64,000 bases of DNA from Clostridium sp. MSJ-8 (GTDB taxonomy: Bacteria; Bacillota; Clostridia; Clostridiales; Clostridiaceae). The stretch covers positions 28,481 to 92,480 of the forward strand of contig NZ_JAHLQH010000032.1 in NCBI RefSeq assembly GCF_018918325.1, in the 5' to 3' direction. Shown one piece after another: positions 1 through 64,000 of the stretch. The notes under the pieces are model-generated. The model saw nothing but the letters and a program-made list of their open reading frames with translations. It ran no database searches and was not told the origin of the DNA. Made by a program: the position numbers and the translations under genes. Numbering within the stretch: the stretch's first letter is position 1; every line of letters begins with the position of its first letter.

Positions 1-213
1 GATAATATTTTAATTAAGGTTAGAGAAGAGGAAGGACATGGATTTGCTAAGATTTATAGAGAGGCAAGTACAGAGAGATATATTTTAGATATAAAAAAAT
101 ACATGGAATCATATTCTTTCATTAAAAGAGAAGAAGGAATAATTAAACTTATGCCATTAATAGGAAAAATAATAGGAGAATATCCAAAAGATTATAAGGG
201 AGATGAAAGGTAA
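1..213 (+). CDS. jetB: Wadjet JetB, 3' end only
   Basis: The frame is open from the window edge and ends at TAA 211-213, giving the last 70 residues of a protein that starts outside the window. The tail is charged and helical, ending EYPKDYKGDER. On its own it is not diagnostic. It is named from context: its stop codon touches the GTG start of JetC, and in Wadjet operons (TIGR02677-02680 families) the gene directly upstream of the SMC-like JetC is JetB, the kleisin-associated winged-helix subunit. JetA would be expected further left. Translational coupling with JetC is likely because no bases separate the two genes. Confidence 0.6.
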   Translation, partial: DNILIKVREEEGHGFAKIYREASTERYILDIKKYMESYSFIKREEGIIKLMPLIGKIIGEYPKDYKGDER

Positions 214-3200
214 GTGGATAGATGGGTAGCAAATAAATTTGGATTAATAAATTTTTGGAAATATGATGAACAAGAATTTAAGTTATCTAATGGAAAAATA
301 ATATTTAGAGGAAGCAATGGAAGTGGAAAATCAGTAACTACTCAAAGCTTTATTCCTTTATTATTAGATGGAGATAAAAGTCCTAGTAGACTTGATCCAT
401 TTGGATCAACAGCTAGAAAGATAGAGAATTATGTATTAGTTGATGAAAAAGAAGATGATAGAATATCTTATTTATATATGGAGTTTCACAAACCAAGTAC
501 TGATAATTATATAACAATAGGAATGGGGCTTAGAGGGAGAAGAGGTAAAAAATTAGAATCTTGGTATTTTATATTGAAAGATGGAAGAAGAATAAATAAG
601 GAGTTGTTTTTATATAAGAATACAGGGGCAAAGTTTTCTTTAACTTCCAAACAACTTGAGATTGCTTTAGGAGAAGGAAATGTATATACTACTAGTCAAA
701 AGGAGTATATGGCAAAGGTAAATGAAAATTTATTTGGCTATTCTGATATTGATAGTTATAAGGATTTATTAAAGCTATTGATTCAGATAAGGAGTCCTAA
801 GTTATCTAAAGATTTTAAACCAACTGTAATATATGAAATATTAAAGGAATCATTAAATACATTGTCAGAAGATGATTTAAGAGCAATGGCAGAAGCAATG
901 GATAATATGGATAGCTTAAATATGAAGCTTGAAGAATTAAAAAAGAGTAGAGAAGCTTGTGAAAAAATAATAGAAGTATTAAATAGATATAATGTGGAAA
1001 AGCTATATAATAAGGCTATTAATTATAACAAAGAGCTTAAAAAAGTTAATAATATAGATAAACAACTAGAATTAAATAAACAAGAACTAGAGAATATTAT
1101 TGTAGAAGTTAATGAAGATAAACTAAAGCTGAAGGAGTTAGAGAATATATTAGAACAAGCGAAGATAAAAGAAACCTCATTAAAAGGTAGTAAAGAGTAT
1201 GCCTTAAGTGATGAAATAACTAAGCTTGAGCATAAACTATACGATTTGCAACAAGAACTTCAACTAAAAGAAAGAAGATACAATAATAAATATAATGATT
1301 ATCTTTATAAAAAAGATAAAAAGAAACAAATAGAAGATAAAATATATAGAATAAATAATAAGTTAAAAGAAAAACTAGATGATGAAAAATATTACAGAGA
1401 AGGTATATATTTTAACCATAAAGAAGATATTTATGGAATAATAAATGAGGAATATGTAGATAAGATTGATAATTTAATTATATATTTAGAAGAATACTCA
1501 AAGTTAATTGATAATATATACAATAAGATAGTTCAATATGAACAAAAGAAAAAAGAATTAAATGATATAGAAGAAAATAAGAATAAACAAGAAAGTAAAG
1601 TAGAAGGCATCAAAAATAATTTAAATGAAGCAAAGGAATATTTAACTACAGTTAAGAGCGAATATATTGATAGCTTAAATTCATACATATATTCCCTAAA
1701 AGAATTAAAAATAAAAAGAGAAGATATACTAGATATACACAAGAGAGTAAATGGAATATATGATAAGAATCAAAAAGATGTTATAAGAAATAAGATAACA
1801 GATATATATAGAAATATATCTAATGAACTTGAGATAGATAATATAAAGATACAAAATGCTATAAATCTTATTGATGAAGAGATAGAGATTAAGAAGAAAT
1901 GTATAGAAGAATTATCTTCTAAAAAGCAAATAATAGAGGATAGTAATGAGTTATCTAAAGTAAAGAATATATTAGATACATATGATATTCCATATATAGA
2001 TTTTTATAAATCGATTGATTTTAATGAAGATGTGGATGATTTAGAGAAGAATATTATAGAAGGACATTTACTTAATATGGGAATAATAGATTCACTTATC
2101 ATTCCTCATAAGTATAAAGAGGAAGTGTGCAATTTATTAAATAATAAGACTTACAAGATAATATTTTCTAATATTCCTGAAGAGGTAGATAATATATGTA
2201 AATATTTTAGATTGGAAGAAAATGAATTTAATAAAACTTATAAAGAAGATACTCTAAATGTATTAAAGGCTATAGGACATTATGATGCTTATGTTACATC
2301 AGAAAATAGCACTCAAATTATTAAGAACAAAGGTTATAATATAGGTATTCTACAAGGTAATACTGAAGATACTTATATATCAAAATATATTGGTATAGAA
2401 TCTAGAGAAAATTATAGAAGAGTTCAAATTCAAAGTTTTGAGAAATATATATATGAATTACAAATTCAAAAAGAAGAAAAAAATAAAGAGATATTATCAT
2501 TAGAAAACAGAAAGGCTATATTATTAAAAGAAAAAGAAGAATTTCCTGATATATCAGATATTATGGAAAGTATTAAAATAATAGACCAAAAAGAAGAAGA
2601 ATTAGATAGAGAAGAGAAGGAATTAAACTTTATAGAAGGTAAATTTGTTCAAATTAACAGAGAGAAACAAGAGATAAATAAACAGATTTTTGATGCATCT
2701 CAGTCTATAAATATACCTAAGGAAAAACATATATATGAAGAGGTTAAAGAAGGAATATCTGATTATAGGAAGACTTTATATAGCATTAAGGAATATTCAA
2801 ATGAAATATTTAGTGAAAATAAACAAAAACAATATATATGTGAAACTATAAAATCAATTGAAAGTGATATTGATGAGTTATCTTATGAGGTTGATAAACA
2901 AAAAAACTCAATTGAAAAAATAAATAACCATATAAAAGGGTTAAATGAGGCAATTAAAGCTTATAACATTGGAAAACTAAAAGAAGAATATAGAAAGGTA
3001 ACTGAGATAATAGAAAAGAGTCCATTAGAAATTCAACATATATCTAAGCAGTTAGGTAATAAGGAAGCAAATGTAGAAAATAAAAAGGCTGCAATAATTA
3101 AGTTAGAAGATGATTTAAATAATGAAAAGAATAAACTAAGGATTTATGAATTAATGTTAAAGGATGAATTATCTTTGCAGTACATAGATGAAATAAAATC

Positions 3201-4278
3201 CTATGATATTAATAAATCTGTTAAATGGGTTATAAAATATTATGAAGAGAAAGCAATTAAAAATGAAAATATTTTAGAAAAATTATTTAATACATTTAAT
3301 ATGTATAAAGGCAGTCTTATAGATTATCATCCAAAACCAATAGAAATATTTAACCAATATGATCGAGAAGAGGATGATGAGATAAATGAAATTCTAAAAG
3401 AAGGAATTAGAACAGATATAGTTGTTAAATTTCAGAAAAAAAACATAAGTATATATGTACTTAAGGAATATATTGAAGGAACGTTAGAAGAACAGAATAT
3501 GCTTATAAATGCGAAGGAAAGGGAAGTGTTTGAAGATACGCTTATAAACACTCTTAGTACTAAAATTATAGCCAAAATAGTAAGAGCTCAGAAATGGGTT
3601 AAAGATATAGATAAGCTTATGAGTAACATGAATACATCTAGTGGATTTAAATTATTTTTAGAGTGGAAACCTAAGAAATCAGATAGTGAAACTGAGCTAG
3701 ATATAAAAGAGCTTATGGATATATTACAAAAACCTCACTTTATGTCTGAGGATAAGAGAAATAAAGTTTCAGAACATTTTAAGGAAAAACTAAAAAAACA
3801 AAAAAGAATACTTAATGAAGATGGAACAAGAAAAAATTATCAAACAATAATAAAAGAAGTATTAGATTATAGAGAATGGTTTGAGTTTAAGCTTAAATTT
3901 ATAAAAGGAGATAAAGATAAAAAGGAATTAACTAATAATCAATTCTTTGTTTTGTCAGGAGGAGAGAAAGCAATGGCTATGTATATTCCATTATTTGCAG
4001 CAGTAAATGCTAGATACAATGCAGCTGACAAAAAAGATTCTCCTAGAATAATTGCATTAGATGAAGCATTTGCAGGCGTTGATGAAAATAATATAAGTTC
4101 TATGTTTGATCTTATAGAAAGTTTAAATTTAGATTATGTACTTAATTCACAGGTATTATGGGGAACATATGAGAGTGTTAAGCAATTATCAATATACGAA
4201 TTGATAAAAGAAGGTGAAGATATAATAATTCCTATAAGATATACATGGAATGGAAAGATAAAAGAGATGGGGATGTAG
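214..4278 (+). CDS. jetC: Wadjet JetC, SMC-like ATPase (TIGR02680 family)
   Basis: This 1354-residue protein is the SMC/MukB-like motor of Wadjet, which recognises and cleaves circular plasmid DNA in the cytoplasm. Residues 33-40 read GSNGSGKS (Walker A). Roughly residues 230-1000 are Lys/Glu-rich heptad-like coiled coil, interrupted by a hinge-like segment near 600-760. The C-terminal head has the ABC signature LSGGEK at 1247-1252 and a Walker B IALDEA at 1280-1285. The N-terminal pattern (WVANKFGLINFWKYDEQEF) and the length fit the TIGR02680 family well. The start is GTG 214, immediately after the JetB stop, inside the sequence GAAAGGTAAGTG, so translation is probably coupled. The 3' end overlaps the possible ATG of JetD by 34 bases. 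No inactivating change is seen. Confidence 0.9.
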   Translation: MDRWVANKFGLINFWKYDEQEFKLSNGKIIFRGSNGSGKSVTTQSFIPLLLDGDKSPSRLDPFGSTARKIENYVLVDEKEDDRISYLYMEFHKPSTDNYITIGMGLRGRRGKKLESWYFILKDGRRINKELFLYKNTGAKFSLTSKQLEIALGEGNVYTTSQKEYMAKVNENLFGYSDIDSYKDLLKLLIQIRSPKLSKDFKPTVIYEILKESLNTLSEDDLRAMAEAMDNMDSLNMKLEELKKSREACEKIIEVLNRYNVEKLYNKAINYNKELKKVNNIDKQLELNKQELENIIVEVNEDKLKLKELENILEQAKIKETSLKGSKEYALSDEITKLEHKLYDLQQELQLKERRYNNKYNDYLYKKDKKKQIEDKIYRINNKLKEKLDDEKYYREGIYFNHKEDIYGIINEEYVDKIDNLIIYLEEYSKLIDNIYNKIVQYEQKKKELNDIEENKNKQESKVEGIKNNLNEAKEYLTTVKSEYIDSLNSYIYSLKELKIKREDILDIHKRVNGIYDKNQKDVIRNKITDIYRNISNELEIDNIKIQNAINLIDEEIEIKKKCIEELSSKKQIIEDSNELSKVKNILDTYDIPYIDFYKSIDFNEDVDDLEKNIIEGHLLNMGIIDSLIIPHKYKEEVCNLLNNKTYKIIFSNIPEEVDNICKYFRLEENEFNKTYKEDTLNVLKAIGHYDAYVTSENSTQIIKNKGYNIGILQGNTEDTYISKYIGIESRENYRRVQIQSFEKYIYELQIQKEEKNKEILSLENRKAILLKEKEEFPDISDIMESIKIIDQKEEELDREEKELNFIEGKFVQINREKQEINKQIFDASQSINIPKEKHIYEEVKEGISDYRKTLYSIKEYSNEIFSENKQKQYICETIKSIESDIDELSYEVDKQKNSIEKINNHIKGLNEAIKAYNIGKLKEEYRKVTEIIEKSPLEIQHISKQLGNKEANVENKKAAIIKLEDDLNNEKNKLRIYELMLKDELSLQYIDEIKSYDINKSVKWVIKYYEEKAIKNENILEKLFNTFNMYKGSLIDYHPKPIEIFNQYDREEDDEINEILKEGIRTDIVVKFQKKNISIYVLKEYIEGTLEEQNMLINAKEREVFEDTLINTLSTKIIAKIVRAQKWVKDIDKLMSNMNTSSGFKLFLEWKPKKSDSETELDIKELMDILQKPHFMSEDKRNKVSEHFKEKLKKQKRILNEDGTRKNYQTIIKEVLDYREWFEFKLKFIKGDKDKKELTNNQFFVLSGGEKAMAMYIPLFAAVNARYNAADKKDSPRIIALDEAFAGVDENNISSMFDLIESLNLDYVLNSQVLWGTYESVKQLSIYELIKEGEDIIIPIRYTWNGKIKEMGM

Positions 4279-5564
4279 GGGAAGTGAGAGAAGCACTAGA
4301 TTTTATCGAAAATAATAGAATATACAAGAATATATTTAAGAGCATATATAATAAATATAAGAAGTATGGAAAGATAACTGGAAGTTTTAGTATATATCCT
4401 AAGAATGATGAGGATGTAAAAGTGCTAATGAATTTTGACATAAGTGTTATAACAGATAGAAAGGCTACAATAAGATCTAAAGTTGTACAAGAATTATTTG
4501 AAAATAAATTTAAAAATATTGATTTTTTAGAGCTGTTAGAGGAAGTTGTAGGTAAAGAATTAATTACTAACAAAGAAGTTAAAGAAAATGAAACTAACAA
4601 ACTTAAAAATTTTTATGGAGAAGTTATAAAAGAATCAGATGAAGGATATGGAAAACGATGGTTTATTTATGTTGTTTCAGAAAAGTCAAAAGGTTATTCA
4701 ATAATAAAAAAGCGTTATAACGATAAAAGTGAATCAACAAATAAATTAAAGTTACAACTTATATATATTAACAATTGTTTAAGTAACTTACCATATATAA
4801 AGGGGGGAAAGGAAAATATATCAGTTTTTTCAGCCCAATTAACAAAAAATCCTCATTTTTTGGATTATGATAAGTTTACAGGTAAGTTGTTTATTTATGG
4901 TTTGCAATTTATAACAAGATTAGAAATAGATATTTCTAGAGTTGTAAATATAAATGAACTATATTATAAGGTAGGAATATTAAAAGATGAAATATCTAAT
5001 CATTCTACAATATACAATATAGATTGCTATGATTATAATAATATGTTTATAGAACATATAAATGAATTTTTTAAGTGGGGAGAAACTTTAGAACTTTCTA
5101 TAAGAAATATTCTTAAGATAGAGTATTTTATTGCAAAAAGAAGTATTATATATATTTTTGAGAATCCAGCAGTATTTAATGAAGTACAGAAGAGGACTAT
5201 AAAGGATGATGTTTCATTAATGTGTACTAGTGGACAGATTAATTTATCTTCATATTTAATATTGGATAAGATAAAAGATATACAGAAGATATATTATGCT
5301 GGTGATTTCGATCCGGAAGGTTTGATTATAGCAGATAAAATCGCAGATAGGTATGGAGATAAAGTGGAATTTTTATTTTATGATGTAGATACGTTTAATG
5401 AGATAATATCATCAAAAAAAATAGATGAGAAAAGAATAAGTATGTTGAATAACATAAAAAGTCCTAAATTAAAAAAAATTACAGATGCAATAAGAGAAAA
5501 GAAACTAGCTGCTTATCAAGAATTATTGATAGATAAATATGTTAACTATATAGAAAATAATTAA
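4245..5564 (+). CDS. jetD: Wadjet JetD, Toprim-type nuclease subunit
   Basis: JetD is the Toprim-fold subunit that cuts plasmid DNA extruded by the JetABC motor. The C-terminal half carries the acidic Toprim-type motif AGDFDPEGL, with D354, D356 and E358 counted from ATG 4245, followed by IADKIADRYGDKVEF. The N-terminal third is a DUF3322/TIGR02679-like helical region. Two starts are possible: ATG 4245 inside jetC, or GTG 4284, which lies six bases after the jetC stop and follows a GGGGATGTAGGGG purine stretch. The second would avoid the overlap and remove 13 residues. The gene ends the operon; a strong hairpin terminator follows at 5621. Length (about 430-440 residues) is ordinary for the family. 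Confidence 0.85.
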   Translation: MEWKDKRDGDVGEVREALDFIENNRIYKNIFKSIYNKYKKYGKITGSFSIYPKNDEDVKVLMNFDISVITDRKATIRSKVVQELFENKFKNIDFLELLEEVVGKELITNKEVKENETNKLKNFYGEVIKESDEGYGKRWFIYVVSEKSKGYSIIKKRYNDKSESTNKLKLQLIYINNCLSNLPYIKGGKENISVFSAQLTKNPHFLDYDKFTGKLFIYGLQFITRLEIDISRVVNINELYYKVGILKDEISNHSTIYNIDCYDYNNMFIEHINEFFKWGETLELSIRNILKIEYFIAKRSIIYIFENPAVFNEVQKRTIKDDVSLMCTSGQINLSSYLILDKIKDIQKIYYAGDFDPEGLIIADKIADRYGDKVEFLFYDVDTFNEIISSKKIDEKRISMLNNIKSPKLKKITDAIREKKLAAYQELLIDKYVNYIENN

Positions 5565-5620
5565 AAAATTAATGTTTTTTGAAAGAAAGTGATTCTTTAA
5601 TATTATGATAAAAATGAGGT

Positions 5621-5652
5621 TATCGCACTAAAAAATAGTGCGATACTTTTTC
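5621..5652 (+). terminator. Terminator after jetD
   Basis: A perfect 10-bp stem (TATCGCACTA at 5621-5630 and TAGTGCGATA at 5636-5645) closes a five-A loop and is followed by CTTTTTCTTT. It ends the Wadjet operon. Confidence 0.85.
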
Positions 5653-5656
5653 TTTA

Positions 5657-5670
5657 TGTAAACGTATTGA
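5657..5670 (+). promoter_or_regulatory. cre-like operator upstream of amylase 1
   Basis: TGTAAACGTATTGA resembles the catabolite responsive element bound by CcpA (TGNAANCGNWNNCA type). The same 14-mer recurs upstream of the second amylase at 8166, and related sites lie at 8286 and 10901, so this is a family of LacI-type operators shared by the starch genes. It sits about 160 bases before the amylase start. Binding by CcpA or by a local LacI-family regulator cannot be separated from the sequence. The rest of 5653-5829 is AT-rich; a block AATATTATTTATTTTCT near 5763 is repeated before amylase 2. Confidence 0.6.
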
Positions 5671-5829
5671 ATAAAAAGAAAAAAATTGGTAGAATATAAA
5701 ATATGAAATATGTGAATTTTTTGTGATTTAATTGTAAATATTATATTGGGTAATATTATTTATTTTCTTATATTTTTGTAAGAAAGTATAATATTAAAAT
5801 ATTTATTTAAATTATAAGGGGGAAATAAT

Positions 5830-8043
5830 ATGAAAGGAAAAAGAAAACTTTTAGTTAGTATATTATTATCAATAATAATACTAACAGGATCTTTTCTTGC
5901 TACATCTTTAGTTGCTAATGCTGCTTCTAATAGCAATATTATTGTTCACTTCTATACAGAAGATTGGAAGAGTCCAAGAGTATATTATTGGAATGCTCAT
6001 CCAACTAATATAGAAACTACTTGGCCAGGTAAAAAGATGACTAGTGAAGGCAGCAATTGGTTTACTTATACTTTTGAAGGCAAGACTAAGATTAATTTGA
6101 TTTTTAATAATGGAGGTTCTAATCAAACTCCTGATTTAGAAGGAATTAAAGCAGGCGAATGGTGGTATAAGAATGGTCAATGGACAAGTTATGATCCTGA
6201 TGATAGACCACAAACTTCAGGAGACTTCAGAGATGAAACAATATATTTTGTTATAACTACAAGATTCTATGATGGTGATGAGAGTAATAATGTTCATTGT
6301 TGGGATGACAAGAAGGCAGGAAATACTGATTCAGATCCAGCATGGAGAGGAGACTTTAAAGGTCTTATACAGAAATTAGATTATATCAAGGCTATGGGAT
6401 TCTCAGCAATATGGATAACTCCTGTAGTAGAAAATATGAGTTATTATGATTATCATGGATATCATGCAATTAATTTTGCAAAGGTAGATAGTAGATACGA
6501 ATCAAAAGATTGTACTTATCAAGACCTAATAAATGCATGTCATGAAAAAGGAATAAAACTTATACAAGATATAGTACTTAATCATACATCTAATAATGGA
6601 GAAGAAAATATATTCCCATTAGTAAGTAAACAAGAAGGAAAAGAAGATACAGCAGAAAATGTTGTTAGAGCATCTAATAGTTTATTAGATTCAAGTTATG
6701 ATTCATTAAACTCTGCTGGAAAGCATGATGCTAGATATGCATTAATGAAGAATTTAACTACTAATAATGGAATATATCATAATTCTTCAATAAATTATGA
6801 AGGCTTTACAGTAACTACAGGACAATTTGCAGATGATTGCGTTGATTTAAATACAGAAAATCCAACAGTTTATAATTATTTAATTAATTGCTACAACAGA
6901 TATATAGATATGGGTGTAGATGCATTTAGAATTGATACTGTTAAGCATATTTCAAGATTGACATTTAATAAAACATTCTTACCAGCATTTAAGGCAAGAG
7001 GTGGAAAAGACTTCTTTATGTTTGGTGAATGTGCAGCTAGAGTACATGAGATATGGAATAAAGGAGTACCAGGAGTATCATCACAATTCTTTACATGGAA
7101 GGAAGATAAAGAATATCCATGGAGTGATAATCCAAATGATTATGAATTAAATTGTAAGAGTACAGAGCTAGAATTTAATGATAATTCAAGTGTAGAATCT
7201 CAGAGAACTTCTGATAATGCATTCTTAAAAGGTAATGAATATCATACTCCAGATTATTCTCAAAATTCAGGCCTTGCAATGATAGATTTTACAATGCACT
7301 GGAATTTTGATAACGCAAATAATGCATATGGAAAAGCTCTAGAAGAAGACAGGTACTATAATGATTCAACTTGGAATGTAGTATATGTTGATTCACATGA
7401 TTATGGTCCAGATAGTAAGATAAGATACAATGGTGGAACAACAGCTTGGGCTGAAAATTTAGATTTAATGTTCTCATTTAGAGGTATACCTTGCGTATAT
7501 TATGGATCAGAAATTGAATTTAAATCAGGACAACCTATAGATGAAGGAAATCAAATAGCATTAAAAGATAGTGGTAGAGCATATTATGGAGATAATATAG
7601 AAGGTTCAGTTGTAACAACAGATTATGGTGTATATAGTAATGCAACAGGACAAATGGCAACAACATTAAATAGTCCTTTATCAAAGCATATACAAAGATT
7701 AAATCAAATAAGAAGAGCAATTCCTGCACTTAGAAAAGGACAATATTCAACAGAAGGATGTAATGGTAATATGGCATTCAAGAGACGTTTTACAGGAAAT
7801 GATTCATTAACAGGAAAAGATGTAGATAGCTTTGTATGTGTGGCTATATCAGGACAAGCAACATTTACAGGAATTCCAAATGGAACTTATGTAGATGCAA
7901 TTACAGGCAATAAAGTAACAGTAGGAAATGGAACATTAACTACAGATTCTATAGGACAAGCTAATATGAGAGTATATGTGTTGCAAAACTCTTCAACTCA
8001 AACTGGAAAGATAGGTTCTGTAGATTCTCAATTCTTAAAATAA
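5830..8043 (+). CDS. Secreted GH13 alpha-amylase with N-terminal starch-binding module (copy 1)
   Basis: This 737-residue exoenzyme hydrolyses alpha-1,4 links of starch outside the cell. A signal peptide covers about residues 1-32 (basic start, hydrophobic core, ending ANAA). Residues about 35-115 form a CBM26-like starch-binding module (IIVHFYTEDWKSPRVYYWNAH). The GH13 barrel follows: nucleophile D369 in DAFRIDTVKH, acid/base E400 in FMFGECA, and the third acid D524 in YVDSHDYGP. The usual N of the NHD motif is S here. The C-terminal domain is about 100 residues. The ATG follows AAGGGGGAAATAAT. It is a tandem paralogue of the next gene; the first 115 and last 100 residues are nearly identical, while the catalytic cores differ, including an insertion near 265-310 in this copy. 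Confidence 0.92.
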   Translation: MKGKRKLLVSILLSIIILTGSFLATSLVANAASNSNIIVHFYTEDWKSPRVYYWNAHPTNIETTWPGKKMTSEGSNWFTYTFEGKTKINLIFNNGGSNQTPDLEGIKAGEWWYKNGQWTSYDPDDRPQTSGDFRDETIYFVITTRFYDGDESNNVHCWDDKKAGNTDSDPAWRGDFKGLIQKLDYIKAMGFSAIWITPVVENMSYYDYHGYHAINFAKVDSRYESKDCTYQDLINACHEKGIKLIQDIVLNHTSNNGEENIFPLVSKQEGKEDTAENVVRASNSLLDSSYDSLNSAGKHDARYALMKNLTTNNGIYHNSSINYEGFTVTTGQFADDCVDLNTENPTVYNYLINCYNRYIDMGVDAFRIDTVKHISRLTFNKTFLPAFKARGGKDFFMFGECAARVHEIWNKGVPGVSSQFFTWKEDKEYPWSDNPNDYELNCKSTELEFNDNSSVESQRTSDNAFLKGNEYHTPDYSQNSGLAMIDFTMHWNFDNANNAYGKALEEDRYYNDSTWNVVYVDSHDYGPDSKIRYNGGTTAWAENLDLMFSFRGIPCVYYGSEIEFKSGQPIDEGNQIALKDSGRAYYGDNIEGSVVTTDYGVYSNATGQMATTLNSPLSKHIQRLNQIRRAIPALRKGQYSTEGCNGNMAFKRRFTGNDSLTGKDVDSFVCVAISGQATFTGIPNGTYVDAITGNKVTVGNGTLTTDSIGQANMRVYVLQNSSTQTGKIGSVDSQFLK

Positions 8044-8051
8044 TATAATAG

Positions 8052-8092
8052 AAAATACCTTTAGGGAAAGTTTCCTTAAGGGTATTTTTTAG
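8052..8092 (+). terminator. Terminator after amylase 1
   Basis: Arms 8052-8069 and 8071-8088 (AAAATACC... and ...GGTATTTT) pair along about 18 positions with a few wobbles around a very small loop, and T residues follow. Confidence 0.8.
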
Positions 8093-8165
8093 TTAAATAA
8101 AGAATGTTAAAATCGCCATAATTCATATATAATTCTTTATTCTTAAATTTGTTCTAAAAAATGTA

Positions 8166-8179
8166 TGTAAACGTATTGA
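8166..8179 (+). promoter_or_regulatory. cre-like operator 1 upstream of amylase 2
   Basis: TGTAAACGTATTGA is identical to the site at 5657. With the second site 120 bases downstream it could allow looping or co-operative repression of the amylase 2 promoter. The gap 8093-8409 otherwise holds only AT-rich promoter sequence and a block shared with the amylase 1 upstream region near 8305. Confidence 0.6.
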
Positions 8180-8285
8180 AATTTATTGATAAATCGAGTA
8201 GAATAATTTATATAAAGTATTAATTATTTATTACTTTTTTATGAATTACAAACTAATACAATTGATATAGTGTTTTGACTATACT

Positions 8286-8299
8286 TGTAAACGTTATTT
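8286..8299 (+). promoter_or_regulatory. cre-like operator 2 upstream of amylase 2
   Basis: TGTAAACGTTATTT matches the cre core TGTAAACGTT. It lies 111 bases before the amylase start, a position suited to direct promoter repression. Confidence 0.6.
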
Positions 8300-8409
8300 T
8301 GATTAATATTATTTATTTTCTAATGTTCATTGTAGTTTCTATATTACATAAGGGGGAATAAAGGAAAATAATATATTAAAATATTTTTTAAAATTATCAA
8401 GGGGGAAAT

Positions 8410-10557
8410 ATGAAGAAGAAAAGAAAACTATTAATTAGTATCTTAATGGCTGTTGTATTACTATGTGGATCTTTTCTTGCAACATCTTTAGTTGCTAATG
8501 CAGCTTCTGATAGTAATATTATTGTTCACTTCTATACAGAAGATTGGAAGAGCCCAAGAGTATATTATTGGAACGCACATCCTACTAATATAGAAACTAC
8601 TTGGCCAGGCAAGAAGATGACTAGTGAAGGTGACAATTGGTTCACTTACACTTTTGAAGGCAAGACTAAGATTAATCTTATTTTTAATGATGGTGGTTCA
8701 AATCAAACTCCTGATTTAGAAGGAATCAAATCAGGCGAATGGTGGTATAAAGACGGTAAATGGACATCTAAGAACCCTGATTATCATACAAATTATGAGA
8801 GATCTGGAGATTTTAGAGATGAAACTATTTACTTCCTTATAACTACAAGATTCTATGATGGTGATGAAAGCAATAACTATCGTTGTTCAGAAGATAAAAA
8901 GGCACAAAACCCTGATTACGATCCATCATGGAGAGGAGATTTTAAAGGACTTATAGAAAAACTTGATTATATCAAGGCACAAGGATTCTCAGCTATATGG
9001 ATAACTCCGGTAGTAGAGAATAGAAGTGGGTATGATTATCATGGATATCATGCATATAATTTCACTAAAGTTGATTCTAGATACGAATCAGATGGTGTAA
9101 CTTATCAAGATTTAATAGATGCATGTCATGAAAAAGGAATAAAAGTAATTCAAGACGTTGTATTCAATCATACTTGTAACTGGGGAGAAGAAAACTTACT
9201 ACAAAGAAATAGTGATGTATATGCAGAGAGAAACCAAGTTGTTATGAATGGTAAAGAAGACACAGAAAATATCTATCACCATAATGGATTCTGTGGCGGT
9301 GGTGACTGGGATAACTATTCAGCACAAAATAAAACAATTGCAGATGACTGTTTCGATTTAGAAACAGAAAATCCAAAGGTATACAATTATCTAGTTGATG
9401 CTTATAAGAACTACATTAATATGGGTGTTGATGGATTTAGAGTTGATACTGTTAAACATATTAATAGATTAACATTAAATACTGCTATATTACCAGAATT
9501 ACAAAAGACTGGTGGAGATAGTTTCTATATGTTTGGTGAAGTATGTACTAAGGGTCATGATGTATGGTATCGTGATCAACCAGGAATATCTACATGTTTC
9601 TATACTTGGGATGATGATGATTCTTGGAAGAGTAAATGGAGTGATACTGATTTAGCAACTAATGAAGCATTAGTTGAATCACATTATGTAGCACATTCTA
9701 ATATGTCAAACCAACCAACTAGTGATAATGCATTCTTAAAGGGAAATGAATATCATACTCCAGATTATTCAAAGAAATCTGATATGGGTGTAATTGACTT
9801 TCAAATGCATTGGAGTTTTATAAATGCTAAAGGTGCATTTGATACTGCTAAGGGAGAAGATAAATACTTCAATGATTCTACATGGAATGTAGTATATGTT
9901 GATTCACACGACTATGCTCCAGATGAATGCCAAAAATTAAGATACAATGGTGGAACAACTGCATGGGCAGAAAACTTTGATTTAATGTATACATTCCGTG
10001 GAATTCCATGTGTATACTATGGAAGTGAAATAGAGTTTAAAGCTGGAAAGCAAATAGATGTTGGACCAAATGATAAGCTTGAAAATACAGGTAGAGCATA
10101 CTTTGGAGATAATATAGAAGGTTCAGTTGTAACAACAGATTATGGTGTATACACTAATGCAACAGGACAAATGGCAGAAACATTAAATAGTCCGCTATCA
10201 AAACAACTACAAAGATTAAGTCAAATAAGAAGAGCAATTCCTGCACTTAGAAAAGGACAATATTCAACAGAAGGATGTAATGGAAATATAGCATTCAAGA
10301 GACGTTTCACAGGAAATGATTCATTAACTGGAAAAGACGTAGATAGCTTTGTATGTGTAGCAATATCAGGACAAGCAACATTTACAGGAATTCCAAACGG
10401 AACTTATGTAGATGCAATTACAGGAAATAAAGTAACAGTAGGAAATGGAACATTAACTACAGATTCTATCGGACAAGCTAATATGAGAGTATATGTATTA
10501 CAAAACTCTTCAACTCAAACTGGAAAGATAGGACAAGATACTGATTACTTAAAATAA
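8410..10557 (+). CDS. Secreted GH13 alpha-amylase with N-terminal starch-binding module (copy 2)
   Basis: This 715-residue enzyme is the tandem paralogue of the preceding amylase. It has the same order: signal peptide (about 1-32, ending VANAA), CBM26-like module (about 35-115), GH13 barrel, small C-terminal beta domain. Catalytic residues are D346 in DGFRVDTVKH, E377 in FMFGEVC, and D501 in YVDSHDYAP. The loop between strand 4 and the nucleophile differs from copy 1 (it contains HHNGFCGGGDWDNYSAQ), which suggests altered substrate or product preference rather than simple dosage. Start ATG 8410 follows AAGGGGGAAAT. Both genes are monocistronic, each with its own cre-like sites and terminator. 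Codons in this copy use slightly more C-ending triplets than copy 1. Confidence 0.92.
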   Translation: MKKKRKLLISILMAVVLLCGSFLATSLVANAASDSNIIVHFYTEDWKSPRVYYWNAHPTNIETTWPGKKMTSEGDNWFTYTFEGKTKINLIFNDGGSNQTPDLEGIKSGEWWYKDGKWTSKNPDYHTNYERSGDFRDETIYFLITTRFYDGDESNNYRCSEDKKAQNPDYDPSWRGDFKGLIEKLDYIKAQGFSAIWITPVVENRSGYDYHGYHAYNFTKVDSRYESDGVTYQDLIDACHEKGIKVIQDVVFNHTCNWGEENLLQRNSDVYAERNQVVMNGKEDTENIYHHNGFCGGGDWDNYSAQNKTIADDCFDLETENPKVYNYLVDAYKNYINMGVDGFRVDTVKHINRLTLNTAILPELQKTGGDSFYMFGEVCTKGHDVWYRDQPGISTCFYTWDDDDSWKSKWSDTDLATNEALVESHYVAHSNMSNQPTSDNAFLKGNEYHTPDYSKKSDMGVIDFQMHWSFINAKGAFDTAKGEDKYFNDSTWNVVYVDSHDYAPDECQKLRYNGGTTAWAENFDLMYTFRGIPCVYYGSEIEFKAGKQIDVGPNDKLENTGRAYFGDNIEGSVVTTDYGVYTNATGQMAETLNSPLSKQLQRLSQIRRAIPALRKGQYSTEGCNGNIAFKRRFTGNDSLTGKDVDSFVCVAISGQATFTGIPNGTYVDAITGNKVTVGNGTLTTDSIGQANMRVYVLQNSSTQTGKIGQDTDYLK

Positions 10558-10571
10558 TATAATAAAAAAAT

Positions 10572-10606
10572 GCCTTTAAGGAGTATTCCTTAAGGGCGTT
10601 TTTTTA
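10572..10606 (+). terminator. Terminator after amylase 2
   Basis: GCCTTTAAGGA (10572-10582) pairs with TCCTTAAGGGC (10587-10597) and a run of seven T follows. It is a diverged copy of the terminator after amylase 1, so the duplication included the 3' region. Confidence 0.85.
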
Positions 10607-10900
10607 CTTATATAGGAAATTATATTTTGTTTATAGTTGCGAATAAGCATTTAAAATCTATAGAGCTAAAAAGTAGATGTACTTAAAAGCACATCAGAAT
10701 AAATTAATAATTAAATATAATAAGGTTACTAAAAATAATGATATTATATTATAATTTTATTTTGTAAAAAAATGAGATATATTTACATAGAAAAGGTTTA
10801 CAGTATTTGACAAACAATTACAAAAAAAGTATTATGTAGTTGAAAGGATAAAAATGTAAGAGGATTATAAAGAAAATGACTACAAAAATAGAATGTATTT

Positions 10901-10914
10901 TGTAAGCGTTTTTA
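10901..10914 (+). promoter_or_regulatory. cre-like operator upstream of subtilase
   Basis: TGTAAGCGTTTTTA is close to the cre consensus (TGWAARCGYTWNCW), 43 bases before the protease start. It ties the protease to the same control as the amylases. The remaining intergenic stretch 10607-10900 is AT-rich with no ORF, RNA or repeat that I can name. Confidence 0.6.
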
Positions 10915-10956
10915 AATGATTAAACTTACGCAAAAAATTAAGGGGGAATATTATTA

Positions 10957-13900
10957 ATGAAAAAAAATCAAAATGTACTAAAAGCTATAATAAGCGTATT
11001 AGTTTCATTAGCGATTTTTGTAAACCTTACACTAAGCATAGGAATTACAGTAAGTGCGGACGAAGTTAATAGTAGTACAAAAGAACAAAAAACAAATGAA
11101 GAAAAAGTGGTTAGTAAAGTAACTAATCCAGATCAAGAAAATATAAAAGAATCTAATGGCGAAAAATATGTAAATAATAGTATATTAATTTTCTTTAAAG
11201 AAGATATTAAAGAAGAAAATGTTGATTCTGTAGTGAAATCAATAAATGGTACTGTTGTTGGACAAGTTTCAGAATTAAATGAATATCAAGTAGAAGTTAA
11301 AGAAAGCACATTAGATGAATTAAATAAGATGACAGAAGATGTTATGAATAACTATAGTGAATATGTTGATTATGCATGTGTAGATTCAATATCAGAAAGT
11401 GCATCAATAGAACCTAATGATCCATGGGGAGGAGATAATGAATGGAATTCAGAACAACCTTATGGTAATAACTGGGGAATGGAAGCTATACAAGCACAAG
11501 AAGCATGGCAATACAATAACATATTTGATGAATCTGTAAATAAGGTTAATGTAGGAGTAGTTGATGGAGGTTTTGATACAACAGTAGAAGATTTTCCGGA
11601 TGATTATGTAAAGTATACAGATAGTGGTGTAAATTTACCTTATGATCATGGAACATTTGTAACTGGAATTATTGCTGCAAAGGCAAATAATAACAAAGGT
11701 GTTACAGGACTTGTATGGAATCCAGGAAAAATTTATTTAGCATCAGTAGCTTCTGATTCTTATGGATATTTAACATTAAGTGGATTATCTAAAGGATTAG
11801 TAGATGTAATTGATAATGGAGCAAATGTTATTAACTGTTCATTTGGTGGTGGTAATTCAAATGATAGTAGAGTAGCAGCTATATTAATGGCAAGAATGTT
11901 AAAAAAGGGACATGACTTTGTTATAGTTCAAGCATCAGGAAATAGCTCTGCAGATGCAGATTATTCATATTGGTTTGCTGGAATAGGTGATACAGAATTA
12001 GAAATAGCAAGTAAATTATATGATGTAAATGAAGGCGATATAAAAGATAGAATAATAGTAGTAGGTGCAGCAGAATTACAACAAGATGGTTCATATATGC
12101 AAGCTGAATATTCTAATGGTGGAAAAAAGGTAAATATATGTGCACCAGGTTCAGCTATATATTCTCAAGCAGCTCAAAATAATTATTATTCAGCAAATGG
12201 TACTTCATTTGCAGCACCACATGTAGCAGGTATTGTAGAATTAACATGGAGAGCTAATCCTAAACTTACAGGTGCAGAAGTAAGAGATATAGTTTGTGAT
12301 TATAATAATACTATTTATGATGTAGTAGATAATCCAAGTTCTTATTATACAACTGGAGACTATAGAATGGCTAATGCCAAGTTATCAGTAGAATCTGCAT
12401 TAAAAACTAGAGATGATTTGGTTACTATATATTATAATAGTGATTCAGATATTAATGTTTCTTATGTATTGGATAATCAAAGTTGGAAAAATGCAAAAAC
12501 AATTGCAATGAATGATAACGAAGATAACAATGGATATTCAAAATCTATAACAATACCAATAGAAAATGCTAAGTATATGTTAGCTAAGTTTGGAAAAAAT
12601 AATAATTGGGATGCTAATAATGGTAGTTACTATAAGTTAACACCAGGGGCATATACAATAGATGGTGGAAAAATAAATGAAACTGTTGATAAATTCGCAA
12701 CAATAAAAATTAATAATTTTATTACTGATGAAGGAACAACAACAACAGCAGGAGACCATGTTAAGTTATCAACAAAAGTATCTAATATAGTTGGAAATGC
12801 TCAATATAAATACACTGCAATAGATGAAGCTGGAAATGAAGAAGTAATAAAAGATTATTCATCTGAAAATGAAGTTACATGGTTTGCACTAAAAGAAGGC
12901 AATTATACTTTAGTTGCAAGTGTAAAAGATGATAGAGGATATGTTACAACAAAGAAAATGAACTTTACAGTAACAAGTAGAGCAAAAGTAGTTAACTATT
13001 CTATTAATCCTTCTAATGTAGGGGAAGTAGGAAGAGAAGTTTCAATGGGCGTAGATACAATAGGTGGAAAAGGAAGAGTTAAATGTTTATTCATAGCTCA
13101 AGGTGGAGATTATCCATATGGACAGAAGGATAAATATTTTAGTATGTCAGATTATAGATATGGTGCATGGACTCCAGATATGACAGGAACCTACAGAATA
13201 TATTGTGATACGGAAGATGAAGCTGGAGTACACAATAGACAATATTTATTTACTTATAAAGTAACAGAACAAGGTAGTAATCCTATTAAATTTAGTGCTT
13301 TAAATACAAGTAAATCTTCAAACATTGAAGTTGGAGAAGATATACTTATTAACTTTAATTATTATGGTGGACTTAAATCAGGAGAAAATTTTATTTATAC
13401 TGTAATAACAGCAACAAATGAAGATGGAACTGTAGAAGAAATCAGTAATAATTTTTATTATAGCCAAATATTAAATTCTATAAAATGGGCACCTACTAAA
13501 TCAGGAAAATGGACAATAAATATTAAGCTAGGTGACAATACAGATAAATATAAAGCCTCAGAAGATATAACTATAAACGTTAATGAATATAAGAAAAATA
13601 CTCAAAGTGATAATACAACAACTATTTATTATAAAGGATATACTAATCCATATATTCACTATGGAATAAATAATAAGTGGACAAGTGTTCCAGGTGTAAA
13701 GATGGATACAACTAATGAACTATCAGGATATACTCATAAATATACAATAGATCTTGGAGATAGTGATGCAGTTTCGGTTTGCTTTAATGATGGTAATGGA
13801 AACTGGGATAGTAAAAATGGTCAAAACTATACATTTGGTTCAGGTGTTTACACATATTCAAATGGTAAATGTGAAAAGATAGGTGATAATAGTAGTGATT

Positions 13901-15315
13901 TTGCAGTATCATATTTCAAAGGAGATTATGATAGTCCTAGATCAGCTCAAACAAATATAACCTTCCGAGCAGAAACAATTAAAGCAGAAGGTAATGTTAC
14001 TTATACATTTGAAGCTACTAATGAAAGCGGAGAAAAAACAACTATTGGATCAGGAAGTAGTAATAAGGTAACATGGAAACCTAGCAAGGCAGGTAATTAT
14101 GTTGTATCGGTAACTGCTAAAGATTCAAAAGGTCATACAGATAGAAAGACTATGAACTATAAGATTAATGATAAAGTTAGAATTTCAAAGTTTACATTGG
14201 ATAAATCTAAAATAATAGTTGGAGAACCTGTTACATTATATGCAGAAGCTGAAGGTGGTACAGGAAAATATGATTTTTCTTTCTTTGTATGTAATATGGA
14301 TGAAACTTCTTTTGGAGGAATAAGTGGAGGTCAAACTTCAAATAGTTTTACATGGACTCCAACATATTCTGGAGATATTAAAATAGGAGCAAGTGTTAGG
14401 GATGAGAGTGGTAGTACAGCAGAATATATAATTCCAATTACAATAGAAAAGTGTGAAGTACAACCATTAAAAATCTATAATGTTTATTCAACAGATAAAA
14501 ATATAGTTAAAAATAAAGAGTGCAATATAAATGTTATTATGTATCAACCAGGTGTTGGAACTGTTAAATATAATGCTTATGCAGTATATGAAGATGGAAC
14601 AAAAGAAACAATAGTAACAAATTATGATAATAACGTAATAAAATGGACTCCAAGTAAATCAGGCAATTGTATGGTATTTGTAAATGCTGAAGATTCTATA
14701 GGTCAAAAAGCATATTTACAAACAAACTTTAAAGTAGTAGATAAGGTAGAAAACCATGTTACTATCTACTATAATGGTTCTGAAAATACTAATATTCATT
14801 ATAAGATAGGAAATGGAACATGGACTACTGCACCTGGAGTTCCAATGATAAAAACTGATGAAATAGAAGGATATACTCATAAAATAACTATTCCATTAGG
14901 AGAAGAAACTAAGATCACATGTTGCTTTAATGATGGAAAAGGTAATTGGGATAACAATAATAAAAATGATTATACTCTAGAAGCAGGAGATTATCTGATA
15001 GATAATGGAGAAGTTAATCAAGTAACATTACCAGATTCATTAGCAATAAATTATGCATGGTTAAGTAAAGGAACAATAACATTAGGGGAAAGCATAGATA
15101 TTACGACAAAGGTATTATCTGCAAAGGGAGATTGCAAGTATACAATAGTTGCGATAAACCAAGATACAGGTAAATTTGAAGAAATAGCAAAAGAAGATAA
15201 AAGTTCAGTTTCTTCATGGAAACCAAGTGAAAAAGGTACATGGTATGTATATTTACTAGTTGAGGATGAAGGATATGGCAATGATGGCGGAATAATGAAG
15301 CTAATTGTTGAATAA
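10957..15315 (+). CDS. Secreted S8 subtilase with three CBM25-like starch-binding modules and Ig-like repeats
   Basis: A 1452-residue extracellular serine protease. A signal peptide covers about 1-34 and a propeptide-like region (VNNSILIFFKEDI...) about 70-145. The subtilisin domain spans about 165-475 with the triad D203 (VGVVDGGFD), H231 (YDHGTFVTG) and S417 (NGTSFAAPHVAG). After it come a CBM25-like module at about 487-575, triple-tyrosine/Ig-like repeats (about 580-885), a second CBM25 at about 888-975 (TTIYYKGYTNPYIHYGI), more repeats, a third CBM25 at about 1267-1355 (VTIYYNGSENTNIHYKI), and a final repeat to the end. No LPXTG or SLH anchor is seen, so release or starch-tethering is inferred. 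Start ATG 10957 follows AAGGGGGAATATTA. A protease with starch-binding modules beside two amylases is an unusual pairing. Confidence 0.88.
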   Translation: MKKNQNVLKAIISVLVSLAIFVNLTLSIGITVSADEVNSSTKEQKTNEEKVVSKVTNPDQENIKESNGEKYVNNSILIFFKEDIKEENVDSVVKSINGTVVGQVSELNEYQVEVKESTLDELNKMTEDVMNNYSEYVDYACVDSISESASIEPNDPWGGDNEWNSEQPYGNNWGMEAIQAQEAWQYNNIFDESVNKVNVGVVDGGFDTTVEDFPDDYVKYTDSGVNLPYDHGTFVTGIIAAKANNNKGVTGLVWNPGKIYLASVASDSYGYLTLSGLSKGLVDVIDNGANVINCSFGGGNSNDSRVAAILMARMLKKGHDFVIVQASGNSSADADYSYWFAGIGDTELEIASKLYDVNEGDIKDRIIVVGAAELQQDGSYMQAEYSNGGKKVNICAPGSAIYSQAAQNNYYSANGTSFAAPHVAGIVELTWRANPKLTGAEVRDIVCDYNNTIYDVVDNPSSYYTTGDYRMANAKLSVESALKTRDDLVTIYYNSDSDINVSYVLDNQSWKNAKTIAMNDNEDNNGYSKSITIPIENAKYMLAKFGKNNNWDANNGSYYKLTPGAYTIDGGKINETVDKFATIKINNFITDEGTTTTAGDHVKLSTKVSNIVGNAQYKYTAIDEAGNEEVIKDYSSENEVTWFALKEGNYTLVASVKDDRGYVTTKKMNFTVTSRAKVVNYSINPSNVGEVGREVSMGVDTIGGKGRVKCLFIAQGGDYPYGQKDKYFSMSDYRYGAWTPDMTGTYRIYCDTEDEAGVHNRQYLFTYKVTEQGSNPIKFSALNTSKSSNIEVGEDILINFNYYGGLKSGENFIYTVITATNEDGTVEEISNNFYYSQILNSIKWAPTKSGKWTINIKLGDNTDKYKASEDITINVNEYKKNTQSDNTTTIYYKGYTNPYIHYGINNKWTSVPGVKMDTTNELSGYTHKYTIDLGDSDAVSVCFNDGNGNWDSKNGQNYTFGSGVYTYSNGKCEKIGDNSSDFAVSYFKGDYDSPRSAQTNITFRAETIKAEGNVTYTFEATNESGEKTTIGSGSSNKVTWKPSKAGNYVVSVTAKDSKGHTDRKTMNYKINDKVRISKFTLDKSKIIVGEPVTLYAEAEGGTGKYDFSFFVCNMDETSFGGISGGQTSNSFTWTPTYSGDIKIGASVRDESGSTAEYIIPITIEKCEVQPLKIYNVYSTDKNIVKNKECNINVIMYQPGVGTVKYNAYAVYEDGTKETIVTNYDNNVIKWTPSKSGNCMVFVNAEDSIGQKAYLQTNFKVVDKVENHVTIYYNGSENTNIHYKIGNGTWTTAPGVPMIKTDEIEGYTHKITIPLGEETKITCCFNDGKGNWDNNNKNDYTLEAGDYLIDNGEVNQVTLPDSLAINYAWLSKGTITLGESIDITTKVLSAKGDCKYTIVAINQDTGKFEEIAKEDKSSVSSWKPSEKGTWYVYLLVEDEGYGNDGGIMKLIVE

Positions 15316-15327
15316 TTATTAATTTAG

Positions 15328-15377
15328 TAGCCTTATAGTACAAAATTAATTTTTGTATTATAAGGCTATTGTATTTT
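15328..15377 (+). terminator. Terminator after subtilase
   Basis: TAGCCTTATAGTACAAAA and TTTTGTATTATAAGGCTA (to 15368) form an 18-bp stem with one G-T wobble and a five-base loop, followed by TTGTATTTTA. Confidence 0.8.
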
Positions 15378-15494
15378 AAAGCTGTTAATAATATACTAGT
15401 TCTTCTTGTAAATATTAGATATTAGTATTATATTTATAGTGTAATTAATAGAGAAAATATTTTGTGCATTATTTTCTAAAAGGAGGAGAGAATT

Positions 15495-16067
15495 ATGATT
15501 ATTACAATAGCAAGAGAATGTGGATGCAATGCAGATAAAATAGGTGAAGAATTATCTAATATATATAAGATACCTTGTTATAACAAGAAAGAAATTATAG
15601 ATATAGCAAAGGAAAAAGGAGTATATGAAAGAAATCCTAACTTCTTCTCAGAGAATCCTGTTAACAGTTTTTTGTATGCAATTGCAGAAGGAGCACTTAA
15701 TGATGATGTTTTAGAAATACCATTAAAAGCATTAAGAGCAACTATAGGTACTCAAGATTGTATTCTTATTGGAAGATGTGGAAATTTTGCACTTAGAGAT
15801 GAGAAAGATGTTTTTAGGGTATTTATAAGTGGAGATATAGATAAAAGAATAAATAATATTATGAAGAAACATGATATTTCAAGAAAAGAAGCAGAAGAAT
15901 TAGTGCATGAAATAGATAAAAAGAGAAGCGATTTTCATACCTATTATACTAAAGAAGTATGGGGATATGCAGGTAACTATGATTTATGTATTAATGAAAG
16001 TATGTATGGTGTTAAAGGAACTGTTGACATTATTACGGAGCTAGTTGGAGGAAAAAAGTTTGATTAA
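15495..16067 (+). CDS. Cytidylate kinase-like family protein
   Basis: A 190-residue cytoplasmic P-loop-type protein of the cytidylate-kinase-like family (PF13189). It begins MIITIARECGCNADKIGEELS, the typical short N-terminal motif of the family, and contains the LIGRCGNFALRD core and a lid-type region rich in R/K (KRINNIMKKHDISRKEAEELV, then DKKRSDFHTYYTKEVWG). Classic Cmk is longer (about 220 residues) and has a GxxxGKS loop; that loop is altered here, so the true substrate is unknown. ATG 15495 follows AAAGGAGGAGAGAATT. The next gene starts inside its last codons, so the two are translationally coupled. Confidence 0.75.
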   Translation: MIITIARECGCNADKIGEELSNIYKIPCYNKKEIIDIAKEKGVYERNPNFFSENPVNSFLYAIAEGALNDDVLEIPLKALRATIGTQDCILIGRCGNFALRDEKDVFRVFISGDIDKRINNIMKKHDISRKEAEELVHEIDKKRSDFHTYYTKEVWGYAGNYDLCINESMYGVKGTVDIITELVGGKKFD

Positions 16068-16641
16068 AAAATGCGTACAATGCAATAAAGAATTTGACAT
16101 AAGTAAAGGTGAAGAAAAGTTTTATAGAGATAAGAATCTAGAATTACCTAAACGTTGTAAGGAATGTAGAGAAAAAAACAAGAAAAGTATCACTTATAAT
16201 AATAATTCGATAAATTCTAATTATAAATCTAATAATAAGAAGAAAACTATTAATTCTAAGATTATTATTGCAGCTATAGCAACGATATTGTTAGTAATAG
16301 GCGGAATAATAAATGGATTTAATGAAAGTGGCAATATAAATTTTAATAATAACAAAAAAGAGTCTATTAGTTCGGAATATACATTTAGAAATGATGAATA
16401 TCTAACACAACATTTTAACAAACATGGAGCAGAATTTGGTTATAGTACAAAAGAAGAGTATCAACAAGGGGCAAATGCTGTAATTAATTCTACTGAAGCA
16501 TTACATAAAAAAGAAGCTGAAGACAATGATGATATATATTATATAGAAGAATCTAATGAATTTGTAGTTGTATCTACGGATGGGTATATTAGGACATATT
16601 TTAAACCTAATAGCGGTATAGATTATTATAATAGACAATAA
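16060..16641 (+). CDS. Zinc-ribbon membrane protein
   Basis: Residues 4-36 are a treble-clef/zinc-ribbon (CVQC then CKEC), followed by a polar Asn/Lys linker, a single transmembrane helix (IIIAAIATILLVIGGIING) and a C-terminal extracellular or lumenal domain of about 110 residues with the pattern LTQHFNKHGAEFGYSTKEEYQQGANAVIN. That last pattern recalls short RNase/barnase-like or EndoU-adjacent repeats, but I cannot assign it. I chose TTG 16060 as start because GGAGG (16047-16051) sits 8 bases upstream. The longer frame from TTG 16045 would bury that site. The start overlaps the preceding stop by 8 bases. Function unknown. Confidence 0.7.
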   Translation: MIKKCVQCNKEFDISKGEEKFYRDKNLELPKRCKECREKNKKSITYNNNSINSNYKSNNKKKTINSKIIIAAIATILLVIGGIINGFNESGNINFNNNKKESISSEYTFRNDEYLTQHFNKHGAEFGYSTKEEYQQGANAVINSTEALHKKEAEDNDDIYYIEESNEFVVVSTDGYIRTYFKPNSGIDYYNRQ

Positions 16642-16676
16642 ATAAAGAGAAAAAGCAAAAAAGTTAATGGAATATA

Positions 16677-16703
16677 TTGACAATTGGAAATAAATGTTAT
16701 AAA
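16677..16703 (+). promoter_or_regulatory. Promoter for the structured-RNA candidate
   Basis: A consensus -35 TTGACA (16677-16682) is followed, after 15 bases, by TATAAA (16698-16703). No protein gene follows for more than 800 bases on this strand, which suggests a non-coding transcript. Confidence 0.45.
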
Positions 16704-16711
16704 GTATAAGA

Positions 16712-16970
16712 GTAGTAATTATTAAATATATTGCAAACTAAGTTATCTAGAACAAAATCCTCAAGGTTACTATAAGGAACCGTGGATTTTGTTTGGCCAT
16801 TATGACAGGTTTTAAAACTTGTTTTTAAGTCCTGTCAAGGCACTTTTTCTTTGCTTTACTCTATAGGCAGTATACTTTTGTATTGCTTAGGAACTATATT
16901 TGCAATATTCTTTCTTAGGCTTGAATTTTATATAATTTCCTATAGAGTAAAAAAGTGCTTTTGGCATAGA
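16712..16970 (+). ncRNA. Structured RNA candidate, family not assigned
   Basis: The region after the TTGACA promoter has no ORF but three strong potential helices. First, ACAAAATCC (16752-16760) pairs with GGATTTTGT (16784-16792) with an inner GGTT/AACC helix. Second, GACAGG (16804-16809) pairs with CCTGTC (16831-16836). Third, a long arm, TTTACTCTATAGG (16855-16867) with CCTATAGAGTAAA (16939-16951), is extended outward by pairing of AGGCACTTTTT with AAAAAGTGCTT. The enclosed 71 bases form an AT-rich lobe. A long closing stem with a large interior loop could suit 6S RNA, but I do not see decisive conserved bases, so no family is given. The 3' boundary is approximate. Confidence 0.4.
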
Positions 16971-17011
16971 GAAAAAAGGTAAATGAGAGATTTTAAAAAA
17001 GCCAAAAGCAC
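16949..17011 (-). terminator. Terminator for the Spo0E-like gene (minus strand)
   Basis: GCCAAAAGCAC (17001-17011) and GTGCTTTTGGC (16955-16965) are perfect 11-bp arms with a 35-base loop. Read on the minus strand, a six-T run follows at 16949-16954. It lies just past the end of the Spo0E-like gene. The left arm also pairs within the plus-strand RNA candidate, so the two transcripts converge here. Confidence 0.55.
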
Positions 17012-17036
17012 AATATAAAATTATTTTTATAATAAA

Positions 17037-17264
17037 TTAAGCGGATATTTTATCATAAAAATAATTATTATCATAAAAATAGTCATTATAATAAATATTT
17101 TTGCGATGTTTTTTATACATCCTATTTTGTAACAAAGTAATATAATTATCTAAGTCTTGTGATAAATATATCATAAGACAATTAGTTGGTTTCATAAATA
17201 ATAATAAAAAATTTAACAAATTTTTTCTGAATTTTATCTTATTTCTTAATTTTTTGTTTGTCAT
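17037..17264 (-). CDS. Spo0E-like aspartyl-phosphate phosphatase
   Basis: A 75-residue basic protein with the Spo0E-family signature: a hydrophobic helix, then IYLSQDLDNYI, where the SQxLD core is the family hallmark. Members dephosphorylate the response regulator Spo0A (or Ntr-type regulators) and delay sporulation. It is longer than many family members (about 55-85) and has a Tyr/Asn-rich tail. Start ATG 17262-17264 is chosen because, on the minus strand, GAGG precedes it by 8 bases. A GTG nine bases upstream is the alternative. The gene stands alone and converges on the RNA candidate. The 320 bases to its right (17265-17584) are AT-rich promoter sequence with no further gene. Confidence 0.6.
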   Translation of the reverse strand: MTNKKLRNKIKFRKNLLNFLLLFMKPTNCLMIYLSQDLDNYITLLQNRMYKKHRKNIYYNDYFYDNNYFYDKISA

Positions 17265-17584
17265 TTTAAGCACCTCTATTCCAATTATGTAAATATTATA
17301 CTAATATATTATATCATTCTTAGACAAAAGTAAAATATTTTCGTAAACCATTTTGTGACAAAAATACCTAAAAAGAATAAAAAATTATATTTTTTCACTA
17401 GTTTTTGAAATGAAAAAATGTAGAATAAAAAAATATAAGGTGGTAAAAATAAAGAATATCACTAAATAAAAATGTTATTTTTAGTTATGTTTAAATAATG
17501 AAAATGATTTTAGCTATAAACTTGATAATATACAATATAAAAGGTAAAATTATTGTATATAATTTATGGATAAGGAGATTTTTT

Positions 17585-17770
17585 ATGAACATAAGCAATA
17601 TGGCAATAGAAGAAGTTGTAGAACATATAAACAGACTATATAAGAAAAGTCAAGAAGAGGGCTTAACAGAAGACGAGAAGACTTTTCAACAAGCGTTAAG
17701 ACAGAGGTATATAGATAATGTTAAGAGAAACTTTAGAGCTCAACTAGAAGGAATTAAGCCAAACAGATAA
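17585..17770 (+). CDS. DUF896 family small protein (YnzC-like)
   Basis: A 61-residue cytoplasmic protein, MNISNMAIEEVVEHINRLYK, with the family pattern of two helices (EEGLTEDEKTFQQALRQRYIDNVKRNFRAQLEGI). DUF896/UPF0291 proteins are common in Firmicutes and are of unclear role; B. subtilis YnzC is SOS-linked, but no LexA box is seen here. ATG 17585 is supported by AAGGAGAT ten bases upstream, while a longer frame from 17498 has no ribosome site. It lies 21 bases upstream of hprK and is probably co-transcribed with it. Confidence 0.85.
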   Translation: MNISNMAIEEVVEHINRLYKKSQEEGLTEDEKTFQQALRQRYIDNVKRNFRAQLEGIKPNR

Positions 17771-17791
17771 TTATATAGGGGTGGATTTTAT

Positions 17792-18700
17792 ATGTCAGTT
17801 ACAATTGAAAAATTAATCGAAGATTTTGAATTAGAAGTATTAGTAGAAGGAGACATATCAAAAGAGATAACAATAAATGATATAAATAGGCCAGGATTAC
17901 AACTTGCAGGATTCTATAATTATTTTGAGCCTAAGAGAATTCAAGTTATGGGTAAGGCTGAACTTAGTTTTTTAAATGATATGCAGTTAGAACAACGTAA
18001 GAAGAGATTAGCCAAGTATTTTTCTAATGAGATGACTTGCGTTATAATAGCTAGAGGTCTTGAGGTACAAGATGAGTTTATAGAATTAGCAAGTAAACAT
18101 AATTCACTAGTACTTAGAAGTAAATTATCAACAACTAAACTTATTAGTAAGCTTACTATGTATCTTGCATCTAAGTTAGCACCAGAGACTAGATTACATG
18201 GAGTTTTACTAGATGTATATGGAATTGGAATATTAGTTACAGGTGAGAGTGGAATAGGTAAGAGTGAAACTGCATTAGAACTTATTAAGAGAGGACATAG
18301 ATTAGTAACTGATGATGCAGTAGATATAAGAGAAATAGATGGAGAATTAATAGGAACATCTCCAGATATAACTATGGGTATGCTAGAAGTTAGAGGAATA
18401 GGAATTATAGATGTTTCAGCTCTATATGGTTTAAGCTCAACTATTCCTGAGAAATCAATATCATTTGTAATGCATTTTGAGCATTGGAAGGATGATGGAG
18501 ATTATGATAGATTAGGTACAGATAATGAATATGTAGAGATATTAGGTGTTAAGGTTAAGAAGCTTACGTTACCAGTTAGAACTGGAAGAAATATTGCGGT
18601 GCTTATAGAAGCAGCAGCAGCTAATTATAGATATTCATTATTATCAGATACATCTCCTATAGAAATTATAGAGAGAAGAATAGATAATTCATTAAAATAA
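17792..18700 (+). CDS. hprK: HPr kinase/phosphorylase
   Basis: HprK phosphorylates HPr (and Crh, where present) on Ser46 in response to glycolytic intermediates, creating the co-repressor for CcpA. The 302-residue protein has the usual N-terminal lobe and a C-terminal kinase domain with the P-loop GESGIGKS at 151-158, followed by the family motif LVTDDAVDIREI and the HprK signature MLEVRGIGIIDVSALYG. Length is typical (about 305). ATG 17792 follows AGGGGTGGATTTTAT. It lies between the DUF896 gene and an aminopeptidase gene 19 bases downstream. Its presence supports a CcpA reading of the cre-like sites in the starch island of this window. Confidence 0.95.
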   Translation: MSVTIEKLIEDFELEVLVEGDISKEITINDINRPGLQLAGFYNYFEPKRIQVMGKAELSFLNDMQLEQRKKRLAKYFSNEMTCVIIARGLEVQDEFIELASKHNSLVLRSKLSTTKLISKLTMYLASKLAPETRLHGVLLDVYGIGILVTGESGIGKSETALELIKRGHRLVTDDAVDIREIDGELIGTSPDITMGMLEVRGIGIIDVSALYGLSSTIPEKSISFVMHFEHWKDDGDYDRLGTDNEYVEILGVKVKKLTLPVRTGRNIAVLIEAAAANYRYSLLSDTSPIEIIERRIDNSLK

Positions 18701-18719
18701 GAAAATGAGGCGATGTTTT

Positions 18720-20105
18720 ATGAAAGAAAAAGTAAAGAATGCATGGGAGAAATATGATGAAGCATCGATAAAGGATGTTTTTGATTTCTCAGAAGGATAC
18801 AGAAAATTCATTTCTGATTGTAAGACAGAGAGAGAATGTGTTAGGGAATCTATAAGATTAGCAGAAGCTAAAGGCTATGTTAACTTACAAGATATTATTA
18901 AAAACAAAACACCATTAAAGCCAGGGGATAAGGTATATGCTGATAATATGGGAAAGGCAATAGCACTATTTCTTATAGGAACAGAAGATATAAGTAATGG
19001 TCTTAAGATATTAGGTGCACATATTGATTCACCTAGACTAGATCTTAAGCAAAATCCATTATATGAAGATACAGATATGGCTATGTTAGATACTCATTAT
19101 TATGGTGGAATAAAAAAATATCAATGGGTTACACTACCTCTAGCAATTCATGGTGTAGTTGCGAAGAAAGACGGAAGTGTTATAAACATTAATATAGGTG
19201 AATCAGATAATGATCCAGTTGTTGGAATAACTGATTTACTTATTCACTTGTCTCAAACTCAATTAGAGAAAAAGGCAAGAGTAGTTATAGAAGGTGAAGA
19301 TTTAAATGTCTTAATAGGAAGCATTCCTCAGAAGACAGAAAAGAAAGATAAAGTAAAAGCAAACATACTAAACATACTAAAAGAAAAATATGATTTTGAA
19401 GAAGATGATTTCTTATCAGCAGAATTAGAAATTGTTCCTGCAGGAAAAGCAAGAGATTACGGTATAGACAGAAGTATGATAATGGGATATGGACAAGATG
19501 ATAGAATATGTGCATATACATCACTTATGGCTATGTTAGAAATGCAAAAATGTGATAAAACATGTGCATGTTTATTAGTAGATAAAGAAGAAATCGGTAG
19601 CGTTGGAGCTACAGGAATGCATTCTAAATTCTTTGAGAATATGGTTGCAGAGTTAATTGATAGAACTGGAGAATATTCAGAGTTAAAATTAAGAAGAGCA
19701 TTAACTAACTCTAAGATGTTATCATCAGATGTAAGTGCTGCTTTTGACCCTAACTATCCTGCAGTAATGGAGAAGAAGAATTCTGCATATTTTGGTAGAG
19801 GTATTGTATTTAATAAGTATACAGGTTCAAGAGGAAAATCAGGTTCTAATGATGCTAATGCAGAATATATGGCTGAACTTAGAAGAATAATGGATGACAA
19901 TGATGTATCATTCCAAACAGCAGAATTAGGTAAAGTTGATCAAGGTGGCGGTGGTACAATAGCTTATATAACTGCTAACTATAATATGAATGTAATTGAT
20001 GCAGGTATAGCTATTCTTAATATGCATTCACCTTGGGAGATATCAAGTAAAGTAGATATATATGAAACATATAGAGGATATATTGCATTCTTAAATGAAG
20101 CATAA
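18720..20105 (+). CDS. M18 family aminopeptidase
   Basis: A cytoplasmic zinc aminopeptidase of the M18 family (aspartyl/leucyl aminopeptidase type), 461 residues from ATG 18720. Metal-binding and catalytic motifs are visible: GAHIDSPRLDLK (first His/Asp), then DKEEIGSVGATG (catalytic Glu pair), then SSDVSAAFDPNY and the C-terminal HSPWEISSKVDIYET with the last metal His. Length and layout match bacterial homologues. The start is ATG 18720, preceded by GAGGCGATG; the longer ATG 18705 lies inside that ribosome-binding region. Nineteen bases separate it from hprK, so co-transcription is likely. A long inverted repeat that acts as a terminator follows. Confidence 0.88.
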   Translation: MKEKVKNAWEKYDEASIKDVFDFSEGYRKFISDCKTERECVRESIRLAEAKGYVNLQDIIKNKTPLKPGDKVYADNMGKAIALFLIGTEDISNGLKILGAHIDSPRLDLKQNPLYEDTDMAMLDTHYYGGIKKYQWVTLPLAIHGVVAKKDGSVININIGESDNDPVVGITDLLIHLSQTQLEKKARVVIEGEDLNVLIGSIPQKTEKKDKVKANILNILKEKYDFEEDDFLSAELEIVPAGKARDYGIDRSMIMGYGQDDRICAYTSLMAMLEMQKCDKTCACLLVDKEEIGSVGATGMHSKFFENMVAELIDRTGEYSELKLRRALTNSKMLSSDVSAAFDPNYPAVMEKKNSAYFGRGIVFNKYTGSRGKSGSNDANAEYMAELRRIMDDNDVSFQTAELGKVDQGGGGTIAYITANYNMNVIDAGIAILNMHSPWEISSKVDIYETYRGYIAFLNEA

Positions 20106-20149
20106 TATCATTTTAAAATTTCAAATGAATTAGTTAATTATAAAAATAC

Positions 20150-20240
20150 TTAAGGTCTTTTCTATGAAAATGTTGAAGTTATAATGAGTAATATTATCCA
20201 ATAAATAACTTCAACACGGTTATGGAAAAGACCTTATATT
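20150..20240. terminator. Long bidirectional hairpin between converging genes
   Basis: Arms of about 31 bases (beginning AAGGTCTTTTC near 20152 and ending GAAAAGACCTT near 20235, with GTTGAAGTTAT/ATAACTTCAAC inside) form a long imperfect stem with an 18-26 base loop. The M18 gene and the PHP gene converge on it. The size is larger than a normal terminator, so a small palindromic repeat element is an alternative. Confidence 0.6.
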
Positions 20241-20292
20241 TTATAAAAGTATATATGATTGGTTGTGAATTTGACATAAAACTACATCTAAA

Positions 20293-21132
20293 TTACAGAA
20301 GCTTAGATTTGTAAAACTCATAGAATTCATTAAAATATTCTATTGGATAAGGAATTTTACCTATATCACCATGTTTGGTGTCTGTTATAGAATTACCATG
20401 ACAATCAGAACCACCAGTTATTAATAGATTATTTTCTCTAGCTAATGCTACTAATCTTTTTTCATCATCTGGAGTGTTTTGATAATAAATAGCTTCCATT
20501 GCATCAAATCCTAAGTTCATAAAGTCAGAAACAGGTGAATATTTTATTAGAACAGGATGTGCAAGAGATACTATACAATTATATTTTTTTAGTAGAGCTA
20601 TGCCTTCTTCTGTTGGAATTCTACATACAGGTTCATAAGCAGGGCATCCTTTACCTATAAAATTATCAAAAATGTAATCTGTAGTATAATTATAGCCTTG
20701 AGCAATTATTTCAGCAGCAATGTGAGGTCGTGCAATTATATTTTTGCTTCTTTTTCTTACATTGTCAAAATCTATATCTATATTGCAGTTGTTTTTTAAT
20801 TTTTCTATCATAATCTTGGCTCTATTGAATCTTCTATTTTCTAATTCTTCTAAAAAACTAATAAGCTCAGGATTATTGTAATTATCATCAGTAAAATATC
20901 CAAGTATATGTATACTTTCTTCATTATATTCAGTAGAGAGTTCTATTCCTGGAATAAATGTTAAAGGTAAGATTTTGCTAACATTTATTGCTTCAGGTAA
21001 ACCAGATACAGTATCATGATCAGTTATTGCAAAAAATTCAACATCATTATTAAGTGCTCTGTTAATCATTTCAGTAGGTGTAAGTAATCCATCTGAGAAA
21101 GTTGTATGGTTATGTAAATCAGCTATAGCCAT
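20293..21132 (-). CDS. PHP-domain phosphoesterase (YciV/TrpH, RNase AM-like)
   Basis: A 279-residue metal-dependent phosphoesterase. Motifs of the PHP domain are in order: ADLHNHTTFSDG (motif 1), FAITDHDTVSGL (motif 2), FIPGIELSTEY, ARPHIAAEI, SLAHPVLIKY, and GGSDCHGNS (motif 4). This order fits the YciV/TrpH group, whose E. coli member is a 5'-to-3' exonuclease (RNase AM) acting on short RNA and 5' phosphates. The start is ATG 21130-21132; AAGGAG lies ten bases upstream on the minus strand. A longer frame to 21279 adds a hydrophobic leader with no ribosome site and would run into the pabA promoter, so it is rejected. It is divergent from pabA. Confidence 0.85.
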   Translation of the reverse strand: MAIADLHNHTTFSDGLLTPTEMINRALNNDVEFFAITDHDTVSGLPEAINVSKILPLTFIPGIELSTEYNEESIHILGYFTDDNYNNPELISFLEELENRRFNRAKIMIEKLKNNCNIDIDFDNVRKRSKNIIARPHIAAEIIAQGYNYTTDYIFDNFIGKGCPAYEPVCRIPTEEGIALLKKYNCIVSLAHPVLIKYSPVSDFMNLGFDAMEAIYYQNTPDDEKRLVALARENNLLITGGSDCHGNSITDTKHGDIGKIPYPIEYFNEFYEFYKSKLL

Positions 21133-21207
21133 ATGTAAATAACTCCTTTCATAAAAACAATATATTATATATTTTACTATAATAAAAAAGAATATACCAA
21201 ATAAATG

Positions 21208-21216
21208 TGTTATAAT
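21208..21216 (+). promoter_or_regulatory. Extended -10 promoter for the pab-fol operon
   Basis: TGTTATAAT is an extended -10 (TGnTATAAT) ending 32 bases before the pabA start; no clear -35 is seen. It is the only good promoter element in front of the eight-gene folate run. Confidence 0.5.
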
Positions 21217-21248
21217 CGTGTATGATAAAGATTGAAAGGAACATAAAT

Positions 21249-21836
21249 ATGTTACTAATGATAGATAATTACGATTCATTTGTATATAATCTTGTTAGAT
21301 ATTTTAGAGAACTAGATGAAGATATAGAAGTATATAGGAATGATAAAATAACAATAGAAGAGATAGAAGAGAAACACTATGAAGGAATAATAATATCTCC
21401 AGGTCCTAAGAATCCCAAAGAAGCAGGATTATCTCTAGAAATAATAAACAAATTTAAAGGAAAAGTTCCTATACTAGGAATATGTTTAGGACATCAATGT
21501 ATAGGGGAAAGTTTTAATGCAAAGATAACAAAAGGTGAATATCCAGTTCATGGTAAGGTAAGCAAAGTGATACATAATAATGAAGGGATATTTAAAGATT
21601 TAAAGAATCCGCTTAATGTAACTAGATATCATTCACTTATAGTGTCTAAGATAGACTTTCCAGAGGAACTTGTTATTACAGCCGAAACTTCAGATGGAGT
21701 AATAATGGGAATTAGACATAGAGAATATCCTATATATGGAGTTCAATTTCATCCAGAAGCAGAACTTACAGAAGAAGGGCATAAATTATTAAAGAATTTT
21801 ATATATGAATGCAAGAGGTTTAATAATGAATTTTAG
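21249..21836 (+). CDS. pabA: Aminodeoxychorismate synthase glutamine amidotransferase
   Basis: PabA removes ammonia from glutamine and passes it to PabB for 4-amino-4-deoxychorismate. The 195-residue protein has the class I amidotransferase features: MIDNYDSFVYNLVRYF, ISPGPKNPKEAG, the nucleophile Cys in GICLGHQCIG, and the His-x-Glu of VQFHPEAELTEEG. TrpG proteins are very similar, but the next gene is a clear PabB and the operon continues into folate synthesis, so pabA is preferred. ATG 21249 is preceded by AAAGGAACATAAAT. It overlaps pabB by 11 bases. Confidence 0.9.
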   Translation: MLLMIDNYDSFVYNLVRYFRELDEDIEVYRNDKITIEEIEEKHYEGIIISPGPKNPKEAGLSLEIINKFKGKVPILGICLGHQCIGESFNAKITKGEYPVHGKVSKVIHNNEGIFKDLKNPLNVTRYHSLIVSKIDFPEELVITAETSDGVIMGIRHREYPIYGVQFHPEAELTEEGHKLLKNFIYECKRFNNEF

Positions 21837-23169
21837 AATTAAACAATTAGATAAGAATTATAATAGTCTTAACGTATTTAAACTATTTAATTATGACAAT
21901 AATATATATCTAGATAGTGCAAAGCTAGATTCTAAGTTAGGAAGATATTCTTTTATTGGAGTTAATGTATTATCAACATTTATGAGTAGAGGTCATGATG
22001 CATATATAGATGGTAATAAGGTTTTAGGAGAACCTTTTGAAGTATTGGAGAAATTAATTTCTAAATATAATATAGCATATGATTCCAACATTCCATTTGT
22101 AGGAGGACTTGTAGGGTATTTTTCTTATGATATGGGAAGAATATTAGAAGAGTTACCTGATACTTCAGAGAGTTTTATAGATATTCCTGATAGTATATTT
22201 TATTTATATGAGAATATAATCATATTTGATCATGAAAATAATAAGACATACATAACAGCATTAGGATTTATAGAAAATAGTATAGAAAATATATATAATA
22301 CAATATTAAACAAATATTCTGATGAAGAGTTAGAAATAGAACTTGGAGCAGAGAATACAGAATTTTATTCTAATTTTACAAAAGAAGAATATATAAAGGC
22401 TATTTCTAGTATGAGAGAATATATAAGAAATGGGGATATGTATATTGCTAATATGACCAGAGATGTATGGTGTGATAACTATGAAGATTCATTTACTATA
22501 TATGAGAAACTTAGAACTATTAATCCGGCTCCATTTGCTGCATATATGGATTGCGGAGATTTTCAGATTATTTCATCATCACCTGAGAGATTTATGTATG
22601 TACAAGATAGAAAAGCATATACTAGACCTATTAAGGGAACTAGACCTAGAGGATATAATATAGAAGAAGATAATAAGAATAGAGAAGAATTAATTAATTC
22701 TGAGAAGGATAAGTCAGAATTACTTATGATAGTAGATTTAGAGAGAAATGACCTAAGTAAAGTATGTAAAGCATCAACAGTTAAGGTTACTGAATTATTT
22801 AAGATTGAAGAGTATGCAACAGTATTTCACCTTGTATCTGAGATAGAAGGTGTGCTTGAAGATAATGTTTCTAGTGTAAGATGTATTAAGGAGTGTTATC
22901 CTGGAGGATCTATTACTGGAGCACCTAAGATAAGAGCAATGGAGATAATAGAAGAATTAGAAGGACTTAAGAGAAATATATATACAGGGTGTATAGGATA
23001 TTTTGATATAAGAGGTAATTGTGATTTTAATATAGCTATTAGAACAATAATTAAAAAAGATAATAAAGCATATTTTGGCGTAGGTGGCGGAATAACTTAT
23101 GAAAGTGATGCAGAAGCAGAATGGTATGAAACTATAGATAAGGCAAAGGCTCTAATGAGAGTATTATAG
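21826..23169 (+). CDS. pabB: Aminodeoxychorismate synthase component I
   Basis: PabB aminates chorismate to 4-amino-4-deoxychorismate. The 447-residue protein has the chorismate-binding fold: SSPERFMY, PIKGTRPRG, and GGSITGAPKIRAMEIIEELE near the C-terminus. The Lys in PIKGT is the PabB-type residue; TrpE has PIAGT. This distinguishes it from anthranilate synthase. ATG 21826 follows AAGAGGTTTAATA inside the end of pabA, so the subunits are made in a coupled way. The N-terminal part (residues 1-190) is the less conserved, tryptophan-pocket-like lobe. Confidence 0.93.
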   Translation: MNFRIKQLDKNYNSLNVFKLFNYDNNIYLDSAKLDSKLGRYSFIGVNVLSTFMSRGHDAYIDGNKVLGEPFEVLEKLISKYNIAYDSNIPFVGGLVGYFSYDMGRILEELPDTSESFIDIPDSIFYLYENIIIFDHENNKTYITALGFIENSIENIYNTILNKYSDEELEIELGAENTEFYSNFTKEEYIKAISSMREYIRNGDMYIANMTRDVWCDNYEDSFTIYEKLRTINPAPFAAYMDCGDFQIISSSPERFMYVQDRKAYTRPIKGTRPRGYNIEEDNKNREELINSEKDKSELLMIVDLERNDLSKVCKASTVKVTELFKIEEYATVFHLVSEIEGVLEDNVSSVRCIKECYPGGSITGAPKIRAMEIIEELEGLKRNIYTGCIGYFDIRGNCDFNIAIRTIIKKDNKAYFGVGGGITYESDAEAEWYETIDKAKALMRVL

Positions 23170-23181
23170 GGGGAATTTATT

Positions 23182-23925
23182 ATGCGTGATATATTATATA
23201 ATGAAGATAAAGTTTATGTTGATCAAGGTGTATTTTTTGGTAAAGGAGCATTTGAAACAATAGCATATTATGATAAACCAGTATTGTTAGATTATCATAT
23301 TGAGAGATTAAAGAAGGCTCTAGATGTTTTAAATATGGATCAGCTAGAAGAGAAGAAGTTAAGAGAATTTATAGATGACAAATTATCTCTACATAATACA
23401 TCTTTTAAGATAACTGTAACTGATAAAAATATTATAATATCAACAAGACCTATACCATATACAGAAGATATGTATAGAGATGGATTCAACCTGACTGTAT
23501 CAGAAGTAAGGAGAAATAAGACTTCTAGACTTACTTACATAAAATCTTGTTGTTATTATGAAAATATATTACAGAAGCAAGAAGCAGTAAAAAAAGGATA
23601 TAATGATTTGATTTTTTTGAATGAAGAGGATAAAATTACAGAAACAAGTTGTGCTAATATATTCTTTGTGAAGGATAAAAAGATATATACACCAAAGGTA
23701 TCAGAAGGATTGCTAGAAGGTGTAATAAGAAGATGGATTATGGATAATTATGAGGTTATAGAGACTTCTATAGATATAGAAGATATATCAGAATATGATG
23801 AAGTATTTATAACAAATAGCTTAATGGGAATTATGAAAGTTTCTAAAATAAATAATACATCCTATAATAATGGAGAAATTAGTAGTATAATAAGAAAAGA
23901 TTATGAAAACACCAAGATAAATTAG
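23182..23925 (+). CDS. pabC: Aminodeoxychorismate lyase (PLP class IV)
   Basis: PabC releases pyruvate from aminodeoxychorismate to give p-aminobenzoate. It is a 247-residue class IV PLP enzyme: GVFFGKGAFETIAYYDKPVLLDYHIERL at the N-terminus (the family E/R pair), a candidate PLP lysine in TYIKSCCYYENILQKQEA, and the cofactor-phosphate motif ITETSCANIFFV. The branched-chain aminotransferase family is related but longer. ATG 23182 follows AGGGGGAATTTATT, 12 bases after pabB. Operon position completes pabA-pabB-pabC. Confidence 0.88.
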   Translation: MRDILYNEDKVYVDQGVFFGKGAFETIAYYDKPVLLDYHIERLKKALDVLNMDQLEEKKLREFIDDKLSLHNTSFKITVTDKNIIISTRPIPYTEDMYRDGFNLTVSEVRRNKTSRLTYIKSCCYYENILQKQEAVKKGYNDLIFLNEEDKITETSCANIFFVKDKKIYTPKVSEGLLEGVIRRWIMDNYEVIETSIDIEDISEYDEVFITNSLMGIMKVSKINNTSYNNGEISSIIRKDYENTKIN

Positions 23926-23940
23926 GAGGAATTAATTGAA

Positions 23941-24498
23941 ATGATTAATAAGGATAAAGTAAAAGAAGGAGTAAAGCTTATACTAGAAGCTATAGGAGAA
24001 GATCCTAATAGAGAAGGTCTTATAGAAACTCCAGATAGAATTGCTAGAATGTATGAGGAGATTTTTTCTGGACTAGGTCAGACAGCTGAAGAACATTTAT
24101 CTAAAACTTTTACTGTAGACAATAATGATTTAGTAATAGAAAAAGATATTACATTTTATTCAATGTGTGAACATCATTTAGTTCCTTTCTATGGTAAGGC
24201 GCATATTGCATATATTCCAAATGGAAAGGTTGCAGGTTTATCTAAACTAGCAAGAACAGTAGAAGTGTATGCCAAGAAACCTCAATTACAAGAGCAATTA
24301 ACAGCAGAGATAGCAGATGCAATACAAGAATATTTAGGAGCTCAAGGGGTAATGGTTGTAATAGAAGCTGAGCATATGTGTATGACTATGAGAGGCGTTA
24401 AGAAACCAGGAACTAAGACAGTAACTACAACATATAGAGGAAAATTTGTAGAAGACAAGGAATTAAGAAATGAAGTTTTCTACTTATTAGATAGATAG
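23941..24498 (+). CDS. folE: GTP cyclohydrolase I
   Basis: FolE converts GTP to 7,8-dihydroneopterin triphosphate, the first pterin step of folate synthesis. The 185-residue protein carries the family motifs [35 protein letters not shown] (zinc Cys and His), [21 protein letters not shown] and [16 protein letters not shown] (second zinc Cys). Length and motif order are typical of the type IA enzyme. ATG 23941 follows AGGAGGAATTAATTGAA. The stop is directly followed by the ATG of the HD-domain gene. Confidence 0.95.
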
Positions 24499-24972
24499 AT
24501 GAATAAGGTAAATGAGATACTTCATAACAAAAAATACACAAAATATCTTAATGAATTAAATGAATTAGAACAAGATAGGGAGTTCTGTAAGCATACAATG
24601 GAGCATTTTCTTGATGTATCAAGAATAGCTTACATTAAGGTTTTAGAGAATAATCTTAATTATTCAAAGGATATAATATATGCAATTGGACTATTGCATG
24701 ATATAGGGAGAGTACTTCAATATAATAAAGGAATTCCTCATGATGAAGGAAGTGTAATTATAGCTAGAGATATATTATCAGAAACCTCTTATACAGAAGA
24801 GGAAGTAGAAATAATCCTAAGGGCAATTGATTCTCATAGAAGAAAAACTGTTGGGGAACTAGAGAATATAATATATACTAGTGATAAGGAATCTAGAAAT
24901 TGTTTTATGTGTTTAGCTGAGAAGGAATGTTATTGGAGTAAGGACAAGAAAAATTTTGATATAATTATATAA
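24499..24972 (+). CDS. HD-domain phosphohydrolase in the folate operon
   Basis: A 157-residue HD-superfamily metal phosphohydrolase: H33 region (HTMEHFLDVSRIAYI), then GLLHDIGRV (the HD pair), then PHDEGSVIIARDIL and AIDSHRR. The C-terminal end has a Cys-rich FMCLAEKECYW. It begins immediately after the folE stop with no strong ribosome site, which suggests translational coupling, and is followed by folP. The operon has no visible enzyme for removing pyrophosphate/phosphate from dihydroneopterin triphosphate. This protein is a reasonable candidate for that step, but that is inference from position only. Confidence 0.75.
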   Translation: MNKVNEILHNKKYTKYLNELNELEQDREFCKHTMEHFLDVSRIAYIKVLENNLNYSKDIIYAIGLLHDIGRVLQYNKGIPHDEGSVIIARDILSETSYTEEEVEIILRAIDSHRRKTVGELENIIYTSDKESRNCFMCLAEKECYWSKDKKNFDIII

Positions 24973-24990
24973 ATAAAGAGGTAATTAATT

Positions 24991-25800
24991 ATGAAAATAG
25001 GAACAAAAGAATTTAATTTAGGCGAAAGAACGTATGTAATGGGGATACTTAATGTTACTCCTGATTCATTTTCTGATGGTGGAAAATTCAATGAATTAGA
25101 TGCAGCTGTTGAGAGAGCTGGAAAGCTTATAGAAGAGGGAGCAGATATAATAGATATAGGAGGAGAGTCAACTAGACCTAACTTCGAAGTCGTTTCAGTA
25201 GAAGATGAAATAGAGAGAGTTGTACCAGTTATAAAAGCTATAAAAGCTAAATATGATATTCCTATATCTATAGATACATATAAGGCTGAAACTGCAGAAG
25301 CAGCAATATTAGCAGGAGCAGATGTTATTAATGACATATGGGGATTTAAAAAAGATAAAAATATGGCAAAGGTAGCTGCTAAATATGATGTACCATGTAT
25401 ATTAATGCATAATAGAGATAATACTGATTATGATAACTTGATGAAAGACATAATAACTGATTTAACTGAATGTATAAGCATAGCACTTGAAAATGGTGTA
25501 GACAGAGATAAGATAATACTTGATCCAGGAATAGGATTTGGAAAGACTCTAGAACAAAACTTAAGTGTAATGAATCATTTAGAAGACTTAAAGAAATTCG
25601 AATTACCTATACTTCTTGGAACATCTAGAAAGTCAATGATAGGATTAACATTAGATCTTCCAGTAGATGAGAGAGTTGAAGGAACAATTGCTACTACTGT
25701 ATTAGGAATTGTAAAAGGTTGTGAATTCATAAGAGTTCATGATGTTAAGGAAAATAAGAGAGCATGTGTAATGACAGATGCAATGTTAAAAGCTAAATAA
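24991..25800 (+). CDS. folP: Dihydropteroate synthase
   Basis: FolP joins p-aminobenzoate to dihydropterin pyrophosphate and is the target of sulfonamides. The 269-residue TIM-barrel protein shows the family motifs GILNVTPDSFSDGGKF, IIDIGGESTRPNF, ISIDTYKAETAEAAI, LDPGIGFGKTLEQN, LLGTSRKSMIG and the C-terminal RVHDV. ATG 24991 follows AAAGAGGTAATTAATT. It lies 18 bases after the HD gene and 17 before folBK. No change in the loop residues commonly linked to sulfonamide resistance can be judged without an alignment. Confidence 0.95.
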   Translation: MKIGTKEFNLGERTYVMGILNVTPDSFSDGGKFNELDAAVERAGKLIEEGADIIDIGGESTRPNFEVVSVEDEIERVVPVIKAIKAKYDIPISIDTYKAETAEAAILAGADVINDIWGFKKDKNMAKVAAKYDVPCILMHNRDNTDYDNLMKDIITDLTECISIALENGVDRDKIILDPGIGFGKTLEQNLSVMNHLEDLKKFELPILLGTSRKSMIGLTLDLPVDERVEGTIATTVLGIVKGCEFIRVHDVKENKRACVMTDAMLKAK

Positions 25801-25817
25801 TAAGGGGCTTAGAATAT

Positions 25818-26642
25818 ATGGACAAGATATATTTAAAAAATGTAGAGATATTTGCAAATCATGGAGTGTTTAACGAAGAAAAAACATTAGGACAGAAATT
25901 TGTATTGGATTTAGAGTTAACATTAGATCTAAGAGAAGCTGGTGTTACTGGGGATTTAACTAAATCAGTGCATTATGGCGAGTTATGTCATGGAATAGAG
26001 AAAGAATTTACTAGATGTTCTTATGATCTTATTGAAACTGCAGCAGAAAAGATAGCAGAATATACATTATGTAATTATCCAGAAGTAAAGTCTGTTAAAG
26101 TAACACTAAAGAAACCTTGGGCACCAATAGGTAGACATTTAGATTATGCTGCTGTAGAGATAGAACGTGCTTGGCACACAGCTTATTTGTCAATAGGTAG
26201 CAATATGGGTGATAAGAAGCATAATCTTGAAGTAGCTATAGAGAAGATTGCAGAAGGTAAGGATACTATAGTACAAGAAATATCTAGTTTTATTGTTACA
26301 GAACCATGGGGGTATACTGATCAAGAAGAATTCCTAAATGGTGCAGTTAAATTAAAAACTCTTCTTACTCCTAGAGAACTTATGCAGAAGCTTTTAAACA
26401 TAGAGAGTGATATGAAGAGAGAGAGAATTGTTAGATGGGGACCTAGAATTATAGATCTTGATATAATTATGTATGATGATCTAGTAAGTGATGATGAAAT
26501 GGTTATATTGCCTCATCCTAGAATGGAAGAGAGGGAATTTGTACTAAAACCATTATGTGAAATTAACCCTAATATCGTTCATCCATTAAGTAAAAAGCGT
26601 GTATTTAGATTATTAGAGGAACTTCAAGATCAAAGTAAGTAA
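25818..26642 (+). CDS. folBK: Fused dihydroneopterin aldolase / HPPK
   Basis: A 274-residue bifunctional protein. Residues about 1-118 are dihydroneopterin aldolase (FolB: VEIFANHGVFNEEKTLGQKFVLD, then KKPWAPIGRHLDYAAVEI). Residues about 122-274 are 6-hydroxymethyl-dihydropterin pyrophosphokinase (FolK: AYLSIGSNMGDKKHNL, RWGPRIIDLDIIMYDD, LPHPRMEEREFVLKPLCEI). The fusion lets two consecutive reactions share one chain, and is seen in other clostridia. ATG 25818 follows AAGGGGCTTAGAATAT. It is the last gene of the operon; a hairpin terminator follows at 26751. The gap 26643-26750 shows nothing else. Confidence 0.93.
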   Translation: MDKIYLKNVEIFANHGVFNEEKTLGQKFVLDLELTLDLREAGVTGDLTKSVHYGELCHGIEKEFTRCSYDLIETAAEKIAEYTLCNYPEVKSVKVTLKKPWAPIGRHLDYAAVEIERAWHTAYLSIGSNMGDKKHNLEVAIEKIAEGKDTIVQEISSFIVTEPWGYTDQEEFLNGAVKLKTLLTPRELMQKLLNIESDMKRERIVRWGPRIIDLDIIMYDDLVSDDEMVILPHPRMEEREFVLKPLCEINPNIVHPLSKKRVFRLLEELQDQSK

Positions 26643-26750
26643 TTACAATAAATGAATTAAAATGTAATATGTGAAAAGATTATTAGTGTTTTTTTAGTAC
26701 TTATTTTCTTTTCCATAAGTATGTTGAAATATTATTTACTATAAAGTAAA

Positions 26751-26792
26751 ACAAAAAGGCGGTTACATTATAATGTGTAAGCGTCTTTTTGT
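26751..26792. terminator. Bidirectional terminator between folBK and PK-like gene
   Basis: ACAAAAAGGCGGTTACAT pairs with TGTGTAAGCGTCTTTTTGT around a short loop. It has a T-run on the plus strand and, through the A-rich left arm, on the minus strand too, so it can end both converging transcripts. Confidence 0.8.
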
Positions 26793-26900
26793 GAGCTTGT
26801 AGTAGATTTAGATTATTATAAAAAAATACAAATAGTTTTATATATAAGATAAATAGTTAATATGCCTATTGCAATCCAGGCAACAGATAATGAAGCTTTC

Positions 26901-27914
26901 TTATTCAATGTTATTTTGATACCTCTCAATAAGTGATTTTAACATTCTAACGGATTTAATAGGGTGTTTTCCATAGGAAGTTTCACCGCATAAAATGAAT
27001 CCGTCTATATTTATTTTTATATAATTATATATGCATTCAACTTCGGTAAGAGTTGGTGAAGTGCTCTTTTTTAAGGAATCTAATAGATGAGTTGCTATAA
27101 TAATTTTTTTGTTTTGAGATTGAGTTTTATTTATTATAATATCTTCTATAAGTGGAGCTTCTAATAAGGAGGTTTCTGGAATTAAGTCGCCTCTTCCTAT
27201 AATTATTCCATCACATTCATTTAGTATAGAGTTTATATTGTTGTAACCTACTAGAGTTTCGATTTTGGCAAAAACTTTAGGGCTTGAATTAGAATGAGAC
27301 TTAATGTAATTTTTTAGATGTATTAAATCTAAAGAATCTTCAACAAAAGATTGCGAGATAATGTCTATAGAGTTTTTAAGACCCCAATTTAAGTATTTTT
27401 TATCATTATTAGATAAATGATTAGAGCATTTCTTTAACCCTGGAATGTTGCAGCCTTTTGTTTCTCGTATTATTCCATTATTTTTGGATATAGTAAGTAT
27501 TCCTTTAGAGGATATATCTAGTATGTTAAAATTTAGCGTGCCATCTTTTATGGATATATTAGTTATTGGAGAAGCTATAAGTGAATCATTGTCAATGGTA
27601 AGAGGAACTATTAAGATATTTTTTTGAGTATTAAGGGAAGTATAGACGTCTTCTCCACAAAATAGAACTTTGGTTCCTGTGTTTATAGATAATGTGTTTT
27701 TTAATTTATTGCTTACTCGTATCTTAGAACCAGCAAGGTCTAAGAGAATATGTATGTTATGATTATTCTTTTGAGTGTAGTTAATTATATCTTGAAATTC
27801 ATAAGTAGTACCATGTGCAGCATTTAATCTTATTGTATCTAGACCACTATTTATTAAGTTAGAGAGTATAGATTTATTCTTGGTATTCATACCACTAGTT
27901 CCTATTATATACAT
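26901..27914 (-). CDS. Shortened pyruvate-kinase-like protein
   Basis: A 337-residue protein with the pyruvate-kinase barrel pattern: SGLDTIRLNAAHG (substrate Asn/His segment), ILLDLAGSKIRV, a shortened B-domain-like stretch, VFAKIETLVGYNNI (catalytic Lys and metal Glu), IIGRGDLIPETSL (GDLG-type metal Asp), IATHLLDSLKKSTSPTLTEV and FILCGETSYGKHPIKSV. Real pyruvate kinases have about 470-590 residues; the whole C-terminal allosteric domain is missing and several motifs are changed (TGPK to AGSK, SGET to CGET). It may be a paralogue with another substrate or a regulator. ATG at 27912-27914 has AAGGAG seven bases upstream on the minus strand. The gene stands alone. Confidence 0.75.
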   Translation of the reverse strand: MYIIGTSGMNTKNKSILSNLINSGLDTIRLNAAHGTTYEFQDIINYTQKNNHNIHILLDLAGSKIRVSNKLKNTLSINTGTKVLFCGEDVYTSLNTQKNILIVPLTIDNDSLIASPITNISIKDGTLNFNILDISSKGILTISKNNGIIRETKGCNIPGLKKCSNHLSNNDKKYLNWGLKNSIDIISQSFVEDSLDLIHLKNYIKSHSNSSPKVFAKIETLVGYNNINSILNECDGIIIGRGDLIPETSLLEAPLIEDIIINKTQSQNKKIIIATHLLDSLKKSTSPTLTEVECIYNYIKINIDGFILCGETSYGKHPIKSVRMLKSLIERYQNNIE

Positions 27915-28036
27915 ACAAAGACTCCTTTAAAATAACATTCTTTATTATTATTACTATTTATGAAGAATTTATATCACATAAATATAAAAAAACTGAATAA
28001 ATTTATAAATATAATTTATTTTATGTTGGGGGAATA

Positions 28037-28528
28037 ATGGTGAAGAAAATAAATCTAATATATTTAGCTTTTGTTTTAGTAATAGTATTACAAGGTTGTT
28101 TTTTTGATGATCCAAAATATGTTCATATAAAAGAAAAAGGAAGCTTAAATTATTATTCAAATGAAGTTTATAATAAAATATTATTAGGTGAAGAATATAC
28201 AATTGAGGTTTTTTATACAGACATAACAGAAGCTAGTCCTATAGATGAAACTGAATCTAAAATAATAGAAAATTTTTTTTCTAGTTTAGAAGAAAAGAAT
28301 TATAAAAAATATAGAGATATTGAAGAGATAGAACCTTATCAGATAAGAATAAAATTCAAATCAGGAGATAAGTATATAATAAAGATTTATGATAAAGATA
28401 GAGCAAGAGTGTTTCCTTGGGACGGCGTATTTAATGAAGATGTTATTGATATGAAGGGGGTTCCCTTAAGATATAATCTATATGATTTTTGTAAGACTGT
28501 AGAAGAGAGAAAAAATTATATGCAATAG
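28037..28528 (+). CDS. Small predicted lipoprotein
   Basis: A 163-residue protein with a lipoprotein signal: KK, a hydrophobic core, and the lipobox LQGC with lipidated Cys21. The mature part is acidic/basic mixed and contains PIDETESKIIENFFSSL and YQIRIKFKSGDKYIIKIYDKDRARVF, which looks like a small beta-rich ligand or inhibitor fold, but I do not recognise a family. ATG 28037 follows GGGGGAATA. It is next to the NERD-like membrane protein; no shared function is evident. Confidence 0.6.
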   Translation: MVKKINLIYLAFVLVIVLQGCFFDDPKYVHIKEKGSLNYYSNEVYNKILLGEEYTIEVFYTDITEASPIDETESKIIENFFSSLEEKNYKKYRDIEEIEPYQIRIKFKSGDKYIIKIYDKDRARVFPWDGVFNEDVIDMKGVPLRYNLYDFCKTVEERKNYMQ

Positions 28529-28614
28529 TAGGTATAAAAAAATTAAGTATGGGAATAATAAAAAATGCAGATTAAGTAGGAAGGAGTAATTTCTGAATAA
28601 GATAGGGTTCAGAA

Positions 28615-29415
28615 GTGATAGTTTTGAATATATTTAAGAGGATTTTTTATATTTTTTCAGCTTTATTTTTGGTATATATAGTATATAAGATTTCGATATT
28701 ATTACTTATGGTTGGATTAGATACTATGTCTAGAGAATTCTTTTTATTAGTTCTAGGAATATATTTAGTTATACCATTAGTTAAAAACCTTAGATTGAAG
28801 ACATCAGATTTGAATTGTATAGAGATAAATAATAATATTAGTAGAGTATGTAAGAAGATAAAGGATTCTAAGACTACTAGTCTGTTAGGATTAACATTGA
28901 AGTATAACAATATAGAGAAATATTTTGATGCTATTATTATTAATAAACATGGAGTATTTAATATTGTATTCTGTGATTATAAGGGGAATATAGTAGTTTC
29001 AGAATATAATTCGTGGAAGAAAGTCAATAATAGAAGAGAAGAAACATTAGTATCACCTATCAATAAGATTAGAGAAAATAGAGAATTACTATCAAAAGTA
29101 TATAAGGAAGAAGAGATAAACGACTTAATTGTTATGATAGATGAAAGTGTAGATGTGACAGAAGAAGAAAGCAGTAGTGTACCTATAGTTATGTATATGG
29201 ATTTAGCTGATTATATAGATAATTTTGATAATGAAGAGGAATATAATGAGGATGAATTATATGATAAACTATATCCTATTATAGTTACAGAAAGAGAACT
29301 GCAACAAGATAATAAGTTATTTCAGAAATATCTAGATTATAAGTGGCAATATCGTAGTAGAATTACAATTATATCATTTGCTGCAGTTTTGTATATATTT
29401 AAGATGATAGGATGA
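28615..29415 (+). CDS. Membrane protein with a NERD-like domain
   Basis: A 266-residue protein with two N-terminal hydrophobic helices (IFYIFSALFLVYIVYKISILLLMVGL and FFLLVLGIYLVIPLV), a cytoplasmic domain, and a last hydrophobic helix at the C-terminus. The middle part resembles the nuclease-related NERD domain: IEKYFDAIIINKHGVFNIVFCDYKGNIVV then SPINKIRENRELLSKVY, in place of the usual NPIxQ...N. Charged catalytic residues cannot be confirmed. GTG 28615 is the earliest start; the ribosome site (GATAGGG) is weak, so a TTG nine bases later is possible. The middle of the 28529-28614 gap carries no gene. Confidence 0.5.
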   Translation: MIVLNIFKRIFYIFSALFLVYIVYKISILLLMVGLDTMSREFFLLVLGIYLVIPLVKNLRLKTSDLNCIEINNNISRVCKKIKDSKTTSLLGLTLKYNNIEKYFDAIIINKHGVFNIVFCDYKGNIVVSEYNSWKKVNNRREETLVSPINKIRENRELLSKVYKEEEINDLIVMIDESVDVTEEESSSVPIVMYMDLADYIDNFDNEEEYNEDELYDKLYPIIVTERELQQDNKLFQKYLDYKWQYRSRITIISFAAVLYIFKMIG

Positions 29416-29473
29416 TAAAAATTTCTCACATATAAATTCATAGGCTTACATGTTTATGGATTTTGTTAACAAA

Positions 29474-29515
29474 AAAATGCCTATTTCAATTTATTAAATG
29501 AAATGGGCATTTTCA
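29474..29515. terminator. Bidirectional terminator
   Basis: AAAATGCCTATTTCA and TGAAATGGGCATTTT are near-perfect arms around a short AT loop, placed between the converging NERD-like gene and the 103-residue minus-strand gene. Confidence 0.8.
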
Positions 29516-29542
29516 TGTATGAAATAATTTTTTTTTTTAGAA

Positions 29543-29854
29543 CTATTTCTTTGGTTCATAATTAAATTTTATAGATATTTCTTTAATTTCTCCACTAGAA
29601 TTTTTTCTGATGTTGATATGTTTTATATCAGCACAATCAATATCTAATTGATGAGTAAGTTCAGTTATAGTAGCTTTTACTTTTTTAGTAACACCACCGT
29701 CAACTATAACTTGAAATCTAGATTTTCTACATATAGTTTCATCTCTGTTATCATCTAAGATTACATAATATTCTGGAGCTTCTTCAATAACTGTATATTC
29801 CTTATTAATTGTTAAACTTGAACATAAGTTATTATCAATACATTTAACTATCAT
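29543..29854 (-). CDS. Hypothetical 103-residue protein
   Basis: A small cytoplasmic protein of unknown function. The first half reads like an SH3-type beta barrel (LTINKEYTVIEEAPEYYVILDDN then CRKSRFQVI), a pattern seen in other small Firmicute proteins. The second half is helical then beta (KKVKATITELTHQLDIDCADIKHINI). ATG 29852-29854 has AGGGGG nine bases upstream on the minus strand, a strong ribosome site that supports a real gene. It is transcribed away from the 30 kb gene; the interval 29855-30073 is AT-rich and holds the divergent promoters without a clear operator. Confidence 0.55.
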   Translation of the reverse strand: MIVKCIDNNLCSSLTINKEYTVIEEAPEYYVILDDNRDETICRKSRFQVIVDGGVTKKVKATITELTHQLDIDCADIKHINIRKNSSGEIKEISIKFNYEPKK

Positions 29855-30073
29855 AAATAATACCCCCTGATTCTTTACATGATGTGATTATAAAATTATT
29901 TACAACTTAAATATAATACAGAAATTTAAAGTTGTCTACTGTTTAATAAAAATAAATTTTATATTTTATGTAAAGGTATAAATATAGAATATAAGCTTAA
30001 GTAAAAGTTTACAATTTGTTAATTGAAATTTATTTACAAAAGTAGAATAATATACATGAAGGGGGAGAGATTT

Positions 30074-30457
30074 ATGGAAGTATTAAACAATGTTATATCA
30101 ATTAAAACAGAAGATTTATTATTAAAAAAAGCAAAAGAATTAGGGTTCTTAGAAAACAATAGTTTATATTATTTAAAGAACTTATATATAAAGAATTACA
30201 AACCTATATTATATGTATTTAATGACAAGAAGTTTATAAAACTTAGGATGGAAGGAAATTCAATTAATATATCTATGTATAATAAATCAGATATAAGAAC
30301 AATAAAATGTGATATAGATGAAGATGAGAGATATAGATTGATTATAGAGTTTGGTGATGAAGTAGAATGTTTTGATGGATATAATGATACTTCTGATCAA
30401 TATTCTAGTAGATTTAATGAGATAATTAAAGACATCTTAATATATTTATATAAATAA
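30074..30457 (+). CDS. Hypothetical 127-residue protein
   Basis: A small protein starting MEVLNNVISIKTEDLLLKKA. The middle is beta-rich with alternating charge (KKFIKLRMEGNSINISMYNK, then DEDERYRLIIEFGDEVECFDGYN), and the end is an amphipathic helix (FNEIIKDILIYLYK). No signal peptide or membrane segment. I do not recognise a family with certainty. ATG 30074 is preceded by GGGGGAGAGATTT, so the longer frame from 30023 is rejected. It is monocistronic, with a terminator at 30470. Confidence 0.55.
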   Translation: MEVLNNVISIKTEDLLLKKAKELGFLENNSLYYLKNLYIKNYKPILYVFNDKKFIKLRMEGNSINISMYNKSDIRTIKCDIDEDERYRLIIEFGDEVECFDGYNDTSDQYSSRFNEIIKDILIYLYK

Positions 30458-30469
30458 CACTCAAAATAA

Positions 30470-30532
30470 AAAAAGAGTTTGTCATAAAGTAGTAAATTTA
30501 TATTCTATTACTTTGGCAAACTTTTTTTTTAT
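30470..30532 (+). terminator. Terminator
   Basis: An imperfect stem (AAGAGTTTG... with ...GGCAAACTT, and an inner AAAGTAGTAA/TTACTTT) is followed by a run of nine T. Confidence 0.75.
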
Positions 30533-30634
30533 TTTGGTTTTAATTTCAATTTTTATAAAAATAAGAATATGTTAAGAGGGTGAGGAATAATTATATAGTG
30601 TATTATTATGTTCAATTTTAAAGGGGTATTTTTA

Positions 30635-31870
30635 ATGAAGAAGATTATTTTATTAGAATCATCATTACAAAGCAAGGAAAAATCATTATATTCATTAACT
30701 AAAGCTCAAATTGTTTTATTACTAAATAAATACGGATTAAATGTAGATATAAAGATTATATCTATAGGAAACAAGAATAAGGTTCATAAAATAATATACA
30801 AGGACGACATAGTGCTAATTAAGGAATATGGAATACCTAAGAGAGAACTAATTCATTCATATATATATTCTAAGCTAGGTAGCTTTGGAAATAGTAAAAA
30901 TACATTACTTAAGGAAATAGAATCTGCAGATTATATATGGGATATGAGTAATGGCGAAGGATTCAATGATGGAAATGGAGTTAAGAGCTATATATTATCA
31001 ATGTTAAATAAAAAGCTTGTATTAAATAAGAATAAACCACTTATATTGATGCCACAATCTATAGGACCATTTGATAGTAAAATTAGAGAAAAATATGCAA
31101 GAAAAGTGATAGAATCTGCTAGAGAAGTGTTTGTACTAGATGGGTATAGTAAGGACTATATAGAACAAGATTTGAGGTGCATTAGAAGAGTTAATGTGTT
31201 ACCAGATCTATCATATTACTATGAAGAAAAACAGAGGGAATTAGTGCATGAAAATAATAAAAAAAATAGAATAACTGTTGGAATAAATATAAGTTCTAAG
31301 TTAGATAAAGAATTAATTACTTATAAAAGTATGATAATGGATATTATAGATGAGTTATTGAAGGATTCAAGGATAGATATATTGCTTATACCTTATGAAG
31401 AAGTTTATAGTGAAGAGAGTCATGAAGACTATAGGTTCTGTAATTCAATAGCTTATGGAAATAATAATGAAAGAGTAGAGAGTATAGGTAGGTATTATGA
31501 AGAAGAAGCTCTAAGAAGAATAATACACAAGTGTGATTTTTTAATAGGCAGTAGCCCTATAGCTTGTATAGATGCAATTAGTATGTTAGTTCCAACTTAT
31601 ATTATTAGTGGTAATTTATCTTTTATAGATAATCTCAAGAGAAAAAATCTAGAGGATTGTATAGGTAATCTACAGAAAAGCAATAAAAAGGAGATTATAG
31701 ATAGAATCATAATTCAATTTAATAATAGGGAAGAGATAAGAAGAAGATTATATGATGTAAATTATATAGCTAGAAAAAAAATAGAGGGCATAATAGAATG
31801 TGTAGATGCAGAGTATAAGGCAAGATGTTGTACTTTAGAGAATGATAGTGTGCCTAGTAACATTTTATAA
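30635..31870 (+). CDS. Polysaccharide pyruvyl transferase family protein
   Basis: A 411-residue enzyme of the CsaB/WcaK-like polysaccharide pyruvyl transferase family, which adds ketal-linked pyruvate from phosphoenolpyruvate to cell-surface sugars. Family motifs: ILMPQSIGPFDSK, VFVLDGYSKDYI, VNVLPDLSYYYEE, GINISSKLDKE, CDFLIGSSPIACIDAISMLVPTYII. The end is a helical coil with basic residues. ATG 30635 is supported by AAAGGGGTATTTTTA; the upstream in-frame ATG 30608 lacks a site. In many clostridia pyruvylated polymers anchor SLH-domain proteins, but no SLH protein is seen in this window. Confidence 0.8.
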   Translation: MKKIILLESSLQSKEKSLYSLTKAQIVLLLNKYGLNVDIKIISIGNKNKVHKIIYKDDIVLIKEYGIPKRELIHSYIYSKLGSFGNSKNTLLKEIESADYIWDMSNGEGFNDGNGVKSYILSMLNKKLVLNKNKPLILMPQSIGPFDSKIREKYARKVIESAREVFVLDGYSKDYIEQDLRCIRRVNVLPDLSYYYEEKQRELVHENNKKNRITVGINISSKLDKELITYKSMIMDIIDELLKDSRIDILLIPYEEVYSEESHEDYRFCNSIAYGNNNERVESIGRYYEEEALRRIIHKCDFLIGSSPIACIDAISMLVPTYIISGNLSFIDNLKRKNLEDCIGNLQKSNKKEIIDRIIIQFNNREEIRRRLYDVNYIARKKIEGIIECVDAEYKARCCTLENDSVPSNIL

Positions 31871-31911
31871 GTATAAATAATACTTATAGAATGAGAAGGG
31901 AGGCCTTTTTT

Positions 31912-32841
31912 ATGAATGGAATAGATATTAGTGTATATCAATCTGGAATTAACTTTAAGGCTTTAGACAAGAGTATAATATATTGTTATATAAAGGCAAC
32001 AGAAGGAGTTGGATTTGTAGATAAAGGTTTTAGAACAAACCTTAATAATATAAAACAAACAAATATTAAATATGGGTTCTATCATTATTTTAGTGAAAAA
32101 AGTGATCCTAGTGAACAAGCTAAGGATTTTTATAATGCTATAAGAGGAACTGGTTATAGTTTGATTCCGGTATTAGATATAGAGAGTAATGTAGCAAAAA
32201 GAAGCAGAAGTGCAGTTTCTGATAGAGCATTGCAGTTTCTAAGGAAATTTAAGGAGTTAAGCAATATAGATTGTATTGTGTATACCTATACTTCATTTGC
32301 AAATAGCTATTTAGATAAAAGATTAAGTAGTTATAAATGCTGGATTGCAGATTATAACCAATCTCAAACTGTAAAACCTAATTATGTGTGGAGTAATTTT
32401 GTAGGACATCAATATAGTGGATCTGGAAGAATATCTGGTTATAGAGGTAATATAGACCTTGATAATTTTACAACAGGAATTGAAATGACTACTGTAAACA
32501 ATGTTGTAGGTGGACAAGTATCTAATGAATCAACTACTTCTCATGCTATTTCAATATTACAAGGAGAATTAAATAAACAATTTAATGCCAATTTGGTGAT
32601 TGACAATATTGCTGGGCCGAAAACCCTTAATGCATGTATTATGGTAAGAGAAGGAGCAAGGGGCAATATAACTAGATGGATTCAGAGTAAACTTAATTCA
32701 TTAGGATATAATTGTGGATCTACTGATGGAATATTTGGTTCTAGAACTAAAGAGGCAGTAGTTAAGTATCAGAGAGATAATAAACTTGTGATTGATGGAA
32801 TTGTTGGAAAGAATACTTGGAGAAAGTTATTAGGATTATAG
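31912..32841 (+). CDS. GH25 lysozyme with peptidoglycan-binding domain
   Basis: A 309-residue N-acetylmuramidase. Residues about 1-195 are GH25: the start GIDISVYQSGINF holds the first Asp, YIKATEGVGFVDKGF, GFYHYFSEK, and PVLDIESNV carries the catalytic Asp/Glu pair, then YTYTSFANSYLDKRLSSYKCWIADY and DLDNFTTG. The C-terminal 70 residues are a PG_binding_1 domain (GNITRWIQSKLNSLGYNCGSTDGIFGSRTKEAV). There is no signal peptide, which is typical of phage endolysins or autolysins released by another route. ATG 31912 follows GGGAGGCCTTTTTT. It lies 41 bases after the pyruvyl transferase gene; they may be one transcript. Confidence 0.9.
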   Translation: MNGIDISVYQSGINFKALDKSIIYCYIKATEGVGFVDKGFRTNLNNIKQTNIKYGFYHYFSEKSDPSEQAKDFYNAIRGTGYSLIPVLDIESNVAKRSRSAVSDRALQFLRKFKELSNIDCIVYTYTSFANSYLDKRLSSYKCWIADYNQSQTVKPNYVWSNFVGHQYSGSGRISGYRGNIDLDNFTTGIEMTTVNNVVGGQVSNESTTSHAISILQGELNKQFNANLVIDNIAGPKTLNACIMVREGARGNITRWIQSKLNSLGYNCGSTDGIFGSRTKEAVVKYQRDNKLVIDGIVGKNTWRKLLGL

Positions 32842-32962
32842 ATTAAATAGCATTTGATATTACAGCAATGTCGCCGAGGATATTTAGTAAATGAATCGGC
32901 GGTAATACATATAACTAAAAAATTATATTATCTTATATCTAGTAGGGGAAAAACAAAAAAAT

Positions 32963-32999
32963 AGCTATATAACTAGGTCTACAACCTAGTTATATAGCC
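32963..32999 (-). terminator. Terminator of tRNA-Leu (minus strand)
   Basis: AGCTATATAACTAGGT (32963-32978) and ACCTAGTTATATAGCC (32984-32999) form a perfect 15-16-bp stem. On the minus strand it is followed by TTTTTTTGTTTTT, just downstream of the tRNA. Confidence 0.85.
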
Positions 33000-33017
33000 A
33001 TTCTCACAAAATATAAG

Positions 33018-33097
33018 TGCCGCCAGTGGGACTTGAACCCACACGGTTGCCCGCATGATTTTGAGTCATGTGCGTCTGCCAATTCCGCCATGGCGGC
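33018..33097 (-). tRNA. tRNA-Leu (CAA anticodon)
   Basis: The reverse complement folds as a leucine tRNA: acceptor GCCGCCA / TGGCGGC plus discriminator A, D-arm with GGAATTGGCAGA, anticodon stem CATGA/TCATG with loop CTCAAAA (anticodon CAA, reading UUG), a variable arm with CGG-GCAA-CCG, and T-arm GTGGG TTCAAGT CCCAC. CCA is not encoded after the discriminator. The variable arm is short for leucine but present. It stands alone with its own terminator. The remaining flanks, 32842-32962 and 33098-33244, have no gene; a short GC hairpin at 32872-32901 is unexplained. Confidence 0.93.
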
Positions 33098-33244
33098 AAG
33101 CAACAATAATATATTAGCACAACATATAGATTAACACAAGAAGAAATTTTAAAAATATGATAAAGTAATTTGTTGTTGTAGTATGAAATTTAAATTATAA
33201 TTATTTATGTAAAGAAAATAATGAAAAATAGGGGTATAACGTAC

Positions 33245-34447
33245 ATGAAAGATTATGAAAAAGCAGTTATTGACATATTGAAGAGTTCAATAATAAACCC
33301 TAATGATAAGTATACATTGGCAGATAATATAGATGCTATTGATGTATTAGAAGAAGCAAAGGAACAAGGGATTTTATCATTAATATATTATTACCTAGAT
33401 AGGAACACTCTAGATAGATTTAGGGGAGATAAAAGATTCGAAGATATAAAGAAACAGATGATAGTAATAAGTTCAATGGAGAGTCTTAGATTAGTTAAGA
33501 TTATGAAAGTAATTCATGATTTAAATGATTTAGGTGTAGACATAACTATACTTAAGGGACTACAAGTGAAAAAATATTATCGTAGAAGTGAATTCAGAGA
33601 GATGAGCGATGCTGATTTACTTATAAAAACTGAAGATTATGAAAAGGTGAAAAAGTATTTTTTAGATAAAGGATGTAAAGAAGAAACTGAAGATCATGAT
33701 GTTCATAGATCTTATGTATATGAAGGAATATTATATGAAATACATTTTAAGCTTATAAATAGCTATTTTTATAGATATGATAAGGATGAATTTGAAAAGA
33801 ATGTATGGAATAACTTAATTCAAAGTAGTTATTATAGTGAGTTTGATATAGATAATTTATTGATTTACTTAATAATGCATACTGTTGTTCATGCAAAATT
33901 CAGTGGATTTGGTATAAGGTTTTTGTATGATATGGCTCTTATAATACAAAAAGAAAATAAAAAAATAGATTGGGATTATCTAATGAGTGAATTAGATAAA
34001 TATGGAATAAAAAAATTTGCTAAAGGTATATTTAAAACTATTAATGATTATTATGGGGTAGAGATAAACCAAGAAATAATAGAAGATATAGAAGCAAAAG
34101 CAAGTAAAATGATTGTAGATAATATGATTATATCAGGAAAGAATGGGAAGAAATTAGAAAATCCAGACTTTACAATGCTATCTAGATATGGTGAAAAGAA
34201 AAATGCACATTCATTTAGATATAAAAAATTAAGAATGTATTTTCCGTTAAAGAAGACCCTTGCAAAGGTTGAAGGGTACGAATATGTTATGAAATATCCA
34301 ATAACATATATATATGCCTGTCTACATTATCATACAAAAGAAGGATTATTTAAAAAATATAGTAGAAGTGAAAGAAAAGAATATTGTAGGCAAGCTATTG
34401 AGATAGGAAAAAATAGGAAAGAATTGGTGGAATATTTTGAATTGTAA
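33245..34447 (+). CDS. Nucleotidyltransferase family protein (NTP_transf_5-like)
   Basis: A 400-residue cytoplasmic protein with the core of the large nucleotidyltransferase family PF14907: LNDLGVDITILKGLQVKKYY, then FREMSDADLLIKTEDYEKV, where the DxD pair should bind metal. The second half is helical with HTVVHAKFSGFGIRFLYDMALII, typical of the family. Members often sit in surface polysaccharide or natural product loci, and their substrate is usually unknown. ATG 33245 follows AGGGGTATAACGTAC; an in-frame ATG at 33221 has no better site. It is preceded by the divergent tRNA and followed by a 215-base gap with no gene (34448-34662). Confidence 0.7.
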   Translation: MKDYEKAVIDILKSSIINPNDKYTLADNIDAIDVLEEAKEQGILSLIYYYLDRNTLDRFRGDKRFEDIKKQMIVISSMESLRLVKIMKVIHDLNDLGVDITILKGLQVKKYYRRSEFREMSDADLLIKTEDYEKVKKYFLDKGCKEETEDHDVHRSYVYEGILYEIHFKLINSYFYRYDKDEFEKNVWNNLIQSSYYSEFDIDNLLIYLIMHTVVHAKFSGFGIRFLYDMALIIQKENKKIDWDYLMSELDKYGIKKFAKGIFKTINDYYGVEINQEIIEDIEAKASKMIVDNMIISGKNGKKLENPDFTMLSRYGEKKNAHSFRYKKLRMYFPLKKTLAKVEGYEYVMKYPITYIYACLHYHTKEGLFKKYSRSERKEYCRQAIEIGKNRKELVEYFEL

Positions 34448-34662
34448 ATGGATAGTAATAAAATTAAAAAAATAAACAAAAAACTTGAAAGATTTACGCA
34501 TAATAAATAAAAAATTTAAAATATAAGGTTGTTTGACTTCTATAAATTTGTTAAAATGATTGATGGGTAGAAATACTCTTGAGGTAAGGTTAGTTGACCA
34601 ATTATAAAAAAATATCGATTATTTTAAAGTAATTTATAATAATTTGGGAGGAGAAAACAAGT

Positions 34663-35355
34663 ATGATGTATTCAAGAGAAGTTGAAGAAATGTGCGTAGT
34701 TGCTAAAGGCGTAAATCATGGACCAGCACCAATTCCTGAAGAAGGAAAATGGGTACAAGCTAAAGAAATCACTGATATATCAGGATTAACTCATGGTATT
34801 GGTTGGTGTGCACCTCAACAAGGAGGATGTAAATTAACATTAAACGTTAAAGACGGTATAATCCAAGAAGCATTAGTTGAAACAATAGGATGTTCAGGAA
34901 TGACTCATTCAGCTGCTATGGCTTCAGAAATATTACCAGGAAAGACTATATTAGAAGCATTAAACACAGACTTAGTTTGTGACGCTATAAACACAGCTAT
35001 GAGAGAATTATTCTTACAAATAGTTTATGGTAGAACTCAAACTGCTTTCTCAGAAGGTGGATTACCAATAGGAGCAGGCCTTGAAGATTTAGGAAAGGGA
35101 CTTAGATCACAAGTTGGTACTATGTACGGAACTTTAGCTAAAGGACCTAGATACTTAGAAATGGCTGAAGGATATGTAACAGATGTTGCATTAGATGCAG
35201 ATAGCGAAATTATCGGATATAAATTCGTTCACCTTGGCAAGATGATGGAAATGATCGGAAAAGGTATGGATGCAAATGAAGCTTTAGAAAAAGCTAAAGG
35301 CCAATATGGAAGAGTTGACGATGCAGTTAAGCTAGTTGACCCAAGACATGAATAG
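34663..35355 (+). CDS. NifU-like iron-sulfur scaffold partner of GGGtGRT protein
   Basis: A 230-residue protein annotated in many anaerobes as an iron-sulfur cluster assembly scaffold. Cysteines lie in the pattern EEMC, HGIGWCAPQQGGCKL and VETIGCSGMTHSA, which could hold a cluster or metal. It is always paired with the GGGtGRT gene that follows 31 bases later. Codon use differs sharply from neighbours: many C-ending codons (AAC, TTC, ATC, GAC), a sign of strong expression. ATG 34663, with ATG 34666 as second choice, follows GGGAGGAGAAAACAAGT, a very strong ribosome site. TTGACC (34594) and GATTAT (34617, 17-base spacing) form a possible promoter. Physiological role unknown. Confidence 0.8.
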   Translation: MMYSREVEEMCVVAKGVNHGPAPIPEEGKWVQAKEITDISGLTHGIGWCAPQQGGCKLTLNVKDGIIQEALVETIGCSGMTHSAAMASEILPGKTILEALNTDLVCDAINTAMRELFLQIVYGRTQTAFSEGGLPIGAGLEDLGKGLRSQVGTMYGTLAKGPRYLEMAEGYVTDVALDADSEIIGYKFVHLGKMMEMIGKGMDANEALEKAKGQYGRVDDAVKLVDPRHE

Positions 35356-35386
35356 TATAAAGGATTTTTAAGGAGGAATATTTATC

Positions 35387-36388
35387 ATGGCATTATTTGA
35401 AAGTTATGAAAGAAGAATAAATCAAATCACTCCAGTATTAGAAAAATACGGAATGAAAACTTTAGAAGAAGCAAAAGAAGTATGTGCTTCAATCGGAATA
35501 GATCCATATACAATAACTAAAGAAACTCAACCAATAGCATTCGAAAATGCTGGATGGGCATACACTTTAGGTGCTGCTATAGCAATAAAGAAAGGTTGCA
35601 AGAAAGCTGCAGACGCTGCTGAAGCAATCGGAGAAGGATTACAAGCTTTCTGTATCCCAGGATCAGTTGCAGATGATAGAAAAGTTGGTTTAGGACACGG
35701 AAACTTAGGAGCTATGCTTTTAAGAGAAGAAACTAAATGTTTCGCATTCTTAGCAGGACACGAATCATTCGCTGCTGCTGAAGGTGCTATCAAGATAGCT
35801 GAAAAAGCTAACAAAGTAAGAAAAGAACCATTAAGAGTTATCTTAAACGGTCTTGGAAAAGATGCTGCTAAGATCATCTCAAGAATCAATGGATTCACAT
35901 ATGTTCAAACTGAATTTGACTTCTTCACAGGAAAAGTTAAAGTAGTTTCAGAAAAAGCTTACTCAAATGGAGATAGAGCTAAGGTAAGATGTTACGGTGC
36001 TAACGATGTTAGAGAAGGTGTTGCAATAATGCACATGGAAGGTGTTGACGTATCAATCACTGGTAACTCAACTAACCCAACTAGATTCCAACATCCAGTT
36101 GCAGGAACATACAAGAAGGAATGTATAGCTCAAGGTAAGAAGTACTTCTCAGTTGCATCAGGTGGTGGTACTGGTAGAACTCTTCACCCAGATAACATGG
36201 CAGCAGGTCCAGCTTCTTACGGTATGACAGATACTATGGGAAGAATGCACTCAGATGCTCAATTCGCAGGATCTTCATCAGTTCCAGCTCACGTTGAAAT
36301 GATGGGTCTTATCGGAATGGGTAACAACCCAATGGTTGGTGCTACAGTTGCAGTTGCAGTTGCTGTTGAAGAAGGTATGAACAAGTAG
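35387..36388 (+). CDS. GGGtGRT protein
   Basis: A 333-residue protein of the family named for the motif seen here as ASGGGTGRTLHPDNM (PF14057). Other conserved parts: PGSVADDRKVGLGHGNLGAMLLREE, CFAFLAGHESFAAAEGAI and the C-terminal MMGLIGMGNNPMVGATVAVAVAVEEGMNK. Function is not established; it travels with the Cys-rich scaffold gene upstream. Codon use is strongly biased to C-ending codons (for example GGT/AAC/TTC/ATC), marking a highly expressed gene in this AT-rich genome. ATG 35387 follows AAGGAGGAATATTTATC. A strong terminator follows at 36406. Confidence 0.88.
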   Translation: MALFESYERRINQITPVLEKYGMKTLEEAKEVCASIGIDPYTITKETQPIAFENAGWAYTLGAAIAIKKGCKKAADAAEAIGEGLQAFCIPGSVADDRKVGLGHGNLGAMLLREETKCFAFLAGHESFAAAEGAIKIAEKANKVRKEPLRVILNGLGKDAAKIISRINGFTYVQTEFDFFTGKVKVVSEKAYSNGDRAKVRCYGANDVREGVAIMHMEGVDVSITGNSTNPTRFQHPVAGTYKKECIAQGKKYFSVASGGGTGRTLHPDNMAAGPASYGMTDTMGRMHSDAQFAGSSSVPAHVEMMGLIGMGNNPMVGATVAVAVAVEEGMNK

Positions 36389-36405
36389 TATTTTAGGTAC
36401 TTTAT

Positions 36406-36440
36406 AAGGTATCAGGCATTTGGGTCTGATACCTTTTTTC
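36406..36440 (+). terminator. Terminator after GGGtGRT gene
   Basis: AAGGTATCAG (36406-36415) pairs with CTGATACCTT (36426-36435), followed by TTTTTC. Confidence 0.85.
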
Positions 36441-36557
36441 TCTTATGTTATAAAATTAATGTCATTTAAAGTAAGTGAAAATGTTTTGCTTATTCTTGTC
36501 TTACATCTATAATCCAGTTGTAAAGGTAAATAAATGGAATAATATAGACAAAAGATA

Positions 36558-36586
36558 TTGACGAGTATTAATAATACGTATACAAT
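36558..36586 (+). promoter_or_regulatory. hicB promoter with palindromic operator in the spacer
   Basis: -35 TTGACG (36558-36563), a 17-base spacer, and -10 TACAAT (36581-36586). The spacer holds GTATTA-A-TAATAC (36565-36577), a perfect 6-bp dyad. Ribbon-helix-helix antitoxins bind such dyads in their own promoter, so autorepression by the HicB downstream is likely. Confidence 0.6.
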
Positions 36587-36618
36587 TTAATGTAAGCTAA
36601 ATGAAGGAGAAAAATATT

Positions 36619-37020
36619 ATGGATAAATATTTATTTTTTGCAACATTTTCTATAGAAGAAGATGAACGATATTCAATAAGTTTTTGTGATTTACCAGGAT
36701 GTTATACATTTGGAGAAAATATTGAAGATGGAATAAAAAATGCAAAAGAAGCTTTAGAGCTACACCTATTTGGAATGGAAGAAGACAAGGATTATATTCC
36801 TGAAGCTACAAGTCCGATTGATATAAAAGTAAAAGAAAATGAATTTTTAGTACCTATAATTGTATATATGAAACCAGTACGAGAAGAAATGAACAGTAAA
36901 GCAGTAAAAAAAACACTAACTATTCCATATTGGTTAAATAAAATAGCTGAGAAAGAAGGAATAAACTTTTCAGCATTATTACAGAAAGCAATCAAAGAAA
37001 AGATAGGAATAAATGATTAG
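36619..37020 (+). CDS. hicB: HicB-family protein, no HicA neighbour
   Basis: A 133-residue protein with a HicB-like partial-RNase-H N-terminal domain (YSISFCDLPGCYTFGENIEDGIKNAKEALELHL) and a C-terminal ribbon-helix-helix DNA-binding part (KKTLTIPYWLNKIAEKEGINFSALLQKAIKEKI). HicB normally neutralises the HicA mRNA interferase encoded next to it. No HicA-like ORF (about 60 residues with a conserved His) is visible on either side, so this is an orphan antitoxin or repressor. ATG 36619 is placed by AAGGAG eleven bases upstream; the ATG at 36601 lies before that site. Confidence 0.8.
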   Translation: MDKYLFFATFSIEEDERYSISFCDLPGCYTFGENIEDGIKNAKEALELHLFGMEEDKDYIPEATSPIDIKVKENEFLVPIIVYMKPVREEMNSKAVKKTLTIPYWLNKIAEKEGINFSALLQKAIKEKIGIND

Positions 37021-37134
37021 TATTTAATTAGGTAGTAGATAGATGTAAAGGTTTATTTGTTTAAAATAAGAGAGGTTAAGATGGAACCTTAGCCCCTTAA
37101 TAAGATAATAACAAATGTATTCTCCAAAAGTAAT

Positions 37135-37236
37135 ATGAAAAAACTATACAAAGAATTAATTATTAAAACATTAATACTTATTGGTTTAATAGCAATTTTA
37201 ATATTTGCAGTAAAAGGTATGTTAGGAGGTATTTAA
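37135..37236 (+). CDS. Possible 33-residue membrane peptide
   Basis: ATG 37135 to TAA 37234-37236. It reads MKKLYKELIIKTLILIGLI then AILIFAVKGMLGGI: a basic N-terminus and one hydrophobic helix of about 20 residues. The ribosome site (CCAAAAG) is weak. Its last codons contain the AGGAGG that serves the next small gene, with ATG one base after the stop, so the two would be translationally coupled. Single-helix peptides of this kind can be toxins or membrane regulators, but no family is recognised. Confidence 0.4.
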   Translation: MKKLYKELIIKTLILIGLIAILIFAVKGMLGGI

Positions 37237-37237
37237 C

Positions 37238-37411
37238 ATGAGTGATAATGCACAAACAGAAGCTAATAAAAGGTGGCAAGAGAAGAATAAAGAAAGAGCC
37301 AAATACCTAAGTAATAGGTCAAGAGCGAGAGGTTTTGTAAAGAATCAAGCAACCAAGGAAGATTTAGAAGAGTTAGAACAATTAATAGCAGAGAGAAGAA
37401 AAGAATTGTAA
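37238..37411 (+). CDS. Small basic protein of unknown function (57 residues)
   Basis: ATG 37238, eight bases after TTAGGAGGT, to TAA 37409-37411. The product begins MSDNAQTEANKRWQEKNKER and ends EELEQLIAERRKEL. It is highly charged and helical, with a central RSRARGFVKNQATKEDLEEL. Very similar small proteins occur in clostridial chromosomes and prophages; the pattern recalls a ribbon-helix or small coiled-coil DNA-binding protein, but that is not proven. The strong ribosome site and good codon use support a real gene. Confidence 0.6.
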   Translation: MSDNAQTEANKRWQEKNKERAKYLSNRSRARGFVKNQATKEDLEELEQLIAERRKEL

Positions 37412-37542
37412 ATTAAGGAGCAGTCGATATGTTTGTATTGACTGCTTTGTGGTTCTAGAAATTTGAAATATGTGTATGAAAAGTTTAGAATAATACTATA
37501 AAATATTATTTTATAAATTATAAGTAGAGGGAGTAACTATTA

Positions 37543-38457
37543 ATGAAGAATAAAAAGTTAATTATATCAATAATTATTTCTGTAGTTATTGTGGCTTGTA
37601 TATTGGTAGGGGGATTAGTAGCATTTAGAATATACAAAAACAAAGAACAAAAAAGAGAGATAAGTAATTACAGTAGATATATTAAAAATAAAAAAGACGA
37701 TTTTGATAATCTTGTTTTAGGGGATAAGGAAACTAAATATGAAGATTTAATTAAAGAAAGTCAAGATATTATAAATAATAATAAGGTATCTCAGATAAAT
37801 ACAAACAAAACAGATTTGGATGCCTTGTATGATAAAATAGCAAAAAATAATGAAGAAGATTTGACTGAAGAAATTAGAGATATAGAGAAGATGGACATAT
37901 CTAATCTTTATAATGAGGAAAGTATTCAAAAATATATTGATAAAGTAGATCAATATATCAATTCAAAAAAATATCAAAGAGCAAAAGACTATATAGATAA
38001 AATTAACATATTAATAGAAAAAGGAAATAATAAATATGCAGCAGAAGAAGCTGAGATAAGAACTGCAGAAAATGTTAAAGTTAATGATTACATAGCTTCA
38101 AGGGCAAATGTGGAAGATTTAATAAGAGGATTTTTAGAGCATTTTCCAGAAGCAGTTAATGAAAATGATTTTTCTGAGATAGCTTATTATTTATATCCTA
38201 ATAGTACCTTATATAATGACCAAAAGGCAGCTATTAAGAGTTGGTATGATCAAGGAATTAAAGAAGAGTTCTTGGGATTTACTGCGAAAGATATAACATT
38301 TTCTAGTGACAAATTAGAAGGAACAGTAATTGATGAAGAAGTTTTTAATATTACAAATTCTAAAGGAACAACTAGTAAAACATTTACTTGGAAATATACG
38401 TTTAAATATAATACAGATATAGAAAATTATCAAATTAGTGAAATTAGCAATGTATGA
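37543..38457 (+). CDS. Membrane-anchored protein with TcaA/NTF2-like C-terminal domain
   Basis: A 304-residue protein. Residues 5-28 form one transmembrane helix (LIISIIISVVIVACILVGGLVAF); the rest is outside. Residues 35-185 are mainly charged helices, probably a coiled bundle. The C-terminal part (about 190-304: VEDLIRGFLEHFPEAVNENDFSEIAYYLYPNSTLYNDQKAAI then LEGTVIDEEVFNI and TWKYTFKY) resembles the NTF2-like domain at the end of TcaA-type envelope proteins. No zinc ribbon is present at the N-terminus, unlike many TcaA proteins. ATG 37543 follows AGAGGGAGTAACTATTA. Role unknown; envelope or antibiotic-stress sensing is an inference. Confidence 0.55.
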   Translation: MKNKKLIISIIISVVIVACILVGGLVAFRIYKNKEQKREISNYSRYIKNKKDDFDNLVLGDKETKYEDLIKESQDIINNNKVSQINTNKTDLDALYDKIAKNNEEDLTEEIRDIEKMDISNLYNEESIQKYIDKVDQYINSKKYQRAKDYIDKINILIEKGNNKYAAEEAEIRTAENVKVNDYIASRANVEDLIRGFLEHFPEAVNENDFSEIAYYLYPNSTLYNDQKAAIKSWYDQGIKEEFLGFTAKDITFSSDKLEGTVIDEEVFNITNSKGTTSKTFTWKYTFKYNTDIENYQISEISNV

Positions 38458-38775
38458 TTAGTAATTTAAAATTTAGAATCGAAAACTACAAATTGTTTTG
38501 TTGTAGATTTAATTTTGATATGAAATTAGAGAGGATAAAAAAGCTTGAACCCATTGAAAATACTAAGTTTAAGACGATTTTAAATTCTAAATTTCTTTTG
38601 AATCAAATGATAAATGATTTAAGAAAAATATAAATTCCAGAAATAATTAAATGAAGATGTATTATTGAAAAATATTCTCACTTCATAATATTGTAACAGT
38701 TACCATACGTTTGCTATACTTAAAAGTAGTTAGAGTATAGCTAAATATGGCTATTGTTTAAGGAGAGAATCGAAT
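38458..38775. other. Gene-free interval (318 bases)
   Basis: No supported gene. A 37-codon frame (38520-38633) lacks a ribosome site. A repeat-like sequence AAATTCTAAATTT and a short promoter-like TTGCTATACTTA near 38710 are the only structure. The right end holds AAGGAGAGA for the next gene. Confidence 0.4.
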
Positions 38776-39600
38776 ATGAGTGAGAAGATAACAATTAAGA
38801 AGAATACTATACAAGAAACTCTTTTACTACCGCTATATGGAAGAGCATATTGTTCTAGAAAATATCAAGGGTTATTAGATGATGATTTATCACAGCAAGC
38901 TATAGAGAAGATAGATTATGATTTTGATTCATTGAATTTAAAAGAATTTCAAGTTGTAACTTGGGCTATTCGTCAGAAGATGTTATGTAGTAAGGTAAGG
39001 GAATACTTAGTTAAGCATCCAAGGGCAACTATTATAGATATTGGATGTGGATTATCTACTGGATTTTCAGAAGTTGATAATGGAGAATGCAAGTGGGTTA
39101 ATCTAGATTTACTAGATGTTATAGAGATTCGTGAGAAGGTTCTTCCATGCAGAGATAGAGAAAGGAATATTGCTTCAGATGCATTTGATTTATCTTGGAT
39201 AGATAAACTAGATGTAGAGGTATCAGAAGGAGTATATGCTATAAGTGGAGGTGTATTCTATTATTTTAAACCAGATAAGATCAAGAAACTTTTCTGTGCA
39301 TTAGCAAATAGATTACCAGGTGGTGGAATCTATTTCGATTGTGAGAGCAGTTATGGGGCAAGAAAATCTAACAGAATGGTTAAGAAGACAGGTAATTCTG
39401 GTGCTACAATATATTTTGCAGTGGATGATGCTGCTGAGATGTTTAGTGTATGGAGTGATAAGTTTAAGAGAATAACAGTAGTTGATGATTTACCACAGAA
39501 GTACCTTAAGGCAAAGCGATTACCATTTGCAACTCGTTTAACTTTGAAAATGGGATGTAAGATGGAGATTATGAAGTTTGTAGAGATAACATTTGAATAA
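38776..39600 (+). CDS. SAM-dependent O-methyltransferase (LCM family)
   Basis: A 274-residue class I methyltransferase of the leucine-carboxyl-methyltransferase-like family. The SAM site is ATIIDIGCGLSTGF (about residues 85-97), followed by WVNLDLLDVIEIREKVLP (acidic end of strand 2), VYAISGGVFYYFKPDKIKKLF and GGGIYFDCESS. The N-terminal lid (residues 1-55) is typical of TcmP-type enzymes, which methylate carboxyl or hydroxyl groups on small molecules. Substrate unknown. ATG 38776 follows AAGGAGAGAATCGAAT. The flavodoxin-fold gene 51 bases downstream is probably co-transcribed. Confidence 0.8.
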   Translation: MSEKITIKKNTIQETLLLPLYGRAYCSRKYQGLLDDDLSQQAIEKIDYDFDSLNLKEFQVVTWAIRQKMLCSKVREYLVKHPRATIIDIGCGLSTGFSEVDNGECKWVNLDLLDVIEIREKVLPCRDRERNIASDAFDLSWIDKLDVEVSEGVYAISGGVFYYFKPDKIKKLFCALANRLPGGGIYFDCESSYGARKSNRMVKKTGNSGATIYFAVDDAAEMFSVWSDKFKRITVVDDLPQKYLKAKRLPFATRLTLKMGCKMEIMKFVEITFE

Positions 39601-39651
39601 AATAATGAACATCTGCAGATACTAATAAAAAAGTATCAGAGGTGTTGTATT

Positions 39652-40329
39652 TTGAGAAAGAGATTATTATATATTAGTGTGAATTCTAAACCAGAAGAAT
39701 TATCTGCATCTAAGACTGTTGCACGATATTTTATTAATAAGTTTCTTGAGGTTAATGAGAATTTTAATGTGAAGGAAATTGATTTGTATGAGGAGCATAT
39801 CCCTAGACTTAAATATCAATATTTTGAGGATAGGAATTGTATAATTCAAGAAGAGGCAGCTAGAAAGCTTCCAGAATCAGATCAGAAGGAGATTAAGAAG
39901 ATAAGAGAGTTATGTGATGAATTCATTAGTGCAGATATGTATGTTATAGCTGCACCTATGTGGAGTTTATCATTTCCTGCGCCACTGAAGGAATATATTG
40001 ATTGCATAGTTCAAGATAATAAGACTATCAAGGTTCAGAAGGATAAGAAGCCTATAGGACTACTTGGTGATAGATATAGAGCATCAGTATATGTTCAATC
40101 ATCAGGTGGAGCTATACCATGGATATTAGATCCTATAATGGATAAAGGGGAGAATTATGTATCATCTATAATGAAGGCCATGGGAATTCAGAGAGTAGAT
40201 GAGATTAAGGTTGATAATACTGGAACAACAGAAGAAGAGAGAATATCAGCTATAGAGAAAGCGAAAGCTAAGATAGATGATATGATAGAGACATTTCACT
40301 TTTATACTATGACAGACAATGATGAATGA
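39652..40329 (+). CDS. FMN-dependent NADH-azoreductase-type flavoprotein
   Basis: A 225-residue flavodoxin-fold reductase of the AzoR/NAD(P)H-quinone type, using FMN for two-electron reduction of quinones or azo compounds. Motifs: SVNSKPEELSASKTVARYFIN (phosphate loop), MYVIAAPMWSLSFPAPLKEYID (family hallmark), YVQSSGGAIPW and the C-terminal AIEKAKAKIDDMI. The start is TTG 39652, supported by GAGGTG seven bases upstream; no ATG fits. Being last in a two-gene unit with a methyltransferase suggests a role in detoxifying small aromatics, but that is inference. A strong terminator follows. Confidence 0.82.
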   Translation: MRKRLLYISVNSKPEELSASKTVARYFINKFLEVNENFNVKEIDLYEEHIPRLKYQYFEDRNCIIQEEAARKLPESDQKEIKKIRELCDEFISADMYVIAAPMWSLSFPAPLKEYIDCIVQDNKTIKVQKDKKPIGLLGDRYRASVYVQSSGGAIPWILDPIMDKGENYVSSIMKAMGIQRVDEIKVDNTGTTEEERISAIEKAKAKIDDMIETFHFYTMTDNDE

Positions 40330-40340
40330 TAATTTAAGCT

Positions 40341-40390
40341 ATAGTCATTAACATATTTATATTTTTAATATGTTAATGACTATTTTTTTA
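40341..40390 (+). terminator. Terminator after azoreductase-type gene
   Basis: ATAGTCATTAACATATT and AATATGTTAATGACTAT form a 17-bp stem with a 9-base loop, followed by TTTTTT. Confidence 0.85.
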
Positions 40391-40483
40391 CACGGGCAAA
40401 TGTATGATTTTAAAACTACAGATAACATTATTGATATACAAAAAGTATTTGGATTTTGCTTATAAGTGGCTTGATTAGAACTA

Positions 40484-40512
40484 TTTACAACAGAACGTAA
40501 GTTCGATATAAT
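40484..40512 (+). promoter_or_regulatory. LexA-controlled promoter of the Y-family polymerase
   Basis: -35 TTTACA (40484-40489), 17-base spacer, -10 TATAAT (40507-40512). Inside the spacer lies GAACGTAAGTTC (40493-40504), a perfect GAACN4GTTC, the Firmicute LexA box (CGAACN4GTTCG type). Repression by LexA and release after DNA damage is therefore expected for the downstream genes. Confidence 0.85.
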
Positions 40513-40574
40513 TATAGTATTAGATATAAAAATTAGTGCAGGAGAATCTATTATTATAATGAGGAGGAGTAGTT

Positions 40575-42110
40575 GTGGATAGAGATAATCGTGTGTATAT
40601 AGCTATAGATCTTAAGTCTTTTTATGCTTCTGTAGAGTGTGTGGAGCGAGGACTAGATCCTATGACAACTAACCTTGTTGTTGCAGATGCTAGTAGAACA
40701 GAGAAGACTATATGTCTAGCAGTTTCACCATCTCTAAAGGCTTATGGAATACCAGGTAGAGCTAGATTATTTGAAGTAGTACAGAAGGTTAATATAACTA
40801 ACGTAGAGCGAAAGAAACATGCACCTAATTATACATTTACTAGTGAGTCTTATGATGCTAATGAGTTAAGTGATCCTTCAATCAGTATAACTTATATTAC
40901 TTCACCACCTAGGATGGCACTATATATGGAATATAGCACTAGGATATATGATATTTATCTGAAGTATATTGCTCCAGAGGATATTCATGTTTATTCCATA
41001 GATGAAGTATTTATGGATGTTACCAATTATCTGAGAACTTATAATATGACACCTCATGATCTTGCTAGAACTATAATTCGTGATGTACTTAGAACAACAG
41101 GTATTACTGCAACTGCAGGGATAGGAACTAATATGTATTTATGTAAGATTGCTATGGATATTGTTGCGAAACATATTCCGGCAGATGAAGATGGAGTGCG
41201 TATAGCTGAACTTGATGAGAAGAAATATAGACAATTATTATGGAATCATAGACCTCTTACTGACTTCTGGAGAGTTGGTAGAGGATATGCCAAGAAACTA
41301 GAAGAACAAGGACTATTTACTATGGGAGATATTGCAAGATGTTCTATAGGAAAACAAACAGATTATTATAACGAAGATCTTCTATATAATATGTTTGGCG
41401 TAAATGCTGAGCTTCTTATAGACCACGCATGGGGGTGGGAACCTTGTACTATATCAGATGTAAAGGGTTATAAGCCGGAAACCAAGAGTATAGGAGCAGG
41501 TCAAGTGTTATCTTGTGCTTATACTTCAGATAAGGCTAGAATAGTAGCTATGGAAATGGCTGATCAATTAGCTTTGGATTTAGTTGATAAAGGATTAGTA
41601 ACAGATCAAATAGTATTAACTGTTGGATACGATATAGATAATTTGAGTAAATCAAATATTAGTAAGAATTATCATGGCGAGACAACCATAGATAGATATG
41701 GAAGAAGAATACCAAAGCATGCTCACGGAACAAAGAATCTAGATAGAAAGACATCCTCATCTCATATGATAATTCAAGGTGTTACAGAATTATATGATAG
41801 GATAGTAAATAATAAGCTATTGATTAGAAGAATTAATATATCGGCTAATAATGTAATATTAGAATCTGAAGCAAAAGAGAATACTAGTAATAACACATTT
41901 GAGCAGATGGATTTATTTACAGATTATATTATAGAAGATAAGAAGCATGAGGTAGAAGAGGAGTCATTTAAGAAAGAGAGAAGAATACAGGAAGCTATGT
42001 TATCTATTAAGAAACGATATGGCAAGAATGCAGTATTAAAAGGATTGAATTATGAAGAAGGAGCTACTGCTAGAGATAGAAATCAGAGAATAGGAGGCCA
42101 TAAGGCTTAA
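40575..42110 (+). CDS. Y-family DNA polymerase (UmuC/UvrX-like)
   Basis: A 511-residue translesion polymerase. Catalytic motifs: YIAIDLKSFYASVEC (first Asp and steric-gate region), VYSIDEVFMDV (the Asp-Glu pair), GIGTNMYLCKIAMDI; then a helix-hairpin-helix thumb (DFWRVGRGYAKKLEEQGLFTMGDIARCS) and a little-finger domain. The tail (about 430-511) is basic and may hold a clamp-binding motif (FEQMDLF resembles the beta-clamp QLxLF form). The start is GTG 40575, six bases after GGAGGAGT. A LexA box upstream and a YolD-type gene downstream match the SOS mutagenesis pair known in Bacillus and clostridia. Error-prone repair or SOS mutagenesis is expected. Confidence 0.92.
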   Translation: MDRDNRVYIAIDLKSFYASVECVERGLDPMTTNLVVADASRTEKTICLAVSPSLKAYGIPGRARLFEVVQKVNITNVERKKHAPNYTFTSESYDANELSDPSISITYITSPPRMALYMEYSTRIYDIYLKYIAPEDIHVYSIDEVFMDVTNYLRTYNMTPHDLARTIIRDVLRTTGITATAGIGTNMYLCKIAMDIVAKHIPADEDGVRIAELDEKKYRQLLWNHRPLTDFWRVGRGYAKKLEEQGLFTMGDIARCSIGKQTDYYNEDLLYNMFGVNAELLIDHAWGWEPCTISDVKGYKPETKSIGAGQVLSCAYTSDKARIVAMEMADQLALDLVDKGLVTDQIVLTVGYDIDNLSKSNISKNYHGETTIDRYGRRIPKHAHGTKNLDRKTSSSHMIIQGVTELYDRIVNNKLLIRRINISANNVILESEAKENTSNNTFEQMDLFTDYIIEDKKHEVEEESFKKERRIQEAMLSIKKRYGKNAVLKGLNYEEGATARDRNQRIGGHKA

Positions 42111-42155
42111 AGCTTACAATAATATTAACAAATAAGAGAGAAAGGTAGAGAATAT

Positions 42156-42644
42156 ATGAGTATACCATATAATATTGTAAATAATAGAATGGCAGAATCA
42201 ACATTAGATAACAATAATATGAGTGAACCGTATGCTGATATTATAGATATGCCACACCATGTGTCAGAGAAACATATGCAGATGTCCATACAGAATAGAG
42301 CAGCACAATTTGCACCATTTGCAGCACTAACTGGTCATAATGAGGCAATCAAGGAAACAGCTAGAGTTACAGATGAATTTATAGAGTTAGATGAGAATAA
42401 TAAGTATATAATAGATGTTAAACTTCAATTGTTACAAGAGAATATAAATAAGTATCCTGAGATTACTATAGTGTATTTTAAACCAGATAAGAGAAAGTCA
42501 GGTGGAGAATATGTAACTTGTACTAGTAACGTAAAAAAAATTGATAGTTATAGGAGAGCAATAGTTATGTTAGATGGTACAAATATCCCTATAGATATGA
42601 TTATAGATATAAATGGGGATATATTTAATGGCTTGGAATATTAA
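42156..42644 (+). CDS. YolD-like protein
   Basis: A 162-residue protein with the YolD-like domain (PF08863): IIDMPHHVSEKHMQMSIQNRAAQFAPFAALTGHNEAIKETARVTDEFIELDENN, then a beta-rich end (ITIVYFKPDKRKSGGEYVTCTSNVKKIDSYRRAIVMLDG). YolD proteins are encoded next to Y-family polymerases and are thought to assist or control them. It is 45 bases downstream of the polymerase and would share its LexA promoter. ATG 42156 follows GAAAGGTAGAGAATAT. Length is somewhat above the usual 110-130 because of a linker at the start. Confidence 0.85.
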   Translation: MSIPYNIVNNRMAESTLDNNNMSEPYADIIDMPHHVSEKHMQMSIQNRAAQFAPFAALTGHNEAIKETARVTDEFIELDENNKYIIDVKLQLLQENINKYPEITIVYFKPDKRKSGGEYVTCTSNVKKIDSYRRAIVMLDGTNIPIDMIIDINGDIFNGLEY

Positions 42645-42757
42645 GTAATATTTATTGCTGTTAAAATAAAAAAACAGGTTTGAGAATAATTCATAATTAC
42701 ATTAGTCAATATTTGTAGTATAATGAAATAAAAGTTATTTTGGAGGGGAATGTTATT

Positions 42758-43324
42758 ATGGAGGATGAGAAGATAATAAAAGACATAAATAAATATAAAA
42801 CGGAAAGTGTAGGAGATGTATACTCTGGTTACTTGATAAAGGAGAAGGAATATAAGTTTGAGAAGAACTTTTTCTTTGATGATAAGATGTCTATTTATAT
42901 GCCAATAGATTTTATAGATTTACCTGAAGATTTGAAGAAAATGAAGTATCCTTCAGAGAATAGGCCACAAGTGATAAAATCTAATGATACTAATACAGTT
43001 AATATTGCTTTTAGTTTACTTCCAGTAGATTTTACAGAAGATCAAGTGGAGAATATGAGAAACACATTTAAGAACATATTACAGAACTATAATCCACAAT
43101 TTTCGTTTCTGGAAGAAAATGTTATGGAGAAGAATAATAAGAAGATCGCTTGGTTTGATTATACATGTCATGTATTAGATGGAAGTATGTATAGTTTAGT
43201 TGCTTGTATGGAAATAGATAAAAAAGTATTTCATGCTGTATTTAACTGTACAGTAGAAGAAATGAAATTATGGAAAGTAGTATTTTTAGATATGTTACAG
43301 TCTATAGAAGTAAATGAAAAGTAG
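42758..43324 (+). CDS. DcrB/EagR-like (DUF1795-type) protein, candidate effector chaperone
   Basis: A 188-residue soluble protein with no signal peptide. The core (FFFDDKMSIYMPIDFIDLP... then KKIAWFDYTCHVLDGSMYSLVACMEIDKKVFHAVFNCTVEEMKLW) resembles the beta-sandwich of DcrB/DUF1795 proteins. In Gram-negative type VI systems the EagR members of this fold bind hydrophobic segments of effectors before export. Its position, first in a cassette with VgrG-like genes and an effector carrying membrane helices, suits such a chaperone, but the homology is judged by eye. ATG 42758 follows GGAGGGGAATGTTATT. It is 15 bases upstream of the first VgrG-like gene. Confidence 0.5.
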   Translation: MEDEKIIKDINKYKTESVGDVYSGYLIKEKEYKFEKNFFFDDKMSIYMPIDFIDLPEDLKKMKYPSENRPQVIKSNDTNTVNIAFSLLPVDFTEDQVENMRNTFKNILQNYNPQFSFLEENVMEKNNKKIAWFDYTCHVLDGSMYSLVACMEIDKKVFHAVFNCTVEEMKLWKVVFLDMLQSIEVNEK

Positions 43325-43339
43325 AAGGGGTAAAGAAGT

Positions 43340-44773
43340 ATGAAAATTGCAAGGGTATATATAGGGGAATTCCCTAGTGTAACAATAACAGGATGTACTA
43401 TTAATCAAAATGTAAACGAACACGCATATGCAAGTATAACAGGAATAATAGAAGAAGATGTAATAGATGCATGCATGAATAAGGGAAAATCAGAATCTTA
43501 TCTTACAATAAAGGCAGTGGATGAGGAGAATGGCCATAAGGATATTTTTAAAGGAATTGTATATTCTATGAAAATAGAAAACGATGGCGCAGTTAATACT
43601 CTAGAGTTAGTTCTAGTAACAGGAACTATAAAATTAGACGGTAATAATTATACAAAAACATTTCAAAATTCAGGTACAACATATTCAAAACTATTCAAGA
43701 ATCTAGAAAAGTCAGAAGCTGCATCTAGTATTATGTATGCTGATGATAAAGGTATAGGGAAGATGGTTGTACAATATAATGAAACTAATTGGGAATTTGC
43801 TCAAAGGATAGCATCTAATATGGGAACTTGTATATATCCAGAAGTATCATTTGCTAGTCCTAGATACTATATTGGAGTAGGCAAGGGATCTAAAAGTGCA
43901 GAGATTACAACAAGTTCAGTAAGGATAAAACAATCAGTAGAGAAATATATGTTAGATAATAATAAAGAATCTATAGAGAAGATAAAAGATTGTGTAGCAT
44001 ATGAAGTTGAATCTAGAGATTATGCACCTATAGGTAGCAAGGTGTCAATACCTAGTGCAAGTGAAACTCTATACATATATAGTGTTAATACTTCTCTTAT
44101 AAGAGGGGAAATAATAAATAAGTATGTACTTAAGAGCAAGGGTGGATTTGACAGAGTAAGAAAATATAATCATAAGCTTATAGGAGCTTCGTTAGGTGGA
44201 AAGATAACAGGAGTATCTGGTTCAACAGTAAAGATATCAGTAGATGAGGATGGAAAAAATGGCAATGGAGATTGTGGATCTAAAGATTTTGCATATTCTA
44301 CTGTATATTCTTCTCCAGATGGTACTGGCTGGTATTGTATGCCAGAAGAAGGAGATAGAATAAGAGTGTATTTCCCAACAGAGAAAGAAGAAGATGGATA
44401 TGTAATAAGTTCAGTTCACTTAGATGTAGATAGTTCAGCATCTAATAGTTCTGCTAGATCTAATCCAGATGAGAAGTCTATATCTAATAAGCAAAATAAA
44501 CAAATTATATTTGCACCTACTTATATAGAGATAACTAATAATGAAATGGGCTCAGCTATAAAATTAGATGATGAAAATGGAATTACAATAACTACAGATA
44601 AATCAATATACTTTAAGGCAGATAAGGGAATAGAATTCAATAGTGCTAATGATATATATTTAACAGCAAATAAACAAATTAATATGGAACAAAGTGATCA
44701 AAATTCTATTCTATTAGATGAAAAAGCAATTACTATAAAAGGCCCTAAAGTAAAAATGCAGGATAAGGAATAA
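43340..44773 (+). CDS. VgrG-like spike protein
   Basis: A 477-residue protein built like the VgrG / phage gpD-gpV spike of contractile injection systems. The N-terminal half is the gpD-like part with the hallmark MVVQYNETNWEFAQRIASNMG. Around 285-370 lies an OB-fold gp5-like segment (GGKITGVSGSTVKISVDEDG, then GTGWYCMPEEGDRIRVYFP). The end (about 395-477) is a beta-helix repeat of alternating polar strands (EITNNEMGSAIKLDDENGITITTDKSIYFKADKGIEF). In the cell it would trimerise into a needle. No toxin is fused to this copy. ATG 43340 follows AGAAGGGGTAAAGAAGT. Neighbours are an Eag-like gene and further cassette genes. Confidence 0.8.
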   Translation: MKIARVYIGEFPSVTITGCTINQNVNEHAYASITGIIEEDVIDACMNKGKSESYLTIKAVDEENGHKDIFKGIVYSMKIENDGAVNTLELVLVTGTIKLDGNNYTKTFQNSGTTYSKLFKNLEKSEAASSIMYADDKGIGKMVVQYNETNWEFAQRIASNMGTCIYPEVSFASPRYYIGVGKGSKSAEITTSSVRIKQSVEKYMLDNNKESIEKIKDCVAYEVESRDYAPIGSKVSIPSASETLYIYSVNTSLIRGEIINKYVLKSKGGFDRVRKYNHKLIGASLGGKITGVSGSTVKISVDEDGKNGNGDCGSKDFAYSTVYSSPDGTGWYCMPEEGDRIRVYFPTEKEEDGYVISSVHLDVDSSASNSSARSNPDEKSISNKQNKQIIFAPTYIEITNNEMGSAIKLDDENGITITTDKSIYFKADKGIEFNSANDIYLTANKQINMEQSDQNSILLDEKAITIKGPKVKMQDKE

Positions 44774-44779
44774 GATATT

Positions 44780-45379
44780 ATGGCGTTACATGTACAAAAG
44801 GTTAATAAAGAAGAAATAATAAAATATGCAGCAAATTTATTAGAAAAGAGATTAGAAAATAATATAGATATTATAGGTGAATATGTAAAAAATAATGCGG
44901 ATAATATAGTAGCAAAGTTATATGATGATGTTGATAGGTTGTATAAACAAGGAATAGATATGCAGAGAAATTCAAATAAAAATGATATAGCATATATAAG
45001 TATATTTCTTATGAGACATTATTATTATACTAGAAATTATCCTATTCACATATATCTATATGATAGTACAAGATATCTAGATAAAAATGAATGCATGATT
45101 GAGATTAATTTAGATTTTATAATGGATTATTATAATGGAGACTTAGAATATATAGAGAGAGAGTTAAAGAAGAAATATATCAGAATAGATCAAGATATAC
45201 TTCAGGAGATACAGAAGAGGTATCTAGGAGAATATTATAGATTGATAGTTAACTTCTTTGTAGAATCAAAGGATATATTTCTTATGGTTTCGAGTATAGA
45301 TGATCTTAAGATTACTGATGATATGAAAATTACTATAGGAGAATATCTAGATGAAGGAACTGTAATAGGAGGGCTTTAA
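44780..45379 (+). CDS. Hypothetical protein of the VgrG cassette (199 residues)
   Basis: A helical, charged cytoplasmic protein starting MALHVQKVNKEEIIKYAANLLEKRLENNIDI. No signal peptide, membrane segment or known motif is seen. The gene is tightly placed: 6 bases after the first VgrG-like gene and 2 bases before the next ORF, so it belongs to the same operon. An adaptor or chaperone for one of the spike proteins is plausible. The second half contains an Ile/Asp-rich strand region (LIVNFFVESKDIFLMVSSIDDLKITDDMKITIGEYL). No family assigned. Confidence 0.5.
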   Translation: MALHVQKVNKEEIIKYAANLLEKRLENNIDIIGEYVKNNADNIVAKLYDDVDRLYKQGIDMQRNSNKNDIAYISIFLMRHYYYTRNYPIHIYLYDSTRYLDKNECMIEINLDFIMDYYNGDLEYIERELKKKYIRIDQDILQEIQKRYLGEYYRLIVNFFVESKDIFLMVSSIDDLKITDDMKITIGEYLDEGTVIGGL

Positions 45380-45381
45380 AT

Positions 45382-45906
45382 ATGAAATATTTTTTGATAG
45401 AAAGTGATGCATCTCTTATTAATAAACCAGAATTAATTAATTGGTATAAGATTATAGATAAAAAGAGCATTGATGATGGAAAATACAATAAACTAGATGA
45501 TAAAACAGCAGTCTATATAAAATCAAATAAAGATACTGTTTTTTATGATGTTGTAACTTCTCCTATTTTTATAGTAAAAAAAGAATTAAAAGAACTTATA
45601 AGTCTGTTTGAACCTAATCTTGGATATAAACAACTTATATTAGTTGATAAAGATAATAGTCAAATGGAACAATATTATATACCTGAATTATTAAGAATAG
45701 ATTGCTTAGATAAAAGTACAATATATAACATAGATAAAAGCGTAATAAAAGAAGGCGTTATAGATACTAGTAAACTTCTAGACAAAGCAATATTTAGAAT
45801 AAAAAATATTCAAACTACAAATATTGTAGTAAGAATGGATCTATTAGAAGCTATGCTTAAGAGAGATTATAGAGGGTTTACAGTAAGAGAATTAAAGAAA
45901 GTGTAG
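45382..45906 (+). CDS. Immunity-like protein (Imm11/DUF1629-type signature)
   Basis: A 174-residue acidic cytoplasmic protein. The pattern of an N-terminal beta stretch (MKYFLIESD) and a C-terminal LLDKAIFRIKNIQTTNIVVRMDLLEAMLKRDYRGFTV recalls the Imm11/DUF1629 family, whose members are encoded beside polymorphic toxins and end with a similar 'FR-(K/G)-...-(I/V)-L-A-x-x-L-L-x-x-G' segment. The resemblance is partial. ATG 45382 follows GGAGGGCTTTAAAT. It overlaps nothing and is 12 bases upstream of the PAAR-like gene. Function as an immunity protein or cassette adaptor is inference. Confidence 0.4.
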   Translation: MKYFLIESDASLINKPELINWYKIIDKKSIDDGKYNKLDDKTAVYIKSNKDTVFYDVVTSPIFIVKKELKELISLFEPNLGYKQLILVDKDNSQMEQYYIPELLRIDCLDKSTIYNIDKSVIKEGVIDTSKLLDKAIFRIKNIQTTNIVVRMDLLEAMLKRDYRGFTVRELKKV

Positions 45907-45918
45907 GTGAAAAAAACT

Positions 45919-46467
45919 ATGGCAGCGAAAAAAGGATATTCTAAACCTCAAGAAAATAGTGAGGATTGTGCTAATGTAGAAATTACAGATGAAGAACAAC
46001 AGTATATAGAGGATAATGTAAGTAGTTCTAATTCTTCTCCAGCAGAATATACAACTAGAGGTGTGTCTCTTAGGTGCAAATTTGGAACTCATACAAGAAG
46101 AGTTAATTTAAAAGAAGATCATGGAGTTACAATTATGCACGAAGATGACAAATATTATCATCCGTTGATATTAGAAGAAGATTGCAAACTTAATGATAAT
46201 ATTAACGTATTTGGAATATGTAATTCACCATCTGTACCAAAGGGGCAAAAGATAACATTATTAGATGAAGAGAAAAACAATCCTATAGTGGGGTACCCTT
46301 GTGTATGTCAGATACTTGGTAAGTGGGCAGATGCCAAGGAGAACTTTGAGATAAATGACAAGAAAGTATTAACTACAAAATCATTTTTAGTATGTGCATA
46401 TCTAGGAGTTATAGAAGTAAAAGAAAAATGTAATGGACTAGAATATGGTGGAGAATTAGATGAATAG
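45919..46467 (+). CDS. PAAR-like tip protein (DUF4280)
   Basis: A 182-residue protein of the DUF4280 PAAR-like family, the sharp tip that caps a VgrG-type spike. After an acidic linker (about 1-45) the domain reads TTRGVSLRCKFGTHTRRVNL, with conserved NSPSVPKGQKITLL and CVCQILGKWADAKENFEI; Cys residues in CKF, CNS, CVC and CAY may bind metal. ATG 45919 is preferred because AGGTG lies nine bases upstream; the frame can also begin at GTG 45907. It lies between an immunity-like gene and the second VgrG, an order expected for a tip-plus-spike-plus-effector set. Confidence 0.75.
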   Translation: MAAKKGYSKPQENSEDCANVEITDEEQQYIEDNVSSSNSSPAEYTTRGVSLRCKFGTHTRRVNLKEDHGVTIMHEDDKYYHPLILEEDCKLNDNINVFGICNSPSVPKGQKITLLDEEKNNPIVGYPCVCQILGKWADAKENFEINDKKVLTTKSFLVCAYLGVIEVKEKCNGLEYGGELDE

Positions 46468-46483
46468 ATAGGTGGGATAATGA

Positions 46484-49075
46484 GTGGGGGAAATAACTCA
46501 AGAGATAATTAAACTTGAAGGCTTTAAAGAATTATATAAATGTTCAAAATGTAATATGATAAATAAACCAGGAGAACATCCAATTATAGATATACAAGGG
46601 GAGATATCTAAAAACTATAATGTTTCGGATATTATAAAGAGATTACAGAATCAACTTATTAAAGTAAAGAATCGAACATTATCAGGAGAATATATTACTA
46701 TATTCTGTGGATACATAGATGAAGTCGAAGTTAATGAAAGCTATGAAGACAGTTATAATGTAGAAATAAGATTAATTTCTAGTAGTTGTAAGACTGATCA
46801 TAAAAAATATTATAGGTCTTATCAAGATGTACAAAAAAATCACAAAGATATTATATTACAAGTTGCAAATGAACTTACGTCTGCTAATGTACAATGTGAT
46901 TTTCATAAGGACAATCCTATAGGAATGCCGCTTATACAATATTATGAAACTAATTGGGAATTTATGAAGAGGGTAGCAAGTGAGTGCAATGAAGCTATAT
47001 TAGTAGATGAGAGTTCTGAGATATTGAGAATAATAATTGGGGCACAGAAAAAAGCATCTAAAGGAATAATAAAAAGCTCAAAGTATGCAATGGGAGTATC
47101 AGAAGATTATTTTAAGAAAAAAGCATTTGCAACTAATATAGATAAATATAAATTTTCTTATGTTGAGGTAGAAACTAAGGATATATATTCTGTAGGTGAT
47201 ACTGTTACGTTTAAAGGAGAAACATATATAGTATGTGAAAAAACTTCAAGGCTAGACGGAACTGAGCTTTTGTTCAAATATAAATTGGCAAATGAAGAGT
47301 ATCTATACCAAAAGAAATATAATAATTTGTTATTGGCAGGATGTACTATACATGGAGTAGTAGAGAAAACAGCTAATGAAACCTTGGAATTAAATCTTGA
47401 ATTACAAGATGAAAATAATAACACTACTAAGTATCCTTATGAATGGGTTCCTGAGACAGGAAATTTGATGTATTGTATGCCAAAAGTAGGAACTAAGGTA
47501 TCGTTATATTTTGCATCTGCATCTGAAAAAAGTGCCAAGGCTATAAATTGTATACGTACAAATGCGTCTTCTAGCGGAAGTGGAATTTATAAAAAGGAAG
47601 AGAAAACATTTGCTACAGAACATGATAATGGAATGGTATTAGCACCAGACTTCTTACTTATATCATCTCAACAAGTGAATGAAAAAACAAACCAATTAAT
47701 GATGGTAGATGATGAGGGAACTCTAGCAGTCAGCAAGAACAAAGTTGTATTTAATGCAGGAATAGGAATAGGATGTAATACTAATAAATTATTTATAACT
47801 GCTAAAGGTAAGATAAATACAAGTGTATGTTCAGGAAATGTCCCAGTATCATATATATTACAAGATCAATATCTAGAGATGGGTTCAACTACTTTAGCTA
47901 TGCTAACAACTGAAACTAAAAGTGACTATAAGAATATAAATGATGCACCAATGAGAAAAGAGTTTAGTTGGTGGGATTTGGCGAAGAATGTAGCAGCAGG
48001 TTTATTAGTTGTAGCAGCAGTAACAGCAGCAGTTGCAGTAACAGTTGCTACATGTGGAGCTGCAGGTCCTGTTATAGCTGGAGCAGTAATAGGTGGTGCA
48101 ACAGCAGGTACACTAGCTGTAGGAACAATGGCTTATGAAGATTATAAGAATGGTGAAGTATCTGATACGAAGGAATTCTGTGCTAAGGTAGGAGTAAAAA
48201 CTTTTGTAGGTGCAGTAACTGGTGCAATAGGTGAAGCGGGCTTAGGAGTCAAAGCCGAATTTGTTGCATCTACTGCTGGAGTTGTTGCAGAAGACGTTTC
48301 ATGCAATGCTATAGATGGAAAGGATTTAACTGATGGTCTTGGATTAGATTTAGTTGTAAATACCATTAGTTTTGGAATATTCGATGCAAAAATACTAAAT
48401 AAGATAGCAGATACACGTCCATTTAGACATATTAGTTCTTCAGTGTCAAATAGTTCAGCTGGTAGAAGCGTATCTAGACTTTGGTCATCTATGCGCAATT
48501 CAGCTAGTTCAGCTAAAAATAGACTGTTTGGCAATGTAACAGATGATACTTTAGGAAATATATTAGAAGCTGACAGAGATGCAGCCAAAAATATATTTAA
48601 AAATGGTGCTGAAAGTGGAGCAGCAACAACTACAAGAAATGAATTAAAGAGTACAACTGATGAACTTATTCATAATGTTAATTCTATGAAAAATAAGAGA
48701 AATACGTTATTACAAGCAAAAAGAAATACTACTGATCGTGCAGCAAGAAGAAGTATAGAGGCAGAAAGAGCAGCACTGAAGACACAAATAAAACAAGCAA
48801 GAAATACTATTGTTGCTAATCAAGGAGAAATTGTAAGATATGATGCGTTGATATCTTCTCTTGGAGTTCAAGCAAGCAAAGATACTATAAAAAATAGCGG
48901 AAAACCATTGGCAAAAGCATTTGGATATAGTTATGCAAAACAAATGGCTATTGAGTATGGAAAAAGTAAATTTTCAAATGGCGTTAATGAGGGGTTAAAA
49001 GGTGCAGTAGATTTTTTGGGCATAGGTGGTCCAAATACTAAAAAAGTTGTAGATGAAATTAATAAAAAAAATTAG
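46484..49075 (+). CDS. VgrG-like protein with C-terminal membrane/toxin-like extension
   Basis: An 863-residue 'evolved VgrG'. Residues about 1-460 are the spike: QYYETNWEFMKRVASECNEAI is the gpD hallmark, followed by the gp5-like OB fold (KYPYEWVPETGNLMYCMPKVGTKVSLYF) and a short needle. Residues about 505-560 are strongly hydrophobic, with Gly/Ala-rich helices (VAAGLLVVAAVTAAVAVTVA then AAGPVIAGAVIGGATAG). The last 300 residues are basic coiled helices with no known toxin motif (NSMKNKRNTLLQAKRNTTDRAARRS). The pattern of spike plus membrane segment plus C-terminal domain is that of a polymorphic toxin effector. GTG 46484 follows AGGTGGGATAATGA. No T6SS sheath or tube gene is seen in the window. 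Confidence 0.7.
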   Translation: MGEITQEIIKLEGFKELYKCSKCNMINKPGEHPIIDIQGEISKNYNVSDIIKRLQNQLIKVKNRTLSGEYITIFCGYIDEVEVNESYEDSYNVEIRLISSSCKTDHKKYYRSYQDVQKNHKDIILQVANELTSANVQCDFHKDNPIGMPLIQYYETNWEFMKRVASECNEAILVDESSEILRIIIGAQKKASKGIIKSSKYAMGVSEDYFKKKAFATNIDKYKFSYVEVETKDIYSVGDTVTFKGETYIVCEKTSRLDGTELLFKYKLANEEYLYQKKYNNLLLAGCTIHGVVEKTANETLELNLELQDENNNTTKYPYEWVPETGNLMYCMPKVGTKVSLYFASASEKSAKAINCIRTNASSSGSGIYKKEEKTFATEHDNGMVLAPDFLLISSQQVNEKTNQLMMVDDEGTLAVSKNKVVFNAGIGIGCNTNKLFITAKGKINTSVCSGNVPVSYILQDQYLEMGSTTLAMLTTETKSDYKNINDAPMRKEFSWWDLAKNVAAGLLVVAAVTAAVAVTVATCGAAGPVIAGAVIGGATAGTLAVGTMAYEDYKNGEVSDTKEFCAKVGVKTFVGAVTGAIGEAGLGVKAEFVASTAGVVAEDVSCNAIDGKDLTDGLGLDLVVNTISFGIFDAKILNKIADTRPFRHISSSVSNSSAGRSVSRLWSSMRNSASSAKNRLFGNVTDDTLGNILEADRDAAKNIFKNGAESGAATTTRNELKSTTDELIHNVNSMKNKRNTLLQAKRNTTDRAARRSIEAERAALKTQIKQARNTIVANQGEIVRYDALISSLGVQASKDTIKNSGKPLAKAFGYSYAKQMAIEYGKSKFSNGVNEGLKGAVDFLGIGGPNTKKVVDEINKKN

Positions 49076-49104
49076 TAAGATATGTATGTGGATAGGAGTA
49101 AACT

Positions 49105-49551
49105 ATGAAGTGTGAAAAACCAACAGAAGAGATGATAAAAACATTTTATAATAATTATAAGGGAAGTATTATATTTGGAATTATTTTATATGGAGGAATA
49201 GCAATAGTAACAACAGGAATGTTTATAGTAGCATTAATAGCAAAGATGCCTACTAAATATATAATATTTAGTGGTGTTATTGCCTTAATATTTATAATTG
49301 TAGTTCAATCTTATATATCATCATTAAGAAAGATGAAAAAAGGAGAGTTTATGGTAGCAAAAGCTATATATCAGGGAGTAAATGATACCATAAATTCTAC
49401 AATGAAATATACAATAACATATGAAAATGATGAAGGTGTTATGGAGACTAAAGGTTATTATGTTGATGCTTATAAAGGTAGAAAGTTAAAAAAAGGAGAA
49501 GAGATAATTATTGCAATAATGCCTAATGAAGTTATGTATGTTTTAAAATAA
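49105..49551 (+). CDS. Two-helix membrane protein, candidate immunity protein (copy 1)
   Basis: A 148-residue membrane protein right after the toxin-like VgrG. Two transmembrane helices are at about 24-46 (FGIILYGGIAIVTTGMFIVALIA) and 53-73 (IIFSGVIALIFIIVVQSYIS), followed by a soluble beta domain (YTITYENDEGVMETKGYYVDAYKG) of DUF3592 type. A second, closely similar copy lies 100 bases downstream. Small membrane proteins encoded just behind an effector with membrane helices are typical immunity proteins, but that is inference. ATG 49105 follows ATAGGAGTAAACT. Confidence 0.6.
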   Translation: MKCEKPTEEMIKTFYNNYKGSIIFGIILYGGIAIVTTGMFIVALIAKMPTKYIIFSGVIALIFIIVVQSYISSLRKMKKGEFMVAKAIYQGVNDTINSTMKYTITYENDEGVMETKGYYVDAYKGRKLKKGEEIIIAIMPNEVMYVLK

Positions 49552-49576
49552 TAAAATGTATAAAAGAAGTAAGTAA

Positions 49577-49615
49577 TGCCTTGGAAGAATTATTTAATAA
49601 TTTAACCAAGGTGTT
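49577..49615 (+). terminator. Decayed terminator copy after membrane gene 1
   Basis: CCTTGG (49579) and CCAAGG (49606) close the same hairpin as at 50123, but here the T-run is replaced by TGTTATGTT. The duplicated unit therefore carried its terminator, which has decayed in this copy and may allow read-through into copy 2. Confidence 0.6.
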
Positions 49616-49650
49616 ATGTTACAAAATTGTATAAGAAAGATAGGGTACAT

Positions 49651-50100
49651 ATGAAAAGTGAAAAACCAACAGAAGAGATGAAAAAAGCATTTTATAAGAA
49701 TTATAAGGGGAGTGTTATATTAGGAATTATTATTTTTGGAGTGCTAGCATTAGTAACAACAGGAATGTTTATAGTAGCATTAGTAGCAAAGATACCTACT
49801 AAATATATAATATTTAGTGGTGTTATTGCCTTAATATTTATAATTGTAGTTCAATCCTATATATCATCATTAAGAAAGATGAAAAAAGGAGATTTTATGG
49901 TTGCAAAAGTTGTTTATCAAAGCATACATAATTATAGAAATTCTTCAATGAAGATGAAAGTAGTATATGAAAATGATGAAGGAAATTTAGAAACTAAAGA
50001 CTTTGAATTCAATACTTATAAAAGAAGAAAGCCGTTTGTAAAGGGAGAAGAACTGACAGTTGCAATAATGCCTAATGAAGTTATGTATGTTCTAGAATAA
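49651..50100 (+). CDS. Two-helix membrane protein, candidate immunity protein (copy 2)
   Basis: A 149-residue paralogue of the preceding gene. The hydrophobic half is almost identical (VTTGMFIVALVAKIPTKYII is shared with two changes), whereas the soluble half (NYRNSSMKMKVVYENDEGNLETKDFEFNTYKRRKPFVKG) has diverged and gained two residues. Divergence limited to the outward domain is what selection on toxin binding would give, though drift is also possible. ATG 49651 is chosen for the match to copy 1; AGGGT precedes it. A TTG at 49627 opens the frame earlier but has no ribosome site. Confidence 0.6.
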   Translation: MKSEKPTEEMKKAFYKNYKGSVILGIIIFGVLALVTTGMFIVALVAKIPTKYIIFSGVIALIFIIVVQSYISSLRKMKKGDFMVAKVVYQSIHNYRNSSMKMKVVYENDEGNLETKDFEFNTYKRRKPFVKGEELTVAIMPNEVMYVLE

Positions 50101-50122
50101 TAAAATATATAAAAGAAGTAAA

Positions 50123-50168
50123 TAATGCCTTGGAAGAATTATTTAATAATTTAACCAAGGCATTTTTA
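50123..50168 (+). terminator. Terminator after membrane gene 2
   Basis: AATGCCTTGG pairs with CCAAGGCATT with inner AATTA/TAATT pairing, then TTTTAT. This is the intact version of the hairpin at 49577. Confidence 0.75.
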
Positions 50169-50188
50169 TAATAATTGAGGGAGAAAAA

Positions 50189-51136
50189 ATGGGAAAAGTA
50201 GAGAATGTAATAAAAATGTTATTTATGCTAAAGAAAAATGAAGTTATAAAGTGTAAGGATATAGCAGAGGAATTAGAAGTGAAAGAAAGACAAGTGAGGT
50301 GCTATAAGGATATATTAAGTGATTTTGTAGAGATAGAATCAATACCAGGAAGATATGGTGGATATATTTTGCGAGATGATGCAATGTTTCCTATTAAAGA
50401 AATATTAAGAGAAGATGAGATGGAACTTGTTAAGGATTTTATAAATGGGTTGGATAGTAACTTAATGGATGGTAATACAGAATTAAAAAAAGCAATAGAT
50501 AAAATTAATTATACAATAAAGAGCAATGAAGAAAATTGTGCTAGTTCAATAATTCCATATTCAAGAGTTAAACCATTAGATGATAATCAAAGAAAGATAA
50601 AAGAAGACATACATAAAAGCTGTATAGAATCTAATGAAGTGATAATTGAATATGGAGATAATAAGGGTACAGTAGATGAAAGAAGAATTCAGCCATATAA
50701 ACTTATAACTTATAAGGGAGAATATTATTTGTATGCTTTTTGCTTAAAGAGAAATGCAATAAGAAATTTTAAGCTAAAGAGAATCAAAAAGTGTATAGTT
50801 ACTAATAAGAAATTTGTTAAAAGTATAGATATGGATAAACATTTAGCAAATGAACGTAAAAATAGTATAGGTATATTTGGTGGAGAAGAATATGATCTTG
50901 AATTGCTAATAAGAAATCCTATGGCTAATACAGTAAAAGAACGTATATGGGTAGATAATCAAGTTATAGATGAAGAAAGCTATCCTGAAGGAATTGTTTT
51001 CAAAGCAAAGATGAAGGGTGGACCCGAAATATTATCATGGATATTAAGTATGGGTGAAAGTGTTACTGTAGTAAAACCAGAAGTATTAAAAACGAAAATA
51101 AGAGAAAAATTAGAAAAAATGATAAAAAATTTATAA
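50189..51136 (+). CDS. WYL-domain transcriptional regulator
   Basis: A 315-residue DNA-binding regulator. Residues 1-60 are a winged helix-turn-helix (VENVIKMLFMLKKNEVIKCKDIAEELEVKERQVRCYKDILSDF). The middle is a WYL domain (KSCIESNEVIIEYGDNKG, then IQPYKLITYKGEYYLYAFCLKRNAIRNFKLKRIKKC), and the end is a WCX-like domain (EEYDLELLIRNPMANTVKERIWV). WYL domains bind nucleic acids or nucleotides and often sit next to CRISPR-Cas loci, where some repress or activate cas genes. ATG 50189 follows GAGGGAGAAAAA. It is read in the same direction as cas6, 317 bases away, with a crRNA-like RNA in between. Confidence 0.88.
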   Translation: MGKVENVIKMLFMLKKNEVIKCKDIAEELEVKERQVRCYKDILSDFVEIESIPGRYGGYILRDDAMFPIKEILREDEMELVKDFINGLDSNLMDGNTELKKAIDKINYTIKSNEENCASSIIPYSRVKPLDDNQRKIKEDIHKSCIESNEVIIEYGDNKGTVDERRIQPYKLITYKGEYYLYAFCLKRNAIRNFKLKRIKKCIVTNKKFVKSIDMDKHLANERKNSIGIFGGEEYDLELLIRNPMANTVKERIWVDNQVIDEESYPEGIVFKAKMKGGPEILSWILSMGESVTVVKPEVLKTKIREKLEKMIKNL

Positions 51137-51183
51137 ATGTGACGTAGATAGAACAGGGTTTACTGTTATAATATAGATGTAAG

Positions 51184-51293
51184 TTAAAATGCAATTATTT
51201 GTAACAAATAATTGCATTTTCCAATATGGTCTACTAGTGATACTTAATTGATATTATTATTCAATTTATATTCCAAATATGGTTCTACTACAG
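51184..51293 (-). ncRNA. Miniature crRNA-like RNA (degenerate repeat, 20-nt guide, degenerate repeat)
   Basis: Read on the minus strand, 51293-51264 matches the array repeat with one inserted T and few changes: TAGTAGAACCATATTTGG against TAGTAGAAACATATTGG, then AATATAAAT against AATGTAAAT. After a 20-nt spacer-like stretch (51263-51244) a second, more decayed copy runs 51243-51211 (begins GTATCAC, contains ACCATATTGGAA). A terminator hairpin follows. The array's real spacers are 33-37 nt, so this guide is short. Its sequence TGAATAATAATATCAATTAA matches 51373-51392 near the cas promoter at 18 of 20 positions. The unit is separate from the main array (8.5 kb away) and inverted. I infer a Cas6-processed RNA that guides Cascade to repress the cas operon. 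Confidence 0.8.
51187..51222. terminator. Shared hairpin terminator of the WYL gene and the crRNA-like RNA
   Basis: AAAATGCAATTATTTGT and ACAAATAATTGCATTTT form a nearly perfect stem with a tiny loop. On the plus strand it follows the WYL gene; on the minus strand it closes the crRNA-like RNA and overlaps the end of its second repeat copy. Confidence 0.75.
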
Positions 51294-51298
51294 ATAAT

Positions 51299-51327
51299 AA
51301 TATATCAAAAAAAAGTTTACATTACAA
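51299..51327 (-). promoter_or_regulatory. Promoter of the crRNA-like RNA
   Basis: On the minus strand, TTGTAA (51327-51322), a 17-base spacer, and TATATT (51304-51299). The start would fall at about 51292, right at the first degenerate repeat. It diverges from the cas promoter. Confidence 0.55.
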
Positions 51328-51369
51328 ATACAATATAAAATGTAAATAATAATGTGCAGGATAAATAAA

Positions 51370-51394
51370 CCGTGAATAATAATATAAATAAAGT
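51370..51394 (+). promoter_or_regulatory. Predicted Cascade target (pseudo-protospacer) at the cas promoter
   Basis: CCG (51370-51372) in the PAM position is followed by TGAATAATAATAT (identical to guide positions 1-13), then a mismatch, AAT, a mismatch, AA; counting two bases into the next repeat the match is 20 of 22. CCN-type PAMs are known for clostridial type I-B systems. The match abuts the -35 box of the cas promoter, so a bound Cascade would cover it. Two distal mismatches and the short guide would favour binding without Cas3 cutting. Confidence 0.75.
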
Positions 51395-51422
51395 TGACAA
51401 AAGGAAAAAAAAGTAATATTAT
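51394..51422 (+). promoter_or_regulatory. cas operon promoter
   Basis: -35 TTGACA (51394-51399), exactly 17 bases, -10 TATTAT (51417-51422). It lies 32 bases before the cas6 ATG. The only gene-free interval in the cas cluster is here, so this should drive the whole operon. Confidence 0.8.
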
Positions 51423-51453
51423 AAACTTGTAGTAATTGGAAAGGAGGTATTTT

Positions 51454-52206
51454 ATGAGATTACTTTTAGAAATGAGATTGTCAAAAAATGAATTTCCTAA
51501 AGATTATCATAGTTCAATAATAAGTTATATCAAGAATGCTTTAAGTGTTTGTGATAATGGAAGGCAATATGATAAGTTCTATAAGGATACACAAAAGAAA
51601 AAGTTTTGTTTTACTGTAATGTTAGGAAAGTGCAAGTTTACTAAAACTAATATTATGTTAGAAGGTAATACGATAAAAATATTAATTTCTATATCTGAAA
51701 TAGGAAATGAAAAATATATATTATTTAATTCTCTTATAGCTCAGAAGAATAAGCTATATCCATTACCTAATGGCAATAATATGATGCTTTTAAAAATAAC
51801 TCAATTGAAGAATGTAGAGATAAAGAGTTCCAAGGCGGTATTTAAAACATATTCTGGATCAGGGTTATGTATAAGAGAACATAATTCTGATACTAATAGA
51901 GATAAATATTATGTTTATAATGAGGAAGGATTCCAAGAACAATTCTTATATGTAGTTAGAGAACAAGCGATTAGAGCAGGTTTTAGTAGAGAGATTGCAG
52001 AAAATGTTAAATTTACTCCAATTAATCTAAAAAAAGTTGTTACATTACATTACGGAATATATATAGATGTTACAGTTGGAATGTTTGAACTAGAAGCAGA
52101 TAGCAGATTGTTGAAACATTTGTATCAAACTGGATTAGGAAGTCGTACATCAGCAGGATATGGAATGTTAGATCTAATAAGTCAGGAAGGAGGAGAAGAA
52201 TGTTAA
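51454..52206 (+). CDS. cas6: Cas6 crRNA endonuclease
   Basis: Cas6 cuts the pre-crRNA within each repeat and leaves a repeat-derived handle of about 8 nt on the crRNA. The 250-residue protein begins MRLLLEMRLSKNEFPKDYHSSIISYI and ends with the Gly-rich RAMP loop HLYQTGLGSRTSAGYGML, the clearest family mark. The N-terminal ferredoxin-like part has a His in the usual region. ATG 51454 follows AAAGGAGGTATTTT; the TTG at 51436 is part of the ribosome site. The stop overlaps the cas8 ATG by 7 bases. It would also process the degenerate repeats upstream if they are recognised. Confidence 0.85.
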   Translation: MRLLLEMRLSKNEFPKDYHSSIISYIKNALSVCDNGRQYDKFYKDTQKKKFCFTVMLGKCKFTKTNIMLEGNTIKILISISEIGNEKYILFNSLIAQKNKLYPLPNGNNMMLLKITQLKNVEIKSSKAVFKTYSGSGLCIREHNSDTNRDKYYVYNEEGFQEQFLYVVREQAIRAGFSREIAENVKFTPINLKKVVTLHYGIYIDVTVGMFELEADSRLLKHLYQTGLGSRTSAGYGMLDLISQEGGEEC

Positions 52207-53579
52207 GAAAAAGTGATAATGAAAGCTATGATACAGCTATAGAAGCTTCGGATTGGAGATATTCTGCTTCTATATGTGGCTTAATAAGATATTTTAGATT
52301 TCATGATATGCAATATAGAATAGATGAAGATACATTATATTTTAATAGCGAAGACATTATAGAAGAAAAATATCTAGATTATGTAGAATATTCTTATGCA
52401 GATAATATGCCACATAAAAACTTAGAATCAAGGTTGTCCTCAGAAGAGTTTACATCAGACGATATAAAGGATATTAATGATATTTTAAAAGCTAATTCAA
52501 TAATGAAGAAGTTGTTTAAAGGAATAAAGTTTGATGGAGAGAATAAGGAAGAAATATTAAAAATAGCACAAGAACATAGGTATGAAATAATAAAAGAAAC
52601 TTATAGAAATAAACTTAATTTATATAGGAATTATTGTAATGAAAATTTATTATTTTCTGAAGAAAAGACATCAAGTAGAGTAGTTGGATATTATATAGAT
52701 ATGGGTAAGAAAAGTAGATCAGTTTCTTATAATTTTGATACAAGTAAATTAAGTTTGACAGATTCTAGATATTTTGATTTTATTCCTTTTGCTTTTTGTG
52801 GTAATAGGGAAATGTTTTTCATCAATGATAATTCTAGTTTAGATATGCTTATATCAACTAATTTGACTTTAGAAAGTAAGTTGAAAAAGCCAAATGAAGA
52901 AGGTAATAAGCAATCTTCAAGAAGTATATTTTTCAACAGTATAATAGAGTCAACTGATTTTATAGATTATGATGTTGAGGTTATTACTAAGAATATTGAT
53001 AATGGTTTTTTTGAAACATTATTTATAAGAAAAGATAGTATAGAGATTTTTAATAAATTAAAAGACTCTATTGATTATAAAGCATTAGATAGTAGTTGTA
53101 AAATAAATGAAAATTATTATATAAGTGCTATGAATGAAGCAATAGATGCTATATTAAATCAATATTATTTAGATAGAACAATTGAGTTGTTTATTAAGAA
53201 CAAAAGAAGTTATGTAGCAACACAATTAATAAAGATTAATAGTTTAATAAAAAAAGGAGGAGAGAATATGAATCAAGCAATGAATAGTGCTTACATGTGT
53301 GCAAAAGATGTAACACAAAAATTAATACAAAAAAAAGCAGAAAATAAAATAGATAGTTATAAACAAAAACTATTAAGTTCAGTAATATTTAAAGATAAAG
53401 AAAGAACATGTCATATTTTATTACAATTGTCAAATTACTCAAATGTATATTTTGGCTTTGCAAATGATATATTTGAAGATTTTGATGGAAATAAAGACGC
53501 TCTTTATACATTTATAAATGCTTTAGGAAGAAATGTAATACAAAATAATGATAATGGAGGAGATAATAATGAAGAATAG
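52200..53579 (+). CDS. cas8: Type I-B large subunit Cas8 (Cst1/Cas8a1-like)
   Basis: The 459-residue large subunit of Cascade, which reads the PAM and bridges to Cas3. The N-terminal WRYSASICGLIRYFRFHDMQYRI, the internal YFDFIPFAFCGNREMFFIND and the C-terminal helical tail match the Cst1/Cas8 group of type I-B by gene order and pattern; sequence conservation in the family is low. No CxxC zinc finger is seen. ATG 52200 follows GGAAGGAGGAGAAGA and overlaps cas6. The gene has a second in-frame start at 53268 with its own strong ribosome site, so its last 103 codons also encode Cas11. It overlaps cas7 by 11 bases. Confidence 0.82.
   Translation: MLRKSDNESYDTAIEASDWRYSASICGLIRYFRFHDMQYRIDEDTLYFNSEDIIEEKYLDYVEYSYADNMPHKNLESRLSSEEFTSDDIKDINDILKANSIMKKLFKGIKFDGENKEEILKIAQEHRYEIIKETYRNKLNLYRNYCNENLLFSEEKTSSRVVGYYIDMGKKSRSVSYNFDTSKLSLTDSRYFDFIPFAFCGNREMFFINDNSSLDMLISTNLTLESKLKKPNEEGNKQSSRSIFFNSIIESTDFIDYDVEVITKNIDNGFFETLFIRKDSIEIFNKLKDSIDYKALDSSCKINENYYISAMNEAIDAILNQYYLDRTIELFIKNKRSYVATQLIKINSLIKKGGENMNQAMNSAYMCAKDVTQKLIQKKAENKIDSYKQKLLSSVIFKDKERTCHILLQLSNYSNVYFGFANDIFEDFDGNKDALYTFINALGRNVIQNNDNGGDNNEE
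53268..53579 (+). CDS. cas11: Cas11 small subunit from an internal start within cas8
   Basis: ATG 53268 is in the cas8 frame (codon 357) and sits 7 bases after AAAAAAGGAGG, a better ribosome site than that of several full genes nearby. The product would be 103 residues, MNQAMNSAYMCAKDVTQKLI... to ...GGDNNEE, mostly helical, the size and type of Cas11 small subunits. In several type I-B, I-C and I-D systems the small subunit is known to be translated from inside the large-subunit gene. No separate cas11 is present in the operon, which supports this. It would line the belly of the Cascade complex. Confidence 0.8.
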   Translation: MNQAMNSAYMCAKDVTQKLIQKKAENKIDSYKQKLLSSVIFKDKERTCHILLQLSNYSNVYFGFANDIFEDFDGNKDALYTFINALGRNVIQNNDNGGDNNEE

Positions 53580-54450
53580 TGCAATAACATTAACAGTAGT
53601 AGCTAATATGACTTCTAATTACTCAGAGGGGTTAGGAAATGTTGCTAGTGTACAAAAGGTATTTAAAAATAGAGAAGTATATGCTATAAGAAGTAGGGAA
53701 AGTTTAAAAAATGCAATTATGGTTCAAAGTGGTATGTATGATGATTTAAAAACTGAAGTGGATGGGGCAACTCAAAAGATGGCTAATAAAGATTTAAATG
53801 TATCTAATTGTAGAGCTCTTGAGGGAGGATATATGAGTACTAAAGGGACTACATATGTAAGAAAAAGTTCTTTTTACTTAACAGATGCTATAGCTACAGA
53901 AAGTTTTGTTAATGAAACAAGATTTCACAATAATCTATATCTAGCAACTAATAAAGCAAATGAATTAGGAGTAAGTGTTCAAGATAAACCTAAAGAATCA
54001 GGATTAATGCCATATCAATATGAATATGATAAATCATTAAAAATTTATAGTATAACAATAGATCTTGACATGATAGGAAAAGATCAAAACTTTGAGGTAG
54101 AAGCAGATAATAAAGAAAAAGCTGATCGTGTAATCAGTTTATTAAGGGCTGTACAAAATTTAAGCTTATTAGTAAAAGGAAATCTTGATAATTCTGAACC
54201 ATTATTTGTAGTGGGCGGATTATCTCCTAGAAAAACTCATTATTTTGAAAATGTAGTCAAGGTTTCTCAAGATAATATTGTATTATCAGAAGATTTGAAA
54301 CAAAAAATTAATAGTGGATTTTCAGTTGGATTATTAAGAGGTGGAGCGTTTAAGAATGAAGATGAAGTTATCAGAGAATTACAACCAAAGTCTGTAATGA
54401 CATTCTTTGATGATTTATGTGAAGAAGTAAAAAAATATTATGAAGTATAA
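53569..54450 (+). CDS. cas7: Cas7 backbone subunit (Cst2/DevR family)
   Basis: The 293-residue RAMP protein that forms the helical backbone along the crRNA guide. Family marks include ITLTVVANMTSNYSEGLGN at the start, FYLTDAIATESFVNETRFHNNLY, DLDMIGKDQNFEVE, VVGGLSPRKTHYFENV and GFSVGLLRGGAF. Cst2/DevR-type Cas7 is typical of type I-B. ATG 53569 follows AATGGAGGAGATAATA inside the end of cas8, so subunit synthesis is coupled. An upstream ATG (53548) lies before the ribosome site. Thirty bases separate it from cas5. Confidence 0.87.
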   Translation: MKNSAITLTVVANMTSNYSEGLGNVASVQKVFKNREVYAIRSRESLKNAIMVQSGMYDDLKTEVDGATQKMANKDLNVSNCRALEGGYMSTKGTTYVRKSSFYLTDAIATESFVNETRFHNNLYLATNKANELGVSVQDKPKESGLMPYQYEYDKSLKIYSITIDLDMIGKDQNFEVEADNKEKADRVISLLRAVQNLSLLVKGNLDNSEPLFVVGGLSPRKTHYFENVVKVSQDNIVLSEDLKQKINSGFSVGLLRGGAFKNEDEVIRELQPKSVMTFFDDLCEEVKKYYEV

Positions 54451-54480
54451 AATAACAGTTGATAGAAAGGTGGTGAAATA

Positions 54481-55566
54481 ATGAGGGCAATTAGATTAAT
54501 AGTTAATCAAAGTAGTGCTAATTATAAAAAAGAAGAAACTTGGGAAAATAAAATGACATATCCATTACCACCTATATCGACAATTATAGGGGCAATACAT
54601 GTAGCGTGTGGATATACTGAATATCATCCTATGGATATTAGCGTACAAGGACAGTATGAATCTATGCATAGAGAACCATATACAGATTATTGCTTTTTAA
54701 ATTCAACTATGGATGATAGAGGAATACTTGTGAAAATGAGAAATGAATCTATGTTATCAACATCATTTGATAGAGTAGCAAAAACTATAGATAGAAGTAG
54801 TAATCTTAAGAAAAACGAAAATTTACTTGTATATGATAGAGAATTATTAACTGAATATCAAGAACTTAAAGAATTAAAGGATAAAATCAGTGAATTTAAA
54901 AGTGGAAGGTTAAAAAATGTTAATATTCTTATAAAAAAGAGAAAAACAGCTTTAGCTGGTAAGAAAAAGAAGCTTGATAAATCTTCTGATGAATTTAAGA
55001 GAATAGATAATAGGGAAAAAGAAATAAAAAAGTTAGAGAAGACAATTAAAGACAGAGTAAAGATTTTTGAAGATGAGAATTGTAATAATAAGTTATCTCA
55101 ATATAGATCTCTTACAACAGCTCTTAGATATTATGAAGTGTTAGATAATATACATTTAATTATTCATATAAGATGTGATGAAGAAACTATGAAGGATATA
55201 ATAGATAATGCTTATAATATTAAATCATTAGGACGTAGTGAAGATTTTATAGATTTAGTTGAAGCAAAAGTTGTTGAATTGTCAGAAGATGTTTATGAGG
55301 AATTAACTAGTAATTATTCTGCATATTTAAATTTTGAAGATGTTAAAAATGAAAAGGTATATTCTAAAGAGAAAACTGGAAGAGAAATAATTGGTACAAA
55401 ATATTATATTAATAAAAATTATGATACAGAAAAGGCTAAGGTTGGCAAAAGAGAATTTGTGAAGAAAAAGGTTTTATATACATCATATTATACAATAGAG
55501 GATACAAGTGAAAATATTTATGTTGATAGAGATGATAAACAAGAATTTATAGTTAATTTTATTTAA
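54481..55566 (+). CDS. cas5: Cas5 with a coiled-coil insertion
   Basis: Cas5 caps the 5' handle of the crRNA. The N-terminal RAMP segment MRAIRLIVNQSSANYKKEET then TYPLPPISTIIGAIHVACGY is characteristic of the Cst/Cas5t type, and the C-terminal half supplies the remaining strands. The total is 361 residues; Cas5 proteins are usually about 220-260. The extra length is a Lys/Glu-rich coiled coil at about residues 115-205 (ELKDKISEFKSGRLKNVNIL, then KKKLDKSSDEFKRIDNREKE). The insertion may contact Cas8, Cas11 or Cas3. ATG 54481 follows AAGGTGGTGAAATA. A 57-base gap with no terminator leads to cas3. Confidence 0.85.
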   Translation: MRAIRLIVNQSSANYKKEETWENKMTYPLPPISTIIGAIHVACGYTEYHPMDISVQGQYESMHREPYTDYCFLNSTMDDRGILVKMRNESMLSTSFDRVAKTIDRSSNLKKNENLLVYDRELLTEYQELKELKDKISEFKSGRLKNVNILIKKRKTALAGKKKKLDKSSDEFKRIDNREKEIKKLEKTIKDRVKIFEDENCNNKLSQYRSLTTALRYYEVLDNIHLIIHIRCDEETMKDIIDNAYNIKSLGRSEDFIDLVEAKVVELSEDVYEELTSNYSAYLNFEDVKNEKVYSKEKTGREIIGTKYYINKNYDTEKAKVGKREFVKKKVLYTSYYTIEDTSENIYVDRDDKQEFIVNFI

Positions 55567-55623
55567 AGCTAATAAGGCAGCAGAATTGAAACTGTTGCCT
55601 TAGAATCTAAGGGGGATTTTCAA

Positions 55624-57834
55624 ATGAATACTAGTGAGTATTTGGCTAAACCAGATAAAACAATAAAAGAACATACACAAGAATTAATAGATTCATTAGA
55701 AATATTAAAAGAATTAGGATATATAAGGGATGAAGAAACTTACAAATTAGTAAAGTTAGCATGTGAATATCATGATTTGGGTAAAGTTAATAGAGAATTT
55801 CAAAAGAGAATAACAGCTGCAAAGAATGGAAAAAAGCTAAAATTTAATTTAGAAAAAGAAATTTTTCATAATATTCTTTCAGCATATATGATAGATAAAG
55901 ATAGTTTTAGTAAAATTGAAGATTATCATAGAGTATGTCATGCAGTAATTAATCATCACAATTATTGTGATGATGCATTTAAATATATTAGTGAGCATAA
56001 GCAGCAAATAAAGGATAGTTTATCAGATATAGAACATTATGAGTTAGGTATAAGGGAAAGAAAAAAAATATCTTGTATGGTTAATGATATTGAAGCTGCG
56101 AAGATAAAGGGATATCTTCACAAGTGTGATTATAGTGCGAGTGCAGGATATGTAGTTGAATATCCAAATAATTTTTTAGAAGAATCATTAAATGATTTAA
56201 TGAAAAGATGGCAAAGTAAAGATTCAAGTAGTCATTGGAATGAACTACAGAAGTTTTGTATAAAAAATAGAGATGAAAATATAATAGCTGTCGCAGAAAC
56301 TGGAATGGGAAAAACTGAAGGTGGCCTTCAATGGATAGGGGATAACAAAGGATTTTTCATACTTCCTATAAGAACAGCTATAAATGCTATTTACGAAAGA
56401 GTGGCAAATGATTTACTAGATAAAAAAAACATAAATGAAAGAGTATCGATATTACATTCAGAATCACTAGAATACTACAATAAGAGAATAAGTGTTGAAG
56501 AACAAGAAAATCTAGATGTTATTGAATATGATAAAAGAGGTAAACAGTTGTCTATGCCATTAAGTATATCAACATTAGATCAATTATTTGATTTTGTTTT
56601 TAAATATCAAGGATTTGAATTAAAATTAACTACGCTAGCATATTCAAAAATAGTAATTGATGAGATTCAGATGTATGGACCAGATTTGTTAGCATATCTT
56701 ATTCGTGGATTAGAAATGATTAATGAAATGGGAGGTAAAATAGCAATAGTAACTGCCACATTACCACCTTTTATAAAGAAATTATTAAGTGAAAATATAT
56801 CATTTAAATGTGGAAAATTTATAAAAGATAAAAATAAAGTTAGGCATAATGTAAAAGTATTAAATGAGAAGATTAATTCAGAGGATGTAGTAAAAAAATA
56901 TAAAGAAAATATTGCAAATAACAAAGGAAATAAGATTTTAGTAATATGTAACACAATAAAAAAGGCTCAACAATTGTATAAAGAATTAAAAGAAAGCGAT
57001 ATAAATAGTAAAGAAATTCATATTCTTCATAGTAGATATATAAAAGTAGATAGAGAAAGAAAAGAACAGGAAATAATTGAATTTGGTAAAACATACAAAG
57101 ATAATGGTGAAATAGATATAAGAAATGGAATATGGATATCAACTTCTCTTGTTGAAGCAAGTTTGGATATAGATTTTGATTGCTTATTTACAGAATTACA
57201 AGATATTAATTCTTTATTTCAAAGGTTTGGAAGATGTAATAGAAAAGGTGCTAAGAATTGCGAAGAAGTTAATTGCTATGTATATACAGATGTTGAACAT
57301 ATAAAAATTGGTAATAGAGGATTTATAGATAAAACAATATTTGATTTATCTAAAAAAGCATTACAAGAGGTAGATGGAAAAATAACTGAAGATGAAAAAA
57401 TAGCATTAATTAATAAGTATTTTAGATACGAAGATGTAAAAGATAGTGATTTTATTCGTGAATATAAGAGAATCTATGATTTTATAAAAGGGATTCAACC
57501 ATATGATATTGAAAAAAAAGAAGTTGATTTAAGAAATATATTGTCAGAGGATATTATACCAGAAGAAGTGTATAAAGAGAATGAAGAAAAGATAATTAAA
57601 GCAGAAAAATCTCTTGCAGAAGATAACCTTAATAGTAATGACAGATTGAAATTAATAAGAAATATAAAGAAATTTATAGTATCTATACCTATGTATGAAG
57701 CAAAGAAAGCAGAGGTATATAGTGTTGTAAAAATTAATAAATATGAGGAAATTAAAGTTATACAATGTGGTTATAACAATGAGTTAGGATATTATAAAGT
57801 TGATGATACAAAGTCAAATAATAATATTTTATAA
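55624..57834 (+). CDS. cas3: Cas3 helicase-nuclease
   Basis: Cas3 unwinds and degrades DNA marked by Cascade. The 736-residue protein has an N-terminal HD nuclease (KEHTQELIDSL, CEYHDLGKV with the metal His-Asp, then NHHNYCDDAF) and a C-terminal superfamily 2 helicase: Walker A AETGMGKT at 224-231, DEIQ at 346-349, TATLPPF, and the final QRFGRCNRKGAKN. All catalytic motifs appear intact, so the effector should be active against true targets. ATG 55624 follows AAGGGGGATTTTCAA. The 3' end is 16 bases from cas4. Confidence 0.93.
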   Translation: MNTSEYLAKPDKTIKEHTQELIDSLEILKELGYIRDEETYKLVKLACEYHDLGKVNREFQKRITAAKNGKKLKFNLEKEIFHNILSAYMIDKDSFSKIEDYHRVCHAVINHHNYCDDAFKYISEHKQQIKDSLSDIEHYELGIRERKKISCMVNDIEAAKIKGYLHKCDYSASAGYVVEYPNNFLEESLNDLMKRWQSKDSSSHWNELQKFCIKNRDENIIAVAETGMGKTEGGLQWIGDNKGFFILPIRTAINAIYERVANDLLDKKNINERVSILHSESLEYYNKRISVEEQENLDVIEYDKRGKQLSMPLSISTLDQLFDFVFKYQGFELKLTTLAYSKIVIDEIQMYGPDLLAYLIRGLEMINEMGGKIAIVTATLPPFIKKLLSENISFKCGKFIKDKNKVRHNVKVLNEKINSEDVVKKYKENIANNKGNKILVICNTIKKAQQLYKELKESDINSKEIHILHSRYIKVDRERKEQEIIEFGKTYKDNGEIDIRNGIWISTSLVEASLDIDFDCLFTELQDINSLFQRFGRCNRKGAKNCEEVNCYVYTDVEHIKIGNRGFIDKTIFDLSKKALQEVDGKITEDEKIALINKYFRYEDVKDSDFIREYKRIYDFIKGIQPYDIEKKEVDLRNILSEDIIPEEVYKENEEKIIKAEKSLAEDNLNSNDRLKLIRNIKKFIVSIPMYEAKKAEVYSVVKINKYEEIKVIQCGYNNELGYYKVDDTKSNNNIL

Positions 57835-57850
57835 GTTATAGGAGAATTAT

Positions 57851-58348
57851 ATGGGAAAGGTAAAAATAACAGGTTTAGATATATATTATTATGAAGTATG
57901 TAAGAGAAAATTATGGTATTTTAATCATGAAATAAGTATGGAACAAAATAGTGAAGATGTGTCTATAGGAAAAGCATTAGATGAGGAAACTTATTCAAGA
58001 GAAAGTAAGCATATCAATATTGATAATGTAATAAATATTGATTTTTTTAAAAACAACAAAATGTTGCATGAGGTGAAAAAAAGTAAAACAATAGAAGAAG
58101 CAAGCATTATGCAAGTTAAGTACTATTTGTATTATTTAAAGTGTAGAGGTGTTGATGGTGCTTATGGTAAGTTAGATTATCCATTATTAAAACAAACTGT
58201 AGAAGTAAATTTAACAGAAGATGATGAGAAAAATATAAAAGATATGGAGAAAAATATTATTAATATTGTTAATGAAAAAGTTCCACCTCAATTAGAAAAG
58301 AAAAAAATATGTAAGAAATGTGCTTATTTTGACTTGTGTTATATCTAA
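57851..58348 (+). CDS. cas4: Cas4 adaptation nuclease
   Basis: Cas4 trims prespacers and helps select PAM-bearing fragments with Cas1-Cas2. The 165-residue protein has the RecB-type core (HEVKKSKTIEEAS, VKYYLYYLKCRGVDGAYGKLDYP) and the four cysteines that bind an iron-sulfur cluster: C17 in YYEVCKRKLWYF and C154, C157, C163 in CKKCAYFDLC. Length is typical. ATG 57851 follows TAGGAGAATTAT. It lies 15 bases upstream of cas1, in the usual cas4-cas1-cas2 order. Confidence 0.92.
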   Translation: MGKVKITGLDIYYYEVCKRKLWYFNHEISMEQNSEDVSIGKALDEETYSRESKHINIDNVINIDFFKNNKMLHEVKKSKTIEEASIMQVKYYLYYLKCRGVDGAYGKLDYPLLKQTVEVNLTEDDEKNIKDMEKNIINIVNEKVPPQLEKKKICKKCAYFDLCYI

Positions 58349-58363
58349 ATGAAGGAGTAATTT

Positions 58364-59356
58364 ATGAAGAGAAGTTTTTATATTTACAATAATGGGCAAT
58401 TAAATAGAAAAGATAATACAATAAAGTTTATTGACGAATCAGGAAGTAGTAGGAGTATTCCAATTGAAACAGTAGATGATATAAGTATAATGGGCGAAAT
58501 GAATTTAAATTCTAATTTAATAAATTATATTTCTAGATATGGTATATGCGTTCATTTTTTTAATTATTATAGTTTTTATTCAGGTAGTTACTATCCGCGA
58601 GAGAAATTAGTGTCAGGAGAACTTTTAGTAAATCAAGTTGGAAATTATTCTAATGCTGAAAAGAGATTAAATATTGCAAAAAAATTTATTGATGGAGCTT
58701 CTAGTAATATATATAGAAACTTAAGGTATTATAATGGAAGAGGTAAAGATGTAGAAAAATATATGAAAGATATAACATATCTAAAAGGGAAAATTTATAA
58801 AGCAGAAAGTATAAATGAGCTTATGGGGTATGAAGGAAATATACGTAAAAAATATTATGCAGCGTGGAATGTAATTGTAGATCAGGAAATAGATTTTAAA
58901 AAAAGAGTAAAGAATCCACCAGACAATATGATAAATACGTTAATATCTTTTGTAAATACATTAATATATACAAGAGTTTTGAGTGAAATATATAAAACAC
59001 AATTAAATCCAACTATTAGTTATTTACATGAACCAGGCACTAGCAGATTTTCTTTATGTTTAGATATTGCGGAGATATTTAAGCCTATATTAGGAGATAG
59101 GTTAATATTTTCATTATTAAATAAAAAACAAATTACAGAAAAGAGTTTTACAAAGAATCTTAATTATTTGCATTTAACTAAAGATGCATCTAGATTAGTT
59201 GTGTCTGAATTAGATAATAGGTTGCAACAAACAATAAAACATAAAGAGCTAAATAAAAATGTATCATATCAATATTTAATTAGATTAGAATGTTATAAAT
59301 TGGTTAAACACTTATTAAATGAAAAAGAATATGAACCATTTAAGATATGGTGGTAA
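58364..59356 (+). CDS. cas1: Cas1 integrase
   Basis: Cas1 inserts new spacers at the leader end of the array. The 330-residue protein shows the family metal residues E157 (GYEGNIRKKYYAAW), H222 (YLHEPGTSRFSL) and D234 (LDIAEIFKP). Start MKRSFYIYNNGQLNRKDNTI with the ESVDDI-like IETVDDISIMGEMNLNSNLI matches the I-B (Cas1b) branch. ATG 58364 follows GAAGGAGTAATTT. It ends ten bases before the cas2 start. All parts needed for adaptation appear present, which fits the large array downstream. Confidence 0.93.
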   Translation: MKRSFYIYNNGQLNRKDNTIKFIDESGSSRSIPIETVDDISIMGEMNLNSNLINYISRYGICVHFFNYYSFYSGSYYPREKLVSGELLVNQVGNYSNAEKRLNIAKKFIDGASSNIYRNLRYYNGRGKDVEKYMKDITYLKGKIYKAESINELMGYEGNIRKKYYAAWNVIVDQEIDFKKRVKNPPDNMINTLISFVNTLIYTRVLSEIYKTQLNPTISYLHEPGTSRFSLCLDIAEIFKPILGDRLIFSLLNKKQITEKSFTKNLNYLHLTKDASRLVVSELDNRLQQTIKHKELNKNVSYQYLIRLECYKLVKHLLNEKEYEPFKIWW

Positions 59357-59366
59357 GGTGAAAAGT

Positions 59367-59645
59367 ATGTATGTAATTTTAGTATATGACATAAAAGGTG
59401 ATGAAAAAGGGCAAAGAGTGTTAAACAGAGTTTTTAAAATATGTAAGAGATATTTAACCCATATACAAAATTCTGTTTTTGAAGGAGAGTTATCAGAATC
59501 TCAAATTCTTAAGTTAAAATATGAAATAAAAGGTGAAATAAGAAAAGAGCTTGATTCAGTTATTATATTTAAAAGTAGAAATCAAAGGTGGTTAAGTAAG
59601 GAGATGTGGGGAATAACTGAAGATAAAACAAGCAATTTTTTATAG
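59367..59645 (+). CDS. cas2: Cas2 adaptation subunit
   Basis: Cas2 joins two Cas1 dimers for spacer integration. The 92-residue protein has the ferredoxin-like fold pattern MYVILVYDIKGDEKGQRVL (with the conserved Asp at position 8), CKRYLTHIQNSVFEGELSES and DSVIIFKSRNQRWLSKEMWG. ATG 59367 follows TAAGGTGAAAAGT; GTG 59358 is in frame but would overlap that ribosome site. It is the last cas gene; the array leader begins immediately after. Confidence 0.9.
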   Translation: MYVILVYDIKGDEKGQRVLNRVFKICKRYLTHIQNSVFEGELSESQILKLKYEIKGEIRKELDSVIIFKSRNQRWLSKEMWGITEDKTSNFL

Positions 59646-59830
59646 TTAAAAAATTGTCTACCTAAGAAAGTGAAAAAAGTAGTAGGGTATGACAATTGGC
59701 TTAATATCTATAATTATATAAGATAAAAGAAAAATATCTTGAAAAATATATTATAAAAGTTTATCCTAGATTTAAGGTAGACAATATAGGGAGAGCAAAT
59801 AATGCAATAATGAGTACTCAAATTAGACGT
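59646..59830 (+). promoter_or_regulatory. CRISPR leader with an 11-bp inverted repeat
   Basis: The 185-base leader is AT-rich and gene-free. ATTGTCTACCT (59653-59663) and AGGTAGACAAT (59775-59785) form a perfect inverted pair 111 bases apart. They could border a protein-bound loop or mark a DNA-bending/anchoring site for spacer integration. A promoter-like TTGAAA near 59740 may drive the array. New spacers enter next to position 59831. Confidence 0.6.
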
Positions 59831-62800
59831 GTATTAGTAGAAACATATTGGAATGTAAATTAGCAATGGTAAAGCAGAATGGTTAATAAAGAATAGTATT
59901 AGTAGAAACATATTGGAATGTAAATATGGATATGTTTCCACTAGAGATGGATAACGATTTAGTATTAGTAGAAACATATTGGAATGTAAATAATTATTAT
60001 TCTTTATCTGAGGAAGAAAAATTAAAGAGTATTAGTAGAAACATATTGGAATGTAAATGCTTCTATGTGGTAGTATGGTGTTTCTTTTTTGCCAGTATTA
60101 GTAGAAACATATTGGAATGTAAATTACTGTTTTAGTTGATACTAGAGAGCAGAGAAATCAAGTATTAGTAGAAACATATTGGAATGTAAATGCCGATACG
60201 ATAGAAGGTCAAACGAATGATATTTATGTATTAGTAGAAACATATTGGAATGTAAATTACACTGATATTTCTAAAGGTGATATTTATAATGTAGTATTAG
60301 TAGAAACATATTGGAATGTAAATAATATTGAAAGGTTTAAAGTATATTATCAAGAAATGGGTATTAGTAGAAACATATTGGAATGTAAATGTACATTAGA
60401 TGAATATACTCCAGAAGAATTAAAACAGTATTAGTAGAAACATATTGGAATGTAAATGTGCAGCAAATGACAGATGAGCAGATAGCAACAAGGTATTAGT
60501 AGAAACATATTGGAATGTAAATTTATATCGGATGTAACATTTTCTATTGGTAAACTTGTATTAGTAGAAACATATTGGAATGTAAATGAAGAAATAGGTG
60601 TATTTAATGTAGCTAGTAAGCCAGTATTAGTAGAAACATATTGGAATGTAAATTCTGTCATTGGTATAGTACTTGTTTGATGATTAGCCGTATTAGTAGA
60701 AACATATTGGAATGTAAATCCATCTTGTCTTGACTTTCTACTGTAAGACTTGTTGTATTAGTAGAAACATATTGGAATGTAAATCATTGCACTCCCTCAT
60801 TTCTAAAATGGCATATCTTCAGTATTAGTAGAAACATATTGGAATGTAAATTAATGCCACTAATACAAAGCGATTAGTAAGCAACGGTATTAGTAGAAAC
60901 ATATTGGAATGTAAATTTTAAAGAAAGGGTGATACAATTGGCAAGCACAAGCGTATTAGTAGAAACATATTGGAATGTAAATGTATCCAAAAGTAATTGG
61001 GTATACAAAAGATGGTTTGGTATTAGTAGAAACATATTGGAATGTAAATTTGATTAGCAAAGATTACAGACCTTCTCAGCGACTTGGTATTAGTAGAAAC
61101 ATATTGGAATGTAAATAAGCCATTCGTTAGAGCTTATTAGGGGGTGTCTCAGTATTAGTAGAAACATATTGGAATGTAAATAAATATTCGGAACTTTAAC
61201 AAATATTATTAGCAACGGTATTAGTAGAAACATATTGGAATGTAAATGTTTCTATATATAGATTAATTACAGAGTTCAACGCATGTATTAGTAGAAACAT
61301 ATTGGAATGTAAATAAATTATTAGGAGCAGGAGTAGCACTAATTGAAAAAGTATTAGTAGAAACATATTGGAATGTAAATAGCAACAAGCAATGTAGAAC
61401 AGAACAGTGGAAAAATGGTATTAGTAGAAACATATTGGAATGTAAATTAATCACACACCACATCTCTAACTTCATATTTCATTGTATTAGTAGAAACATA
61501 TTGGAATGTAAATATACAAAGAGCCACAACAGATAATAACATCACAACGGTATTAGTAGAAACATATTGGAATGTAAATCTCTTTAGAGAGGAGTTGATA
61601 AGATTGTTTTTATTTGTATTAGTAGAAACATATTGGAATGTAAATAAAGTAAAGATTAAAGAATATCCTGTAATGCTAATAGTATTAGTAGAAACATATT
61701 GGAATGTAAATCTAATAAAAATATGTTAAATTATACAATACTACCAACGTATTAGTAGAAACATATTGGAATGTAAATGAAACTGTAGCAGAGTATAAAA
61801 AGCTTAGTAAGGCAGGTATTAGTAGAAACATATTGGAATGTAAATATATATTATAAAGTAAAATTCAGAAAACCAGATGGGAGTATTAGTAGAAACATAT
61901 TGGAATGTAAATTTAGAGGTATTCCCATCCTTATCTAATACAAGTTGGTGTATTAGTAGAAACATATTGGAATGTAAATAACGCTAAGCGAGAGTTTATT
62001 GAATATGAAATAGAGTATTAGTAGAAACATATTGGAATGTAAATTTTTTTAATATAGGGGAAGGGGGAAAACCCCTTCAGTATTAGTAGAAACATATTGG
62101 AATGTAAATGGAACACTAAAACTAAAACCAACCTTTTCTAAAATTGTATTAGTAGAAACATATTGGAATGTAAATATTATATGCTAGAGATTAATTCGTT
62201 AAAGAGATATTGTATTAGTAGAAACATATTGGAATGTAAATGTAAATTATTTTTAAATAATTTATATGGTAAGTTTTGTATTAGTAGAAACATATTGGAA
62301 TGTAAATGTGTATCCAAGCTCATTTGCAACATCAATAGCATCGTATTAGTAGAAACATATTGGAATGTAAATTTGAATTTATTCCAAATTTGATACCTTC
62401 TCTGTATGTGTATTAGTAGAAACATATTGGAATGTAAATGTAAATCTGGATTATCTTGTTTAGCCCTAACCCAAGTATTAGTAGAAACATATTGGAATGT
62501 AAATTTCCCTTCTTATTCTCTTCTTCTCTAGCATATGCGTATTAGTAGAAACATATTGGAATGTAAATTTGTTTCTGCAATAAACACTTATATAATTCAA
62601 TACAGGTATTAGTAGAAACATATTGGAATGTAAATTTCTAATTCTCCTTTCTACATTACCATTACATCTGCTGTATTAGTAGAAACATATTGGAATGTAA
62701 ATTCGAAAAGTAACATTCCCGTAGCGTTTATATTTATCGTATTAGTAGAAACATATTGGAATGTAAATAGGTTTACACTAACTAATAGCTTTAAGAAGAA

Positions 62801-63881
62801 CGGAGTATTAGTAGAAACATATTGGAATGTAAATTCTTCTTGTCTCCTCTTATTTTCTTAAGTTCATAGTATTAGTAGAAACATATTGGAATGTAAATCC
62901 ACGTAGTTTATACAATAGAGGATATAGGAGACGCAGTATTAGTAGAAACATATTGGAATGTAAATCACCTTCGTATCTCATTACTTTATGTTTAAGACCA
63001 GAGTATTAGTAGAAACATATTGGAATGTAAATGAGACTTAGATTATGAAATCGCAGGATATGACCGTATTAGTAGAAACATATTGGAATGTAAATGTATG
63101 CACTAGCTAATGGTTATAACAAAACTACGCAGGTATTAGTAGAAACATATTGGAATGTAAATCTTGAAATTGCTTATCACTTTCTTCTCTAGTAATCTCG
63201 TATTAGTAGAAACATATTGGAATGTAAATTGAGTGAAGATGACGAAGATAGCGAGAAGATATTAGTATTAGTAGAAACATATTGGAATGTAAATTTGTTT
63301 CTGCAATAAACACTTATATAATTCAATACAGGTATTAGTAGAAACATATTGGAATGTAAATTATATCACACCTTCTATTCTTAATTGATACTTATTAGTA
63401 TTAGTAGAAACATATTGGAATGTAAATCTTTTTATTACTTGTAACTGTAAAGGACATATATGTGTATTAGTAGAAACATATTGGAATGTAAATTAGCATT
63501 TAATACTTCAAAGTTACTTGTATAACCTAGTATTAGTAGAAACATATTGGAATGTAAATTGTTTTGCTACTCTTGAATTAGATGTTGATATGGTTAGTAT
63601 TAGTAGAAACATATTGGAATGTAAATCAATCTCAAGAAGTGTGGTTCGGTAGCGAAGAAGAGAGTATTAGTAGAAACATATTGGAATGTAAATGAAGAAA
63701 TTGTAAAGGAAGGTGAACTTTAATGAGCGGTATTAGTAGAAACATATTGGAATGTAAATACACAATTTATACTGTCTGCAATGATGCAGCTAAGGTATTA
63801 GTAGAAACATATTGGAATGTAAATAAGTTTAGAAACGGCTTACAGGTAGATGAAAATGGGGTATTAGTAGAAACATATTGG
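59831..63881 (+). CRISPR. Type I-B CRISPR array: 61 full repeats, 61 spacers, last repeat cut
   Basis: The repeat is 30 nt, beginning GTATTAGTAG and ending GAATGTAAAT, with AAACATATTG between. I counted 61 intact copies (first 59831-59860, last intact 63795-63824) and a 62nd (63861-63881) broken after CATATTGG by an inserted element. Spacers are 33-37 nt. All intact repeats look identical by eye. One 37-nt spacer occurs twice: 62569-62605 and 63295-63331, eleven units apart. Some spacers show gene starts or ends of foreign DNA, such as a ribosome site plus start at 60917-60952 and an overlapping stop/start at 63694-63729. The leader lies on the cas2 side, so the 59.8 kb end is newest. Confidence 0.98.
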
Positions 63882-64000
63882 TGGTGTTAGTATAAAGTAG
63901 TGGACACATTAAGTCAAACTAAGTAAAATAATATTTAGTTAAGAAAGGATGTGTCCATTATGGGAAAGGGCAGAAGATATGATCAAGATTATAAAGATAT
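63882..64000 (+). mobile_element. IS3-like element, left end, inserted in the last repeat
   Basis: Immediately after the broken repeat the sequence reads TGGTGTTAGTATAAAGTAGT then GGACACATTAAGTCAAA, a terminal-repeat-like end of the IS3/IS150 type, followed by a transposase start. The right end, any remaining repeats and a target duplication lie beyond the window, so exact ends are uncertain by a few bases. Confidence 0.75.
63960..64000 (+). CDS. IS3-family transposase OrfA, 5' end only
   Basis: ATG 63960 follows AAGAAAGGATGTGTCCATT. The 13 visible codons, MGKGRRYDQDYKD, match the beginning of IS3-family OrfA helix-turn-helix proteins (M-x-K-x-R-x-(F/Y)-D-x-(E/D)-(F/Y)-K). The frame runs off the window edge. 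It would work with OrfB (DDE integrase) made by frameshift. Confidence 0.7.
   Translation, partial: MGKGRRYDQDYKD

Follow-up and report, generated by a model that had tools for sequence, protein, structure and literature searches.

Why would a CRISPR-Cas locus keep, beside cas6 and apart from its array, a decayed pair of repeats around a guide that matches the DNA in front of its own cas genes? The question is raised by a 64,000-nucleotide stretch of Clostridium sp. MSJ-8, hereafter the window. Our answer, to which we assign a probability of about 0.9 from the sequence evidence below, is that the unit is a one-spacer mini-CRISPR of the CreR type: its guide pairs with the predicted cas promoter and probably brings Cascade there as a repressor of the entire cas operon.

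The features of the locus are collected in Table 1. It has a type I, I-B layout, the subtype name being our reading of the gene set. A tblastn search of plasmids with the window's Cas8 gave no match. The array spacers are 33–37 nt long, and spacers 42 and 53 (array 59831–63824) have the same sequence, which points to duplication or recombination inside the array. Within 63861–64000 one repeat of the array stops after 21 bases and gives way to other DNA that resembles the end of an insertion sequence. On contig C15 there are 36 more copies of the array repeat, and the broken repeat together with these copies indicates that a mobile element probably split the array. Upstream, the stretch 43340–50100 encodes a DUF4280 protein, along with one whose match to a phage tail hub is weak and falls below the cut-off. 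Two tandem paralogues, 89% alike across 300 nt of DNA, come next; they perhaps serve a contractile injection system as its effector and immunity genes. Relatives of the WYL-domain regulator precede cas6 in five loci of the same genus that gave no Csx8 match (L009–L013) and in the Csx8 locus G472, and at greater distance in G629; the regulator is a possible second layer of control.

Table 1. Features of the cas locus and its guide unit (window positions; all letters read 5′ to 3′ on the strand given).
Feature	Position	Strand	Basis or remark
WYL-domain regulator gene, upstream of cas6	50189–51136		
AT-rich hairpin 3′ of R2, possible bidirectional terminator	51186–51220	−	Fold; 35 nt
R2, second degenerate repeat	51219–51236	−	TAGTAGACCATATTGGAA retained
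Guide	51242–51263	−	TGAATAATAATATCAATTAAGT
R1, first degenerate repeat	51264–51293	−	CTGTAGTAGAACCATATTTGGAATATAAAT
Predicted guide-RNA promoter, TTGTAA-17-TATATT	51299–51327	−	Promoter scan; hexamers and spacing also in G049
PAM, CCG	51370–51372	+	Direct reading, target scans
Target of the guide, TGAATAATAATATAAATAAAGT	51373–51394	+	20/22 matched
Predicted cas promoter, TTGACA-17-TATTAT	51394–51422	+	Promoter scan; TTGACA (−35) at 51394–51399, TATTAT at 51417–51422, spacing 17 bp
cas6	51454–52206	+	Pfam PF01881
cas8, Csx8 family	52200–53579	+	Pfam PF09657
cas7, cas5, cas3, cas4, cas1, cas2	53548–59645	+	Pfam
CRISPR array: 61 complete identical repeats and one cut off after 21 bases	59831–63881	+	

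Read directly from the letters of the window, the degenerate repeat-guide-repeat unit runs on the minus strand from about 51293 to 51219, in the 317-nt gap between the WYL-domain regulator gene and cas6. An earlier note on this DNA had described two degenerate array repeats, inverted, flanking a guide, and direct reading of both bore this out: as the array repeat (GTATTAGTAGAAACATATTGGAATGTAAAT) is identical in 61 of 61 full copies, R1 and R2 are decayed copies of it. R2 is recognisable only as far as about the expected Cas6 cut, itself an inferred site. From guide start to R2 core the unit measures 33 nt, where array geometry gives 44–48, so that it is 11–15 nt shorter than an array unit. With its decayed repeats, it does not have the form of an ordinary CRISPR array (identical repeats around a 33–37-nt spacer). 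The note's two outer signals fared less well. The guide-RNA promoter recurs with its hexamers and spacing in the sister locus G049, but it scores only 9/12 and such sites are common (6 found against 4.3 expected). The 35-nt hairpin proposed as a terminator is present, but no T-run follows it (51220–51186) and the terminator scan returned no canonical terminator. The stretch 51293–51170 folds at −24.4 kcal/mol (z −2.95), and a search of 49000–53000 against Rfam found nothing at the gathering threshold.

The match to the cas promoter proved as close as had been claimed. Guide and target pair at 18 of 20 and 20 of 22 bases with all of the first 13 matched, the target lies directly 3′ of CCG, and its last base is the first T of the −35 hexamer TTGACA. 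Dinucleotide shuffling of the 700-nt region, repeated 2000 times, never gave an equally good CCN site, and when no PAM was demanded the best match in this region was the same 51373–51394 site. The PAM-plus-seed pattern, with one mismatch allowed, occurred at 2 sites in the 2.82-Mb assembly (3 for the reversed control), and the sole perfect site was the cas promoter. For C. difficile type I-B, PMC8406132 gives YCN as the interference PAM and CCN as the adaptation PAM. The array spacers matched 12 phage records, mostly weakly or in part (the best, H1, is a five-piece join at 75% identity), and these yielded no PAM for the window's own system.

Might the promoter under the target instead yield a small toxin RNA, as in a CreTA-like addiction module? 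The parts list is that of creA as outlined in part of PMC9458426, and some relatives, for example G467, have a longer leader from which a small RNA is possible. In the window, however, 31 nt separate the end of the −10 (51422) from the cas6 ATG (51454), too short for a toxin gene, and the promoter leads directly into cas6. This upholds the earlier view that the locus is no classic CreTA, and makes an addiction module the least probable of the alternatives that we considered.

For comparative evidence on the proposed mini-CRISPR we turned to other Csx8-type loci. In a phylum sample Csx8 was present in 1 of 398 genomes, namely the window's own, and the search was therefore made by families and orders. 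In PF09657 searches, 13 of 206 genomes in the window's family had Csx8 loci, as did 7 of 71 in a second family (one with two loci) and 9 of 397 in a third. Altogether there were 30 loci, of which 28 were used (G932 was left out, as was G672b, whose upstream DNA was absent). These 28 discovery loci, window included, and 14 check loci not met before and searched with the same settings gave the upstream DNA of 42 Csx8-type cas operons. The pattern for reading array repeats was later loosened by one letter, with eight earlier check loci unchanged.

Units were sought blind to any target, by requiring both repeats together to show at most 5 mismatches. Twelve were found (9/28 discovery loci, 3/14 check loci). 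G016 and G017 also passed (11/28) and were set aside as loci where a real array adjoins cas6. In 20 Markov simulations per locus, a pair at this threshold arose in 3 of the 28 loci (G049, G017 and G016). Four extra units (G467, G761, G1107 and G1445), which brought the total to 16, were accepted with the target's help and so are not independent of the claim. A matching guide-target pair was present in 15 of the 42 loci, with about a dozen different guides. The other 27, a few of them poorly covered, had no accepted pair; they include G669 and G057, which adjoin positive loci in the tree. G629, which seems to have had little DNA upstream of its cas6 in the tested stretch, was counted negative, as was the undecided case G016 (repeat with 2 mismatches, target with CCG, mismatches at positions 6 and 12); G1524 offered only 975 bp upstream of cas8. 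Scan matches in G001, G598, G646 and G017 were dropped as low-complexity, distant-repeat or real-array matches, and a sum-7 repeat pair in G1550 had no good target; G001 also has a sum-7 pair.

For 11 of the 12 blind units, the DNA in front of the unit's own cas6 contained a CCN-flanked target of a quality seldom reached by shuffling (at most 31/2000 shuffles for eight discovery units; at most 45/2000 for three check units, over 18 bases). The exception was G858, which keeps both repeats just upstream of cas6 (L096) with a guide whose best CCN target, equalled in 230/2000 shuffles, is not above chance; the real target of this guide may lie elsewhere. Related loci where the repeats stay and the match is lost had been named beforehand as the finding that would speak against the proposal, and G858 is the only one seen. 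In a swap test, each guide was compared over 15 positions (1–5, 7–11 and 13–17) with its own and all other upstream regions. Its own promoter region ranked first of 28 for 8 of 11 discovery guides, the exceptions being ties (G049 with the window, G672a with G653, and the non-significant G858 with G057), and came ahead of all 41 others for 5 of 5 check guides, three of them target-blind and two (G1107 and G1445) outside the blind threshold. With no PAM demanded, CCN still stood in front of the best match in 10 of the 11 discovery units (exception G858; one tie, G672a) and in 3 of 3 blind check units, against a CCN base rate of 2–5% in ten regions. The G1640 target has a perfect seed and matches at only 11/15 of the paired positions.

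In many relatives the term cas promoter is a call by position, the promoter scan having covered the discovery loci; in G653 and G672a it found weak promoters only, scoring at best 8.5 and 9.0. From the start of the target forward to the −35 the distance is 39 bp in G465 and G1043 and 47 bp in G466 (read by hand); in G761 and G951 the target lies just downstream of the −10 (partly read by hand). Given these positions, the mode of blocking would differ between loci. In G761 (L095) and G467 (L017) the unit appears to be placed within the leader of the cas mRNA, in sense orientation in the former and antisense in the latter; guide RNA and messenger would have sequence in common in G761 and opposing sequence in G467.

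Four loci (the window, G049, G653 and G672a) have alignable units in a common position and orientation, and here guide and target could be followed position by position. Over 22 positions they agreed in all four loci at 12, in three at 8 (6, 11, 14, 16, 17, 19, 20 and 22), in one at position 12 and in none at position 18. Three of the 12 fully agreeing positions, 2, 9 and 21, vary between loci, with guide and target changing together. These are the compensating changes in relatives that the earlier note had asked to be looked for. In the more distant loci the guides are quite unlike these, and each matches DNA in front of the cas6 of its own locus; together with the co-variation, this supports the note's central proposal, a crRNA-like RNA that would guide Cascade to the cas promoter.

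The same comparisons bear on whether the unit is a relic, the dead end of an array whose spacer matches nearby DNA by chance. Its degenerate repeats, and its absence from some relatives, are what a relic would leave. Against this, R2-guide-R1 is identical to that of G049 at 66 of 71 positions (93%) while the flanks agree at only 39/85 (46%) and 21/39 (54%), and matches upstream of the own cas6 recur across loci with different guides, which makes a relic very improbable. As distant flanks align poorly, the four-way alignment was not used as a conservation test.

The mismatches that remain between guide and target are not scattered. Across ten pairs, with G858 dropped beforehand and targets chosen on all 18 positions unmasked, the counts at positions 1–18 were 0, 0, 0, 0, 0, 5, 0, 0, 1, 0, 2, 5, 0, 3, 2, 1, 2 and 8. 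They cluster at positions 6, 12 and 18, those at which type I-B Cascade flips out its bases; these positions hold 18 of the 29 mismatches (P = 5 × 10⁻¹⁰). The discovery scans skipped position 6 in the seed count, but not 12 or 18. Counting the window's guide family as one row, still without G858, left 11 of 19 (P = 7 × 10⁻⁶). The three blind check pairs had 6 of 14 there (P = 0.006) and all five later pairs 11 of 22 (P = 1 × 10⁻⁵), G1445 among them having been chosen by a rule that ignores position 6. The seven mismatches of G858 fall at 1, 6, 12, 13, 16, 17 and 18. A passage in PMC11096372 describes the solved type I-B Cascade as pairing in a 5+1 pattern, the sixth base being flipped out. The unit, its match, the PAM, the co-variation and this 6-base register can all be read in the DNA. 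The register could serve as a sequence-only test for genuine Cascade-guided regulation, usable in searches for other RNAs of this type and the sites that they target.

It also weighs on the proposal that guide and promoter are simply an inverted repeat, an operator for a protein such as the upstream WYL-domain regulator. Such a gene does stand in front of cas6 here and, as relatives, in L009–L013 (of untyped subtype). Yet within the stretches of up to 4 kb upstream that were covered in the 10 discovery loci with a pair, a WYL relative was found in the window only; the pair is inverted in the window but direct in G465, whose unit and target share the plus strand; the mismatches keep Cascade's 5+1 register; and the best matches stand behind CCN in nearly all discovery units. 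We consider an operator very improbable. Neither chance nor a protein operator explains the pairing of unit and target.

The proposed autorepressor unit is unevenly spread over the Cas8 tree (26 discovery proteins; G025, G629, G672b and the 14 later loci left out). In the window's clade (fork support 89/92, drawn open) 9 of 13 members have it; in another clade, where G016 was scored as lacking it, 0 of 11 do. G761, close to the midpoint root, has it too. At least 4 changes of the trait are required by the well-supported branches, and 9–10 of 500 shuffles were equally clustered. Both an old trait lost in places and one gained several times would fit this distribution. On a wider reading, to which we give rather less than even odds, a cas autorepressor RNA has been kept through deep diversification of Csx8-type loci, with guide and promoter drifting jointly while pairing persists only in the 5+1 register, with the guide of G761 and G467 having moved inside the leader of the messenger that it would repress, and with Cas6 in G761 cutting its own messenger to produce the repressor.

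Transcription of the unit, processing by Cas6, binding and repression are predicted as follows. A short minus-strand RNA would start near 51292, and Cas6 would cut R1 and R2, leaving a guide with a crRNA-like handle; its predicted 5′ start is AUAUAAAU at 51271 on the minus strand, and the last 8 bases of R1 (ATATAAAT; array counterpart ATGTAAAT) would form the 5′ handle. Loaded into Cascade (Cas5-Cas6-Cas7-Cas8), this guide would bring the complex to the CCG-flanked site reaching up to the −35 box, blocking RNA polymerase. Because the unit is shorter than an array unit and pairing ends near base 22, Cas3 cutting and priming would be avoided; by analogy with CreA and with Haloarcula guides, short pairing would make Cascade a repressor and not a cutter. 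In PMC10989794, Haloarcula guides of 20–24 nt are described as repressors, weak ones at 20 nt, with interference and priming fading; very weak priming against a virus is mentioned there for 24 bp. Shortness is not universal, since the G1640 unit has array-like spacing. Abundant crRNAs, or an anti-CRISPR removing Cascade, would release the promoter. If this is true, the unit is a self-set thermostat that senses free Cascade and keeps CRISPR expression low yet ready in these Clostridia, and cas expression would rise under an anti-CRISPR that acts on Cascade.

How does this element relate to known systems? Liu et al. (2023, Cell Host & Microbe) reportedly described CreR, cas-regulating RNAs, and Shmakov et al. 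(2023, NAR gkad495) are said to have found crRNA-like regulatory mini-arrays, standalone repeats with spacers partly matching cas promoters. By that description, the unit resembles the mini-arrays in its standalone repeats and partial cas-promoter match. In type II systems, a long-form tracrRNA is said (Workman et al., 2021) to let the Cas effector repress its own promoter; there Cas9 acts with a tracrRNA, whereas here Cascade would act with a repeat pair. Among the literature matches listed, none concerned this element in Csx8 loci, which is no proof, as neither Liu 2023 nor Shmakov 2023 was among them.

The likeness to CreA of CreTA, as passages in PMC9458426 and PMC10989794 present it, lies in two decayed repeats, a seed match to a promoter (CreA acts through an 11-bp seed) and Cascade as the repressor; CreA guards a toxin promoter, whereas the target here leads into cas6. 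CreR is closest. In the parts seen of PMC13131331 and PMC12737573 it autorepresses type I-B, I-E and V-A effectors, and PMC12948488 also describes it. These descriptions give CreR as a crRNA-like RNA, generally without a toxin, that partly matches the cas promoter, with type I-B among its subtypes; the candidate RNA of the unit shares these traits. Repeat copies surround a guide separate from the array, limited complementarity to the cas promoter is joined to a PAM that is valid judged by C. difficile type I-B, the putatively repressed promoter in the window has no toxin gene, and guide and target are kept together in relatives, G858 excepted. Unlike CreR as described there, it belongs to Csx8-type loci of Clostridia, co-variation of guide and target is demonstrated, and its position varies among relatives (antisense upstream, sense upstream, or within the cas leader). 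Autorepression of the CreR type was thus already known; what the present loci add is its probable occurrence beside Csx8-type cas genes, with strong evidence from co-variation.
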